Source: a virus
Virus record (IMG/VR): IMGVR_UViG_3300020185_000072
Span: 1-48,369 of that record
Strand: one strand, 5' to 3'
Length of the DNA: 48,369 nt
Shown: positions 1 to 48,369 of the stretch, piece by piece
Numbering within the stretch: position 1 is the first letter of the stretch
Layout: the number at the start of each line of letters is the position of its first letter
Translations under genes and position numbers: made by a program
The notes under the pieces: model-generated
Database searches by the model: none
Seen by the model: the letters and a program-made list of their open reading frames with translations, nothing else
What the model was told of the DNA's origin: nothing

Positions 1-153
1 ACAATCGTTCTCGATATAGGGCATCTCTGTACCCTGCACGATTTCATCCTTGACAACGTTGTTGTTGTCATCATAAAAGGTGAGTGCATACGTGTAACCG
101 TGCACATCGTTGCTGATTTCCTCAGCTACTATACTTGTCATCTTGCTATCCAT
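1..153 (-). CDS. Leftward gene, 5' part only (runs off left edge)
   Basis: Reading the minus strand from the ATG at 153-151 gives 51 open codons to the window edge, beginning MDSKMTSIVAEEIS. The peptide is soluble-looking and acidic, with no motif I recognise. It is the only supported minus-strand gene. Together with the rightward genes from 862 it makes 154-861 a divergent intergenic region. In crAss-like phages the replication and structural arms are commonly divergent, so this may be the first gene of the opposite arm; that is inference. Composition matches the rest of the phage. The function is unknown and the C-terminus is missing. Confidence 0.6.
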   Translation of the reverse strand, partial: MDSKMTSIVAEEISNDVHGYTYALTFYDDNNNVVKDEIVQGTEMPYIENDC

Positions 154-242
154 AGATAACGAGTACGGATGTTTTACCTCTACTACAGAATCATGCGGGG
201 GGTGTTTAACATCCGCAACTTCCGGGGGGGTTTTTGCTAGGT

Positions 243-304
243 GGTCCTCATTCGCACTTCCCTAGAATATATGGGGTCCTCACTTACACTTCCCCAAAGT
301 ATTT
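243..304. repeat. Imperfect 32-base tandem repeat (two copies)
   Basis: Two neighbouring units start at 243 and 275. They share GGTCCTCA, then CACTTCCC, then a TAT end, with scattered differences between. They lie in the divergent non-coding region and could be iterons or protein sites. Only two copies are visible. Confidence 0.5.
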
Positions 305-346
305 CTAGTAGTAGAGGTGAGGGGGGGGGTAAGCTTATGGTAGGGT

Positions 347-366
347 AGACCCCGGGGGTCTTTTAT
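347..366 (+). terminator. Possible rightward intrinsic terminator in the intergenic region
   Basis: AGACCC pairs with GGGTCT around a very short loop (347-361), followed by TTTTATT. The T-tract makes it a plus-strand terminator, yet no rightward gene lies upstream in this window. It could end an antisense or small RNA transcript, or protect the leftward gene. Confidence 0.35.
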
Positions 367-441
367 TGTAACCTATAACTAGGGGGGAGGCTAGCCCACG
401 TAGTAGTTCAAACAAGAGTTCCCAGTTCTCGGTTAGAATAG

Positions 442-469
442 CTATCTGTATATAGGGGTATACAGGTAG
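442..469. repeat. 11-bp hairpin in the intergenic region
   Basis: CTATCTGTATA (442-452) pairs with TATACAGGTAG (459-469), with one G-T wobble, around the loop TAGGGG. No T-tract follows, so it is not an intrinsic terminator. It could be a DNA cruciform, a protein site or part of a structured RNA. Confidence 0.5.
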
Positions 470-706
470 AATTACCAAGTAGAGGCAGAGGGCATGAAGG
501 GAGGGACTATACACATTATGTAGTATAGTGAAAAATATGCCCGTATCCAAGGGCAACAGTATGGGCTATTTCAGTGTCAGCCACTCGCGGTGGCTAAAGC
601 CACACTCGTGTTATATCCTACTTCGTAGTAGTTGTCAGGCTAGCGCCTGTCGCTTGCTAGCTGCTTGGCAGCGTAGCTAACACTTACGCAAAGCTACACA
701 GAATTC

Positions 707-811
707 TGACATATGCAAGTTTACGGGCTGCCAATGTGTCAGTACTGCATGACAATGTATACCTGACAGTATGTCATGCTGCCTGACAGGATGTCAGTTT
801 TGCATGTGTCA
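707..811. promoter_or_regulatory. Operator array of TGACA/TGTCA half-sites
   Basis: Two palindromes TGACA-N3-TGTCA lie at 764-776 and 784-796, exactly 20 bp apart (about two helical turns). The wider match is CCTGACAG-ATGTCA. Further half-sites occur at 707, 737, 750 and 807, the last between the -33 and -7 boxes of the promoter at 799-830. The second palindrome ends two bases before the TTTG box. This is the layout expected for a dimeric activator or repressor controlling the gene at 862. The regulator is unknown; the winged-helix protein at 3648 is one candidate. Confidence 0.6.
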
Positions 812-830
812 TACCCATGTACTATCTTAG
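799..830 (+). promoter_or_regulatory. Bacteroidota-type promoter for 862
   Basis: TTTG at 799-802, exactly 20 bases, then TATCTTAG at 823-830. This fits the Bacteroidota housekeeping pattern (TTTG / TAnnTTTG). The same boxes and spacing recur at 16061-16092 and 23704-23735. The leader to the ATG at 862 would be about 25 bases and A/T rich. Confidence 0.65.
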
Positions 831-861
831 CATCTCACTACAACTAATTTAATTTAATATC

Positions 862-1617
862 ATGGGACGCAACAGAAATCTCTTGACATCTGCCACTCAT
901 AAAGGCAAAGAGTACATTTTTAGCTCTACGAGCGAGCGCAATGCTTTTGATGCATTGACAGGACCCCCCGAAACAACCCACTACCCTGACATCACTGTTA
1001 AACTGCCAATCTGGATTACACCCGGAAGTACAGTGAATGACAAGGACCTTATCATCTTGACTCCGTACGCCTATACCTTTGTGGAGGGTGAGTACGGCTT
1101 TGATGAGTTTAACACTGGAGAAACTCCATATTATCAAGATAACGTGTTTTCTCGGGTACACATGAGCTGGGGAGATGCTGGCACTAATGGCTTAAGTGCT
1201 ACCGACGTTCGCTTCCTTGGAATGTACAATGGCCCTACAGTCGTTGGTCCTGACCACCCTGAATGGACAGGTGGTGATAGTGAAGTTGTCGTCTTGGATA
1301 TTATCATATCTGGTTCAGCTAACTACGTGGCGGATAACTTGTTCCATACTCGGTACGGATACCCACTGGGTCTAAGCGTTACCACGTCCTCTTCAAATCC
1401 CGGTCGTAATAAGCTTGAAGCTGCTGGCGGTCAATACTACCTGATGGGTTGGTACACAGAGGAAGCTGATGCAGACGCAGGTACATACATAGTCCAAATC
1501 CATCCCGGGTACCAGCAGGCTTATCCGATGGTTGATGGGGATACTCTTACGGACCAGATTGAAGTTACTAACGGCATCACTGTTCCGGCTAACTTTGCAA
1601 GTTCTAGCATCGGATAA
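862..1617 (+). CDS. Second head-fibre-like virion protein (paralogue of 12550)
   Basis: 251 residues. The first 29 residues align without gaps to the head-fibre candidate at 12550, with 17 identities including SATH, GK, Y-x-FS, SER and AF. A second stretch is also alike: NGP-hydrophobic, then GL-VT-S and GW with an acidic tail, around residues 120-215, as in the 12550 protein after its own N-terminal region. In phage crAss001 two head-fibre proteins decorate the capsid. I infer that this is a capsid-anchored, probably trimeric fibre or decoration protein. It lacks the long repeated C-terminal part of 12550. It lies far from the capsid genes, has its own promoter and operator array, and ends in a terminator at 1648, so its expression is probably controlled separately. 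Confidence 0.6.
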   Translation: MGRNRNLLTSATHKGKEYIFSSTSERNAFDALTGPPETTHYPDITVKLPIWITPGSTVNDKDLIILTPYAYTFVEGEYGFDEFNTGETPYYQDNVFSRVHMSWGDAGTNGLSATDVRFLGMYNGPTVVGPDHPEWTGGDSEVVVLDIIISGSANYVADNLFHTRYGYPLGLSVTTSSSNPGRNKLEAAGGQYYLMGWYTEEADADAGTYIVQIHPGYQQAYPMVDGDTLTDQIEVTNGITVPANFASSSIG

Positions 1618-1647
1618 TACTGAGTCGTATACATACAGAACTTTAGG

Positions 1648-1676
1648 AAAGGGGGCTTCGGCCTCCTTTCTTTTTG
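1648..1676 (+). terminator. Intrinsic terminator after 862
   Basis: AAAGGGGGC pairs with GCCTCCTTT (one wobble) around a stable TTCG tetraloop, followed by CTTTTTGC. Confidence 0.8.
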
Positions 1677-1800
1677 CTCAATATTCGATGAATGCAGACG
1701 CTGTCTGTAGGACAAACCCTCACTCTGTATAGCACTAATGCCCTTTGTTTACTGGGGTTTTTCGACGAATAACCCTAGTAAAGCCGTAACTTACAGGGCC

Positions 1801-2328
1801 ATGAAAAAATTCTTTACTCTCTTACTCACAATCTTTTGGCTAAGTCTGGCAATTGCCCTTAGTCAAGAGTGTGCCGCTGGTACCAATGTATTGCACCGCA
1901 ACACATCTGTCTCTCTTTCTAAAATTGTTAGCTATCCCGGCGGTCGCTGGTCTAGCAGCAAAGCACGCTATGGCCACATGGTAGTGAAGTCTAAAAAGAA
2001 AAAGGAGCAGACGTGGCTTAACCCCTTTCAAGGAAGCGGACGGCGCTCTCAGGTGCCTGACTTTCCACTAGAGCGCTGTGCTATTCTTGCTATGACTGGC
2101 GTAGGTGCGGGCTACTTTACAGGTGACCTTAATGTAGGCTACCGTATTGGGGGCCCTACCATTGCTGTAGCGTTAGCACTACCCTTTCCGGGACAACAAA
2201 GGCGTGGGCGGTTTGCTGCAAAGCGAATCATCGGTCAAAAGCTGGTAGGGCTCGTAGCTTTTAGCACTTCTTATGCGCTGGGGCTAGGTGTCGGGCAGCA
2301 GTTACACTTTAAAAGTCCAACACAGTAA
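1801..2328 (+). CDS. Small exported or membrane protein with signal peptide
   Basis: 175 residues from the ATG at 1801. An upstream in-frame ATG at 1738 is less likely because it would bury the signal sequence. The start MKKFFTLLLTIFWLSLAIALS is a classic type I signal peptide with two lysines and a hydrophobic core. The mature part is basic (KSKKKKEQ near residue 65). It has three glycine/alanine-rich hydrophobic stretches in its second half (about 95-108, 117-128 and 148-165) that could insert in a membrane. It has no lipobox. It lies between a terminator (1648) and a strong hairpin (2332). The function is not recognisable; superinfection exclusion or lysis accessory roles are possible but unsupported. 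Confidence 0.6.
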   Translation: MKKFFTLLLTIFWLSLAIALSQECAAGTNVLHRNTSVSLSKIVSYPGGRWSSSKARYGHMVVKSKKKKEQTWLNPFQGSGRRSQVPDFPLERCAILAMTGVGAGYFTGDLNVGYRIGGPTIAVALALPFPGQQRRGRFAAKRIIGQKLVGLVAFSTSYALGLGVGQQLHFKSPTQ

Positions 2329-2331
2329 TGT

Positions 2332-2376
2332 CAGTGGGTGGCGGGTCTTTACACCAAAGGCCTGCTGCCATCACTG
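2332..2376 (+). other. Very strong hairpin just after the 1801 gene, no T-tract
   Basis: CAGTG (2332-2336) pairs with CACTG (2372-2376). GGTGGCGGGTCTTT (2337-2350) pairs with AAAGGCCTGCTGCC (2356-2369), several pairs being G-U, around the loop ACACC; AT is bulged. The roughly 19-bp stem begins four bases after the stop codon. It lacks a T-tract, so it may be a 3'-end stabiliser, a processing site or a structured RNA rather than a terminator. The following 90 bases to 2469 show no further feature. Confidence 0.55.
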
Positions 2377-2469
2377 CCGCTGGTGGTATGGTATAATGTG
2401 TAACACTATATTCTGATATCCAAAATTTTTAATTCGCCTTACGGCTACTTAACTGTGTAAAAATAGAAA

Positions 2470-2497
2470 GCTGGACCTTATAGGTCTGGCTTTTTTA
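2470..2497 (+). terminator. Intrinsic terminator nested with a promoter
   Basis: GCTGGACCT pairs with AGGTCTGGC (two wobbles) around loop TAT, then TTTTTT. The -7 box of the next promoter starts at 2501. Confidence 0.8.
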
Positions 2498-2508
2498 TTA
2501 TATCTTTA
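2477..2508 (+). promoter_or_regulatory. Promoter overlapping the terminator, near-leaderless start
   Basis: The -7 box TATCTTTA at 2501-2508 lies right after the terminator T-tract and five bases before the ATG at 2514. Twenty bases upstream, at the terminator loop, stands CTTA instead of TTTG, so the -33 box is weak here. Confidence 0.45.
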
Positions 2509-2513
2509 GTTAC

Positions 2514-2711
2514 ATGCCGCGCAAAAACAACGGGTTATTTGTATGGGATGAGGCGCAGTGTTTTATCGGCGCTGACGGTATCATAGCCACATCTTACACT
2601 AACGACCACATAACTATTACTTTTGTACAAGACGGAGACGGCATCTTAACTGATTTCGCTTACGAGACTGATGATACAGAAGGCGAAGTCCGAGTCAACT
2701 TAAAGAAATGA
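2514..2711 (+). CDS. Small acidic hypothetical protein
   Basis: 65 residues, MPRKNNGLFVWDEAQC, with an acidic C-terminal half predicted to be beta-rich. I do not recognise the family. It begins five bases after a -7 box, so the mRNA may be leaderless. It overlaps the next gene by four bases (ATGA), which indicates translational coupling. The two genes form a short unit bounded by terminators at 2470 and 2979. Confidence 0.6.
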   Translation: MPRKNNGLFVWDEAQCFIGADGIIATSYTNDHITITFVQDGDGILTDFAYETDDTEGEVRVNLKK

Positions 2712-2929
2712 CAATAGAAATTATTGAGGCACGTAAGGACTCGTCACAACGAGAACTCCAAGCCCGCGTAGCAGAACTGCAGGGTTTAACACAACGGAGC
2801 GAAGAGCTTTCTGTTATGATTCACAACCTTAAGATACAGGTTGCAACCTATGAAGATTTGCTTACGGACGACACGCCCGACACAGAGGCAGAAGTTCGTG
2901 AGACTATAGAGTCACTCGTTGGTGAGTGA
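2708..2929 (+). CDS. Small coiled-coil protein
   Basis: 73 residues, starting inside the stop of the previous gene (ATGA overlap). The middle (about residues 14-55) is a heptad-like helix with leucine, valine and isoleucine in repeating positions and many charged residues. The tail is acidic. There are no membrane segments or cysteines. It probably oligomerises, perhaps with the product of 2514. The function is unknown. Confidence 0.6.
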   Translation: MTIEIIEARKDSSQRELQARVAELQGLTQRSEELSVMIHNLKIQVATYEDLLTDDTPDTEAEVRETIESLVGE

Positions 2930-2978
2930 TGTGCGTTACACCGGTTCGTGGTTTATCGGGGTTTCGTTATTTTAGGGG

Positions 2979-3015
2979 AGGGCCTCGTCAGTTATTGGCG
3001 GGGTCCTTTGCTTTT
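2979..3015 (+). terminator. Intrinsic terminator nested with a promoter
   Basis: GGGCCTCGTCA (2980-2990) pairs with TGGCGGGGTCC (2996-3006) around loop GTTAT, followed by TTTGCTTTT. It is a long stem with several G-U pairs. Confidence 0.75.
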
Positions 3016-3022
3016 AGTTTTG
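2991..3022 (+). promoter_or_regulatory. Promoter overlapping the terminator, for 3056
   Basis: TAGTTTTG at 3015-3022 matches the Bacteroidota -7 consensus TAnnTTTG exactly. Twenty bases upstream, in the terminator loop, is GTTA. An alternative -33 box, ATTG (2994-2997), has a 17-base spacer. Confidence 0.5.
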
Positions 3023-3055
3023 TTTTATTAAAGTCTTTAGCTTAGCTTAGTCTTC

Positions 3056-3256
3056 ATGGAATCAATCGCAGCAAAAGTTGGAGCCGGGCTAGGTACCGCA
3101 CTTCTTGGACTGGCCGCATGGCTAATGACAACCGTACACACACAGGCGGTTACAGTGGGTAAGATTGAAACCGAGATTGAGCACATTGAGGATGATATGG
3201 GCGAGATTAAAGAGATGCAAAAGCAGATGCTTACGCTTATGCTTGAAGAGAAGTAA
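3056..3256 (+). CDS. Small membrane protein with coiled-coil tail (holin-like)
   Basis: 66 residues. A single hydrophobic segment (about residues 7-27, AKVGAGLGTALLGLAAWLM) is followed by an acidic coiled coil with IETEIEHIEDDMGEIK. Small phage proteins with one membrane helix and a charged coiled coil often take part in lysis, as holin or holin regulator. Here the membrane helix is N-terminal, the reverse of the 23422 protein. It is a single-gene transcription unit between terminators. The holin role is inferred from topology only. Confidence 0.5.
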   Translation: MESIAAKVGAGLGTALLGLAAWLMTTVHTQAVTVGKIETEIEHIEDDMGEIKEMQKQMLTLMLEEK

Positions 3257-3300
3257 TGGGGGTTCTCCCGAGGGCTGTATCAGCTCTCCATTGTAAGTTA

Positions 3301-3330
3301 AGGGCTGTCTTCGGGCGGTCCTTTTCTTTT
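3301..3330 (+). terminator. Intrinsic terminator after 3056
   Basis: AGGGCTGTC (3301-3309) pairs with GGCGGTCCT (3314-3322) around loop TTCG, followed by TTTCTTTT. Confidence 0.75.
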
Positions 3331-3338
3331 ATACAAGA

Positions 3339-3370
3339 TTTGGATATATCAACAGAGCGTAGTAGATTTA
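3339..3370 (+). promoter_or_regulatory. Promoter of the terminase-portal operon
   Basis: TTTG at 3339-3342, 20 bases, then TAGATTTA at 3363-3370. The ATG follows at 3374, only three bases downstream, so transcription probably begins at or next to the start codon. Confidence 0.6.
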
Positions 3371-3373
3371 ACT

Positions 3374-3661
3374 ATGGAAGCAGATAAGAAGGGGGTTGTT
3401 TACCGCCTCTATAACTTTAAGTCTGGTACGTACCAGTCAGTAAGGTTTACAGAGAAAGTAGACGGAGAACATATCCCCGGGACGACTAACGAGGAAGTGG
3501 TGGAAATGCTCGTTGATAGATTCGAGTACTTAAACCAAAGAACGTGGTCAGTCGAAAACGAACTAATTCTGTCCCTTTTGCATGTCATTAAAAACGCACT
3601 GCGTCGTAGACTTGGCCGCAAAATACAGAATGTAAAGAACTGGACAAATGGGAAAAGTTAA
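3374..3661 (+). CDS. Small protein resembling the Acb2 (anti-CBASS) hairpin family
   Basis: 95 residues. The N-terminal half (VVYRLYNFKSGTYQ...IPGTTNEEVVEMLVDRFEYLN) is a beta stretch followed by a helix. The C-terminal helix reads S-x-EN-x-L, then L-x6-L-x2-R-x3-K. From memory this matches the layout of Bacteroidota phage proteins with an Acb2/Tad1 hairpin domain (S-R-EN-L-I-L-EEA-WL-R-R). Acb2 sequesters cyclic nucleotides made by CBASS defence. The LEEA acidic patch common in that family is absent, so it may have diverged in function. It is the first gene of the terminase operon and overlaps the next by 14 bases. Confidence 0.4.
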   Translation: MEADKKGVVYRLYNFKSGTYQSVRFTEKVDGEHIPGTTNEEVVEMLVDRFEYLNQRTWSVENELILSLLHVIKNALRRRLGRKIQNVKNWTNGKS

Positions 3662-3983
3662 TATCCCCATTACGTTGGAAGGAAAGAAGGATTACCTTAC
3701 ACTTCTCAACGGCATTTTAAAATTAACCGCAGTTGAGCTTGACGTGCTTGCCGCATTTCTAGAAGTAGACCCATTTATTTGTGCTACTAAGAATGCACGT
3801 AAGATGGTAGCCGAGAAGCTAGGCATGAAGAACGTAGCGGTTTTGAATAATTACGTAAAGTCGCTGAAAGATAAAGGCGTCATTTATAAGGACCAATTCG
3901 GTAGCTATAAGTATCTTGATATTGTATCTCCACGCATGGAGCTAGAAAGTATTGAGTTTACTATTAGCGATAAACCCGAATGA
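3648..3983 (+). CDS. Winged-helix DNA-binding protein
   Basis: 111 residues. Residues about 22-85 read as helix-turn-helix plus wing: a helix around LTAVELDVLAAFLEV, then NARKMVAEKLGMKN-AVLNNYVKSLKDKGVIYKD, where the recognition helix and the basic turn into a strand are recognisable. It could be a late transcription regulator. Because it lies upstream of the large terminase, it could also be a DNA-binding part of the packaging machine. It overlaps both neighbours by a few bases, so it is translationally coupled. It is a candidate for binding the TGACA/TGTCA array upstream of 862, but nothing links them directly. Confidence 0.5.
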   Translation: MGKVNIPITLEGKKDYLTLLNGILKLTAVELDVLAAFLEVDPFICATKNARKMVAEKLGMKNVAVLNNYVKSLKDKGVIYKDQFGSYKYLDIVSPRMELESIEFTISDKPE

Positions 3984-4192
3984 GCCGCTCACATTTGCAA
4001 GTAATCTTTCGCTACCCAGACGAGTTCGACCTTGTGTTTGCTTATTTAAGAAAGCAAAGGCAAGTGCTCATGGCGCAAGGACACCCTATGCTGCCTTATG
4101 AAGTACTGATAGGCGAACACGAGATTATAGTAGAGTATGAGATGAAAGAAGAGGACTGGGAAAACCCACTTGGGCTAGACGATGTCGAATAA
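3980..4192 (+). CDS. Small acidic hypothetical protein
   Basis: 70 residues, beginning MSRSHLQVIFRYPDEFDLVFAYL. It starts in the stop of the winged-helix gene (ATGA) and overlaps the IHF-like gene by 11 bases. The N-terminus is amphipathic and the C-terminus strongly acidic (KEEDWENPLGLDDVE). I do not recognise it. Conserved placement within a tightly overlapping operon supports it as a real gene. Confidence 0.6.
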   Translation: MSRSHLQVIFRYPDEFDLVFAYLRKQRQVLMAQGHPMLPYEVLIGEHEIIVEYEMKEEDWENPLGLDDVE

Positions 4193-4412
4193 TAAAGTAA
4201 AAGAGAAACTTTATAAGCAAGTTGCAGAGGAATTTGGAACTACTGTGGAAGAAGTACGTTCCATTGTAGAGTCACAGTTTGGTTTTTTGCGCAAGACTAT
4301 TGAGCACGGAGCGTTTGACTCGGTGCGCATACCTATGTTTGGCCGGTTCTATGTAAATCCCTACCGCTTACATAGGTTAAATCTTGACCGTGCAAAAAAG
4401 AAAAAGAAATGA
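4182..4412 (+). CDS. HU/IHF-like DNA-bending protein
   Basis: 76 residues. An N-terminal helical pair (VKEKLYKQVAEEFGTTVEEVRSIVESQFGFLRKTI) leads to the strand IPMFGRFYV, the equivalent of the HU/IHF GFGxF segment. A lysine run ends the protein (DRAKKKKK). The DNA-intercalating arm of full-length HU is not evident, and the length is below the usual 90 residues. crAss-like phages encode such IHF-subunit-like proteins near the terminase. A role in DNA bending during packaging or late regulation is inferred. The gene overlaps 3980 by 11 bases and 4409 by four. Confidence 0.65.
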   Translation: MSNNKVKEKLYKQVAEEFGTTVEEVRSIVESQFGFLRKTIEHGAFDSVRIPMFGRFYVNPYRLHRLNLDRAKKKKK

Positions 4413-4981
4413 AGCTGTTTGTTATGGACGGGTTTACTGTTAGGGTAGACCCAGAGCTGCGAAAGCTAAGCGCGTTTAGGGACCTCATCGCTGAGGATAA
4501 GAATCGCGAAAAAAAGAATGCTTCAGACTGGCTCGCTTACATTTATCACTTCTGTGACTACAAATCTCCGTACCAGATGTACGAAGAGCGGGAGCGTCAT
4601 ATTCGAATTCTTAAAGATTTGCGTATGGAGCCTGACTTTAAGCCTTCTTCTCGTATGGAAGCGGCTATTAAAAAGTACCGTGAACTGCAAGATACCCCAG
4701 CTACTCGCTCATTACGTACAACTAGGGAGGCTTTGCAATCTGCGGAGCGTGGTGTAAAAGCCATGACACGTAAGATTGATGAGCTTCTTACTAATGATGA
4801 TGAAGACGAGTCGGATGGTACGCTTGAAGCTATTAAGCTTATTGAAAAGCTAATGGGTATCGCAGAGAAAATGCCAGCAGTTGTAAAAACTGTGGGAGAT
4901 TTAGAAGAACGAGTAAAACAAGAACAAGCTGCTGAGACAAAACTTCGAGGCGGTGGAAGCAAAGGTTTATTTGAAGACTAA
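4409..4981 (+). CDS. Conserved protein upstream of terminase; candidate small terminase or packaging factor
   Basis: 190 residues. The N-terminal half is helical and charged, with an aromatic patch ASDWLAYIYHFCDYKSPY (about residues 38-56). The C-terminal half (about 95-175) is a long coiled coil rich in glutamate and lysine, with a DDEDE patch, ending GGGSKGLFED. No small terminase gene is obvious elsewhere before the large terminase. Size, coiled coil and position would fit, but I see no clear helix-turn-helix, so the role stays open. It is coupled by overlap to both neighbours. Confidence 0.45.
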   Translation: MKLFVMDGFTVRVDPELRKLSAFRDLIAEDKNREKKNASDWLAYIYHFCDYKSPYQMYEERERHIRILKDLRMEPDFKPSSRMEAAIKKYRELQDTPATRSLRTTREALQSAERGVKAMTRKIDELLTNDDEDESDGTLEAIKLIEKLMGIAEKMPAVVKTVGDLEERVKQEQAAETKLRGGGSKGLFED

Positions 4982-5202
4982 TGGCTAAATTTAAATGTAC
5001 ATCTTGCCCCGGTAAGAAGGAATATAACGATGTGCTTACTATGCGTTTCCGCGATGGTGAGGTACAGCAGTTTGATGTGGACAATAACCGCGTTGATATC
5101 TGCGAGTGCGGCGCTAAGATGGATGTGGTAAAGACTAAAGCTGGATTCGGCGGGTTTGTTAGCGATGGCCGCGGAGGTACCGGCAATTTTAAGAAGTCAT
5201 GA
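4981..5202 (+). CDS. Small zinc-ribbon-like protein
   Basis: 73 residues. Cysteines at 6 and 9 (CTSC) and at 41 and 43 (CEC) form a likely zinc site, CxxC...CxC. The C-terminal 20 residues are glycine-rich and basic (GFGGFVSDGRGGTGNFKK), like a flexible tail. It starts at the last base of the previous stop (TAATG) and overlaps the amidase by four bases. It lies just upstream of amidase and terminase. A packaging or nucleic-acid-binding role is plausible but only inferred. Confidence 0.55.
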   Translation: MAKFKCTSCPGKKEYNDVLTMRFRDGEVQQFDVDNNRVDICECGAKMDVVKTKAGFGGFVSDGRGGTGNFKKS

Positions 5203-5621
5203 GAAAGATAGATAAAATAATTCTGCATTGCAGCGCTACCCCGGAAGGTCGTGACCACGATGTTGAGGATATCCGGCGTTGGCACGTAGACGGGCGTGGG
5301 TGGTCGGACATTGGCTACCATTATTGTATCCTAATTGACGGAACTGTTGAGGCAGGCCGCCCTGTGTCCACTATAGGTGCGCATGTTAAGGGAAAGAACA
5401 GGACAACCATAGGTGTTTGCTACATTGGAGGCTGTGATAAAAACATGAAGCCTAAAGACACTATGAATCATGGGCAGGAGAAAGCATTCCTCAACTTAGT
5501 TGAAACCATTCGTGGTGTATATGGAGTAGAGGTGAGCGTCCACGGTCATAATGAATACTCAAAACATAAATCCTGTCCTTCATTTGTTGTATTGGAGAAG
5601 TGGCCAGATATAAATGGGTAA
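5199..5621 (+). CDS. N-acetylmuramoyl-L-alanine amidase (endolysin)
   Basis: 140 residues, the usual length for T7-lysozyme-type Amidase_2 enzymes, which cut the amide bond between muramic acid and L-alanine in peptidoglycan. Zinc ligands are visible: His10 in ILHCSAT, His117 in VHGHNEY and Cys126 in KSCPSF, with Lys124 in the usual K-x-C position. GWSDIGYHY (34-42) matches the family's active-site loop. There is no signal peptide, so it needs a holin; candidates are 23892, 23422 and 3056. The gene is embedded in the packaging operon rather than beside a holin. It overlaps the terminase start by eight bases. Confidence 0.9.
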   Translation: MRKIDKIILHCSATPEGRDHDVEDIRRWHVDGRGWSDIGYHYCILIDGTVEAGRPVSTIGAHVKGKNRTTIGVCYIGGCDKNMKPKDTMNHGQEKAFLNLVETIRGVYGVEVSVHGHNEYSKHKSCPSFVVLEKWPDING

Positions 5622-7653
5622 GCTTACAAATACTCAAGAGTTTCGCCGCGCTGCACTAGATTTTCAAAAGCATGGCTACTACATTGACGCCCCTTCGGGA
5701 ACTCAAGACTTTTATGAGTTTTGGTCTGAGGAGTTGCGCCGATGCAGGGAGGGCTATACAGTAGGAGATACTACTATTACCGGTAATCATTACTTCTATC
5801 TAAACTATGTGCAGATGAAGGTAATGGATGAGCTTGGTAAGAAGAAGGGTGCAGTTAAAAAGGTAGACTTCCCAAGCTTTTGGGATGGGGACTATGAGTA
5901 TTTTTGGCTTATGGAGATTGCTCGTAACGGCATGGACAAAAAGGCTATGCTTGACTTACAGCTATCTACCACTGTACAAGATGATTGGCTAGACGGTGGG
6001 CACCATATGATTGTAGCTAAGGCTCGGCGTAAGGGCTTTTCCTATAAGAACGCAGCTATTACTTGTAATCAGTTTAATACCATCAAGGATAGCTACACGC
6101 TACTGTGTGCACACGATAAGAAATATCTATATCCTAAGGGTATCATGACTATGGCAGCTGCCAACATGGACTTCTTAAACGAGCACACAGGTTGGTCTAA
6201 GCGTCGCTCTGTGATTGACAAGCAAAACCACAAGAAGGCCAGTTACCTCGAGTACATTAATAACCAGCCCGTAGAGAAAGGGTATAAGTCTGAGGTTGAG
6301 GCTATTACATTTAAGGATAACCCTGACGCTGCTCGTGGTAAGGACGCATCTCTTGTAATCTTTGAGGAGGCAGGAGCTTTCCACAACCTTAAGGATACCT
6401 TCATGGCGACCCGTCCTACAGTAGAGGATGGTGGCATCACTACCGGACAGATGGTTATTTTTGGTACGGGTGGTGACATGTCCGGCGGAACGATTGACTT
6501 TGAGTCTATGTTCTATAACCCGGAACCATATAACCTACTGCCTGTAGATAACATATGGGACGACGGCGGTAGCGGTACTCATTGCGGATGGTTCTTCCCT
6601 AGCTACCGTAACAAGGTAGGCTTTATGGACAAAGACGGGAACAGCCTAACAAAGGAAGCAAAGTTTCAAGAAGAGACTAAGCGGGAAAGCACTAAGCGCA
6701 ACAGTAAGGACGCAAAGGTCTACGACAAGCTTATAACTGAGTATCCTTGGCGCCCCCGTGAAGCCTTCTTACAGACAAGTTCAAACGTCTTTCCTACAGC
6801 AGAGCTTATTAATCACAGGAACACTCTTGTTCGTTCAGCTAAGACTGCGAATGTAGGAACCGCAGGACTACTTACTACAGGTAAAGACGGCCTCAAGTTT
6901 CGTCCCTCAGATACAGTACGCCCAGTAGATAAGTTTCCACATCAAAAGGGAGATGATATCACGGGCTGTGTAGTAGTGTATCAGGCTCCGTATCGAGATG
7001 ATGACGGGCAAGTACCAAACAATCTATACTTTATAGCACATGACCCATATGCGCACGACACGTCGCAGGGCAACTCCTTAGGTTCTGCGTATGTATTTAA
7101 GCGCGCTAACCCGTGGAGCAAGCCAGATGATATGATTGTAGCTAGCTATGTGGGACGTCCAGACACGCAGGACGAGTACAATGAAACGCTGTTCAAGCTG
7201 TCCCAGTATTACAACGCTAAGATAGGTTTCGAGAATGACCGAGGTGAGGTAATTCCATACGCTAAACGGACTAAGAATCTGCATATGCTCATGGAGGAGG
7301 TGGAGTTGTTTGACCGCTCTAATGGCTTCCGTGCAAAGAAGCTTGGACGTAACTATGGTTTATCTATGGGTAGCAAACAACGTAAGGCTCAGGCAGTTCT
7401 ATATCTACGAGATTGGCTCCGTACTAAAAGAAGTATGGACGAGAATGGTGAAAGTAAACTTAATTTGCACTATATTTACGACATAGGCCTAATTGACGAA
7501 CTTATCAAGTGGAACGATAGGGGCAACTTTGACCGTGCATCTTCCCTTCTTGTTGGTATGTTCTATATGATGGACCTCCTTACGAAACCCGTGGTAAAGG
7601 AAGGCGTGGAAGAATCCCACGATTCTTTCTTTAACAGGGATTTCTTTGCATAA
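5614..7653 (+). CDS. terL: Terminase large subunit
   Basis: 679 residues. It is the DNA-packaging motor: an N-terminal ATPase and a C-terminal RNase-H-like nuclease. The Walker A equivalent is the divergent KARRKGFSY (136-144) rather than GKT, a form known in crAss-like terminases. Walker B with catalytic glutamate is LVIFEEAG (247-254). The coupling segment is VIFGTGGD (281-288). Nuclease acidic residues appear as FIAHDPY (Asp477), FENDRGE (Glu540, Asp542) and NFDRASS (Asp640). It starts inside the amidase gene (eight-base overlap) and is followed after three bases by the portal gene. Identification as terminase is firm. Confidence 0.95.
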   Translation: MGKLTNTQEFRRAALDFQKHGYYIDAPSGTQDFYEFWSEELRRCREGYTVGDTTITGNHYFYLNYVQMKVMDELGKKKGAVKKVDFPSFWDGDYEYFWLMEIARNGMDKKAMLDLQLSTTVQDDWLDGGHHMIVAKARRKGFSYKNAAITCNQFNTIKDSYTLLCAHDKKYLYPKGIMTMAAANMDFLNEHTGWSKRRSVIDKQNHKKASYLEYINNQPVEKGYKSEVEAITFKDNPDAARGKDASLVIFEEAGAFHNLKDTFMATRPTVEDGGITTGQMVIFGTGGDMSGGTIDFESMFYNPEPYNLLPVDNIWDDGGSGTHCGWFFPSYRNKVGFMDKDGNSLTKEAKFQEETKRESTKRNSKDAKVYDKLITEYPWRPREAFLQTSSNVFPTAELINHRNTLVRSAKTANVGTAGLLTTGKDGLKFRPSDTVRPVDKFPHQKGDDITGCVVVYQAPYRDDDGQVPNNLYFIAHDPYAHDTSQGNSLGSAYVFKRANPWSKPDDMIVASYVGRPDTQDEYNETLFKLSQYYNAKIGFENDRGEVIPYAKRTKNLHMLMEEVELFDRSNGFRAKKLGRNYGLSMGSKQRKAQAVLYLRDWLRTKRSMDENGESKLNLHYIYDIGLIDELIKWNDRGNFDRASSLLVGMFYMMDLLTKPVVKEGVEESHDSFFNRDFFA

Positions 7654-7656
7654 GAT

Positions 7657-9816
7657 ATGAGCGACAATCGTCAAAAGAACTTTATTCCTCGCCAGAAACT
7701 CAAGCGGTCTAAGAAGACCAAGCAGTGGGGCAAGGATTGCGTCGAAGGCTTTATCAATCAATCTTCATTTTTGCAGAACTCAAAGTCGGACCTGCTCCGA
7801 TACTACGAAGCATACAATGGGGTGTTGGCTGAGAAAGACTACAACTACGTAACTAATCCGTACAACTCTCAAGCTGGTAAGAAGCGTAACTTCCCTGCCA
7901 AGCTTCGAAACTACAATATCATTAAGCCGGTGGTAGACTTGCTGTTGGGTGAGAAAACTCAGCGCCCTTCTAACTACTCGGTAACTGTAACCAACGGAGA
8001 CGCTGTCTCCCGTATGGAGGAGAAGAAGCAGAAGGCAATTGCTGAATCTCTGCAGCAGATGTTTATCAACGAGTTGAATGCAATGGGAGTAGACACAGGG
8101 CAACCGTCAGCAGAGACGGAGGAGCCTGAGTCTATTACTAAGTACATTGAAACTAGCTACCAAGACTCGCGAGCTATTGTAGGACAACAGGTTCTTAACT
8201 ACCTACGAGACTACCTTGACTTACCTGATAAGTTGCAAGCTGCATTCTTTGACTGGTTGGTGTCTGGATATGTGTATAGCTACAAAGGGGTATGCATGGA
8301 TGAGGTGGAGTATGACATTGTCTCGCCCCTTGACATTGACTACAGTAAGTCCCCCGGTGTTGAGTTTGTAGAAGACGGGGATTGGGTAGTACGCAGAGAG
8401 CTAATGAGCAGCAACGCAGTACTTGACCAGTTCTATGATTTGCTCACCGATAAGGAAGTTGACCAAGTTGAGAGCCCACATCGCAATCGCAGTGGCAGCT
8501 TTTCTATTCCTTTCCTTCAGCGCATCGAAGAGAACTTTGGTGACGACGAGCGCTTTGTTGAAGTCATGCACGTTTGCTGGAAGTCTTTTAAAAAGGTGGG
8601 AGTTCTTACGTACACTGATGAGTTCGGGGTTAGCCAAGAGCTTATGGTGGACGACTCTTACCGTATGGACAAAGATACGGATGAAAGTATTGAGTGGTTC
8701 TGGGTTAATGAAGTATGGGAAGGCTACCGGATTGACGGTGATATCTACATAGGCATTGAGCCAATCGAGGCACAGCGTAACGCGTTGAGTAATATTTCTG
8801 TATGTAAGCTGCCTTACAATGGGCGTGCATACAGTAATCGCCACGCGGAAAACATCAGTATTGTAAGCATGGGCTTGCCTTATCAAATTCTTTACAACGT
8901 GTTCCACTACCGTATGGAGCTTACGATTGCCAAGAACAAGGACAAGATTGCGCTTATCGAAATGAACACCATCCCCAAGCGTCATGGCTGGGACGAGGAG
9001 AAGTTCATGTACTACGCAGATGCTATGGGCTTTGCGTTTATTGATTCTACTGCGGAAGGTAAGAACAACGAGCGTGTGTCATTTAACCAGTACCAAGTAT
9101 TGGACATGTCACTCGGTCAGTACATTGCTGCACAGATGCAGTTGCTTCAAGCTATCAAGCAGGAGTGGGAAGAGCTGCTCGGCATTAGCCGTCAGCGTAA
9201 AGGTCAGATTACTGCAGCTGATGGCGCAGGCACGACGCAGTCTGCTATTGCGCAGTCTACTGCAATGACTGAAGAAATCTTTCGCAAGTTTGAAAAGTTC
9301 GAGCAGAAAGAGATGCAAGGTTTGCTTGACGTGTCTAAGCATGCTTTCCGAAACGGCAAGAAGATTCAGTACATTGCCGACGACTACCGTAACGCTTGGC
9401 TTGATATTGAAGGAGCAGAATATGGGGAGTCTGAGTTTGGTATCTTTGCTAAAAACGCCAGCAAAGAGAATCAAAAGATTCAGCAGATGCGTCAAATGGT
9501 AATGTCGTTTGCACAAAACGGTACAGGCCCCGGCACAATTGCAGACATTCTGGATGCCGACAACTTCTCTCGTATTAAGCAGCTTGCTAATGAAGCGGAG
9601 AGGAAGCAAGAGGAACTACAGCAGATGAGCCAACAGGCCCAACAACAGATGGAACAGCAGAAAGCTCAGGCTAAGATGCAAGAAATCCAGATGGAGCAAG
9701 GTTTTGAGGCTGAGCAAAAGCAGCTTGACCGTGAGACAAAAGTCCAAGTAGCTACTATCAACGCAGTATCTAAGGACACGGACCATGATAATGATGGTAA
9801 GACTGATGAGAAATAA
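7657..9816 (+). CDS. Portal protein
   Basis: 719 residues, the size of crAss-like portals. It is the dodecameric DNA channel at the capsid vertex, docking with the terminase. Recognisable parts are the early segment KPVVDLLLGEKTQRPSNY (about 89-106), a long helical stem, and the late helix around LLGISRQRKGQITAADGAGTTQ. A Q/E-rich coiled coil (about 645-700) follows. The extreme C-terminus, DTDHDNDGKTDE, looks like a calcium-binding DxDxDG loop, which is unusual. It follows the terminase directly. A perfect inverted repeat separates it from the scaffold gene. Confidence 0.9.
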   Translation: MSDNRQKNFIPRQKLKRSKKTKQWGKDCVEGFINQSSFLQNSKSDLLRYYEAYNGVLAEKDYNYVTNPYNSQAGKKRNFPAKLRNYNIIKPVVDLLLGEKTQRPSNYSVTVTNGDAVSRMEEKKQKAIAESLQQMFINELNAMGVDTGQPSAETEEPESITKYIETSYQDSRAIVGQQVLNYLRDYLDLPDKLQAAFFDWLVSGYVYSYKGVCMDEVEYDIVSPLDIDYSKSPGVEFVEDGDWVVRRELMSSNAVLDQFYDLLTDKEVDQVESPHRNRSGSFSIPFLQRIEENFGDDERFVEVMHVCWKSFKKVGVLTYTDEFGVSQELMVDDSYRMDKDTDESIEWFWVNEVWEGYRIDGDIYIGIEPIEAQRNALSNISVCKLPYNGRAYSNRHAENISIVSMGLPYQILYNVFHYRMELTIAKNKDKIALIEMNTIPKRHGWDEEKFMYYADAMGFAFIDSTAEGKNNERVSFNQYQVLDMSLGQYIAAQMQLLQAIKQEWEELLGISRQRKGQITAADGAGTTQSAIAQSTAMTEEIFRKFEKFEQKEMQGLLDVSKHAFRNGKKIQYIADDYRNAWLDIEGAEYGESEFGIFAKNASKENQKIQQMRQMVMSFAQNGTGPGTIADILDADNFSRIKQLANEAERKQEELQQMSQQAQQQMEQQKAQAKMQEIQMEQGFEAEQKQLDRETKVQVATINAVSKDTDHDNDGKTDEK

Positions 9817-9835
9817 GTCACATAGATAATAAATC

Positions 9836-9865
9836 ATACGATTCTTTTGTATCTTCGAATCGTAT
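9836..9865. promoter_or_regulatory. Perfect 9-bp inverted repeat with embedded -7-like box before the scaffold gene
   Basis: ATACGATTC (9836-9844) and GAATCGTAT (9857-9865) are perfect complements around 12 bases that contain TATCTTCG (9850-9857), a -7-like box. There is no T-tract, so it is not a terminator. There is no TTTG at 20 bases (ATAA instead). This suggests an operator or activated promoter for scaffold and capsid. Confidence 0.5.
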
Positions 9866-9884
9866 AACTTAAATTTGAAACAGA

Positions 9885-11003
9885 ATGTCAGAAAACAAAG
9901 GTCTGGGCATCGACAAACTTGGTTCTGTCGATTGGCTGAATGATAACAGCGCTCCTACACCCCAAGAGGAGGAGACCCAAACAGAGCAGGTAGCTGAGCC
10001 CACCGAGGCAGCTACCGAAACGACGGAAGGAGAGGCAGCAGAGCCGACCACCGAAGTCCAAACAGAAGAAACCCCCGGGGTTCAAGACGAAGTTGAAGAG
10101 ACCGTCGATGAACCTGTGGCAGATGAACAAGTTGCAGAAGCAGCCGAACCTAGCGCTGAAGACGCAGGTATGTTCGCCACGCTCGGCGCTAAGCTGGGTT
10201 ACGAAGTGGAGGGTGACTTCTCTGAGGACTACGACGGTCTCGCTGAGTACACTACCGCTGTAGGACAACAGATTGCAAACGAGCAACTGGAGAAGATTTT
10301 CGCAACAATGCCTGATGTGAGAGAGTACTTTGAGTATCGCGCCAACAACGGCGACCCACTTAAGTACTTTGAAGCACAGCAAGCTCAAATGGATTACAAC
10401 TCCATTCAAGTTGATGACAACCTTGCTGTACAAAAGCGGGTTGTTATTGACGGCATGCGACAGCAGGGTTTTGGGGACGAAGACATTTCACGCATGGTAG
10501 AGTCTTACGAAGACGCCGGTATCCTAAAGGACAACGCTAGCATTTATCTGCAGCAGTTGCAACGGACACAGGGGCAGCGTAAGGAACAACTCCTTGCCCA
10601 ACAACAGCAAGAGGCAGCGCAGCAAAGAGCTGAGGCTGAAACTTACTGGAATGGGGTACAAGAAACTATCAATGCTGGTAACTTGAAAGGTATGTCAATC
10701 CCGCAACGTCAACGTGGCAGGTTCTATGAGTGGATGACCACTCCTGTGAATGAGCAAGGCGTAACGCAGCGGGATATTGACCGTCAAAATATTGACCAAG
10801 AGACTGCCCTTGCAGTAGAGTATTTACTCTATCAAGGGTTTGACCTGAAGAAGTTGGCGTCGAACGCGGCGGCTACTCAGAAGGTTTCTTCTCTGAAGTC
10901 TAAACTTACTGCTGCTCCGAGTGCGGGTAGTCGTATGAAGTCCCGCACTAAATCGGGCACGACCAAGGCGAACACGATTCCTTCGTTGAAGGATTTACTG
11001 TAA
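9885..11003 (+). CDS. Capsid scaffolding protein
   Basis: 372 residues between portal and capsid protein, the usual scaffold position. The N-terminal 100 residues are extremely acidic and rich in Glu, Thr and Pro (PTPQEEETQTEQVAEPTEAATE). A helical middle follows, with a glutamine-rich coiled coil (about 215-260). The C-terminus is short and basic (SRMKSRTKSGTTK), the region by which scaffolds usually bind the capsid shell. Scaffolds guide prohead assembly and then leave. Its mRNA may start at the inverted-repeat promoter region 9836-9865. Confidence 0.75.
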   Translation: MSENKGLGIDKLGSVDWLNDNSAPTPQEEETQTEQVAEPTEAATETTEGEAAEPTTEVQTEETPGVQDEVEETVDEPVADEQVAEAAEPSAEDAGMFATLGAKLGYEVEGDFSEDYDGLAEYTTAVGQQIANEQLEKIFATMPDVREYFEYRANNGDPLKYFEAQQAQMDYNSIQVDDNLAVQKRVVIDGMRQQGFGDEDISRMVESYEDAGILKDNASIYLQQLQRTQGQRKEQLLAQQQQEAAQQRAEAETYWNGVQETINAGNLKGMSIPQRQRGRFYEWMTTPVNEQGVTQRDIDRQNIDQETALAVEYLLYQGFDLKKLASNAAATQKVSSLKSKLTAAPSAGSRMKSRTKSGTTKANTIPSLKDLL

Positions 11004-11035
11004 GCTAATTTCTAATTATTCAACCATCCAAAATT

Positions 11036-12463
11036 ATGGCTGATAACCTCAAGAAGTTGCGTTTGTATGAGGATACCTTCAATGGCGAAGGTATGACCGA
11101 CGAAAACTCGTTGGCCAATGCTCTGCTCACGCAACCTGATGTTTTGTCCCCAGTGATTACTCACCTGAGCGGACGTGAAGACAAGCGTTTCCCACTCTCT
11201 TTTTTGACTGAAGGATTGGGCAACGTCAAGTACATCAACGATATCGAGTATGATTATCCAGTGATGGGCCGCATCAACAAGTCTGTTGCTGCTGTCGCCA
11301 ACACTGCCATCTCTGTCGTTGGAGGTACTGTTACCTTTGCCGAGCGCTGGTTCAACAAGAACTACGTTATCGAATTCGGTGACACTAACAACACGCAGCT
11401 GCGTATCACGGGTGACCCCACCCCCGGTGCCGGCGGTTTTGTGTACCCTGTTCAGTTGGTTACTTCTGACAGCACCGCTACCGTAAGCTCTTCGGACCTT
11501 GCCGGTATCCTCGCTGTTCAGTTGTTTGCTGCTAACGCGTTCTCTGGTTCACGTGGAACTGAGAGCAACTGGGTCGCTCCATCTAAAATGCGCAACCAGA
11601 TTTCTCTGTTGCGTAAGTCTTACCGCTACGAGGGCAACATGCCTGACCGCGTTGTGAACTTCGAGTTCAACGTCGGCGGACGGACTACCAACCTCTGGTA
11701 CGACTTTGAAGAGTACCAGCACATGTTGCGTTGGAAGGAGGAGTGCGAGCTCGCTATGTGGTACAGCAAGTACAACCGCGATGCTAACGGTACTATCCAC
11801 CAAACTGACGAGAACGGTAAGCCTGTGCCCTTGGGTTCTGGTGTTCTCGAGCAGATTCCTAACGTGGATACCTACTCACAGCTCACTGCTGCTAAGTTGA
11901 AGTCTGTTGTTCGTGACGCTCTCTATGGAGCCTCTGACGCTGCACAGATGAACATCGTCCTTTTCACCGGCCTCGGTGGTATGGAGGAGTTCGACAACGC
12001 TATGAAGGAAGAAGTGTCTACTGGTGCTTACATCAAGAACACTGACCCTGCTAGCTTTATCAGCGGAAGCGGTCGTAACCTGAGCCTCGGTGGATTCTTC
12101 ACCCAGTACCAGCACATCGACGGACACACCATCACGGTGCGCCACTTGCCTTTGTTTGACCACGGTGCTCGTGCCTTGGCTTCAGAGCGTCACCCTGTGA
12201 CTGGCCTCCCAATGGAGTCTTACCGCATGGTGTTCCTCGACATGTCTGTCTACGACGGAGAGAACAACGTTGCAATGGTGACACGTAAGGGCCGTGAGCT
12301 CATGCGTTGGGCTGTTGCCGGTGCTTCTGTACCTCCGGGATTCGGTGGTAACGCTTTGCGCGCTACTGACGTTGACGGAGCAGCTGTCCACTTCCTGAAG
12401 GAAAGCGGTATCAGCATTCGTCGGGCTACTAATTGCTTGCACCTCGAGTGCGTTGCTAGCTAA
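11036..12463 (+). CDS. Major capsid protein (HK97 fold, crAss-like)
   Basis: 475 residues. Order and features fit crAss-like major capsid proteins: an N-terminal segment without obvious cleavage signal, a central block RKSYRYEGNMPDRVVNFEF and WYSKYNRDANGT, then GVLEQIPNVDTYSQLT, and a late beta domain with YRMVFLDMSVYDGENNV. Codon choice is noticeably restricted (GCT, CGT, AAC, GGT), as expected for the most abundant virion protein. A single cysteine pair lies at the C-terminus (CLHLEC). The gene is followed by the terminator-promoter module at 12489-12530. The HK97 fold is family knowledge, not something visible in the sequence. Confidence 0.85.
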   Translation: MADNLKKLRLYEDTFNGEGMTDENSLANALLTQPDVLSPVITHLSGREDKRFPLSFLTEGLGNVKYINDIEYDYPVMGRINKSVAAVANTAISVVGGTVTFAERWFNKNYVIEFGDTNNTQLRITGDPTPGAGGFVYPVQLVTSDSTATVSSSDLAGILAVQLFAANAFSGSRGTESNWVAPSKMRNQISLLRKSYRYEGNMPDRVVNFEFNVGGRTTNLWYDFEEYQHMLRWKEECELAMWYSKYNRDANGTIHQTDENGKPVPLGSGVLEQIPNVDTYSQLTAAKLKSVVRDALYGASDAAQMNIVLFTGLGGMEEFDNAMKEEVSTGAYIKNTDPASFISGSGRNLSLGGFFTQYQHIDGHTITVRHLPLFDHGARALASERHPVTGLPMESYRMVFLDMSVYDGENNVAMVTRKGRELMRWAVAGASVPPGFGGNALRATDVDGAAVHFLKESGISIRRATNCLHLECVAS

Positions 12464-12484
12464 TAGCTAACACTAGTTTCATAG

Positions 12485-12516
12485 AAAAGGAGCTGCCGTT
12501 TGGTGGCTCCTTTTTT
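12485..12516 (+). terminator. Intrinsic terminator after the capsid gene, nested with a promoter
   Basis: AAAAGGAGCTGCC pairs with GGTGGCTCCTTTT around loop GTTT; the T-tract is 12511-12516. Confidence 0.85.
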
Positions 12517-12530
12517 ATTTACTATCTTTT
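12499..12530 (+). promoter_or_regulatory. Promoter with -33 box in the terminator loop, for head fibre
   Basis: TTTG at 12499-12502 occupies the hairpin loop and first stem base. Exactly 20 bases later comes TATCTTTT (12523-12530). The ATG is at 12550, with an A/T-rich leader. Confidence 0.65.
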
Positions 12531-12549
12531 CAGAAAATAAATAATAATT

Positions 12550-15015
12550 ATGAGTAGGTCACAAAAGCTTAAGAATAGCGCTACGCACGCGGGCAAGAAA
12601 TATCACTTTTCAACTCCGAGCGAGCGAGATGCATTTCTTCAAACGGCTAACGCAGCTTCTACTATTGAAGAACTTAGCGACGTAACAATCACATCTCCCG
12701 CAGAAAACGAAGTACTCTCGTACAACGGGTCTGAGTGGGTAAATGCGCCCGGAGGCGGTTCAAGTAACTCAGTTACGATTCAGGCCGAGGCACTGACCTC
12801 TATCCCCAACGGCTCATTGTGTTACTTTTCAGACTATGACGGCGTAGACAATATGATGCGCGTTGATGACGCATATTGGTATCAATCCGCCCCAGACTTT
12901 AGGCCAAATTCTGTAGTTGGAGTAAACAATGGCCCAGCGGTATCGGCTGGACAAGTTTTTGAGGTCACCATGCAAGGAGAGGTAACCATCAGCGCTGCGT
13001 ATGGTTTAGATGGTGGAAACACTACCATCTATAAAGGCGACGCCCTTTACGCCAGCCAAAGATTTGGTTTATTTGTTACATCAGATAGCTCGTCAGGCAC
13101 TCACATTGGATGGGCTATTGAAGACCTTGACAACACGTATAAGGTAAAAGCACAGTTTAGGTCACCTCGGTTGTACATGAGTGAAATGTCAGATGGCACA
13201 ATGGACTACATGTCAGTATATGAAGGGGCGTTGGCGCCTCCAGCTGTTAACAGAGGTGACTTGCTAATCTCAGACGGCTATGACGCTACCACGGATAGAA
13301 ATAACTATCGCTCGTACGTTCAGGGTGTGGACTCTTTTAGTGAAGTTGTTGCAATATGCGCTGACCGGCAACTAAGAGGTAGTTATTCTATTAGAGCTGT
13401 CCATGCTGGCATCACAAATGTACCAATTGAGGATGGGTTTGCACACTTTAACTACGGCAAGCCGACGCCTATTTACACTAAAGTTGGAACTACTGGGTTA
13501 ACTGCCGACCCCGCAAGCGGTGAGTTTGTAGGATTCGTACTCGGAGATTCATTACGCAGTGACGGCGCTTCTCGTATTAGCTTTGTTCCACCGGGTTCGT
13601 CCGTAGACGATACTTATATTTATCAAAGTCAGACAGCTTTTCTTGAAGTTGACATTACAGCTATAATTAATGCACCAAACCCGGGCAGCACCAACTTTCA
13701 GTATTTTGGTATTGGAGAAAACTACAAGCTAGGTTCCGATAGTTACGGGAATAATGATACTGGAAAGACATTTCTTGTTGATTCGGTAGATACCTCGCGC
13801 GGCAAGAACGAACTCGCCGGAGCCCACACGTTGGCTACAGTAGAAGATTTTGCAGCGGCTATTAAAGAGTTTATAGAGGCGCCGCTTAGCCCAGCTGACA
13901 CGGTACAAACAAGCTCGCAAGGTCTTAGCTATTATAAAGTTAACGCCTATGACGCTTTCAATATTGTTAGAACCGGTAACAGACTAAGGTTTAATGCACC
14001 AACTGCAGGATACGGCGGCAATAAATACGCTGTTAGCTTTTTTGGGACTTGGTCCTCAGTGTTAGATGGTTATAAGTTTAAAGGAGGTTACTCAACTGGA
14101 CCTGCCGGAAAAGCTAGTAACTCTTATACACGAGTTATTGCCGACGAAGACTTAGGCGCTGGGCACATTGTCTACCAAACAGGGTGGGATTCTGCAACTG
14201 GACTTCCTACTGTAACTGACAACGTAACTACTATTAAAGATGGTGTATGGAAAACCCCTCTTGGTATTGTAGACTCTACTACGCTAACAGCCTCTGCTGT
14301 AACAGCTGGTTCTGAGTTTGCGCTTTGCACAAGCGGACTTGTTGCTTCTGCGTTTGTACAAGTTGACCCCGTAACATCTCTACTGCCACCCGCAGGCGCA
14401 ACACTTTGCGCTGATGCAGAAAACGGAGCTTTGCTAACTCGCGATAATGGTTCGGGACTTCCGGTAGCTGTTATGATTTATCCGGGTTCAGGTACTTACG
14501 ATAGCGCTGTGTGGTTTACAGGAGGTGCTAAAGATAGCTTCCTCCGTTCTACTGGTGACGGAGTGCGCATGGGAAATACTTCTCGTATCTCTGCCGTTGG
14601 TAACGGTGCTACTATTCCAGCAGGTGCTGCTTTGAAGCACTCTGGTGCTGCCTCTAATGTAGCTGGAAAATACACACTCTTCGAAACCGGTAACGCGGCC
14701 AACCTTATCGTCGGACTTTCAGCTACTAAAAGCACTGGTGCTGACACAAGTGCTGACGCCTTTTCTCTATGTACTGGAGGTCTTGTAGGCAGTGTGATTA
14801 TTAATGATGCAGCTGGTGCAGTTATTGGAACAGCAGCCGGCGCTATTGAAGGTCAGGTAGTTTACACAGGTGACGGCACTACAAATGCGGCGCACGTGCT
14901 GACAACCGACCCTACCTCTGGAGTTGCTGTTGGTATTGTTCATGAGGCTACTAAGCACGGCACTACAGAGCCTGATACTTGGACTGTTTTGTTCCAACCT
15001 TCACGTTTACATTAA
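12550..15015 (+). CDS. Head-fibre / capsid decoration protein
   Basis: 821 residues, directly after the capsid gene, where crAss-like phages encode head fibres. Residues 1-29 form an anchor shared with the 862 protein (17 of 29 identical). Next comes a fibre linker module, LSDVTITSP-VLSYNG-WVN (about 42-60). Then follow repeated beta-rich domains with the recurring theme NGP/SG-hydrophobic, YxG, VGFVLG and GIVxxxT, as in multi-domain decoration or fibre proteins. The last 150 residues contain at least two related domains (FALCTSGLV and FSLCTGGLV). It probably projects from the capsid and binds surfaces or host glycans; that is inference. It is monocistronic, bounded by terminators on both sides. 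Confidence 0.65.
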   Translation: MSRSQKLKNSATHAGKKYHFSTPSERDAFLQTANAASTIEELSDVTITSPAENEVLSYNGSEWVNAPGGGSSNSVTIQAEALTSIPNGSLCYFSDYDGVDNMMRVDDAYWYQSAPDFRPNSVVGVNNGPAVSAGQVFEVTMQGEVTISAAYGLDGGNTTIYKGDALYASQRFGLFVTSDSSSGTHIGWAIEDLDNTYKVKAQFRSPRLYMSEMSDGTMDYMSVYEGALAPPAVNRGDLLISDGYDATTDRNNYRSYVQGVDSFSEVVAICADRQLRGSYSIRAVHAGITNVPIEDGFAHFNYGKPTPIYTKVGTTGLTADPASGEFVGFVLGDSLRSDGASRISFVPPGSSVDDTYIYQSQTAFLEVDITAIINAPNPGSTNFQYFGIGENYKLGSDSYGNNDTGKTFLVDSVDTSRGKNELAGAHTLATVEDFAAAIKEFIEAPLSPADTVQTSSQGLSYYKVNAYDAFNIVRTGNRLRFNAPTAGYGGNKYAVSFFGTWSSVLDGYKFKGGYSTGPAGKASNSYTRVIADEDLGAGHIVYQTGWDSATGLPTVTDNVTTIKDGVWKTPLGIVDSTTLTASAVTAGSEFALCTSGLVASAFVQVDPVTSLLPPAGATLCADAENGALLTRDNGSGLPVAVMIYPGSGTYDSAVWFTGGAKDSFLRSTGDGVRMGNTSRISAVGNGATIPAGAALKHSGAASNVAGKYTLFETGNAANLIVGLSATKSTGADTSADAFSLCTGGLVGSVIINDAAGAVIGTAAGAIEGQVVYTGDGTTNAAHVLTTDPTSGVAVGIVHEATKHGTTEPDTWTVLFQPSRLH

Positions 15016-15042
15016 ACCATTCGTAGTTTAGGTTTTATAGGA

Positions 15043-15073
15043 AAGGGGAGCTTCACTTGGAGTTCCCCTTTTT
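15043..15073 (+). terminator. Intrinsic terminator after the head fibre, nested with a promoter
   Basis: AAGGGGAGCT (15043-15052) pairs with AGTTCCCCTT (15061-15070) around loop TCACTTGG, followed by TTT. Confidence 0.85.
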
Positions 15074-15087
15074 ATTTTTTATATTTA
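15056..15087 (+). promoter_or_regulatory. Promoter with -33 box in the terminator loop, for the basic-protein operon
   Basis: CTTG at 15056-15059 lies in the hairpin loop. After 20 bases comes TATATTTA at 15080-15087. The ATG follows at 15093, so the message would be leaderless or nearly so. Confidence 0.55.
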
Positions 15088-15092
15088 ATATT

Positions 15093-15368
15093 ATGGCTTC
15101 GAGAAAAACCAGTAGCAAAAAGAAAGGAGCCATGAAAGGCTGCAACATCTCCAACGGCTGTAAGTCGAAGAAGGGAGGGTTGACAGCTAAGGGACGTCGT
15201 ATGATTAACCGTAGGACGGGTAGCGCACTTAAGGCTCCCCAGCCGGGCGGTGGCGCACGTAAAAGGTCTTACTGTAAGCGTAGTGCTGGTCAAATGAAAA
15301 AGTTCCCGAAGGCTGCTAAGGACCCGAACTCTAGGCTCCGCAAAGCACGCGCTCGGTGGAAATGTTAA
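15093..15368 (+). CDS. Small basic protein, DUF6321-like
   Basis: 91 residues from the ATG at 15093; a longer frame from a TTG at 15057 would run through the terminator and is rejected. More than a third of residues are Lys or Arg. The segment KGGLTAKGRRMINRRTGS-LKAPQP and the block RKRSYCKRSAGQMKKFP are the signature I associate with DUF6321 proteins of marine phages. Cysteines occur as CNISNGC, in SYCKRS and at the very end (RWKC), perhaps a metal or disulphide site. The charge suggests nucleic-acid binding, possibly with packaged DNA. It is first of four basic genes in one operon. Confidence 0.65.
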   Translation: MASRKTSSKKKGAMKGCNISNGCKSKKGGLTAKGRRMINRRTGSALKAPQPGGGARKRSYCKRSAGQMKKFPKAAKDPNSRLRKARARWKC

Positions 15369-15372
15369 GGAT

Positions 15373-15618
15373 ATGAAAAAGAAAATTAGTCAAGTTAAAT
15401 CTGCTAAGGACATGTATAAGTATGGTGGCATGACCAAAGGCGAGATGATGATGCACGGTGGCAACACCAAACCAGAAGGTAAATTTAACGGACACCGTTG
15501 CGAAAAGCGTAACATGTGCGAGAACATGACTGGCTACAAGTTTGACGCTAACGGTGTTGGAACTCGTGGTACGAGTGCTTCTGCTAAGCCGCGTCCTAAG
15601 AATTACATTGGGAAATAA
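15373..15618 (+). CDS. Small basic protein with cysteine pair
   Basis: 81 residues, MKKKISQVKSAKDMYKYGGMTK, rich in Lys, Gly and Met. It contains HRCEKRNMCENM, two cysteines six apart next to a histidine, a possible metal site. It ends GTRGTSASAKPRPKNYIGK. It sits four bases after the previous gene and overlaps the next by one base (TAATG). I do not know the family. Its position among three other tiny basic proteins suggests a shared role in the virion or on nucleic acid. Confidence 0.6.
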   Translation: MKKKISQVKSAKDMYKYGGMTKGEMMMHGGNTKPEGKFNGHRCEKRNMCENMTGYKFDANGVGTRGTSASAKPRPKNYIGK

Positions 15619-15785
15619 TGGGCAAGTTGTGTGCACGCGGCAAAGCAGCCGCTAAGCGTAAGTACAAAGTGTACCCGTCTGCGTATGCTAACGGCTATGC
15701 TGTGCAGGTATGCAAAGGCACTAAGCCCGACTCCTCTGGTAAGAAGAAGACGGCTTCTGGCTATAAGAAAAAGAAGAAGAAGTGA
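15618..15785 (+). CDS. Tiny lysine-rich protein with the KVYPSAYANGYA motif
   Basis: 55 residues. It starts at the last base of the previous stop and ends overlapping the next gene by four bases. The sequence LCARGKAAAKRKYKVYPSAYANGYAVQVCKG is a pattern I recall as widespread in aquatic phages (KAAAKRKFKVYPSAYAN), without known function. One cysteine stands on each side of the motif. The tail is a run of six lysines. It is probably a nucleic-acid or virion-associated basic peptide. Confidence that it is a gene comes from the motif and the exact overlaps on both sides. Confidence 0.7.
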   Translation: MGKLCARGKAAAKRKYKVYPSAYANGYAVQVCKGTKPDSSGKKKTASGYKKKKKK

Positions 15786-16060
15786 GTCTTCGCCGCTGGT
15801 TTAAAGAAGAGTGGAAGGACGTCCGCACGGGAAAAGCCTGTGGGCGTAAGTCGGCTAAGGGAGGAAGCAAACGCCCCTATCCTTACTGCCGTCCATCCAA
15901 GCGCGTTAACTCTAAAACGCCTAAGACTTCGGGTGAGATGTCTAAGTCCGAAAAGCGGAGCAAGGTGCGCGAGAAGGTACGTAAGGGCAACCCGGGAGGT
16001 AAGCCTACCCGTGTATCACCAGCTAAGCGTAGGAGGCGCACTACCAAGCGCAAGAAGTAA
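15782..16060 (+). CDS. Small basic protein, DUF5872-like, GTG start
   Basis: 92 residues from a GTG that overlaps the stop of the previous gene (GTGA). The N-terminal half, LRRWFKEEWKDVRTGKACGRKS and YPYCRPSKRVNSKTPKTSGEMSKSEK, matches what I know as DUF5872, a small domain found in phages and giant viruses. The C-terminal half is almost only Lys, Arg, Pro and Ser, ending RRRRTTKRKK, like a histone tail. Two cysteines may bind a metal. Condensing DNA in the capsid is a plausible role but is inferred. Confidence 0.7.
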   Translation: MSLRRWFKEEWKDVRTGKACGRKSAKGGSKRPYPYCRPSKRVNSKTPKTSGEMSKSEKRSKVREKVRKGNPGGKPTRVSPAKRRRRTTKRKK

Positions 16061-16092
16061 TTTGCGTATGTAGTACAGCTTACGTATCTTAG
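16061..16092 (+). promoter_or_regulatory. Promoter for 16138
   Basis: TTTG at 16061-16064 begins the base after the stop of the previous gene. Exactly 20 bases later is TATCTTAG (16085-16092), the same -7 box as at 823 with the same spacing. Confidence 0.65.
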
Positions 16093-16103
16093 TTGCACAG
16101 AAC

Positions 16104-16122
16104 GACCCCGTTGGGTCTTTTA
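16104..16122 (+). terminator. Terminator-like hairpin in the leader of 16138
   Basis: GACCC-CGTT-GGGTC followed by TTTTAT. It lies downstream of the promoter at 16061-16092. It therefore both closes the basic-protein operon and sits in the first 30 bases of the next transcript, like a 5' stabilising hairpin or attenuator. Confidence 0.6.
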
Positions 16123-16137
16123 TAGCAACATTTAGAT

Positions 16138-16932
16138 ATGCAGAAGACTGTATTTATTTACCGTCGTCCGAACACGACTAATCTTCCGGACGATGTTTAC
16201 GTAGAAGCTAAACGACGAATTGGCTCCGTGTACGTAAAAGGCGGTGACATCCTTAAAGGATTGACTATTGCCGAACAAAAGAAGTGGCTTCCTGAAGTTC
16301 TTGGTATTTCTCCAACTGAAGCAGGGTGGGCTAAAATGGTTCGCGCTTATTTTGCGAACTTGACAATTGACGTTCCTGCAGATGGGGTGACCTTAAACAT
16401 TGATACAGATGAGGAGGGCAACCCTATTAATGTTATAGACTACATTAAGTATCGTTTTGCAATGGAGCATCCTCATGTTTCTTTGGATGAAAAAAGCAGC
16501 AAAGGACGCTACTTTATTTCTGACCCATTGAAGGAAGAGGCTGAAGCTGTGGCAGATACGCGTTTGCGTAAAGACGCTTATAAGCAGCTTATTATTCTTG
16601 GAGACGATGTTGAACGGGCTACTCTTGTGCTTAAAGCTTTTGGCGTGCAAACTGCAAACCTCTCTGCCGAGCAGATTGAACTTGAGCTTGAAGACCTTCT
16701 TGAGGAAGACCACGCTGAGTTTATCCGAGTATGCACTGACAAGAACATTGAAACAATTGCTCTTATCTGGGATTGCGTTGAAGCTAATGTTCTTCGTAAG
16801 TCTGGTAACACCTTCTTGTTTGGAGACGAGGTTATCGGAGAAGACATGGAACAGGCTATTCGTTTCTTGGGTCTGAAAAAGAACAGCACAATGTTGCTGG
16901 ACATTAAAGCTAAGCTGAAGGCGTTTAGCTGA
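16138..16932 (+). CDS. Conserved structural protein, possibly auxiliary capsid
   Basis: 264 residues. The N-terminal half (VKGGDILKGLTIAEQKKWLPEVLGISPTEAGW-VRAYFANLTIDVPADG, about 35-82) resembles a structural protein common in large aquatic phages, with the W-P-LG-SP theme followed by a beta segment. The middle is charged and helical (DPLKEEAEAVADTRLRKDAYKQL). An acidic stretch ELELEDLLEEDHAEF is followed by a compact helical end. It stands between capsid-related genes and the ring-like protein, so an auxiliary capsid or connector role is likely. The exact role is unknown. It has its own promoter, leader hairpin and terminator. Confidence 0.5.
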   Translation: MQKTVFIYRRPNTTNLPDDVYVEAKRRIGSVYVKGGDILKGLTIAEQKKWLPEVLGISPTEAGWAKMVRAYFANLTIDVPADGVTLNIDTDEEGNPINVIDYIKYRFAMEHPHVSLDEKSSKGRYFISDPLKEEAEAVADTRLRKDAYKQLIILGDDVERATLVLKAFGVQTANLSAEQIELELEDLLEEDHAEFIRVCTDKNIETIALIWDCVEANVLRKSGNTFLFGDEVIGEDMEQAIRFLGLKKNSTMLLDIKAKLKAFS

Positions 16933-16954
16933 TAATCACATATAGTGAATGTAG

Positions 16955-16988
16955 AAGGGGCGGGGCTATTGCAGTTCTGCCCCTTTTT
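16955..16988 (+). terminator. Intrinsic terminator after 16138, nested with a promoter
   Basis: AAGGGGCGGGGCT (16955-16967) pairs with AGTTCTGCCCCTT (16973-16985, some wobbles) around loop ATTGC, then TTT. Confidence 0.85.
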
Positions 16989-16999
16989 GCGTAGATTGC
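16968..16999 (+). promoter_or_regulatory. Promoter with -33 box in the terminator loop, for 17027
   Basis: ATTG (16968-16971) is in the loop. Exactly 20 bases later is TAGATTGC (16992-16999), close to TAnnTTTG. The ATG is at 17027. Confidence 0.5.
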
Positions 17000-17026
17000 A
17001 ATATTAATGTTTATTATTTTTATAAC

Positions 17027-17716
17027 ATGACCGTACAAGAAATGCATTACGCACTTGAGCAAGGACTCCAACGAGTTGCTGCTAATGCTTATGATTATCT
17101 CCTTGATGCAGAGAAAGACCACTGGCTTAATCGCGCGCAAGATAGGTTTATCAAAGACCGTGCTTTTATCTCAGGAGACGTTAAACGTATTGGGTTTGAA
17201 GGAAACCAGAAGCGCCTCGATGATATCCGCACCTTGGTTACCTTAAACTATGTTGACACCTTCCCTCCTACAACTGTAGCAGAGTTCCGTCAAGTAGACT
17301 TACCCGCAGATTACTTATATCTTGTTAACATTCGTGCTGACATTCGCAAAGATAATTGTGGAGACGTGACCACCTCATCGCCACAAGCCCAAGTGCCTGT
17401 GCGTGTGGTAGATAACGCTGAAGTTTATTTCATGCAACAGAATCCTTTTGCTAAATCTCAGCTAAACTCACCACTATGTATCATTGCTGAAAACGATATT
17501 CAAGTGTATCAAGATGCCGAAAGTTACATATTAGAAGGAATTAGCGCAGACTACATTAGGATTCCTGAATCTATTAACTTAGCTTTATCTCAAGATTGTG
17601 AACTCGCTGAGCACACCCATCAGGAGATTGTCGATATCGCGGTCAAGAATATCCTTGAAGCGATTGAGTCTCCGCGCTATCAGACATCAAGTGCTGAGCA
17701 GCTCACATCTGAATAA
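17027..17716 (+). CDS. Ring / head-tail connector protein (crAss-like)
   Basis: 229 residues. The opening MTVQEMHYALEQGLQRVAANAYDYLLDAEKDHWLNRAQDRFIKDRA matches a conserved crAss-like structural family that begins with a short motif, then YEKS or AEKD, then a helix of the LNxAQ type. The middle is beta-rich with LPADYLYLVNIRADI. The end, HQEIVDIAVKNILEAIESPRYQ, is the family's usual C-terminal helix. In crAss001 proteins of this kind form rings below the portal. Which ring it forms cannot be told from sequence alone. It is followed after 14 bases by 17731. Confidence 0.6.
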   Translation: MTVQEMHYALEQGLQRVAANAYDYLLDAEKDHWLNRAQDRFIKDRAFISGDVKRIGFEGNQKRLDDIRTLVTLNYVDTFPPTTVAEFRQVDLPADYLYLVNIRADIRKDNCGDVTTSSPQAQVPVRVVDNAEVYFMQQNPFAKSQLNSPLCIIAENDIQVYQDAESYILEGISADYIRIPESINLALSQDCELAEHTHQEIVDIAVKNILEAIESPRYQTSSAEQLTSE

Positions 17717-17730
17717 ATAATTACATTCTT

Positions 17731-18519
17731 ATGGCTAATACCAAAGACACCATTTTTATCGTTCCTGCTGGAGCTGCCCTTGACGAGGCAAAGAACGCGG
17801 CTGGACGGACAATCACTGCCGACGAGATTACTGCTCTTGGCATGACCTTGGCTGCTGCTGACAACGCTACTGGTTTTACCACCGGCAACGTTGCTGACTC
17901 TGCTGGCGCTATTTCTACGCAAGACGACGTTTACACCTTGGACCCTTATGCTGTTGCTGTTGCAGGAGTGTACACAGTTACTACTACGGCAGTAGCTACA
18001 GATGAGGAGCTTTTTGTTACTCTTATTGACGTAACAAACGGTCGCCAACAGTTCCCACGCAGGACTTTCCGCGCAGCTACGGCTGCTGCCTTGGCTACGC
18101 TCATCAACGGTGCTGAGCTTGAGGCTGGAGATGGTAAAGCTTACTTAGCTGCTAACGTTGCTGGAGTTATCACTATCACATTCCCTGCCGGCGTAATCGC
18201 TAAGATTGCTACCAACGAGGACAGCGTGATTGCTGAAACGACTGCGCCTGTGTTGAACACTGGTTTGACTGCAGCTCAAGCGGTTGAGTTTGTTGGTAAC
18301 AAAGTGACTAAGGTTGGCCGCACAAACCGTGTTGGTTTCCCAATCGTTGAGCCTAACGTCTACTCAGACTTGGGTCTTGCTGTAGGTGTTAACTATGACG
18401 TGTTGACTAAGCAGATTGTTTCTGCTGTTAAGTTCGACAAGAACGTTGGTGCATCTTACCAAGACGTTGAGCACGTGGCTATCTTGATTGCTGACGGTGC
18501 TACCTTGACCAATACCTGA
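17731..18519 (+). CDS. Alanine-rich structural protein, probably highly expressed
   Basis: 262 residues, very rich in Ala, Thr and Val, with no cysteine. It is predicted to be mostly beta with the theme GVYTVTTTAVATDEELFVTLIDVTNGRQQFPRRTFRA. The restricted codon set (GCT, AAC, GGT, GTT) resembles that of the major capsid gene and suggests an abundant virion component. A tail-tube or capsid decoration protein would fit, though I cannot assign the family. It shares the promoter at 16968-16999 with the ring-like gene and ends just before the terminator at 18542. Confidence 0.5.
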   Translation: MANTKDTIFIVPAGAALDEAKNAAGRTITADEITALGMTLAAADNATGFTTGNVADSAGAISTQDDVYTLDPYAVAVAGVYTVTTTAVATDEELFVTLIDVTNGRQQFPRRTFRAATAAALATLINGAELEAGDGKAYLAANVAGVITITFPAGVIAKIATNEDSVIAETTAPVLNTGLTAAQAVEFVGNKVTKVGRTNRVGFPIVEPNVYSDLGLAVGVNYDVLTKQIVSAVKFDKNVGASYQDVEHVAILIADGATLTNT

Positions 18520-18541
18520 TACTAGGTATTTACAACTTTGG

Positions 18542-18580
18542 AAGGGGAGGTTGCTACAAAGCTTCCTCCCCTTTCTTTTT
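18542..18580 (+). terminator. Intrinsic terminator after 17731
   Basis: AAGGGGAGG (18542-18550) pairs perfectly with CCTCCCCTT (18565-18573); an inner GC/GC pair lies beyond a TT/TT mismatch. It is followed by TCTTTTTA. GTTG overlaps the stem-loop junction, but the matching -7 position (18574-18581) is only TCTTTTTA, so a promoter here is doubtful. Confidence 0.8.
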
Positions 18581-18591
18581 AATTAAAAATT

Positions 18592-19209
18592 ATGGCAGAA
18601 GCTAGAATGTATATTACAAGCACATCTCGCTTGTATATCCAGAAATACTTTACTAACGTTGCAGACGCTACAGCTGCCGACGACCGCTTTGAGGTGTCTA
18701 CCCCCGCAAACCAAAAGCTTGTAATTGACGAGGAAGGTGCCGACACTGCATTGTGGAATGCTGCTGGTGTTACTTTCTATACGGCAGACTTTGGGGAGTT
18801 CTTTGACCTCAGGCCCTTTGAGATTGCTGCTGCATTCCCAGACACGAGCAACGCGTCTTTGTTTGCGTCCGTCAACAGCACAACTAAAATTGCAGGCTCT
18901 GCAGTTACTTTTGGTGAAGGTGCTTACGGGTTTGAATATAACAACAGTGACTTTCGCGTACAGTTGTACATTCCTACTATTATGGATGCAATTGAAGCAG
19001 CGGCTACTGATGTAATTAACTGTCAGTGCAACTGCGAAATTAACTCCGCAAAGGCACAGAGGTACATTAAGATGCGCGCGTATCTTGACTTGATTTTGTA
19101 CAAGGCTCAGACTGCTATTGGGTTTAGCAACATGCCTGAAATTAACACTATGGTTACCACTTTGACTGACTTTGTCGGTGGTACTGATGAACTTTGTGGA
19201 ACATGTTGA
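18592..19209 (+). CDS. Hypothetical structural protein with CxCxC and CxxC motifs
   Basis: 205 residues. The N-terminal two thirds look beta-rich. A helical part carries Cys144, Cys146 and Cys148 (NCQCNCE), and the protein ends with Cys202 and Cys205 (LCGTC). Five closely grouped cysteines in an otherwise cysteine-free protein suggest a metal site. The family is unknown to me. It overlaps the next small gene by seven bases and lies between connector and fibre genes, so a virion role is likely. Confidence 0.5.
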   Translation: MAEARMYITSTSRLYIQKYFTNVADATAADDRFEVSTPANQKLVIDEEGADTALWNAAGVTFYTADFGEFFDLRPFEIAAAFPDTSNASLFASVNSTTKIAGSAVTFGEGAYGFEYNNSDFRVQLYIPTIMDAIEAAATDVINCQCNCEINSAKAQRYIKMRAYLDLILYKAQTAIGFSNMPEINTMVTTLTDFVGGTDELCGTC

Positions 19210-19406
19210 AGACTAACTTAACTACAGATAACGCGTGGAAGGCTACTACTGACCAAAGCTTTCTTGATGCAGCTACTGCAATCATAAAGTTGGACTTGCC
19301 GGAAGAAAAGTTTATGCTTCAAACTACTACCTGCGCAGTCCTTGATGGCGGCTGGAGAGTTATAAGTCCTACAAACTTTGATGCTTTTAATAATCTAATT
19401 GACTAA
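19203..19406 (+). CDS. Small hypothetical protein coupled to 18592
   Basis: 67 residues from the ATG at 19203, which overlaps the stop of 18592 by seven bases; a TTG at 19194 is in frame but less likely. The sequence MLKTNLTTDNAWKATTDQSFLDAATAIIKLDLPEEKF has no recognisable domain. The middle may form a helix and the end a beta hairpin (GGWRVISPTNFDAF). The overlap and a following terminator make it the last gene of a two-gene unit. Confidence 0.55.
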   Translation: MLKTNLTTDNAWKATTDQSFLDAATAIIKLDLPEEKFMLQTTTCAVLDGGWRVISPTNFDAFNNLID

Positions 19407-19412
19407 TACAAA

Positions 19413-19445
19413 CCCCCGGTTACTGTTTGTGTAGCTGGGGGATTT
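19413..19445 (+). terminator. Intrinsic terminator, nested with a promoter
   Basis: CCCCCGGTTAC (19413-19423) pairs with GTAGCTGGGGG (19431-19441, two wobbles) around loop TGTTTGT, then ATTTG. The T-tract is short. Confidence 0.7.
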
Positions 19446-19457
19446 GTCTTATCTTTT
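19426..19457 (+). promoter_or_regulatory. Promoter with -33 box in the terminator loop, for the fibre-tail-cargo operon
   Basis: TTTG at 19426-19429 is wholly inside the hairpin loop. Exactly 20 bases later is TATCTTTT (19450-19457), identical to the -7 box at 12523. No clear terminator follows to the right edge. Confidence 0.65.
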
Positions 19458-19468
19458 AAATAATATAC

Positions 19469-19486
19469 GGGGGCTTTCCCCTTTAA
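19469..19486 (+). other. Leader hairpin before 19497
   Basis: GGGG-CTTT-CCCC (19470-19481) followed by TTTAAAA, between the promoter at 19426-19457 and the ATG. It is a second case, besides 16104, of a terminator-like hairpin in the 5' leader. Confidence 0.45.
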
Positions 19487-19496
19487 AACGACTAGG

Positions 19497-19820
19497 ATGG
19501 CTGCAGCTAAATACGATATCCAAGTCGAAGAGCAATCTACGCTATCATTGGCTTTAGTCTACAAAGACGCCAATGACGTTCCGATTGATATATCTTCTTC
19601 GGCACTAATCATGTCTATATACGATAATGATTATTCTACAGGCACCGCTACGACAGTTACGCCTACTCTTGCAACAAACGGCACCGATGGTGCGTTTAAT
19701 GTTGTAGTTCCTTGGGCTACCGTAGAGGGATTAAATTACAACCAAGGGCGATACACTATTTCAGTAGCCGGTGACACCATTTTATATGGTAAGCTTCAAA
19801 TTAAGCAACTTCCATACTAA
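19497..19820 (+). CDS. Small fibre-associated / baseplate-type beta protein
   Basis: 107 residues. The opening YDIQVEEQSTLSLALVYKDANDVPIDISSSALIMSIYD matches a phage family with the theme EQGATF-L-W-D-G-PVDLTGY-A-M-I, encoded beside tail fibres in many aquatic phages. These are small immunoglobulin-like beta domains thought to link fibres to the tail. It ends ILYGKLQIKQLPY. Its stop overlaps the start of the long fibre gene by one base (TAATG), so the two are translated together. The linker role is inferred. Confidence 0.6.
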   Translation: MAAAKYDIQVEEQSTLSLALVYKDANDVPIDISSSALIMSIYDNDYSTGTATTVTPTLATNGTDGAFNVVVPWATVEGLNYNQGRYTISVAGDTILYGKLQIKQLPY

Positions 19821-21850
19821 TGTCTAATAAAGTTGCTGTTACTAATAATGTAACTAAGCATGTTGTGGAGGTAACTCCTGACACTGCTTTTACTACTCTT
19901 GTTGTGTCTCAGCAGACAGCTCCAAATGTTGTTGAATTAAATGCGGGTCTTTTTCTTGGAACTTCTGACCTTTCATCTATTAGCAACTTAGGGGATGTAA
20001 ATACTAGTGGGGCTAGTATGGGGGATGTTCTCCAATACAACGGCTCTGGGTGGGTAACAGTAGATATTAGTGTTATTACAGGTTCTTCAACTCTTGCAGG
20101 TTTAAATGATGTAACTATTACAACTGCTAGTGGTGGAGACTTTTTGCGGTACAATGGGGTTGCGTGGGTTGATGCTGTTATCCAAAAAGCAGATATTAGT
20201 GACTTTAGTGATTTAGATTACGCAACTGCCCTTCAGGGCTCTACTGCCGACAGCGCACTTCAGCCCGGAGATATTGGTGTAACTGTACAAGGGTATGACC
20301 CAAACCTTGTAAGCGACGCTACATATGTCGCAACCGACGAAAATTTCACAACTGCAGACCACGCTAAATTAAATAGTATAGCTGCAGGGGCTGAGGTTAA
20401 TGTTAACGCTGACTGGACTGCTGTAAGTGGAGATGCCCAAATCCTTAACAAGCCTACGTTGGGAACTGCAGCAGCCACCGCTTCTACAGATTACGCAACC
20501 GCAGTACAGGGTACTACAGCAGATTCAGCTTTGCAGCCCACAGACCTTGGTATTACGGTACAAGGTTATAACGCAAACACGGTTATCGACGCTAACTACG
20601 TTGCTACTGATGAAAACTTTACTACGGCAGACCACTCTAAGTTGGATGGAATCGCTGCAGGTGCAGAAGTCAACGTCAACGCAGATTGGGGCGCTGTGTC
20701 TGGAGATGCAGAAATCTTTAACAAGCCAACTCTTGGCACTGCTGCAGCTACAAATTCTACGGATTACGCTACATCTGCACAGGGTGCAACCGCTGACAGC
20801 GCATTGCAGCTCTCTGACGTCGGTACTTCGGTACAGGGTTACAACGCAAATACAGTCGTTGATGCCAACTACGTAGCCACCGACCAGAATTTTACGAATG
20901 CTGACCATATTAAATTGGACGGTATTCAAGCTGGGGCAGAAGTTAATGTGAATGCAGATTGGTCGGCTGTTACCGGAGATGCTCAGATTCTTAATAAGCC
21001 TACGCTTGGAACTGCAGCTGCAACAGATTCAACCGCCTACGCTACCTCTGCACAAGGACTTCTTGCTGATTCTGCATTACAGTCAAGTGATAATATTAGC
21101 GAGCTTACTAATGATTCTGGCTATTTAACTAACCTCTTTGCTTCTAGCATTGGGCAGCTATCTGACGTTACGCTTACATCTCCAGTAGCAGGAGGTCTTT
21201 TAGTAGAGCAGGCAGCGGGAGGCTTTTTAAAGCTTGGGGGAAGTACATGGGCTACTAACTATTTAGACCTTAGTACTCTTAAGGATGTTACTATAACTAC
21301 TCCGACAGATGGGCAAGTTTTAAGTTATGATTTGGCAACATCTAAGTGGGTAAATTCATCCCTTGCTGCAGTAGCAACCTCTGGAGATTACAATGACCTA
21401 ATTAATACTCCTACGGGAGGTAATGCTAATGTACTAGATGGTCAAAAAGTAGAATACTTTACAAGAAGTACTGCATATGTAAGTGGCGCTTACGAGGGCA
21501 AGATTTTAAAGTTTGGTACCGCTGTTTTGCAAACTACAAAGCTGTACAAGTACGGGGCGTCTGGCTGGGAAGCATCTGATGCAAACGCAGTTGGAAAGGC
21601 AGAAGGATTGCTAGGGCTCGCCTTAGGCACTAGTGAGGCTAACGATGGCCTCTTAGTTGATGGCCTTATAGCCTCTTCTGCGTTTTCTGCTTTCTCTGCA
21701 GGCGATACTATTTATGTAAGCGAAACAGAGGGAGCAATGACAAACACCGCTCCTACAGCTCAGGGTTCTATTGTTAGAATAGTAGGGTATGCACTTGGCT
21801 CTAGCTACGTTCATTTTAATCCTTCTGATAACTTTATTGAACTTGCGTAA
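19820..21850 (+). CDS. Tail fibre protein with 91-residue repeats
   Basis: 676 residues. The N-terminal quarter has two fibre modules of the form L-DV-x(n)-VLQYNGSGWV (about 57-80 and 95-120). Residues about 135-425 are a repeat array: the theme ENFTTADHxKL-I-AGAEVNVNADW-AV-GDA-I-NKPTLGTAAA, then DYAT-QG-ADSALQ, then VQGYNANT, returns every 91 residues. The wording ADSALQ and NVNADW is typical of trimeric tail fibres and long fibre shafts. After it come two more DVT modules and a compact C-terminal domain (GAYEGKILKFG...GDTIYVSETEGAM). Receptor binding is likely shared with 21850. Confidence 0.75.
   Translation: MSNKVAVTNNVTKHVVEVTPDTAFTTLVVSQQTAPNVVELNAGLFLGTSDLSSISNLGDVNTSGASMGDVLQYNGSGWVTVDISVITGSSTLAGLNDVTITTASGGDFLRYNGVAWVDAVIQKADISDFSDLDYATALQGSTADSALQPGDIGVTVQGYDPNLVSDATYVATDENFTTADHAKLNSIAAGAEVNVNADWTAVSGDAQILNKPTLGTAAATASTDYATAVQGTTADSALQPTDLGITVQGYNANTVIDANYVATDENFTTADHSKLDGIAAGAEVNVNADWGAVSGDAEIFNKPTLGTAAATNSTDYATSAQGATADSALQLSDVGTSVQGYNANTVVDANYVATDQNFTNADHIKLDGIQAGAEVNVNADWSAVTGDAQILNKPTLGTAAATDSTAYATSAQGLLADSALQSSDNISELTNDSGYLTNLFASSIGQLSDVTLTSPVAGGLLVEQAAGGFLKLGGSTWATNYLDLSTLKDVTITTPTDGQVLSYDLATSKWVNSSLAAVATSGDYNDLINTPTGGNANVLDGQKVEYFTRSTAYVSGAYEGKILKFGTAVLQTTKLYKYGASGWEASDANAVGKAEGLLGLALGTSEANDGLLVDGLIASSAFSAFSAGDTIYVSETEGAMTNTAPTAQGSIVRIVGYALGSSYVHFNPSDNFIELA
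20222..21090 (+). repeat. 273-bp tandem repeats inside the fibre gene
   Basis: Three successive units with equivalent starts at 20339, 20612 and 20885, exactly 273 bp apart, preceded by a partial unit. Protein identity between units is high while synonymous codons differ. This suggests old duplications kept by selection, and possible sites for fibre-length change by recombination. Confidence 0.8.
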
Positions 21851-23157
21851 TGCCAGAGATAAATAAATATAATGGAGTTAATATGGCAGATATTGCATCT
21901 ATAAACGGACAAAACGTACCAGCAGGAGGCGGCGGTGGTGTGTCGGAATCAAGTGCTGGCCTCTTGTATTTTGAAGGCGGAGGATTTAATACCCGCTTAC
22001 CTGATGCTCAAGAGATTTATGGGAGTAATGCGGTTTCATTGTACAAGGTGCAACTCTCTACTAGGACAGATATAGTTAAAATAAAAGATGGTAACTACCA
22101 TACTTTTGCTTTAGACAGTTCTAATAATCTGTATTCGTATGGGTACACTAATACGGGTTATATGGGCAGGTCAACTTCCATAACCCCTCCTGAAGAGCTT
22201 GGCCTTACATTAACCAACGTTAGTAAATTTGTGCCTCACGACAATGGTTGTTGGGCTATTAAAACTGACGGAACCTTGTGGTGGTGCGGTTACATTAACA
22301 ACTACGCCGACTCAGGAGACACTGGGACAGGAAGCCAACTCTCCAATCAATCGTGGTCTCAATTTGGAAGCGATACTGATTGGATTGATATTGATGCTTA
22401 CCCTGGTTATCCTTACACTTGTTTAGCTATTAAAGGAGGCTCTGGGTCAGAGTATCTATACTCTTGTGGGTACAACAATTTTGGAAGGTCGGGGTTAGGA
22501 ACTACTAGCGGAATTACAAAACCGTGGACACGAGTAAAGTCTGCCGCGAGTACAGACTGGGCTGAAACAATCGACAAAATTAGCATTGGCTATCATGCTT
22601 CTATGGTTGTCACTAAAAGCGGAAAATTCTTTGCTTGGGGTGATGCTAATGAGGGCCACGTAGGTCAGGGAACAACAACAGACTACTCGTACCCCGTACA
22701 GGTAGGCACTGACACCGATTGGGACGTACCGTATGCTAAGGCTAGGCTGTCTGGTTATTGCAGAAAAACAGACGGGTCACTTTATGGGTCAAGGCGTAGC
22801 CAATACTATATGAACATAGGGCCTGCGACGTCAAACAGGACTTATGGTCAATGTGGTACTGATACTGACTACGAAGAACTTGTAGCTCACGAATCGAGCA
22901 ATGCAACAGGAAAGCAAATAATCTTTGCTAAGAAAAACGGGGTCTGGTACGCTAACTGGGCACAGTCACTGGCTGTAGGGTCTTTTGCAGGTAACACTGC
23001 TTTTAAACAGGCTGTTCCAGACAATACATGGGTAACAATAAACAGCATGCTTGAAGGCAATGATATTACGGTAGGTATTAATTGGATTCATACGGCATAC
23101 AAAGAGCAAAATCAAGGACTGGGAGAGGTACTCACAATAGCAACGGCGGCAACATAA
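21850..23157 (+). CDS. RCC1-like beta-propeller receptor-binding protein
   Basis: 435 residues. After a short N-terminus with a glycine hinge (PAGGGGG) come at least five blades of the RCC1 type. Examples are I-DGNYHTFALDSSNNLYSYGYTNTGYMG, HDNGCWAIKTDGTLWWCGY, GYHASMVVTKSGKFFAWGDANEGHVGQG and a YGQCGTDTDYEEL unit. Such propellers occur at the tips of fibres in aquatic phages, where they are thought to bind receptors. The gene overlaps the repeat fibre gene by one base and the next small gene by one base, consistent with a fibre tip and its partner. Host specificity is inferred. Confidence 0.75.
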   Translation: MPEINKYNGVNMADIASINGQNVPAGGGGGVSESSAGLLYFEGGGFNTRLPDAQEIYGSNAVSLYKVQLSTRTDIVKIKDGNYHTFALDSSNNLYSYGYTNTGYMGRSTSITPPEELGLTLTNVSKFVPHDNGCWAIKTDGTLWWCGYINNYADSGDTGTGSQLSNQSWSQFGSDTDWIDIDAYPGYPYTCLAIKGGSGSEYLYSCGYNNFGRSGLGTTSGITKPWTRVKSAASTDWAETIDKISIGYHASMVVTKSGKFFAWGDANEGHVGQGTTTDYSYPVQVGTDTDWDVPYAKARLSGYCRKTDGSLYGSRRSQYYMNIGPATSNRTYGQCGTDTDYEELVAHESSNATGKQIIFAKKNGVWYANWAQSLAVGSFAGNTAFKQAVPDNTWVTINSMLEGNDITVGINWIHTAYKEQNQGLGEVLTIATAAT

Positions 23158-23420
23158 TGGCAACTAGGAAAGAACCAATAAGTTCTGAGGCAGACCTTGA
23201 CGTTACATGGAAAGACGTTTCGTGCCCTAATTTGGATTTTGGTTTTATAGAACAAATCTTTGAAGAGTGCCTTCAAACAGACGGCACATATGAGGCCACT
23301 TACGAGACTTTAGAAATTCCTTTTGGGGAGACTTTTAGTATGACGTATTTGTGTGGACAAACTAACTCTACTAAAACATATACGCTTTCAGAAGGTGAAT
23401 ATGGTATAAAACCAAAATAA
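23157..23420 (+). CDS. Small fibre-cassette protein
   Basis: 87 residues from the ATG at 23157, which overlaps the propeller gene stop by one base; an earlier in-frame start at 23082 would run through the propeller gene and is rejected. The protein is acidic, with two cysteines in the first half, probably beta-rich (YETLEIPFGETFSMTYLCGQTNSTKTYTLSEGEYG). I do not recognise it. It could be a fibre chaperone or a small tip subunit, judging only by position. Confidence 0.55.
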   Translation: MATRKEPISSEADLDVTWKDVSCPNLDFGFIEQIFEECLQTDGTYEATYETLEIPFGETFSMTYLCGQTNSTKTYTLSEGEYGIKPK

Positions 23421-23421
23421 A

Positions 23422-23700
23422 ATGGCACCAGATAATTCAATGTATGAGGCCCAACTTGCTATAATGAGTGACCAAACTAACCGTACTATGCGAGAGCTAG
23501 AAAAGTTAGAAGAAAAACTTGACCGAGATTTTGCAAAGATTGATAGCCGACTAGACTATAGCGGAAACAAAATACATAAGCTGAGTAATATTATTACACG
23601 TATGGAAGCTGAATCTAAGTCGAACACCAAGTGGGTAGGGTGGGCAATTGCTGGCGCCGTTGCTATTGGGGACCTTTCCTTCAACCTCTTATTGCGTTAA
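23422..23700 (+). CDS. Coiled-coil protein with C-terminal membrane helix (XhlA-like, lysis)
   Basis: 92 residues. Residues about 18-62 form a charged coiled coil (TMRELEKLEEKLDRDFAKIDSRL). After the short stretch SKSNTKW comes one membrane helix (71-90, WVGWAIAGAVAIGDLSFNLL). This order is the layout of XhlA-type hemolysin/holin accessory proteins. Its position just before the holin gene fits a lysis cassette together with 23892. It begins one base after the stop of 23157. The family call is by architecture, not by a specific motif. Confidence 0.55.
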   Translation: MAPDNSMYEAQLAIMSDQTNRTMRELEKLEEKLDRDFAKIDSRLDYSGNKIHKLSNIITRMEAESKSNTKWVGWAIAGAVAIGDLSFNLLLR

Positions 23701-23703
23701 TTC

Positions 23704-23735
23704 TTTGTTTAAAGGCTACTAAAGAACTATATTAG
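23704..23735 (+). promoter_or_regulatory. Internal promoter before the holin cassette
   Basis: TTTG at 23704-23707, exactly 20 bases, then TATATTAG at 23728-23735. The ATG of the 51-residue gene follows four bases later at 23740, so the message may be leaderless. Confidence 0.55.
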
Positions 23736-23739
23736 CAAG

Positions 23740-23895
23740 ATGCGCATTATCAATACTTGGGGAAATCCAAACAAGCAATCAGATAAATATCAAGTTAAAA
23801 TCCGTATCGGACGTTTAACTGTGCTTGATTTTTATAAAGACACTGGTGACCGCAGATGGGCGTTTACTATTTTGAATTTTACCTTTAAGCCGTGA
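23740..23895 (+). CDS. 51-residue basic protein before the holin
   Basis: Starts MRIINTWGNPNKQSDKYQ and ends NFTFKP. It is basic and probably beta-rich, with no membrane segment. It is supported by a promoter directly upstream and by an exact four-base overlap (GTGA) with the holin gene. The function is unknown; a holin regulator is possible from context only. Confidence 0.5.
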   Translation: MRIINTWGNPNKQSDKYQVKIRIGRLTVLDFYKDTGDRRWAFTILNFTFKP

Positions 23896-24338
23896 GTGAC
23901 CGTAAGAAATTTAAGGACACAAAGATGGGCCAGTTCCTCGCAAGTACTGCGCCTCATATTCTTAGTGATGTAGCTGACCTTGCACCCGGCGGTGGTCTTA
24001 TTAAGACTATTGCTAGAGTCGTATCTGGTGACGCGGGCATGAGTCCTTCCGACAAGATGGAGTTTGCTAGGCTTGCCGCTGAAGAAGAAATGGCAGCCCA
24101 AGAGCAAGTTACGCGACGTTGGGAGGCTGATGCTCAGGCAGATGTTAAGCTTGCTAAGTTTATTCGACCTGTGACTCTTATCTCTCTTACAGTTTTCTTT
24201 ATGGTAATGGCAGTATGGGATGGGCTAGACCCCCAGTTCATGCCGCCAGAAAATTACATTGACTTGTTGCAGTTTCTTATGATGACCGTATTCGGTGCAT
24301 ACTTTGCTGGACGAACTGTAGAAAAGATTAAAAAGTAA
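23892..24338 (+). CDS. Holin (GTA/3TM holin-like), GTG start
   Basis: 148 residues from a GTG overlapping the stop of the 51-residue gene. The N-terminal 85 residues are soluble: a glycine-rich turn LAPGGGLIKTIARVVSG and a helix with MEFARLAAEEEMAAQEQVTRRWEADAQAD. Then KFIRPVTLISLTVFFMVMAVWD (membrane, about 90-110) and IDLLQFLMMTVFGAYFAGRTVEKIKK (membrane, about 123-140) follow. The RP before the first helix and YFAGRTVEK at the end match 3TM-type phage holins. It would let the amidase at 5199 reach the cell wall. Its stop overlaps 24338 by one base. Confidence 0.75.
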   Translation: MSDRKKFKDTKMGQFLASTAPHILSDVADLAPGGGLIKTIARVVSGDAGMSPSDKMEFARLAAEEEMAAQEQVTRRWEADAQADVKLAKFIRPVTLISLTVFFMVMAVWDGLDPQFMPPENYIDLLQFLMMTVFGAYFAGRTVEKIKK

Positions 24339-24973
24339 TGGCTAGCCTTAATCAAATTGTATACAACCTTGCAGAACAAGCAGGGGACCCTACAAATACA
24401 ACGCTTCTTGAGCGCCTTAAGTTTATGGTAGAGTACTACCGCGCTTTGTTTATTCGCAGGGATAGCGAGCGTAACTTCAACATGCCGGATAAACTTAACC
24501 AGACTCTTACATACGAGATGGAATGGGTTAGTGCAGTTGAAGCTTGCGGAGTTGCTTTGCCCTGTCAAATACTTAGGTCTAAAGAACTGGTGCCTCCTCC
24601 CGTAAATATTAAAAATGCTAGCGGGTTTCTTTACGTGGGCGCAGTTGACGGCCAAGAAAGCTTTCAGTATGTAACGGCAGAGCAAGTTCCTTACAGCCTC
24701 TTTGGGAAATTTAGTGGAAATCAACCTAAGTATTTCTACAAGAACTCTCGCATTTATCTTGTCAACTCTAATGCCATGTGCATTGACGTTAAGATGATTG
24801 CAGAGTCCCCAGTTACTGGAGGGCTTGCAGGCGGTGGGGGTGTTATATGCCTTGACCCCGATGCCGAGTATCCAATTACTATGGACATGGTACAGCGAGT
24901 TACTGAGGCTATTATGAAAAATGAGCTGCAGATACAGCGGCCAGTTGACAATGAGCAAATTGAAATCAAGTGA
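24338..24973 (+). CDS. Ring / neck structural protein (crAss-like)
   Basis: 211 residues. The pattern LERLKFMVEYYRALFIRRD, then MEWVSAVEACGVALPCQILRSKELVPPPVNI, then FLYVGAVDGQESFQYVT, belongs to a structural family I know from crAss-like and related Bacteroidota phages. That family has the theme R-I-F-I-R-LIRQ, LE-VD-C and ILRS-IP-PI. Two cysteines (VEACG and PCQ) occupy the positions conserved in that family. A glycine loop GGLAGGGGV precedes the C-terminal helix. It probably forms one of the rings between portal and tail hub. It overlaps the IHF-like gene by 23 bases. Confidence 0.65.
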   Translation: MASLNQIVYNLAEQAGDPTNTTLLERLKFMVEYYRALFIRRDSERNFNMPDKLNQTLTYEMEWVSAVEACGVALPCQILRSKELVPPPVNIKNASGFLYVGAVDGQESFQYVTAEQVPYSLFGKFSGNQPKYFYKNSRIYLVNSNAMCIDVKMIAESPVTGGLAGGGGVICLDPDAEYPITMDMVQRVTEAIMKNELQIQRPVDNEQIEIK

Positions 24974-25412
24974 GGAACGACTAGGGGCTAAGGATATGTA
25001 TCGGGAGTATAAAAAACACAACCCCGATACAGATGTAACCTATACTTACTATCGAGCGGTTTTAGAAAGCTTTTCTAAGATGCTTGTAAGGGAGCTACTC
25101 AACGGAGTAGTCTTTAACATGGGGCAACGTTTAGGGACGCTACGTATCAAAAAGATTAAGCGTAGCCTAAATGCTCGAACCATTGATTGGAACGAGACTC
25201 TGAAGATGTGGGAAGAGCAGGGTAAAAAGGAAGGGTTTGTCTACTGGACAGATGACACCTACTATCGCTGGGCGTGGGATAAGCGCAAAGCCCTTGTAAA
25301 AAACAAGTCTGCATACCGCTTTGACCCAACGGGTGGGAAGAAGGGTTTAAAAAAGAAATTAACTGAACGCCTGCGCAAGGACCCCTTCGCTGGCCTTAAC
25401 TACACGGAATAA
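24951..25412 (+). CDS. IHF-subunit-like protein of the crAss-like tail module
   Basis: 153 residues from the ATG at 24951; a longer frame from 24921 lies within the preceding gene and is unnecessary. The core, EERLGAKDMYREYK, then YRAVLESFSKMLVRELLNGVVFNMGQRLGTLRIKKIKR, is the hallmark of the second IHF-like family encoded between ring and tail genes of crAss-like phages. The HU-like strand pair is MGQRLGTLRIKKI. The C-terminal half is basic with several tryptophans. It may bind phage DNA during exit or be part of the virion; its precise role is unknown even in the family. Confidence 0.7.
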   Translation: MSKLKSSEERLGAKDMYREYKKHNPDTDVTYTYYRAVLESFSKMLVRELLNGVVFNMGQRLGTLRIKKIKRSLNARTIDWNETLKMWEEQGKKEGFVYWTDDTYYRWAWDKRKALVKNKSAYRFDPTGGKKGLKKKLTERLRKDPFAGLNYTE

Positions 25413-26197
25413 TGAACTACAAGTTTATTTCTACTAAGGAGGTTATCGGCAAGGTGTTCCGGGACCTCAAGCCCAAAGATGCTGGCTGGACCTACGACGC
25501 AGTGGAGTGGATTGGTGAGGCTCTTGATTTTATTGGATATCACGGAGCATTCGACCACAAGACTACTGACGTTACTATTGCTGACTTTCGTGGAGAGTTT
25601 CCTTGTGACCTGTACCAGCTTATGCAAGTAGAGTATAATGGTCAAGCACTTGTGTATGGAACAGATACTGCTGCATATGACAGGGGTAACCGCTCTACAT
25701 CTGCTACTCCTAACACCAGCGGCACTACCTATACATCTGCTGTGTTTGAAACAAACCCTACAGATGATAAGTCAAGTCCTGCCTTTACATTACAAACTAC
25801 GGCTAGTGCCAATCACGGTACAGACTACTACCTTGTAAACGCAGGATACATTGTTACGTCATTTGAGACGGGCACTGTTAAGTTACACTACACGGCGTAT
25901 CCAACCGACGGGGATGGGTTTCCCATGGTTCCTGATAACATCTATGTTAAGCAAGCCTTGGAGTGGTACATTATTCGCCAAATGATGATGGGTGGCTATG
26001 TTCATCCTGTATTTAACTGGCAGACTGCTGACCAAAAATGGGGGCACTACTGTGTAGCTGCGGGCAATGACCTTGCTTACCCAAGCATTGATAAGATGGA
26101 GACCATGAAGAATATGTTTGTTCGCCTTGCGCCTAACATGAATGCTCACGCAGACTTCTTCCAAGGTCAAGAAACCCAAGGTAGACTCGGACGATAA
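25412..26197 (+). CDS. Tail hub / P22 gp4-like connector protein
   Basis: 261 residues. The N-terminal helical part (STKEVIGKVFRDLKPKDAGWTYDAVEWIGEALDFIG) is the usual start of the gp4-like connector or tail-hub family in crAss-like phages. A beta core follows (DVTIADFRGEFPCDLYQLMQVEYNG). The C-terminal helix region MVPDNIYVKQALEWYIIRQMMMGGYVHP is also typical. An inserted Ser/Thr/Asn-rich stretch (about 88-135) may be a surface loop. It lies between the IHF-like gene and the large tail gene and overlaps both by one base. The numbering against crAss001 proteins cannot be settled here. Confidence 0.65.
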   Translation: MNYKFISTKEVIGKVFRDLKPKDAGWTYDAVEWIGEALDFIGYHGAFDHKTTDVTIADFRGEFPCDLYQLMQVEYNGQALVYGTDTAAYDRGNRSTSATPNTSGTTYTSAVFETNPTDDKSSPAFTLQTTASANHGTDYYLVNAGYIVTSFETGTVKLHYTAYPTDGDGFPMVPDNIYVKQALEWYIIRQMMMGGYVHPVFNWQTADQKWGHYCVAAGNDLAYPSIDKMETMKNMFVRLAPNMNAHADFFQGQETQGRLGR

Positions 26198-29100
26198 TGA
26201 AACTTCTTAACGGACTTAATCAGGACGTTGCGCATGTAGACCAGCCCGGCGGTACTTACCGTCGCGCTCGTAACATGATTCTTGACGACCTTGCAGGGGC
26301 TCTTGCCACAGAGAATGCCCCTGAAATTGCGCTGCCTAATCTTTCTGATGGTAACCTCTTGTTTGAAAACATGGAGGTGTGCGGCCAGTTTAAGATTCCC
26401 GGAGACCGTGTAGCCTTTGGTATCAAGGCGCGAGACATTCCTAGCCAATACCACACCCCTACACACTTAGAGCAGATTATACAGTTAGAGCCAGACGGCA
26501 CGTATACTGTTATTGCTTATAGCGACGCAGCTCTTGGGTTTAACTCAAGCACACCCTTTCAAGGTGTAGGCTACGTTAATAGCGCAGGTCAACTAGTGTT
26601 GGCATATACAGATGGCGTTACCCGTCCTAAGTATGTAATCTGTGACGGGGCGGCTACTGCTACTGCAGAGGTCTTTGATGTATTTCCAGATGCAAAGTTT
26701 CCCATGGTGCGACCTGTTCGTGTAGATGGAGCCTTTGCAGACGATACCCCTACTGGAGATATACTTGCTGGTAATTACACGTTTATGCTTGCCTATGAAG
26801 TGCAGGCTGGAACGGACAATCTTACACAGTATGGGCCTGCTATGGGTTCATGGCAAATTGGTACTGAAGCTACAGACGAACTTAAAACGTTTCGTGCTGC
26901 AGCTCGTATGAAGTTTTACGGTCTTGACACTGCTTACCAATTTGCACGCGTATATGCTTTGCGTGAATTTAACGGTGTTGAAACTGTTACCTATGCTGAC
27001 CGCTTTTTTATTACGGGCGAAGACATGGACTGGACATATATTGGACAAGAGGCGTCCATAACAAATGCTATTCCAGATGCTCTTCTAATACCTAAAACAT
27101 CTTACGTCTCTGCAGAAACTGTAGCTGTTAGCGACGACCGCATGTTCTTGGGTAACCTTACTACAGACTCTATTACTTTTGAAGAAGGGCAAGCTATTGC
27201 AAATGCTTTGGATGTACACTGGACAGTAGACCACGAGGGGCTTTATGCTGACCGCTGGGATTTGTCACAGCTTGAAACTCCAGACCCTTTTGCAATCGCG
27301 TTTCGCAACAGCTATGATTTACGGATTATTGACTATACTAATCTCGATTGGTCTGCGTCTGTGCCAGTGCGTAATGCTTTAGATAATGGTCAAGAGACTA
27401 ACCGCAACGAAGAGCCAGATGACTGGGGTGGTCTTCTTGGTGGGTTTATGCCTAACGAGGTTTATGCTTTGTATATTTCTTTTTTAAGAAAAGACGGTAC
27501 ATGGACTCAGGCATTTCATATTCCCGGTGGTGGTGATAGTGGAAGTTTTGCTAGTACAGCTCGAGATGGCGTAGCTAGCTTATCTGCTACTAATGTAGAT
27601 ATTAACAACTCCCCGGGCACTTGGAACCTACATCTCAGTGGTAAAACTGGTTACGTTACTAACGCCTCTGATGAGTACACAGACAACGCTATTTGGGTAT
27701 CTTCCGGTTTAAGTAACACGGGGGTTCGCCACCACGTTATGCCCACTGCAAAACAAATGTGGCAGGCTACCCGTACTTCATTAGGTGGTAACTCTGACCT
27801 TAATGTTTCTGACTATAGAGACGAGTGGTGCAACCAAACTCTTGGTTTGTTTGTGGACAACGTAGTTATTCCTGCCTCGGTTGCTGATAAAATTCAAGGC
27901 TATAAGGTGTTTTACGCCAAGGCAGAAACATCAGCTGACCGACGTGTAAAGGCGTATGTCCCTACTTGGAGGTGGAGCTATAACAGCGATTCGGATTTTA
28001 GTAAGCTGCTTCGAGTATACGACCCATACTTGCTACAGACCAAACCTGCTATCTCTGGTTGGGCTATTGAGGAGGTGTACAAACAGATGGCTTACGTTGA
28101 GCAAGGAGGGTGGACTATGCAGAGCAGCACGCTAGCTGACTATGCGTATCTCCCTGAAAACGTAGTATTTGGAGATTACGATAACGAATGGCGTGAACCT
28201 GTTTTGGGTATTGAAGTGTCTCAAGCCGTTGACTATACAAGTGACTGGCTTGCGGGCTACCCCGGAAAAGTAGCGGGCGTAGCAGACACTAACTTAGCTT
28301 TTATTATAGGTAGCCAGCAGAAACCCGGTTGGCACGTACAGCCTGTATTTGATAACAAAGTAAACTCTATACCTTCCTCTATTCTTACCGCCTCTTTGGG
28401 CTCAACCATACTTAACTACAATTTTATTGCGCCGCTAGGCAGCTACCACACTGTTGGCGTAGGCACTCATTATTTTGATTATATCAATAGGCCAAGCAAA
28501 GCTAATCCTAATTACGGTATGGTGTACGAGTACGGAGAAACTCCCGGAACTGGTACATACTACAATGCGCTAGACGGTGGCGACTCAGGTACAGCAACGG
28601 GTCATATTAGCGGTTCTTACCTTGGGTTTGGCGGGAGTATGGGCAGTTATTCTATGCTATACAAAAACGCCCCTGACTACTTTGTAGACTTTGCTAGCCA
28701 AAATTTAGCAGCTACTAACGACCTTGTTCGCGTAGAAACCGCAGGTACTTACAAGTCTAACGCAGTTGTTCGTGGAGGTGACACATGGATTGCCCCTGTT
28801 GTTGTAGAGTTTATGTGGGGAGGCGGTGCTCAGCATAGCACTGCAGAAGAAGCAGACCCAGCTAACTCTATTACTTACTTAGACACTTTAGGGCGTCTTA
28901 GCTATTTTACTTGGACACACATCCTACCAACTAAGAACGACCTTGAAGGTACTCTTACGTTGCAGGACCTTGCTAATGACTGGGGGATTGCTACTCAACA
29001 AACTGACTTTGCAGGCCAAACACTTAACCACTACAACATTGGTTCGCATTGGAGCAAGCTAGACGAAAAGAAGTCTGCTTTCCCTGCGCGTGAAAATAGT

Positions 29101-30372
29101 TTGGAGACTAACGATTTTCCAAACCGTATCGTACGGAGTGCTAGTCAAAACTACGAGAGCACTAAGATTTCTTGGACTCAATTTGCTCCTGCTGATTATT
29201 ATGATAATGCCCTAGGCAAGCAGAGCATCAGAAACATTGAGGACTACCAAGGTGAGCTTATCATCCACCACGGGGATTCTATCTTTAAGACTCGTTCTAA
29301 ATTTAACTTTGACACTTCTGGTGCTAGCGTGTTTGTGGGTACAGGAGACTTGTTTCAAGCTCCGCCGCAGGAGTTGTTTATAGACGTTGCTGGATACGCT
29401 GGCGTTACTCATTGGGGGGACACGCTGCTATCCCGCTCTGGTTATTCTTGGGTTGACCGAGCTGCTGGTAGGGTATACAACCTTACACAGGGGCTTGATG
29501 AGTTGAGCGCCAAGGGTATGCGTAATTACTTTAAGGATTTCTTTGTTCCGCTTGACACGTCTAACATGACACTGTCTGCCGGTGAGATACCTAATATTAC
29601 ATCATCTGCACAAGGCGGGTTTACTTTAGGATTTGACCCTGTTAACGAACGCCTGCTAGTTACTAAGCGTTTTATTAATTCATCAGGGCCGCAACAGGTT
29701 GCCGGTGGTACTACCATTAGTTACAGTATGCGTAACCAGTGCTGGGCTTCCGAGCACGACTACGCGCCTTACCAGTATTTCCAAACGTACAATCAGTTGT
29801 TCTCATTTAACGAGGCTGCTGATACTGCGGGCCCGAGTACTGTTCTTGGTACTGATAACCTTTCAGCTGTCTTTAAATTAAATACCGCTGCCCCCGGAAC
29901 TACCTACACTAATACTGGTGAAGTTGATACTGCAGGCGTTGCTACCTCGTATGTAGATGCAGTATTCAATATGGGAGGTGCCGTATCCAAAGTGTTTCAA
30001 AACTTTAACTGGGTTACACGTTCTGGTGATGGAGAAAACACAAGTGTTAAGACTGAGACCTTTGAACGCGTACGTGTTTATAACGACGACCAGATATCTG
30101 ACACCTCTACTTCGTTTCGTCTTACAGATAATCGCTGGCAGTTTAATGAATTCCGCGACTACTCTGACGACGCTTACACGGGCTCGTGGTTTACGAGCGA
30201 TAATACTTCGTTTTTACCAAACAGTACTATTCTTGACAATACTAAACAATGGTATAGCCTTAAGCGTTTTATCGGAGACTATGCTGTTATTAGATTAGAA
30301 ACTTTGAATTCTACTGGCAATCGTCTATATTTGTTAGACGTTGGCAGCACTGCACGCCGCTCTGTTCGGTAA
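26197..30372 (+). CDS. Large tail protein, muzzle / tail-stabilisation type
   Basis: 1391 residues. The start MKLLNGLNQDVAHVDQPGGTYRRARNMILDDLAGALATENAPE is characteristic of the long crAss-like tail proteins (muzzle of crAss001, distantly P22 gp10-like), which build the tail end and hold the DNA gate. The rest is beta-rich with many aromatic residues. Examples are GNYTFMLAYEVQAG, AYQFARVYALREFNGVETVTYADRFFITGEDMDWTY and KIQGYKVFYAKAETSADRRV. A late segment IRNIEDYQGELIIHHGDSIFKTRSK and GVTHWGDTLLSRSGYSWVDRAAG matches the conserved C-terminal propeller-like part. It precedes the cargo genes, as in the type phages. Confidence 0.7.
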   Translation: MKLLNGLNQDVAHVDQPGGTYRRARNMILDDLAGALATENAPEIALPNLSDGNLLFENMEVCGQFKIPGDRVAFGIKARDIPSQYHTPTHLEQIIQLEPDGTYTVIAYSDAALGFNSSTPFQGVGYVNSAGQLVLAYTDGVTRPKYVICDGAATATAEVFDVFPDAKFPMVRPVRVDGAFADDTPTGDILAGNYTFMLAYEVQAGTDNLTQYGPAMGSWQIGTEATDELKTFRAAARMKFYGLDTAYQFARVYALREFNGVETVTYADRFFITGEDMDWTYIGQEASITNAIPDALLIPKTSYVSAETVAVSDDRMFLGNLTTDSITFEEGQAIANALDVHWTVDHEGLYADRWDLSQLETPDPFAIAFRNSYDLRIIDYTNLDWSASVPVRNALDNGQETNRNEEPDDWGGLLGGFMPNEVYALYISFLRKDGTWTQAFHIPGGGDSGSFASTARDGVASLSATNVDINNSPGTWNLHLSGKTGYVTNASDEYTDNAIWVSSGLSNTGVRHHVMPTAKQMWQATRTSLGGNSDLNVSDYRDEWCNQTLGLFVDNVVIPASVADKIQGYKVFYAKAETSADRRVKAYVPTWRWSYNSDSDFSKLLRVYDPYLLQTKPAISGWAIEEVYKQMAYVEQGGWTMQSSTLADYAYLPENVVFGDYDNEWREPVLGIEVSQAVDYTSDWLAGYPGKVAGVADTNLAFIIGSQQKPGWHVQPVFDNKVNSIPSSILTASLGSTILNYNFIAPLGSYHTVGVGTHYFDYINRPSKANPNYGMVYEYGETPGTGTYYNALDGGDSGTATGHISGSYLGFGGSMGSYSMLYKNAPDYFVDFASQNLAATNDLVRVETAGTYKSNAVVRGGDTWIAPVVVEFMWGGGAQHSTAEEADPANSITYLDTLGRLSYFTWTHILPTKNDLEGTLTLQDLANDWGIATQQTDFAGQTLNHYNIGSHWSKLDEKKSAFPARENSLETNDFPNRIVRSASQNYESTKISWTQFAPADYYDNALGKQSIRNIEDYQGELIIHHGDSIFKTRSKFNFDTSGASVFVGTGDLFQAPPQELFIDVAGYAGVTHWGDTLLSRSGYSWVDRAAGRVYNLTQGLDELSAKGMRNYFKDFFVPLDTSNMTLSAGEIPNITSSAQGGFTLGFDPVNERLLVTKRFINSSGPQQVAGGTTISYSMRNQCWASEHDYAPYQYFQTYNQLFSFNEAADTAGPSTVLGTDNLSAVFKLNTAAPGTTYTNTGEVDTAGVATSYVDAVFNMGGAVSKVFQNFNWVTRSGDGENTSVKTETFERVRVYNDDQISDTSTSFRLTDNRWQFNEFRDYSDDAYTGSWFTSDNTSFLPNSTILDNTKQWYSLKRFIGDYAVIRLETLNSTGNRLYLLDVGSTARRSVR

Positions 30373-30389
30373 GAATATAAATACTAGAT

Positions 30390-31730
30390 ATGGAACGTAA
30401 GCGTATTAAAAAGTACAGAACAGGCGGATTTACACCTAATACAGGTTTTGCTGCAACTAATGTAGGTCAAGGTATAGGCGCGTTTGGCGGTATGGCTGGT
30501 GGTCTTATTGAGACCGCTGACATGAAGGACGGCTACATGTCAACTGGTGGTGCCCTTGGTTCTGGCGCTCTTAAGGGTGCTAGCATGGGGGCTTCGTTTG
30601 GGCCTCTGGGAATGCTGGTTGGCGCTGGTATTGGCGCAGTTGGCGGGTTGATGAAGAAGCAGGAAATTAATGACGCTGAGGACGCTAGGCAGAAAGCTAT
30701 TCGTGATGAAGAGCGTCTACGTGCAAACATGGAAAACCAGATGAAGCACCAGCAGATGAATGCTGTGCTTGACCAATACCCTATTAAAGGCAACATCACT
30801 CCTCGTTTTTCTAACGGTGGTAATACAGGAGGCCCGGGCACTCCACCTAACGGACGTCGTTGGAATCTTGCAGATTTGTTCCGTGCTGCCCCCGGCTCTC
30901 AAAAGCTTATCTTTGATGAGGATGTACAGCAGGGGTATGCTAAACTGTCAGACGAGGAGATTCAAAAGCTTATCGGTACCGCTGTCCCTATGATTAGTGA
31001 CATCCGTTCAGCTGACTCCCTTAGTGATAAGCTTAACGTGGCCCGTAATGCTGACCTCTCGTGGGTTAAGCCGCTTCGTGAAAAAGCTGGCCTAACTAAA
31101 AATCAAATTATTGATAAGGCTGCAGAGGCTGGTATGCTGAAGAAGTGGGCTAGGATGCCTGTAAAAGCTGCGGCTGCTTTTATGGACTTTGAACTGGGTG
31201 GACCTACTGGCGGGCCTTTTAACGTTAACCGCATGATGGTTCCTACATACCCAGAAGGTGCGGGAGCTGATGCTATGCCTAGTTTTAACTTCTATGCAGA
31301 CGGTGCCCCTGTAACAGCACAACAATACGCAACGTCTCTTCCACAAGGGCAAAACATTAATGACCATTCCCAGTACTGGATGCAGCAGCTTAAACCAAAG
31401 TTTGACCCTGCTACAGGTACGTGGAGTAACACGGGTCAGGGTGCCATGGCTAAAAGTGCTTACGGAGCTTTACAGCAACATGCAATGGGCGGCGCAACTG
31501 TGGGTCCCGGATATGAGGTAGAGGGCGGAGAGATGATGCAAACTAATGGTGAGACTCCTGCGACTTATGGTCAAGGTGGAATGTCTAAGGTTGCATCTCG
31601 TGAATTTGAAGTGCAAGGCCCTAAGCACAGCAATGGCGGTGTAAAGGCTAATGATAATAACGGTGCTCGAGTATATAGCGATAAGCTATCGGTTGACCCC
31701 GCACTCATGAGCAAATTGATGAAGCTATAA
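30390..31730 (+). CDS. Internal virion (cargo-like) protein 1
   Basis: 446 residues. A basic start (MERKRIKKYRTGG) is followed by a long glycine/alanine-rich hydrophobic region (about 25-90, with GALKGASMGASFGPLGMLVGAGIGAVGGLM) that could enter a membrane. A short coiled coil comes next. The C-terminus carries VEGGEMMQ, FEVQGPKHSNGGVKANDNNGARVYSDKL, a motif recurring in phage internal proteins of Bacteroidota phages. By position, after the muzzle and before the polymerase gene, it is probably ejected into the host with the DNA. It overlaps 31730 by one base. Confidence 0.5.
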   Translation: MERKRIKKYRTGGFTPNTGFAATNVGQGIGAFGGMAGGLIETADMKDGYMSTGGALGSGALKGASMGASFGPLGMLVGAGIGAVGGLMKKQEINDAEDARQKAIRDEERLRANMENQMKHQQMNAVLDQYPIKGNITPRFSNGGNTGGPGTPPNGRRWNLADLFRAAPGSQKLIFDEDVQQGYAKLSDEEIQKLIGTAVPMISDIRSADSLSDKLNVARNADLSWVKPLREKAGLTKNQIIDKAAEAGMLKKWARMPVKAAAAFMDFELGGPTGGPFNVNRMMVPTYPEGAGADAMPSFNFYADGAPVTAQQYATSLPQGQNINDHSQYWMQQLKPKFDPATGTWSNTGQGAMAKSAYGALQQHAMGGATVGPGYEVEGGEMMQTNGETPATYGQGGMSKVASREFEVQGPKHSNGGVKANDNNGARVYSDKLSVDPALMSKLMKL

Positions 31731-33862
31731 TGGGTAAGAAAACTTACGCGGCTGTAATGAAGCAGCTATCTAACAAGAAGTCCACCTACGAAAAAGGTAT
31801 TAAGGAAGCTCAGCGCGTTGGTAACCCTAGTGGGGTACGTGACTATGAGCGTAGGCTTGCTAAGCTTAATGCCGGTATGGACGAGCTGTTCCAATCGCAA
31901 GAAACTTCTAAGCAGGATAAAACTGTTAAGAAGATGATGCGTGAAGGAGGGATGACTAAGGACCAAGCTATGTACGCTCTTGGCGGACGTTACTCTAGTA
32001 ACATGCCCCAACAGGTTTCATTTGCCGACGGTGGTCTTACTCAGCCTAAGTATGTCGAGTACAAGTTCCTTAAGAGTATGCTCCCACAGCAGCTTACCGC
32101 GGAACAACGCGCAAAGCTTTCGCAACTTGAGACTTACGTAGCACAAGCTACACAGGCTGGTTGGAATCCTAGTGATGGGTTTAACGAAGACGGAAGTATG
32201 GTCGGTGGTACAGTGCTGCCTATTGCAGAGGTTGCAGAAGGACGTACTCCCAGCGAGATGCTTGCAACTTCATCTAATACTCCTGCTCCTGTCGAAGACA
32301 CTGCCCCTGCCTACCAAGGGCCAACGGCCTCAATTGACCCACGTATGGGTTCGGCTAACGGGTCGCGTAATCTTACCGACGAGAGTAACAGCACCGACGG
32401 TGGTTATAACAAGTCGTACGGTGCATTCTCTGGAGGCCCTAGCCGTCTTCCTGCTGACGATATAAGCTCACAGAAAGCTAACACTGTGATTGACTCGGAG
32501 GGTAATATGTTCTTGGAGCCTGTAGCCGGAGGTCGTCATATCGTTATGACTAAGGAGTTGCTGGAATTCAAACGCCGTGACCCCAAAGAGTTTGCTAACT
32601 TTAAGCTTGACCCTGACCGCCTTGCTACCTACGAGAATGCTAAGGGTAGCCTTTTCTTTGATAAAGAGAACTACACAAAGGGCACGTTTGACGAGAGCGG
32701 TATGCTCAGAGGCAAGGGTGAGGATTCTCCTTACGCTAATGTAGGTGCTCGTATTGATGCACAGAATAATATTGGAGCAAGTACTCCCGGGGCTGCTAAG
32801 TACGCTCCTCGTGATGCGAGTGAGTTTAACATGGACTTTGGGGCTGAGGCTTTTACGACTGGAGCTATCCCGCCGTCTGCTGCTACCAATGACCCCGCCG
32901 CCACTATAGGTGCTGGACTTGTTGGTCCGACTGCGCCGACTACCCCGACCACTACAGCAGGTACTACTGCTGTTGCTGGTACTGCTGGGCTTAATGCTGA
33001 ACAAGCTCGTCGTCAAGCTGAGGCTTTTAACCTTGGCATGAGAGGTGCTAGTGGCATGACTGGTGATGGCACTGGCTATGGTACTGGGATTCAACTTCCC
33101 GGACTTAATACGTCTGCAGGCGCAGGACCCCTTCCCGGTGTTTTTGGGATTGCTGAACAAATGGGGGCGTTCGCACCTACTGCAACAGAGGAAAGCCTTG
33201 ATGTAAACTTAAAGTCTGGGGAAGAGGTTGTCACTGGCGGAGGAGTGGATAGCACTAGTAGTACTTCTAGAGGTACTGGCGGGAGCCCATACCTTGGCAT
33301 GGCTGCCGGTGCAGCTGCGCAGCTTCTTCCATATGTAGCCAACCTTCGTGATATTAATAAGCTTGAAGGCCCGATTGATGCTCCTATGCTTCGTGCTCAG
33401 ACTATCAATACAGACTTGCAAGTTGGTAACCAGCTTGCTGCTGCTCGTAACGCAGCTGCCCGTAGCATGGCTAGTATTGATGCTAACGTTTCTAATCCAG
33501 CTGTTGCAGCTGCAATGAAGCGAGCCAATCAGCGGGTTGCTGCTGGACAGGAGATGCAGATTCTTTCTAACGAAGCTTCTCAAGAAATGCAGTTGCGTAA
33601 CCAAAACATTAACCAGCTTACTAATGTTCTTAATCAAAACGCTGGTATTCAAGCTGCCAACGAGCAGCGTCGTATTGATTTTGGAAATGAAAGATTGGGA
33701 GCTAGAGCGCAAGTTAGGCAAAACATGGCAGGTGTTCTTGGTGGGGCTTTCCAAGACTTCCAGAACAGAGCAGCAGACCTTCGCAGATTTGAACTGCTAA
33801 GCAAGCTAGATGAGTACGGCGTTATTGGCCGAAACAACATTGATGATATTATTGGAAAATGA
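31730..33862 (+). CDS. Internal virion (cargo-like) protein 2
   Basis: 710 residues. The N-terminal 60 residues are a basic coiled coil. FADGGLTQPKYVEYKFLKSMLP follows, a glycine motif (DGG) like that in cargo protein 1. The middle (about 180-480) is low-complexity, rich in Pro, Thr, Ala and Gly, with PTAPTTPTTTAGTTAVAGT, and is probably disordered. The C-terminal 180 residues are a long alpha-helical region with many Gln and Asn (AARNAAARSMASIDANVSNPAVAAAMKRANQRVAAGQEMQ). Disordered plus helical content suits a protein that unfolds to pass through the tail. It overlaps the next gene by four bases. Confidence 0.5.
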   Translation: MGKKTYAAVMKQLSNKKSTYEKGIKEAQRVGNPSGVRDYERRLAKLNAGMDELFQSQETSKQDKTVKKMMREGGMTKDQAMYALGGRYSSNMPQQVSFADGGLTQPKYVEYKFLKSMLPQQLTAEQRAKLSQLETYVAQATQAGWNPSDGFNEDGSMVGGTVLPIAEVAEGRTPSEMLATSSNTPAPVEDTAPAYQGPTASIDPRMGSANGSRNLTDESNSTDGGYNKSYGAFSGGPSRLPADDISSQKANTVIDSEGNMFLEPVAGGRHIVMTKELLEFKRRDPKEFANFKLDPDRLATYENAKGSLFFDKENYTKGTFDESGMLRGKGEDSPYANVGARIDAQNNIGASTPGAAKYAPRDASEFNMDFGAEAFTTGAIPPSAATNDPAATIGAGLVGPTAPTTPTTTAGTTAVAGTAGLNAEQARRQAEAFNLGMRGASGMTGDGTGYGTGIQLPGLNTSAGAGPLPGVFGIAEQMGAFAPTATEESLDVNLKSGEEVVTGGGVDSTSSTSRGTGGSPYLGMAAGAAAQLLPYVANLRDINKLEGPIDAPMLRAQTINTDLQVGNQLAAARNAAARSMASIDANVSNPAVAAAMKRANQRVAAGQEMQILSNEASQEMQLRNQNINQLTNVLNQNAGIQAANEQRRIDFGNERLGARAQVRQNMAGVLGGAFQDFQNRAADLRRFELLSKLDEYGVIGRNNIDDIIGK

Positions 33863-35853
33863 GCGTTTTTGATAAGTTTACAAGGGCTAACCCGTACGTA
33901 CGTACATATGCTGGCGCACCTATACAGGAGGCTATGCAGGTTGTGCAAGGTTTAAACCAACGCGCTGCTACTAATATTGCAGCTATGGATAAAGTCGGCG
34001 CGTACGTGTCTGCTATTCCAGCTTTTGGCGATGCTGATAAAGCGTATAAGCAGCAGTACCAACAAAAGATTAAGCAACAACTAGATGAGATTCAAGAATC
34101 TCCTGAGCACGCAGGTATGAAAGTACGTCGGGCTGCTCAAGAGTTTGCGGCAGACCCAGCAGTTGCTGCTATTTCTTCTAATGCTGCGAGGTACAAAGCC
34201 TTTAATGATAAGTACCAAGAAGACCCTGCCAAGTATGGAGACATTCCTGCATGGCAGCTTAAAAAGTCTATGGATGCATATGAAGCTGCTGGCGGTGCTG
34301 CCAAAGGCGCAACGTTTAATACACCTCCTCTTTATGAGCAGGTTGACATTAATAAGTGGATGCGTGAAAACGGCAAAGAAATTGCCGCTAGTCAAAACGG
34401 TTGGGCCTATGAAAAAGGACAGTTTATCCACGAGGGCACTAAAGAAGTAGTTGACCCTAACCGTGTGCGTGCTGTATTGAAGAATGCTGCTGCTAGTGAC
34501 AAAGGAGTGTCCCGTCAACTTGCTCTAGAAATGGAGATGTCTAACGATGTTAACGGAACAAGCTACGACTTTAACAGCTTCCTTGACCAGCGGGTTGACG
34601 TGTACGGGGAAATGTTTGGCTACCAAAAAGAAACCAATAAGATGAAAGGCGCAGGCAAGAATAGCTCTGGCTTCTCTATTGGTGGTAACATGAACGCGTT
34701 TGCTAGCTCGGGTGACGACGTAAAACTTAGTGTTGGCGTAGGCGATTACAAAGACGGTACTTCTTATATTGGTAAGATGCGCGAGCTTCTGGCTAGCGGT
34801 GACCCGTATAGTATTCAGATGGCTACTCAAATGCAAGAGTCGTTTGACCGTGGCATGGATGTTTTGGTCTCTAAAGGCACTATCAACCCCGAGGTTGCTA
34901 AGCTCTTAAAAGAGCAAGGGACTGATGCTATGCCTACTTTTACAACTCAGACACTAGAAGCTTCTGGCACCTATATACCGGGAAGTGGTATGGGACAAAG
35001 TTCATCTACTCAACGCGTAATGCAAATTTCTGAACCTATGCGTGAGCTTGGTAAGAGCCTTGGCTGGAGTGATGAAAAGATGCTGGAAGAATCTCAAGCT
35101 CTTAACAGCGCATTGCAAGGTACTTATTGGGAAACTGACATGACCGATGTTATGGACGCTGCTAATACTGTTACTATTGACACCGAGATGGTAGACGTAA
35201 TTGGTGTTCTAGAACTTAACGGACGCAATGAAGCAGCTGCTAACCGAGTTGCCCGCAGTACATTGTCTACTATTGACGTTGCACAAGTACTGACGGAGCA
35301 AGGAGAGTTAGAAGATGTTGATGGCGTAGATTTCCGTGAAGATTACGACTACGCTAACGCGGAGATTCAGCAGACGGATGTTAATGGCTCTGGTCTTACT
35401 ACCTTCCGTATAAAAAACACTGAGTCAGGTGAGATGGAAATTGTTAAAATGCGCATCAACCCCGAGGATAATAATATTCTATCTAACGTTGCACAGGCTT
35501 ATGCTGTCCAAGCTTCTAACGAGAACCTTACTCCTAACCAACGGGTTGAGTTTGCACGTAAGGGCATGAACGTTATGCATCCTCAATTTGTAGCGGCTGC
35601 TGAAATGGCGGCTACTTCTGAGAACTTGGGTAAGCCAGTTAGCTTAAACTTTGGTACTATGATGCCATTGGTTGCTAACAAGTTTGGTAATATTACTATC
35701 GAATTTAACAACGATGGTGAGTGGGAAGCAAAGGACGGAAATGGTACAAATCTCTTTGCAGATACACCAAAATATCGTACCTTAATGGAAGAAGCAGGAA
35801 CCTCTCAGCAGGCCGCTACTTACATTATGAACTACGTAAAGGCCAATCTATAA
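33859..35853 (+). CDS. Internal virion (cargo-like) protein 3
   Basis: 664 residues. The N-terminal part is helical: YAGAPIQEAMQVVQGLNQRAATNIAAMDKVGAYVSAIP, then KAYKQQYQQKIKQQLDEIQESPEHAGMKVRRAAQEFAADPAV. Such a start, describing a small helical bundle with regular Gln and Ala, is common in crAss-like cargo proteins. The rest is mixed, with an acidic stretch around EQGELEDVDGVDFREDYDYANAEIQ. It has no membrane segment and no cysteine. It is the last gene before the giant polymerase gene, separated by 47 bases without a clear terminator. Confidence 0.5.
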   Translation: MSVFDKFTRANPYVRTYAGAPIQEAMQVVQGLNQRAATNIAAMDKVGAYVSAIPAFGDADKAYKQQYQQKIKQQLDEIQESPEHAGMKVRRAAQEFAADPAVAAISSNAARYKAFNDKYQEDPAKYGDIPAWQLKKSMDAYEAAGGAAKGATFNTPPLYEQVDINKWMRENGKEIAASQNGWAYEKGQFIHEGTKEVVDPNRVRAVLKNAAASDKGVSRQLALEMEMSNDVNGTSYDFNSFLDQRVDVYGEMFGYQKETNKMKGAGKNSSGFSIGGNMNAFASSGDDVKLSVGVGDYKDGTSYIGKMRELLASGDPYSIQMATQMQESFDRGMDVLVSKGTINPEVAKLLKEQGTDAMPTFTTQTLEASGTYIPGSGMGQSSSTQRVMQISEPMRELGKSLGWSDEKMLEESQALNSALQGTYWETDMTDVMDAANTVTIDTEMVDVIGVLELNGRNEAAANRVARSTLSTIDVAQVLTEQGELEDVDGVDFREDYDYANAEIQQTDVNGSGLTTFRIKNTESGEMEIVKMRINPEDNNILSNVAQAYAVQASNENLTPNQRVEFARKGMNVMHPQFVAAAEMAATSENLGKPVSLNFGTMMPLVANKFGNITIEFNNDGEWEAKDGNGTNLFADTPKYRTLMEEAGTSQQAATYIMNYVKANL

Positions 35854-35900
35854 GGCTGGTCTTAAGTTACTGATACCTAGAATTTTACAACATACAAAAC

Positions 35901-38900
35901 ATGGCTGAAGAAAATCTCCCGCCGGACATGGCTGCTACCCCAGCCCCAGAGTCATATGACTCATCTATATCGAATACCCCTACCCCTGAGCCCACAGATG
36001 CCCCGGACGTCCCGGAGCCTGTGGATTTTGAGGGTTTTTATGGTTACAGCACTTCGCCTAAAATGGATGCTTCCCAGACGGGTACATCTCTTGGCCAGCT
36101 GCCTGAGTACTTAAACAACCCGCTTGACAGTAACGCGTATTACAACGCAGCTGTTGCTCAGTCTCCGTGGGAGGCTTTGGGTAACGGCCTGTACCGTGGT
36201 GTGTTTGGTGAGATTATAGGTGGTACGATTGCTGGGTTTGGCGCCTTAGGTAACAGAAGTTTGTGGGAGGGTGACTACAGCGAGCGTAACTTGTTGGAGC
36301 GCATGGGTAATGCGATGATGGAAGGGGCCAACGAGGACGCTGCTATTTACGAGCGGAATCCGGGGGCTGCATTTCAGTGGGGTGACGCTGCGTGGTGGGG
36401 TAAGAATCTGCCGTCGATGATGTCTACCATCAGCATGATGATTCCCGGTATGGCTGTCGGTAAAGGTGCAGGCCTCGTAGGAAAAGGATTGCGTATGGGT
36501 GCAGGAGCTGTCCAAAAAGCAGCAAAGGTTGGGGCTAAAGCTGAGAAAGTATTAGGGGTTGCTGGCGATTTATTTCAAGAAGGGTTGAAGACTGCCGGTG
36601 GTGCTGTGGCTATGCGTCACGCTGAGAATATGCGAGAAGCACACGGTGTATTTGAACAAGCCAAGTCTGAGTTCCTTAGTGACTTTAAGCCTGTTGGTGC
36701 TTACAAAGGTACAGAGGCTTGGAAACAGTTTCAAGAGCACATTGCTAAGGAAGAAGGCAAGGCCCGTAAACCTACTAAGGCTGAGCTCGCTGATTTCGTT
36801 GCCGCACAAGCAGCCAAGAAAACGTACGCTGTTAACAGCTACAACCTTGCGTTTGACATGATGCAGTTCCACGCTCTTGGTAAAATGATGAAGGGCACGC
36901 GTGGTGCATTTAAAGGAGCCGCAGCTGCTAGGGCAGCAGGTGCCACTAAAGGTGCAGTTCGCATGGCGCGTCTTGGTGACGTTGCTAAGTTTGTTGCTTT
37001 GGATATGGGCACGGAGGGCATCGAGGAGATGGTCAACTACGTCGGTACTGAGGAGGGCATGTACAAAATGCGCAACAGTCTTGGCTTGGAAGAATCTAGG
37101 CTTGAGGACCGTTTGAAAGAGTACACAGACGACGACCACTTCTGGGAGTCTGGTTTTCTTGGTGCTATCGGTGGTGCTGTGTTTACTGGTGTAGGCGGTG
37201 CAGTTAGCAAAGCCCGCAATAGCAAGGCACAGAACGAACTCATTGAGAAGGCGCAAGCCCGAGGCAAGAAGCTGACGAGTCTTGCTGCTGATGCTGACAA
37301 GGCAAGTGCTGGCGAGCTTACTCCACAAGAAGCAGGAGTTAAGCGACGTAAAGCTATGTACGATATTGGTCTTGAAGCTGCTGCTAGCGGACAAGCCGAC
37401 ATAGTGGACAGTCAGATTGCCAGCTATGAGCAAGCTCTCGTAAACGAAGGTATGTCTGCCGGCGAGGTAGCTGAGGCTAGTGCAGAGATGCGCGAGCAAT
37501 TGCAGTTGGCTGAGGAGGCTGTTAAAGAGGCAATGACTGCTACAAAGAGTAAAGACTTAACCAAAACTGAACGAGCGCTTCTTACTCAGCAGATTACAGA
37601 AAATCAGTTTGTTCAACAAGAGTTAAAGCGGCGTCGTGAAGAGCTAGCTCCCGAGCTTGCTAACATCAAGAATCGTGAGGAGCAAGTCCAACAGATTGAG
37701 CGTGAAGAGCTTGAGGCTGTGACTACTCTTCTTGATGCTATGGAAGAGTCTGAGGCTAAAATTCCAGACGAGCTAAAACGCCGGCAGGCTATCTTGCAGG
37801 AGCGCGTTGACAAGCAACCTAAAGAGGAGAACAACGTTGAGGAGCTAAAGCAGAAGCTGAAGGAGGCGAAGGAAGCTGAGCGTACTCGTGAGTCGCGTGA
37901 GACTTTTGCGGATGAGCAGGTTGCTAAAGAGCTATCTGCGCAACGGATTGCTGGTCTTGAGCAAGATATCGCTAGTGCTGAAGCGGGCAAGACCAAAAAG
38001 GAAAAGGTTGAGGTTAACAGCAACCTCGAGGAGTTCGTTAACAGCGAGATTGATACGGAGCTTTTGCAAGAGGCGCGCGCTGATTTGACTACGGACAAGG
38101 GGCTAGAAAAGCTTACTACACTTGCTAAGAAGGTTGACGATGTTATGGAGGTTCGCAATGACAAGGAGTTCCGTGAGCTCGTTGACAACATGCGTGACCA
38201 GAAAGAGCTGAAGCGTTTGCATAAAAAGGCAGAAACTGAAGCAAAGAAAGATTACATTGACAACCGCATTAAAACTCTTCAGATTCAAGAGGCTAATGAA
38301 AAAGCTGCCGACAGTCAGCAGCGCAGTAAGGATGTAGTAGTGCCGGGCCCAACACAAGAAATTGTGGACCAACTCTTAGCAAACAGTGACAACGTTTCGC
38401 TAAACTCTCTTACAGACGAATCTCGTTCTGAACTTACAGCCGAGCTTACAGCCCTTGAGACTGTAGCCTCTCCTACAGAGGAGCAGGTAAATCGTCGTGC
38501 TGAGATTGAAAAGACTCTTGAAGAAGAGAACAAGTACTACGTAGACTCTCGGACAGGTAAGAGGTACATGCGTACCACCACTTGGATTAAAGGTGATAAG
38601 GAGTCAGACCCCTTTAATGCGGACACCAGTATGTACTTCTACCCAAGTACTAACATTGGTAACTCTGTTGACGAGTACGTTCGTGACTTCTTTGACGGCA
38701 AGCTCCGCAAGCCAGAGGCATACCCACATCTCCCTGCTGATTTGCAGGAGCACTTAAAGCAACAGCTCGTTGAGTTGGAAGCAGAGTTTGTGGCCAATGG
38801 TGAGAAGGTGATTGCCAAAGACGTCGTTTTGTTTAACGACATGGACGTCAGTGACAAGAACGCGGACGGTGTTGCCGGTACTGTTGACTTGCTGACTGTA

Positions 38901-41900
38901 GACAAGGAGGGTAACTTCCGTATCTACGACATGAAGACTATCCGTGATGCTGCGGCCAAGAAGAAGGTTATCTCACTCGAAGGTGGCATGGCCATCTACG
39001 GCAAGGGAGACATAGCATACAAAAACAACCCTAGGTTAGAGGTGAAGCACCAGCAGCAGTTGTCTGCTTACCGCTTGATGCTTATGCACCAGTTCGGTGT
39101 TAAAGTCCCGATGCTTGGTATTATCCCCGTTGATGTTTCGTATGAGGTGAACAATAAGATGAGCCAAGAAGAGCGGAAGGCCATCGCAACCCGAAGGGCC
39201 AACTACCTTGGTTTGATTACTCACACTGCCTTGACGGATATAAACGGGCTGACTGAGCCTAAAGATGTCATTGACACTGACGATGTGCCAGATGAGCCAG
39301 CTAATCCTAAACAACATTTGATTGACCGCCACACTGGGTCTATCAGTAAGGAGAAAGCTAAGCACGCCGCAGCTCTTGAGTTGTTGCAAGAACTGCGCAA
39401 GTCTGAAAGTACGGAAACAGAATTGTACGACGCTTATAAGCAACAGATGCTTGACGCGGTTAACGAGATTGCTCGATTGAACAAGCTTATTACTCGTTAC
39501 GGCGGCTCTGCAGTTCCATTTACCGACCCGGGTCTTGACCCTATTACTGATACAGAAGGCGAGGCCGGCAAGGAAAAGGAAGAGGAAGAGGAAGAACCAA
39601 ATAATAGTTCTCCCAACATTGAGCTGTCTGCTAACGAAGTGTCTGTTCCTCTGTCCACTTTGGTAAGTTATTTTGCAACGCGCCTGACTACAATTAAAGA
39701 GCCCGGCCGTGAGCAGGGCCCATACTTGGTACACGCTCACGCTGGGCCAGTGCAAATGTCTGGCGACAATCTTGCAGCCTACCAAGCTTTGATGAGTGTG
39801 CTTGATGGTAGCAACACTGAAAACATTACGTTTGAAGTTGAACAAACTGGTAATGCTGGCCTACCTGTAACTGTGTTCTCTGGTCTTAAAGGAAAGAAGG
39901 GTCCTCTGACCTCGACCAACCGTAAAGACAGAAAAGGCAAAGTAGTTCCTGAGTATACTTACAATCCTACTGCCGCTGACGGACTGCAAGTTGTAATGAA
40001 GATTGGGGGTGTCACTATTGGTACCCTCCCTACTGCAGGTGAAGCATTTAGTAGTGCGCATCTTGCAGGGCAGGCATCTATGACTACTAACAAATTTGCT
40101 CAGAAAAGTTTTGCAGAAGGCAGTCGTGCTGGTCAGCCTGTTATTGCAGGTGAAAACAGCGCTATGATGATGCAGCAAGAGGCTGCACTTGAGAATGCAC
40201 TTAATATACACGCACTTCGTGAGGCGTTGCACGAAGCTAGTAAGCAGGGTGCAAGTGTTGTGTCAATTAAACTTCGCGCTGGCGCAACACAGAGTGGGCA
40301 AGTTGCACAAGGAGGACTTATTTACTCCACAGGCCAAGGCGCTATGGGCAGTGAGTTTCAAACGCTACGTAATAGCATCCTAACTCACGGGCTTGCTTTG
40401 CAGTTGCCATCTACATCTAAAGGTAAACAGCAGGTAGAAACCCAGAATGGTCTTATTGTTTCTGCGTATCAACAAAACGTTGAATATAATGGTAACGCTA
40501 GTTCTGATACAGTTCCTCCTTGGAACAGTGGTGCTTTGTATGTTCCTATTGAAAACAACGGAGAGGTACTGTGGGTTCGCGTGCCGGGACGTTCCCTCAG
40601 TCAGCTTCGTTCAAGCGATGAGATTATTAAAAACGTACAAGAGACTTTGGAAAGCGGCAATGAGCAGCTTATCAACGAGTTACAAAACGTGCTTGGTAGT
40701 CGCGCATTGCAGCAAGATAAAAATGGTGTGTGGCATATCTATGCTAATAACATTACTGGCCAACAAGTAGAGCCTATTAGTTCATTGCGCAACGGTTCTT
40801 GGACTACAGATTTAACAGGCATTGTGCCTAACATGATTTTTGACGTGGCTGTTGTTACGTCAGAAGAAACTTCGTCTGCATTTAAAGACCCAAGCCGTGC
40901 ACTTGGTATTGGTAAGATGGAGTGGGACAACCTTGCTACATTTGTTGCCGAAGAGGTTGGCATTGGCTACGAGCCGGTAGTTGACGAGAACGGCGATGTT
41001 ACGGGTTGGACTCATACACTTGCCCCTGTTTACCCCGGTAGAGATACTAAAGGTGGCAGCCAACAAACTCGTTTTGTAAACCAAAACACTGCTGACACAC
41101 AGCTAGTTATTGCAGTCGAGCCTGTCTCTGCTGAGGTAGCTGAAGAGCAGAAAAAGAAGAAGCTTTCTGGTAAGGAACTTGATAAGAAGCTTGACGACGC
41201 TCTTAAGCCTGCGCCTAAACCTGCTAGTAAATCTTCTAAGGAAGGAACAGTAGACCTTGATGCCCTTAACAAGCGGTTTGAATCACTAAGTAAATTTGTT
41301 GATGATAAGCTTGGAGATGACGATGCGCCTATTTGGTTTACTCAAGCAGCGGCAGAGTCTAGCAATAATGCTGAGAAGGCTACTAAAGCTGATATGGAAC
41401 AGGCTGAAGAATGGTGGGCACAGAATGTGCCAAACGTTCCGTTTAAGCGAGTGTCTGGGATTATCCGCCGTAATGGTACTACTGGTTACGGTATTTTTGA
41501 AAAGGGTGCCGTTCAGGTAAGTGACATTGCTGTAATAGGTACAGAGTTTCACGAAGCGTTCCACGCTGTGTTTCAGATGTTCTTGTCTGACGAGCGTCAA
41601 GCTAAAGTTCTTGCAGACGCTAGGCGTGTCTTTGGAGAAAAGAGTGCGGAGCTGCTAGAGGAGGACTTGGCAGAGTCTTTCCGTGAATACATGTTGACCA
41701 AGGGCTTGAGCATGAAAGACAAGAGCGTTGTACGCCGGTTCTTCTCTGAGCTTGCAGCTCTTATTGAAGCTCTTATTACTGAGGGGTTCTCTGGCTATCG
41801 CCGCATGCGCCTCTTCAATGAGATTAACAGTGGGGGCTTTACTAACAACGATGCTAAGGTAAGGGAATACGCTACGCGTAACCGTCTTATCATGGCTGAG

Positions 41901-44900
41901 ATTCCTGAGTTTAACTCTAAGATACAAGAGGAGCTGAACACAATGCTTAAGAACGGAGCGTTCCGTGCATTGCGTCATGTGCAAGACGGAAAGGGTACGC
42001 CAGAGATGAAGGCTGCTTATGCTGAGCTTGTTAAGCATTATAACACGGCAGAGTCAGAGCTGCAAGAAGAAGGCGTGCTTCGCCCCGGTGAGACGAAAGC
42101 AGAGTTTATTACAAAGAACATGTTGAATCTTGGCATTGTTCCTGTAATACAAGATGGTCGTCGTGTGGGTCGTTTTAATGAAGACTTGCGTCCTCGTATC
42201 TTGCAACTCTTTGATAATAAGCAAGCTATCATTGACTTCTTTACCGCAGAACCCGGTATGCAGAAGCATGTAATGGCTTTGATGAACCAAGAGTTTACTG
42301 CTGGTACTGAGTCTGAGGTGCAGTATGCCGAGACCTTCGAGCGCATGAACCCGAAGGATAGTCTAAGCCAGACGGTTAAGTCTCTTATTGAGACGACGCC
42401 GATGATGAGCATCGAGACCTTTAACAATGGTGGTGAGATTCGCAGCCTTATGGCGGCAGCTACTATGGCACTGCAAGCAGGCAACCCTGAGCAGGCCCGA
42501 GCTAACGTGCAGCAGATTATTCAGCGCGTAGGCGAGTCTCCAACGCAAAGCTACTTTGGCTTGCCACAAATGATGAACGTAGACCTTGTGTTTCCGTTCC
42601 TGTCTGAGCGCTTGGCTAGTAAAGCCAGCCCTGAAGAAATGTATGCAGAGCTTGACCGCATCGGCACGGTGTACCCTGAGTTCCGTTTGCTAGCCCTTCG
42701 TTTGCAGCAAGAACCAAATTGGGTGCAGGCTCAGTTCTTTTCTGGGATGCGACGTGGTGAGACTGCGGAGCTTATTCAAGAAAGCTCAGGTTACCTTGCT
42801 GAAAATTCAACGTTTAGTTCTGTGCTGTTTACCTACAACAGCCAACGCATCCAAACACACCTACGTGACCTTGCTCGCAAAAACGGTAAGACCGTAGCCC
42901 AGATGTCTGATGCTTTTGCAAATCGTGTACAAGAGCTTGGCAAATCTTTGACGAGCATTACAGACAAGCAGTTTGTTGAGAGTTCTACTCGGTTGTTGGA
43001 CGCTATTGGATTTGGAACTAAGGACGCTAAGGCACGCAATCGAGTGCTGGCACTTGGAGCGTCTGACGTAGAGTTTCGTAAAAACTTGTTTGCATTTGCT
43101 GGAAACACGTTGCGCAACTTTAGCAACATTGCTGAGGTAAGCGAAATTGAAAACACAGAATCTCGCAAAAAGTTTAACGCCAACCTTAAAGGGTTGACTA
43201 ACTTGTTTGCCCCGTATGATATGGGAGCTGTAGCTACTACGTTTACTAACGTAGAGGGCAGCCGTATCTACAGCAAGCAAGTTCCTTCATTTATTACTGA
43301 GTGGTTCGACCAGTTCGATGCTGGCCGACTTAGTAAGGCAGAGCTTGAGGCTAAACTCCGCAAAGAAGTTTTTGCTGACGAGCGCATGTATGCTACTACA
43401 TATGGACGCCTTCTTTTCCCACAAGGCAAAGATGGTCGTTTTATTGATACGGCACTTAAGGCCGGTGCTGTCCGTGCTTACCGTGTTGGTGGAATAGACC
43501 GAGGCGACGGTACTACGTATACTAGCATGACTGAGGCACAGTGGTATGAGTTTCAACTCCGAGCACTTCAAAGCCGAATTAACGGTATTGTTTACTTGCC
43601 TGTTACGACCCCGTCCGATGCTAGTAATAGTTACATGGTGCCTGCTATTCGTTACAACATGTCAGATACCTCTGGCTCTTCTCAAGCTAAGACTGCGGTG
43701 CATGGTTTGATTAAGGCGGAGATTCAAGAGATGCAAATCCGTGGCGGCCGCTTTGCTTTAAAAGAAGTCGAAGACTTTATGGCAGGCAAACTGCAGCGCG
43801 ACAGCGACGGAGTTATACTTGACAAAGTTGTGCCAGAGGCTATACTTGCTGAAGCCGCTACCATTGCTATGGAGGCCCTTGAAAAGGAGGGCAGAGCTAT
43901 TAGCCGGTTGGAACAGTTTAGCGATGCAGTAGATGCTGTTGCTAGCGAGGATGCTACTCCTGAGCGTCGTCAGCAAATGGCCCACAACCTTGTGGTTGCA
44001 GGTTATATTTCTAACATGTCTACTGCCATAGCTATGGCGGGAACTCATAATGAGTTTAAGAACACGGTGGACATGCAAAAGCGCCACAAGCAAATCATCT
44101 CTCCGGGCTTGGCTAACGCAGGTGTGTCTGGTAAATCTCACTTCCGTAGCGTTACACTAGCAGAGACCGTGTTAGACCTGCAATCGTTTAATAGGGCGTT
44201 GAATGATAATTACAAGAAGGTTGAAGTTGCAGACGCTCAGTCTTACGTTAGTCCCGAGTTCTACAAGACTATTTTGCTTGAGCACGGCGACCTAACCCCT
44301 GAGATGGAAGTCGCACTTGACAAAGCCATCGCGGGGGAGAAGCTCGACCCGGCTGAGGTAAAGCTGTTGCGTCCTTACAAGCCGTTTTATTACAGCCGTG
44401 CGCTAGATAAGAACACCGGACTGCTTACGTCTTACCAGATTAAAAACTCTATTATCCCTGTTATTAAGGGATTGAGCGAGGATTTTGATAAGTTCAACGA
44501 CTGGATGAGGGACAACAAGATTGACCAAGTTCAGATGGAGTCTGCCCACAAGGTGGGTAAGAACGAGCGCAAGCTTGTTGAGCTTCGTGATAAGGAGACT
44601 GGTGCGTTTAACGGTAAGAAGTTAAGCGAGTCCCAGCAAAAGACGCACGTGCATGTATTGCCAATGAACGGCTATCGCAAGCAGGTAAACGTTACTGACC
44701 ACTGGCATAGCAATAGCACGAATAAGCTTGCCTCTCAACTCGAGAAGATTGTAGTTGCTGGTGCTGTTCGTAAGATGGGCGAAGAAGGCAAGCAGATTGC
44801 TGAAGAGTTTTTGAGCACGCTTGACAAAATCTACAAGAAGCAGAAAGACGATTTCTTTGGTCGATTCAAAGTAGAGCTCGGCAGCGACATCATGGACAAT

Positions 44901-47900
44901 AAAGAGTTCCAAGAGTGGCTGCGTAACGAGCTTATTTCTGACGAGGCTACACCGCAATATATGATTGACTTGGTAGAGCAAGGTCTGTTCACTGCGCCTG
45001 CTGTGGTAGGTGCAATGCGGAGCCGCGTATTCTCTGCCATTCAACGTGACGTTAATACTGTTCGGGTTGCAGGTGGTACACAGGTTCAAATTGCCAGTCA
45101 GTTTTTCCGCCGCAACAAAAACGAAGAAGGTAAAATTACCCGCTTGCGTGGTATGCGTAAAGAGACTGTTACTTCGGGAGAAGTGGTGGCTAACCCTCAG
45201 TTAAAGCTTGCGGAGATGCTTTTCGAGCAACTCGCTTACAGGTATGAAGTTGCTGATAACGAGAACGGCGACAACCCACGACCGCTTAGAGCCGCTGACT
45301 TGGCTAAGTCTCCTAAGGAGTGGAAGAAGATGGTTGTGTTTCAAGACGCAGAATCTCAGATAGGCAGGAGCGAGCTTGGTGACATTGTTGACAAAGCAAT
45401 GGTAAGAGTCTTATCCGCGCATGCTCAAAAGAATCGGATGGGGGAAGACTTCATTGCAGTTCAGTCTTACGAGGAGCTTGTGGCAGAGGCTAAGGACGCT
45501 GAGTCTTTATTTCCTGAAGAGCGCGGTGCTGCAGAAAACTTGATTATTAGCTTTGCTAAAGAGTTTACAACAGCAGGAGAAGTAACGGAAGTTATTAGGC
45601 CTGCAGAGATTGCAGTGAGCCGTGACTTCTTGCCAAAGAAGTACCGTGATATGTCTATCGCAGAGATAAAGGCTACGGCACCTGAGGTGCTGAAGTCTAT
45701 TACCCTGCGTATCCCGTCGGAGGCTATGAACTCTGGCAGCGTAGTCGAGGTAGTTGACTTCTTGCCTGAAGGCATGGACGGTGTAATTGTTCCAGATGAG
45801 TTTGTAACTCAGATGGGTTCTGACTTTGACGTGGACAAGTTGTTCTTCCAGTTCCGCGAAAGTGGTGACAAGGGTAAGCTGTTTGACTTGCAGGTCAAAG
45901 TATTCGAAGACCAGCGTATGTTGTCTGACATTATGGAGCCGCAGGGCTTTGATGGTCTTGCCGCAAAAGCTAGCGACCCTAAGTATAAAGTACGTAACGA
46001 AGCACAGGAGGATTTCATTAGGAATAACCCAATGAGTGTTGCCACTCACGGCTGGATGCGTGGAGATAATATGGCAGGTGTCGCATTGAAGGGGCAGGCT
46101 GCTAACAAGAACATTATCTTCCTTGACCTTGTTCGTTACGGATGGAAATGGGAAAACGAGAACTACCAGATAAACGGAGTAAGCGTAAATTTTGATGGCT
46201 ACAAAGTTAGCGATGCTCTTGTTCGTATCCATGCTGAGGCAGTAGCTGCAGCTATGGACGGGGCTAAAGACCCTGTATATGGTAAGCTTGGTATCACGAA
46301 TAAAAACTTCGGGATGTTTATGGAGCTTATTATGATTGCTGATAACACGTTAGCTACTCCAAAAGGGCAGACGCGTGACCAGCGCATTAGCCAGCTGCTT
46401 GACTTTGCATTAGATATTACTCAGTCTGAACCCGGCCTCTTGATGGCTAACGGACACATTAGCATTAATGGAGGCAAGCTCGTTACTGTAACTGCTAACA
46501 CTGAAAAAGGTAAAGCGTTTCTCACAAAGGTTAAGAATAGTTTTGACGCAGCTGAAATAACAAATGAGGGTACTGTTATGACATTGCCTAAGAATGGCAA
46601 CCTGTTCTCTGGTGCAAACAAATCTGCTGATGGAAAAGCCCTCGGCCTTCTCACTTCTGCCATTGGCACATGGAAGTCAGAGGTTAGTGACAACCTTAGC
46701 TATGTCAATAGCATAATGCGTCTTGACAAGGCCAACGTTAGAGAGAGCATCGAGGATGTACTGACTATGGCCCCTAGCCAGCTTGGTATCTACGGTGAAC
46801 TTCGTAATGGCTTTAATCGTACGTCAGAAGAACAAACCTCTGTTCCATTTTTAGGAGCCCTTTATAACATGCATGTTAAAGGCGTTATGTACGACATGTT
46901 TGGAGACACAGCGCGCATGCTATCGTTTGCAGGCGATGGCTTCTTGATGTTTAAGCAAATCATGGCTTCCGACTTCCCAAAGGTGGCAGCTGCTATGAAT
47001 ATGGAAGCTTACGACGCTAAGAAACGTGACATTGCTGCCGCTGAGTTTGCCTACGAACAAGTGTACACCGCTATGGGTGAGCGCGACACTCGTGCACCAA
47101 AGGCCCTTAGTGAAGACCGCAGCGAATGGTCTCTTGAAAACTGGCTTCGATACTTTGCCACTAGCGAAGAGATTGAAACAGACGAGGACTTGAACCTCGT
47201 AGTAGGTAAGTTGCTTGTGCAAACTAATCCCTACACAGTAGATGGTAAGTACTTTGATAACATTACATTAATCGGGGTCTCTGATGACAGTGAGTTAAAG
47301 CAGGTAACTGACGCTATGGAGCGTCTTGATAACAGCGATAACCCTGACATCTTTGATTTTGTTGGAGCTATCCAAATGTACGAGGCCCAGCGTAGCCGGT
47401 ACCAAACTAGCCTTGGACGTATGACCAAGATTTTGCCTAGCCGTGTGCAAGTTGCACTAGGTTCGCAAGTTGGGTCTGACGGCATTCTGGATATACTGTC
47501 TACACAAGAAGACTTTTGGGACATAGTCGCGCATACTGCACACAATCCCAACCTACCGTACTTGAGTGCCAAAACCCTTAATGAAGCTATTATTAAGGCA
47601 GAAAACAAAAAGCAAGGTGGTAGCTACCGCACGTTAGATAATTTCGTGCTTATCCCAGTATCTGAATCGAAGGAGGGTGTAGAGTACAAGGCAGTAAAAT
47701 CTCCAAACGCTGACGCTTCGAACCGTGCGCAGAAGTTCTCAGGTAAGCCTGTAGATATGGACCTGAGTACAGACCAAGATGCTTATGGCTTAAGTGAAGG
47801 TGTTGACTACGAGTCTCGATTGGGCTGGTACAAACCAGAGCACGACGTGGAGACGAAAGTTCAAATGCTGCAAGAGCGGTTCCGCAAGAGCGGTGTTGCA

Positions 47901-48369
47901 GTCAAGGTTGTGCTCGACAGCCAGCTCCCCAGCAATGGTGCTGTTAAGATTGACAAGGGTACTGCTACGGTGTATATCCATCCTGACAAATTGCAAGGCG
48001 ATACAATTGCACACGAGTTTGGTCACATCTTACTTGAAGCCTTGGGTTACGGTAACGAGTTAGTACAGCAAGCTATAGGTGAACTAAAAGGCACTGAGCT
48101 GTACGAGAAAGTTAAAGAGGCTTATCCTGATTTGAGTGAGCGTGACCTCGAGATGGAGGTACTGACTACGTGGATTGGACGTCGCGGTACTGAAATGGTA
48201 ACTGACCAAAAAGGCAAGTTGAGCAAACTGCGCACTTTGTACAATCGAATCATGCGTGCTATTGGTAAGCTGTTTGGTATCCAACCCAAAGCTACCGAGC
48301 AACTTGCGCAGGAGTTGATGTTTGGTGAGGGAGAGCTTTCTCTTGATGATAAACTTAACACCTACCAAG
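35901..48369 (+). CDS. Giant virion RNA polymerase polyprotein with nuclease and two zincin domains (3' end missing)
   Basis: More than 4150 codons without a stop; it continues past the window. Residues 1-40 are Pro/acid-rich, and hydrophobic Gly-rich segments lie near 93-118, 173-195 and 419-436. A long coiled coil spans about 500-800. A PD-(D/E)XK-like domain has Asp996, Asp1010, Lys1012 and QLSAY (Gln1053, Tyr1057). A zincin has HEAFH (1884-1888). The polymerase region has DAQSYVSPEF (from 2778), Lys2848 in YQIKNS, Lys2884 in ESAHKVG, and the catalytic DFDVD (Asp3308, 3310, 3312) in QMGSDFDVDKLFF. A second zincin has HEFGH (4038-4042). The two-barrel polymerase of crAss-like phages (phi14:2) is packaged and transcribes early genes. 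The zincins may process this polyprotein; that is inference. Confidence 0.85.
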   Translation, partial: MAEENLPPDMAATPAPESYDSSISNTPTPEPTDAPDVPEPVDFEGFYGYSTSPKMDASQTGTSLGQLPEYLNNPLDSNAYYNAAVAQSPWEALGNGLYRGVFGEIIGGTIAGFGALGNRSLWEGDYSERNLLERMGNAMMEGANEDAAIYERNPGAAFQWGDAAWWGKNLPSMMSTISMMIPGMAVGKGAGLVGKGLRMGAGAVQKAAKVGAKAEKVLGVAGDLFQEGLKTAGGAVAMRHAENMREAHGVFEQAKSEFLSDFKPVGAYKGTEAWKQFQEHIAKEEGKARKPTKAELADFVAAQAAKKTYAVNSYNLAFDMMQFHALGKMMKGTRGAFKGAAAARAAGATKGAVRMARLGDVAKFVALDMGTEGIEEMVNYVGTEEGMYKMRNSLGLEESRLEDRLKEYTDDDHFWESGFLGAIGGAVFTGVGGAVSKARNSKAQNELIEKAQARGKKLTSLAADADKASAGELTPQEAGVKRRKAMYDIGLEAAASGQADIVDSQIASYEQALVNEGMSAGEVAEASAEMREQLQLAEEAVKEAMTATKSKDLTKTERALLTQQITENQFVQQELKRRREELAPELANIKNREEQVQQIEREELEAVTTLLDAMEESEAKIPDELKRRQAILQERVDKQPKEENNVEELKQKLKEAKEAERTRESRETFADEQVAKELSAQRIAGLEQDIASAEAGKTKKEKVEVNSNLEEFVNSEIDTELLQEARADLTTDKGLEKLTTLAKKVDDVMEVRNDKEFRELVDNMRDQKELKRLHKKAETEAKKDYIDNRIKTLQIQEANEKAADSQQRSKDVVVPGPTQEIVDQLLANSDNVSLNSLTDESRSELTAELTALETVASPTEEQVNRRAEIEKTLEEENKYYVDSRTGKRYMRTTTWIKGDKESDPFNADTSMYFYPSTNIGNSVDEYVRDFFDGKLRKPEAYPHLPADLQEHLKQQLVELEAEFVANGEKVIAKDVVLFNDMDVSDKNADGVAGTVDLLTVDKEGNFRIYDMKTIRDAAAKKKVISLEGGMAIYGKGDIAYKNNPRLEVKHQQQLSAYRLMLMHQFGVKVPMLGIIPVDVSYEVNNKMSQEERKAIATRRANYLGLITHTALTDINGLTEPKDVIDTDDVPDEPANPKQHLIDRHTGSISKEKAKHAAALELLQELRKSESTETELYDAYKQQMLDAVNEIARLNKLITRYGGSAVPFTDPGLDPITDTEGEAGKEKEEEEEEPNNSSPNIELSANEVSVPLSTLVSYFATRLTTIKEPGREQGPYLVHAHAGPVQMSGDNLAAYQALMSVLDGSNTENITFEVEQTGNAGLPVTVFSGLKGKKGPLTSTNRKDRKGKVVPEYTYNPTAADGLQVVMKIGGVTIGTLPTAGEAFSSAHLAGQASMTTNKFAQKSFAEGSRAGQPVIAGENSAMMMQQEAALENALNIHALREALHEASKQGASVVSIKLRAGATQSGQVAQGGLIYSTGQGAMGSEFQTLRNSILTHGLALQLPSTSKGKQQVETQNGLIVSAYQQNVEYNGNASSDTVPPWNSGALYVPIENNGEVLWVRVPGRSLSQLRSSDEIIKNVQETLESGNEQLINELQNVLGSRALQQDKNGVWHIYANNITGQQVEPISSLRNGSWTTDLTGIVPNMIFDVAVVTSEETSSAFKDPSRALGIGKMEWDNLATFVAEEVGIGYEPVVDENGDVTGWTHTLAPVYPGRDTKGGSQQTRFVNQNTADTQLVIAVEPVSAEVAEEQKKKKLSGKELDKKLDDALKPAPKPASKSSKEGTVDLDALNKRFESLSKFVDDKLGDDDAPIWFTQAAAESSNNAEKATKADMEQAEEWWAQNVPNVPFKRVSGIIRRNGTTGYGIFEKGAVQVSDIAVIGTEFHEAFHAVFQMFLSDERQAKVLADARRVFGEKSAELLEEDLAESFREYMLTKGLSMKDKSVVRRFFSELAALIEALITEGFSGYRRMRLFNEINSGGFTNNDAKVREYATRNRLIMAEIPEFNSKIQEELNTMLKNGAFRALRHVQDGKGTPEMKAAYAELVKHYNTAESELQEEGVLRPGETKAEFITKNMLNLGIVPVIQDGRRVGRFNEDLRPRILQLFDNKQAIIDFFTAEPGMQKHVMALMNQEFTAGTESEVQYAETFERMNPKDSLSQTVKSLIETTPMMSIETFNNGGEIRSLMAAATMALQAGNPEQARANVQQIIQRVGESPTQSYFGLPQMMNVDLVFPFLSERLASKASPEEMYAELDRIGTVYPEFRLLALRLQQEPNWVQAQFFSGMRRGETAELIQESSGYLAENSTFSSVLFTYNSQRIQTHLRDLARKNGKTVAQMSDAFANRVQELGKSLTSITDKQFVESSTRLLDAIGFGTKDAKARNRVLALGASDVEFRKNLFAFAGNTLRNFSNIAEVSEIENTESRKKFNANLKGLTNLFAPYDMGAVATTFTNVEGSRIYSKQVPSFITEWFDQFDAGRLSKAELEAKLRKEVFADERMYATTYGRLLFPQGKDGRFIDTALKAGAVRAYRVGGIDRGDGTTYTSMTEAQWYEFQLRALQSRINGIVYLPVTTPSDASNSYMVPAIRYNMSDTSGSSQAKTAVHGLIKAEIQEMQIRGGRFALKEVEDFMAGKLQRDSDGVILDKVVPEAILAEAATIAMEALEKEGRAISRLEQFSDAVDAVASEDATPERRQQMAHNLVVAGYISNMSTAIAMAGTHNEFKNTVDMQKRHKQIISPGLANAGVSGKSHFRSVTLAETVLDLQSFNRALNDNYKKVEVADAQSYVSPEFYKTILLEHGDLTPEMEVALDKAIAGEKLDPAEVKLLRPYKPFYYSRALDKNTGLLTSYQIKNSIIPVIKGLSEDFDKFNDWMRDNKIDQVQMESAHKVGKNERKLVELRDKETGAFNGKKLSESQQKTHVHVLPMNGYRKQVNVTDHWHSNSTNKLASQLEKIVVAGAVRKMGEEGKQIAEEFLSTLDKIYKKQKDDFFGRFKVELGSDIMDNKEFQEWLRNELISDEATPQYMIDLVEQGLFTAPAVVGAMRSRVFSAIQRDVNTVRVAGGTQVQIASQFFRRNKNEEGKITRLRGMRKETVTSGEVVANPQLKLAEMLFEQLAYRYEVADNENGDNPRPLRAADLAKSPKEWKKMVVFQDAESQIGRSELGDIVDKAMVRVLSAHAQKNRMGEDFIAVQSYEELVAEAKDAESLFPEERGAAENLIISFAKEFTTAGEVTEVIRPAEIAVSRDFLPKKYRDMSIAEIKATAPEVLKSITLRIPSEAMNSGSVVEVVDFLPEGMDGVIVPDEFVTQMGSDFDVDKLFFQFRESGDKGKLFDLQVKVFEDQRMLSDIMEPQGFDGLAAKASDPKYKVRNEAQEDFIRNNPMSVATHGWMRGDNMAGVALKGQAANKNIIFLDLVRYGWKWENENYQINGVSVNFDGYKVSDALVRIHAEAVAAAMDGAKDPVYGKLGITNKNFGMFMELIMIADNTLATPKGQTRDQRISQLLDFALDITQSEPGLLMANGHISINGGKLVTVTANTEKGKAFLTKVKNSFDAAEITNEGTVMTLPKNGNLFSGANKSADGKALGLLTSAIGTWKSEVSDNLSYVNSIMRLDKANVRESIEDVLTMAPSQLGIYGELRNGFNRTSEEQTSVPFLGALYNMHVKGVMYDMFGDTARMLSFAGDGFLMFKQIMASDFPKVAAAMNMEAYDAKKRDIAAAEFAYEQVYTAMGERDTRAPKALSEDRSEWSLENWLRYFATSEEIETDEDLNLVVGKLLVQTNPYTVDGKYFDNITLIGVSDDSELKQVTDAMERLDNSDNPDIFDFVGAIQMYEAQRSRYQTSLGRMTKILPSRVQVALGSQVGSDGILDILSTQEDFWDIVAHTAHNPNLPYLSAKTLNEAIIKAENKKQGGSYRTLDNFVLIPVSESKEGVEYKAVKSPNADASNRAQKFSGKPVDMDLSTDQDAYGLSEGVDYESRLGWYKPEHDVETKVQMLQERFRKSGVAVKVVLDSQLPSNGAVKIDKGTATVYIHPDKLQGDTIAHEFGHILLEALGYGNELVQQAIGELKGTELYEKVKEAYPDLSERDLEMEVLTTWIGRRGTEMVTDQKGKLSKLRTLYNRIMRAIGKLFGIQPKATEQLAQELMFGEGELSLDDKLNTYQ

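What the first reader, a model, noticed from the sequence alone, without database searches (positions are those of the whole stretch)
12485..12530. Promoter nested in a terminator: -33 box in the hairpin loop
At the capsid / head-fibre boundary, the intrinsic terminator (stem GGAGCTGCC / GGTGGCTCC) has TTTG at its loop, and TATCTTTT stands exactly 20 bases downstream, beyond the T-tract. The same design recurs at 15043-15087 (CTTG / TATATTTA), 16955-16999 (ATTG / TAGATTGC) and 19413-19457 (TTTG / TATCTTTT), always with a 20-base spacer. Weaker forms occur at 2470-2508 and 2979-3022, where the loop box is TTA. One 45-base element thus ends one transcript and starts the next. I know of no described phage punctuation module of this kind. 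It could let a terminating polymerase restart in place and keep each gene at its own level.
Basis: partly seen in the sequence, partly recalled or inferred. Interest (0 to 1): 0.9.

Follow-up and report, generated by a model that had tools for sequence, protein, structure and literature searches.

The report
Terminator and promoter fused into one
In a marine crAss-like phage and its closest relatives, a DNA element of about 45 bases appears both to stop transcription of one gene and to start it for the next, with half of the start signal inside the loop of the stop hairpin; this lets genes be inserted or lost without breaking the punctuation.

Summary
At 12489, 15045, 16957 and 19413 a terminator-type hairpin carries NTTG in its loop and TAnnTT exactly 20 bases later. 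The weak form at 2470 is supported by a counterpart with a full TTTG. The one at 2979-3022 is a misreading: a separate promoter (TTTG 3019, N20, TAGCTTAG) follows that terminator in tandem.

Un-nested promoters with the same boxes and the same 20-base spacer stand at 799, 3019, 3339, 9846, 16061 and 23704, so this is the phage's late promoter. It has the Bacteroidota primary-sigma form (-33 TTTG, -7 TAnnTTTG). In the nine genomes or fragments analysed from the same close clade, 35 late-strand terminators have TTG in the loop. Of these, 23 have TAnnTT at 19-21 bases (6.6 expected with swapped tails; 0 of 20,000 permutations reach 23). Sister crAss-like clades and 252 Bacteroidota terminators show no such excess. 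A rumen phage without a detectable crAss-like capsid gene has about nine such elements.

Near the capsid the element sits at almost every cassette boundary, and whole cassettes have been gained or lost without breaking the punctuation. Restart 'in place' by the terminating polymerase is untested. No RNA data exist, so dual function is inferred.

The parts
12489..12530 (+). Fused terminator-promoter after the major capsid gene: hairpin 12489-12510 (stem GGAGCTGCC/GGTGGCTCC), -33 box TTTG 12499-12502 in the loop and closing pair, T-tract, -7 box TATCTTTT 12523-12530; next ATG 12550
   Evidence: module kept in relatives L002, L004, L006, L007 and L011 although the downstream genes differ
15045..15087 (+). 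Fused terminator-promoter: hairpin 15045-15068, -33 box CTTG 15056-15059, -7 box TATATTTA 15080-15087; ATG 15093, five bases after the box
   Evidence: counterparts before the orthologous gene in G001 (20142) and G003 (6708)
16957..16999 (+). Fused terminator-promoter: hairpin 16957-16983, -33 box ATTG 16968-16971, -7 box TAGATTGC 16992-16999; ATG 17027
   Evidence: same module type at G003 8685 and G004 4948, where it precedes a different gene
19413..19457 (+). Fused hairpin-promoter: hairpin 19413-19441 with a weak T-tract, -33 box TTTG 19426-19429, -7 box TATCTTTT 19450-19457; ATG 19497
   Evidence: counterparts G001 28627, G003 15254, G004 11874
2470..2508 (+). Weak fused form: hairpin 2470-2490, loop CTTA 2477-2480 in place of TTTG, -7 box TATCTTTA 2501-2508; ATG 2514
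   Evidence: the module before the apparent counterpart gene in G001 (9759) has a full TTTG in the loop
2975..3050 (+). Tandem, not fused: terminator hairpin 2975-3011, then promoter TTTG 3019-3022, N20, TAGCTTAG 3043-3050; ATG 3056
3302..3370 (+). Tandem: terminator hairpin 3302-3321, then promoter TTTG 3339-3342, N20, TAGATTTA 3363-3370; ATG 3374
799..830 (+). Free late promoter TTTG, N20, TATCTTAG; ATG 862
9846..9877 (+). Late promoter between portal and next gene: TTTG, N20, TAAATTTG; the -33 box lies in a wide-loop inverted repeat (TACGATTC ... GAATCGTA) without T-tract
16061..16092 (+). Free late promoter TTTG, N20, TATCTTAG; 45 bases to ATG 16138, leader holds a small hairpin
23704..23735 (+). 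Free late promoter TTTG, N20, TATATTAG; ATG four bases after the box
1646..1670 (+). Terminator hairpin with TTCG loop, no promoter of this type found
18544..18568 (+). Hairpin GGGGAGGTTGCTACAAAGCTTCCTC with C/T-rich tail, no promoter of this type found

Best explanation
Each of these elements is an intrinsic transcription terminator and a late promoter fused into one stretch of about 45 bases. The promoter is of the Bacteroidota primary-sigma type (-33 TTTG, 20-base spacer, -7 TAnnTT[T/A][G/A]). The -33 box fits in the hairpin loop, and the 20-base spacer is made of the 3' arm of the stem plus the T-tract, so the -7 box falls just beyond the point where the upstream transcript should end. As RNA the element ends the upstream message. 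As double-stranded DNA it recruits host RNA polymerase for the next gene, whose mRNA then starts without the hairpin, often at or within a few bases of the start codon. Because each junction carries both signals, a gene cassette with one such element in front of it is a self-contained transcription unit: it can be gained or lost without breaking the neighbours' punctuation. Shown by sequence statistics: boxes, spacing, hairpins, conservation and cassette pattern. Inferred: that both activities operate in infected cells, and that host polymerase does the transcription.
For: (1) TTTG-N-TAnnTT in intergenic DNA of the late strand peaks at spacing 20 with 26 distinct sites, against at most 4 at any other spacing from 10 to 30; no peak on the other strand or in 197 loci of other crAss-like clades. 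(2) Of 339 terminator clusters in 348 loci, TTG in the loop with TAnnTT at 20 occurs 13 times and at 19 four times, all in the close clade; other spacings 4 or fewer. (3) In the clade, 23 of 35 TTG-loop terminators have TAnnTT at 19-21, against 6.6 with swapped tails; 0 of 20,000 permutations reach it. (4) Around 22 promoters the strongest hairpin is centred either on the -33 box (16) or 22-30 bases upstream of it (6), never between. (5) Unconstrained -7 positions agree in nested and free promoters: position 4 is A or C in 24/25 and 21/22, the last position G or A in 19/25 and 20/22. (6) Stems vary in sequence but stay paired while the loop box stays. (7) Natural loss: L008 keeps the terminator and TTTG loop after the capsid gene but has lost the -7 box, where a free promoter stands directly downstream. 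(8) Whole cassettes differ between genomes with 97-99% identical capsids, with a module at nearly every junction.
Against: No RNA 5' or 3' ends are available. The clade is about nine genomes or fragments that share ancestry, so site counts are not independent; I count about ten distinct module types. Some hairpins (19413 and its counterparts) have poor T-tracts, and two window terminators have no promoter of this type. The -7 box lacks the host consensus final G in about half of the sites. The cassette role rests on one hypervariable region in five genomes.
Confidence: 0.8

Rival explanations
1. These are ordinary terminators only; TTG loops and downstream TAnnTT are chance products of T-rich tails.
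For: T-tracts and AT-rich flanks make TAnnTT common, and GTTT-type tetraloops are ordinary terminator loops; swapping tails still gives 6.6 of 35 matches.
Against: The sharp 20-base peak, the matching free promoters at other junctions, agreement of unconstrained -7 positions, and no excess in 252 host terminators or sister clades.
Confidence: 0.05
2. The hairpin is part of the promoter itself, as in coliphage N4 where the virion polymerase reads hairpin promoters, or is a palindromic operator; it does not terminate transcription.
For: crAss-like phages carry a virion RNA polymerase; at the portal junction and at 19413 the -33 box lies in an inverted repeat with little or no T-tract.
Against: About as many promoters of the clade have the same boxes and no hairpin. 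Stem sequence is not conserved. Most hairpins are followed by 5-7 T. Sister clades have terminator-type hairpins after the capsid gene without the boxes.
Confidence: 0.08
3. Functional recycling: a polymerase that terminates in the element stays on the DNA and restarts at the nested promoter, coupling expression of successive genes (the first reader's proposal; an addition to the best explanation rather than an alternative).
For: E. coli polymerase stays on DNA after intrinsic termination and re-initiates at nearby promoters in vitro, 37% of terminations in one assay (PMC6978380). Here the end of the T-tract is only about 15 bases from the predicted start.
Against: Nothing in the sequence distinguishes recycling from plain compaction. 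A paused or terminating polymerase would also block the promoter. Tandem terminator-promoter pairs in the same genomes seem to serve as well.
Confidence: 0.2
4. Pure compaction: promoter and terminator were squeezed together because a 20-base spacer happens to equal one stem arm plus a T-tract; both work, but nesting adds no function.
For: The TTTG box can fit only in the loop or beyond the T-tract, which is exactly the two-peaked distribution seen. Convergent cases in rumen phage G010.
Against: Does not by itself explain why clade A nests about half of its promoters while most promoters of G010 are free.
Confidence: 0.4

Closest known systems
Bacteroidota primary-sigma (sigma-ABfr / sigma-A) promoters
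   Same: -33 TTTG and -7 TAnnTTTG, documented in B. fragilis, B. thetaiotaomicron and, for the -7 box, Flavobacterium (PMC7366714, PMC9723704)
   Different: Strict 20-base spacing here, whereas the B. thetaiotaomicron spacer is described as of variable length; -7 often ends in AG or TA; in about half the cases the -33 box lies in a terminator loop
Intrinsic (Rho-independent) terminators
   Same: Strong short hairpin followed by a T-tract at the end of genes
   Different: The loop and tail also carry a promoter in fixed register
Post-termination re-initiation by RNA polymerase (Kang et al. 2020, PMC6978380)
   Same: A promoter close to a terminator can be reached by the polymerase that just terminated
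   Different: Shown in vitro with E. coli polymerase and separate elements; here the elements overlap and recycling is not shown
Phage morons
   Same: Inserted genes that bring their own promoter and terminator (usage e.g. in PMC3918226)
   Different: Here one fused element at the 5' side of a cassette serves both neighbours, and the cassettes lie among structural genes rather than being prophage-expressed extras
Virion-polymerase hairpin promoters of coliphage N4 (from memory)
   Same: A hairpin and a promoter coincide
   Different: Here identical promoter boxes occur, at equivalent positions before genes, without a hairpin elsewhere in the genome

Membership tests
Intrinsic terminator | Stable G+C-rich stem of about 7 pairs or more with short loop | tested here: met
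   -14.7 to -19.4 kcal/mol for the four window sites, loops of 4-7
Intrinsic terminator | T-tract directly after the stem | tested here: met
   12489, 15045 and 16957 have 5-6 T; 19413 has a poor tract
Intrinsic terminator | RNA 3' ends in the T-tract | not testable with these tools
   no RNA data
Bacteroidota primary-sigma promoter | -33 TTTG with -7 TAnnTTTG | tested here: met
   -33 is TTTG, CTTG or ATTG in the window, and the final G of -7 is present in only about half
Bacteroidota primary-sigma promoter | Fixed spacing between boxes | tested here: met
   peak at 20 in clade A and in other phages G010 and G011
Bacteroidota primary-sigma promoter | Transcription start about 5 bases after the -7 box | not testable with these tools
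   needs 5'-end mapping
N4-type hairpin promoter | Hairpin required at every promoter of the class | tested here: not met
   free promoters with the same boxes and no hairpin at 799, 3019, 3339, 16061, 23704
Moron | Gene present in one genome and absent from the same junction in close relatives | tested here: met
   821-aa gene 12550 only in the window, 254-aa gene only in G003, fibre pair missing from the window
Moron | Own promoter and own terminator as separate flanking elements | tested here: not met
   one fused element per junction
Moron | Expressed from the prophage | not testable with these tools
   no lysogen and no RNA data

The most novel reading that the evidence does not exclude
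A phage genome punctuated by reusable fused terminator-promoters that act as plug-in boundaries for gene cassettes. Each element stops the upstream message, starts the next one (often leaderless), marks the place where cassettes are exchanged, and hands the terminating host polymerase to the nested promoter, so that every late gene is its own transcription unit. The design has arisen more than once among phages with Bacteroidota-type promoters because their 20-base promoter spacer matches one terminator arm plus its T-tract.
Probability: 0.3. Interest if true: 0.8.

Novelty: new variant of a known kind. Interest (0 to 1): 0.64.

Why it matters
It shows how two opposite transcription signals can share the same bases, and explains why they can: the host-type promoter needs 20 bases between its boxes, which is what one stem arm plus a T-tract occupies. 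It gives a genome-wide set of predicted late promoters and terminators for crAss-like phages, a dominant but experimentally little-mapped group, testable with a single RNA-end mapping experiment. It offers a mechanism for cassette-like gene exchange beside the capsid gene, and a compact part for genetic engineering in Bacteroidota.

Tried and rejected
Rejected: the weak form at 2979-3022 (tandem promoter instead). Rejected: chance and hairpin-dependent promoters (free promoters exist). A first version of the arm/tail correlation was circular because the sites had been chosen by spacing; it was replaced by the tail-swap test on unselected terminators. A rigid pattern search in 296 Bacteroidota genomes gave 0 hits, but the pattern is too narrow to carry weight, so hosts were tested by scanning 1.08 Mb of their DNA. 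An IMG/VR-wide pattern gave 13 contigs at spacing 20 against 6 at a control spacing: a weak excess, though it led to phages G010 and G011. A covariance model was considered and dropped because the loop is offset differently between module types. The last viral scan, with the 264-aa gene, found no new clade member. G010 could not be assigned to a family. No paper found describes nested terminator-promoters in phages, but the library is open-access only and phrase searches are weak.

Full report
WHAT THE WINDOW IS. The window is an IMG/VR virus record of 48,369 bases. It encodes a large terminase, portal and major capsid protein of crAss-like type, a relative of the crAss-like tail ring protein 3/4 (17027-17716, just below the curated cut-off), and a 4,156-residue open frame from 35901 that runs off the end on the same strand. 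I take every gene in the window to lie on the + strand. The capsid protein is 97-99% identical in about a dozen IMG/VR contigs (here 'clade A'), about 84% in a sister clade and below 80% elsewhere. A 264-residue gene (16138-16932) is found only in clade A, in eleven contigs, so the clade is close to fully sampled in that collection.

THE OBSERVATION. All four main sites are exactly as stated. Site 2470-2508 is a degenerate form: the module before what appears to be the same gene in relative G001 has a full TTTG loop. Site 2979-3022 is wrong. The bases read as a -7 box contain the -33 box of a separate promoter at 3019-3050 that stands directly after the terminator. The same tandem arrangement occurs at 3302-3370.

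THE PROMOTER IS REAL BY STATISTICS. On the + strand of the window, TTTG-N20-TAnnTT occurs eight times, always just upstream of a gene; other spacings give four or fewer and the - strand gives none at 20. Over clade A, intergenic late-strand DNA has 26 distinct sites at spacing 20 and at most 4 at any other spacing between 10 and 30; sister clades show no such peak. The boxes are those of the Bacteroidota primary sigma factor (PMC7366714, PMC9723704). A rumen phage, G010, has over 40 copies of TTTG-N19-21-TAnnTTTG on one strand, again with a sharp peak at 20, so strict 20-base spacing is not peculiar to this clade.

THE NESTING IS REAL. In clade A, 35 late-strand terminators carry TTG in or next to the loop; 23 of them have TAnnTT at 19-21 bases (17 at exactly 20). 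If the downstream tails are swapped between terminators the mean is 6.6 (3.2 at exactly 20), and none of 20,000 permutations reaches the observed number. Controls: 252 terminators in 1.08 Mb of DNA from Bacteroidota genomes give 2 at 19-21 and 17 at 18 other spacings, which is chance; crAss001, crAss002, cr271_1 and Cellulophaga phage phi14:2 give none. Around 22 TTTG promoters of clade A the strongest hairpin is centred on the -33 box in 16 and 22-30 bases upstream in 6, with nothing between. The unconstrained bases of the -7 box agree between 25 nested and 22 free promoters: position 4 is A or C in 24/25 and 21/22. In six modules of the type with a C-closed tetraloop, several stem positions change pair type while pairing is kept in at least five of six sequences at every position, and the TTG of the loop box is invariant.

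NATURAL EXPERIMENTS. After the capsid gene, relatives with different downstream genes keep the loop box and the -7 box (L002, L004, L006, L007, L011). In L008 the terminator and its TTTG loop remain but the -7 box is gone, and a free promoter, TTTG-N20-TACATTAG, stands directly after it. In L009/L010 the terminator has another loop and the promoter is free. Terminator and promoter can therefore be separated in evolution, which argues against a single hairpin-promoter.

CASSETTE BOUNDARIES. Between the capsid gene and the ring-protein gene, five genomes hold different sets of cassettes: a unique 821-residue gene in the window, a unique 254-residue gene in G003, a fibre-like gene pair in the other four genomes, and a set of three small genes in four of the five. 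Nearly every junction has a fused module or a free promoter (some modules were recognised because the hairpin caller missed them). In G003 the module at 6708, before the 92-residue gene, has the same hairpin as the module at G001 20142, before the orthologous gene, which there follows the capsid gene directly; G003 has an extra gene with its own module in between. The module thus goes with the gene downstream of it. In the window, the module type that precedes the fibre pair in G003 and G004 now precedes the ring-protein gene, as if a deletion had run from one module to the next gene. Interpretation (inferred): one fused element per junction makes any order of cassettes transcriptionally complete.

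MECHANISM. As RNA the element folds and ends the upstream transcript; as DNA it is a promoter whose spacer is the 3' arm plus the T-tract. The 20-base spacer is about the length of one arm (8-12) plus the tract (8-12), and a TTTG box can sit only in the loop or beyond the tract, which explains the two arrangements seen. If the start lies as in Flavobacterium, where the -7 box spans -12 to -5 (PMC9723704), the new RNA begins beyond the hairpin. In 26 of 47 promoters the ATG lies 3-8 bases after the box, most often 4, so many messages would be leaderless or nearly so. Whether the terminating polymerase restarts in place is open: recycling is known in vitro for E. coli polymerase (PMC6978380), but occlusion is equally possible.

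LIMITS. No transcript data; few genomes with shared ancestry (about ten distinct module types); the hairpin caller misses some sites; G010 could not be classified, although no crAss-like capsid match was found in it (an empty result that shows little by itself). Novelty is judged against an open-access library and general knowledge only.

Noticed in passing
window promoters at 3019, 3339, 15056, 23704 and counterparts in G001-G006: The distance from the -7 box to the ATG in clade A late promoters has two main groups: 3-8 bases (26 of 47, mode 4) and 39-60 bases (15). With flavobacterial start-site geometry the first group would be leaderless or nearly leaderless mRNAs.
   Followed up: partly
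16093-16137, 19458-19496 and counterparts: Most promoters with long leaders (39-60 bases) have one small G+C-rich hairpin in the leader; for the 264-aa gene it is GACCCCGTTGGGTC followed by TTTT, conserved in G001 and G003 and resembling a mini-terminator or 5' stabiliser.
   Followed up: no
L441-L445 (G010) and L446-L447 (G011): An unclassified rumen phage of about 101 kb with over 40 TTTG-N19-21-TAnnTTTG promoters on one strand, about nine of them nested in mostly A+T-rich terminator hairpins; some 3' arms resemble the spacers of its free promoters.
   Followed up: partly
9830-9877: At the portal/next-gene junction the -33 box lies in the wide loop of an inverted repeat without T-tract; in L008 the repeat is CCCCCAGC ... 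GCTGGGGG ending almost at the -7 box, while in L006 and G005 no such repeat is evident.
   Followed up: no
L049-L079, first 60 bases after the capsid gene: Many loci of another crAss-like clade have a conserved TTTTGGTTA shortly before the post-capsid hairpin and a conserved TAGAAA element after it; this may be a different late signal.
   Followed up: no
35901-48368: A + strand open frame of at least 4,156 residues runs off the window end; presumably the giant virion RNA polymerase polyprotein of crAss-like phages (by position and size only).
   Followed up: no
12550-15015: The 821-residue gene after the capsid gene has no counterpart in the compared region of four close relatives and only a short match to a tail-fibre family.
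   Followed up: no
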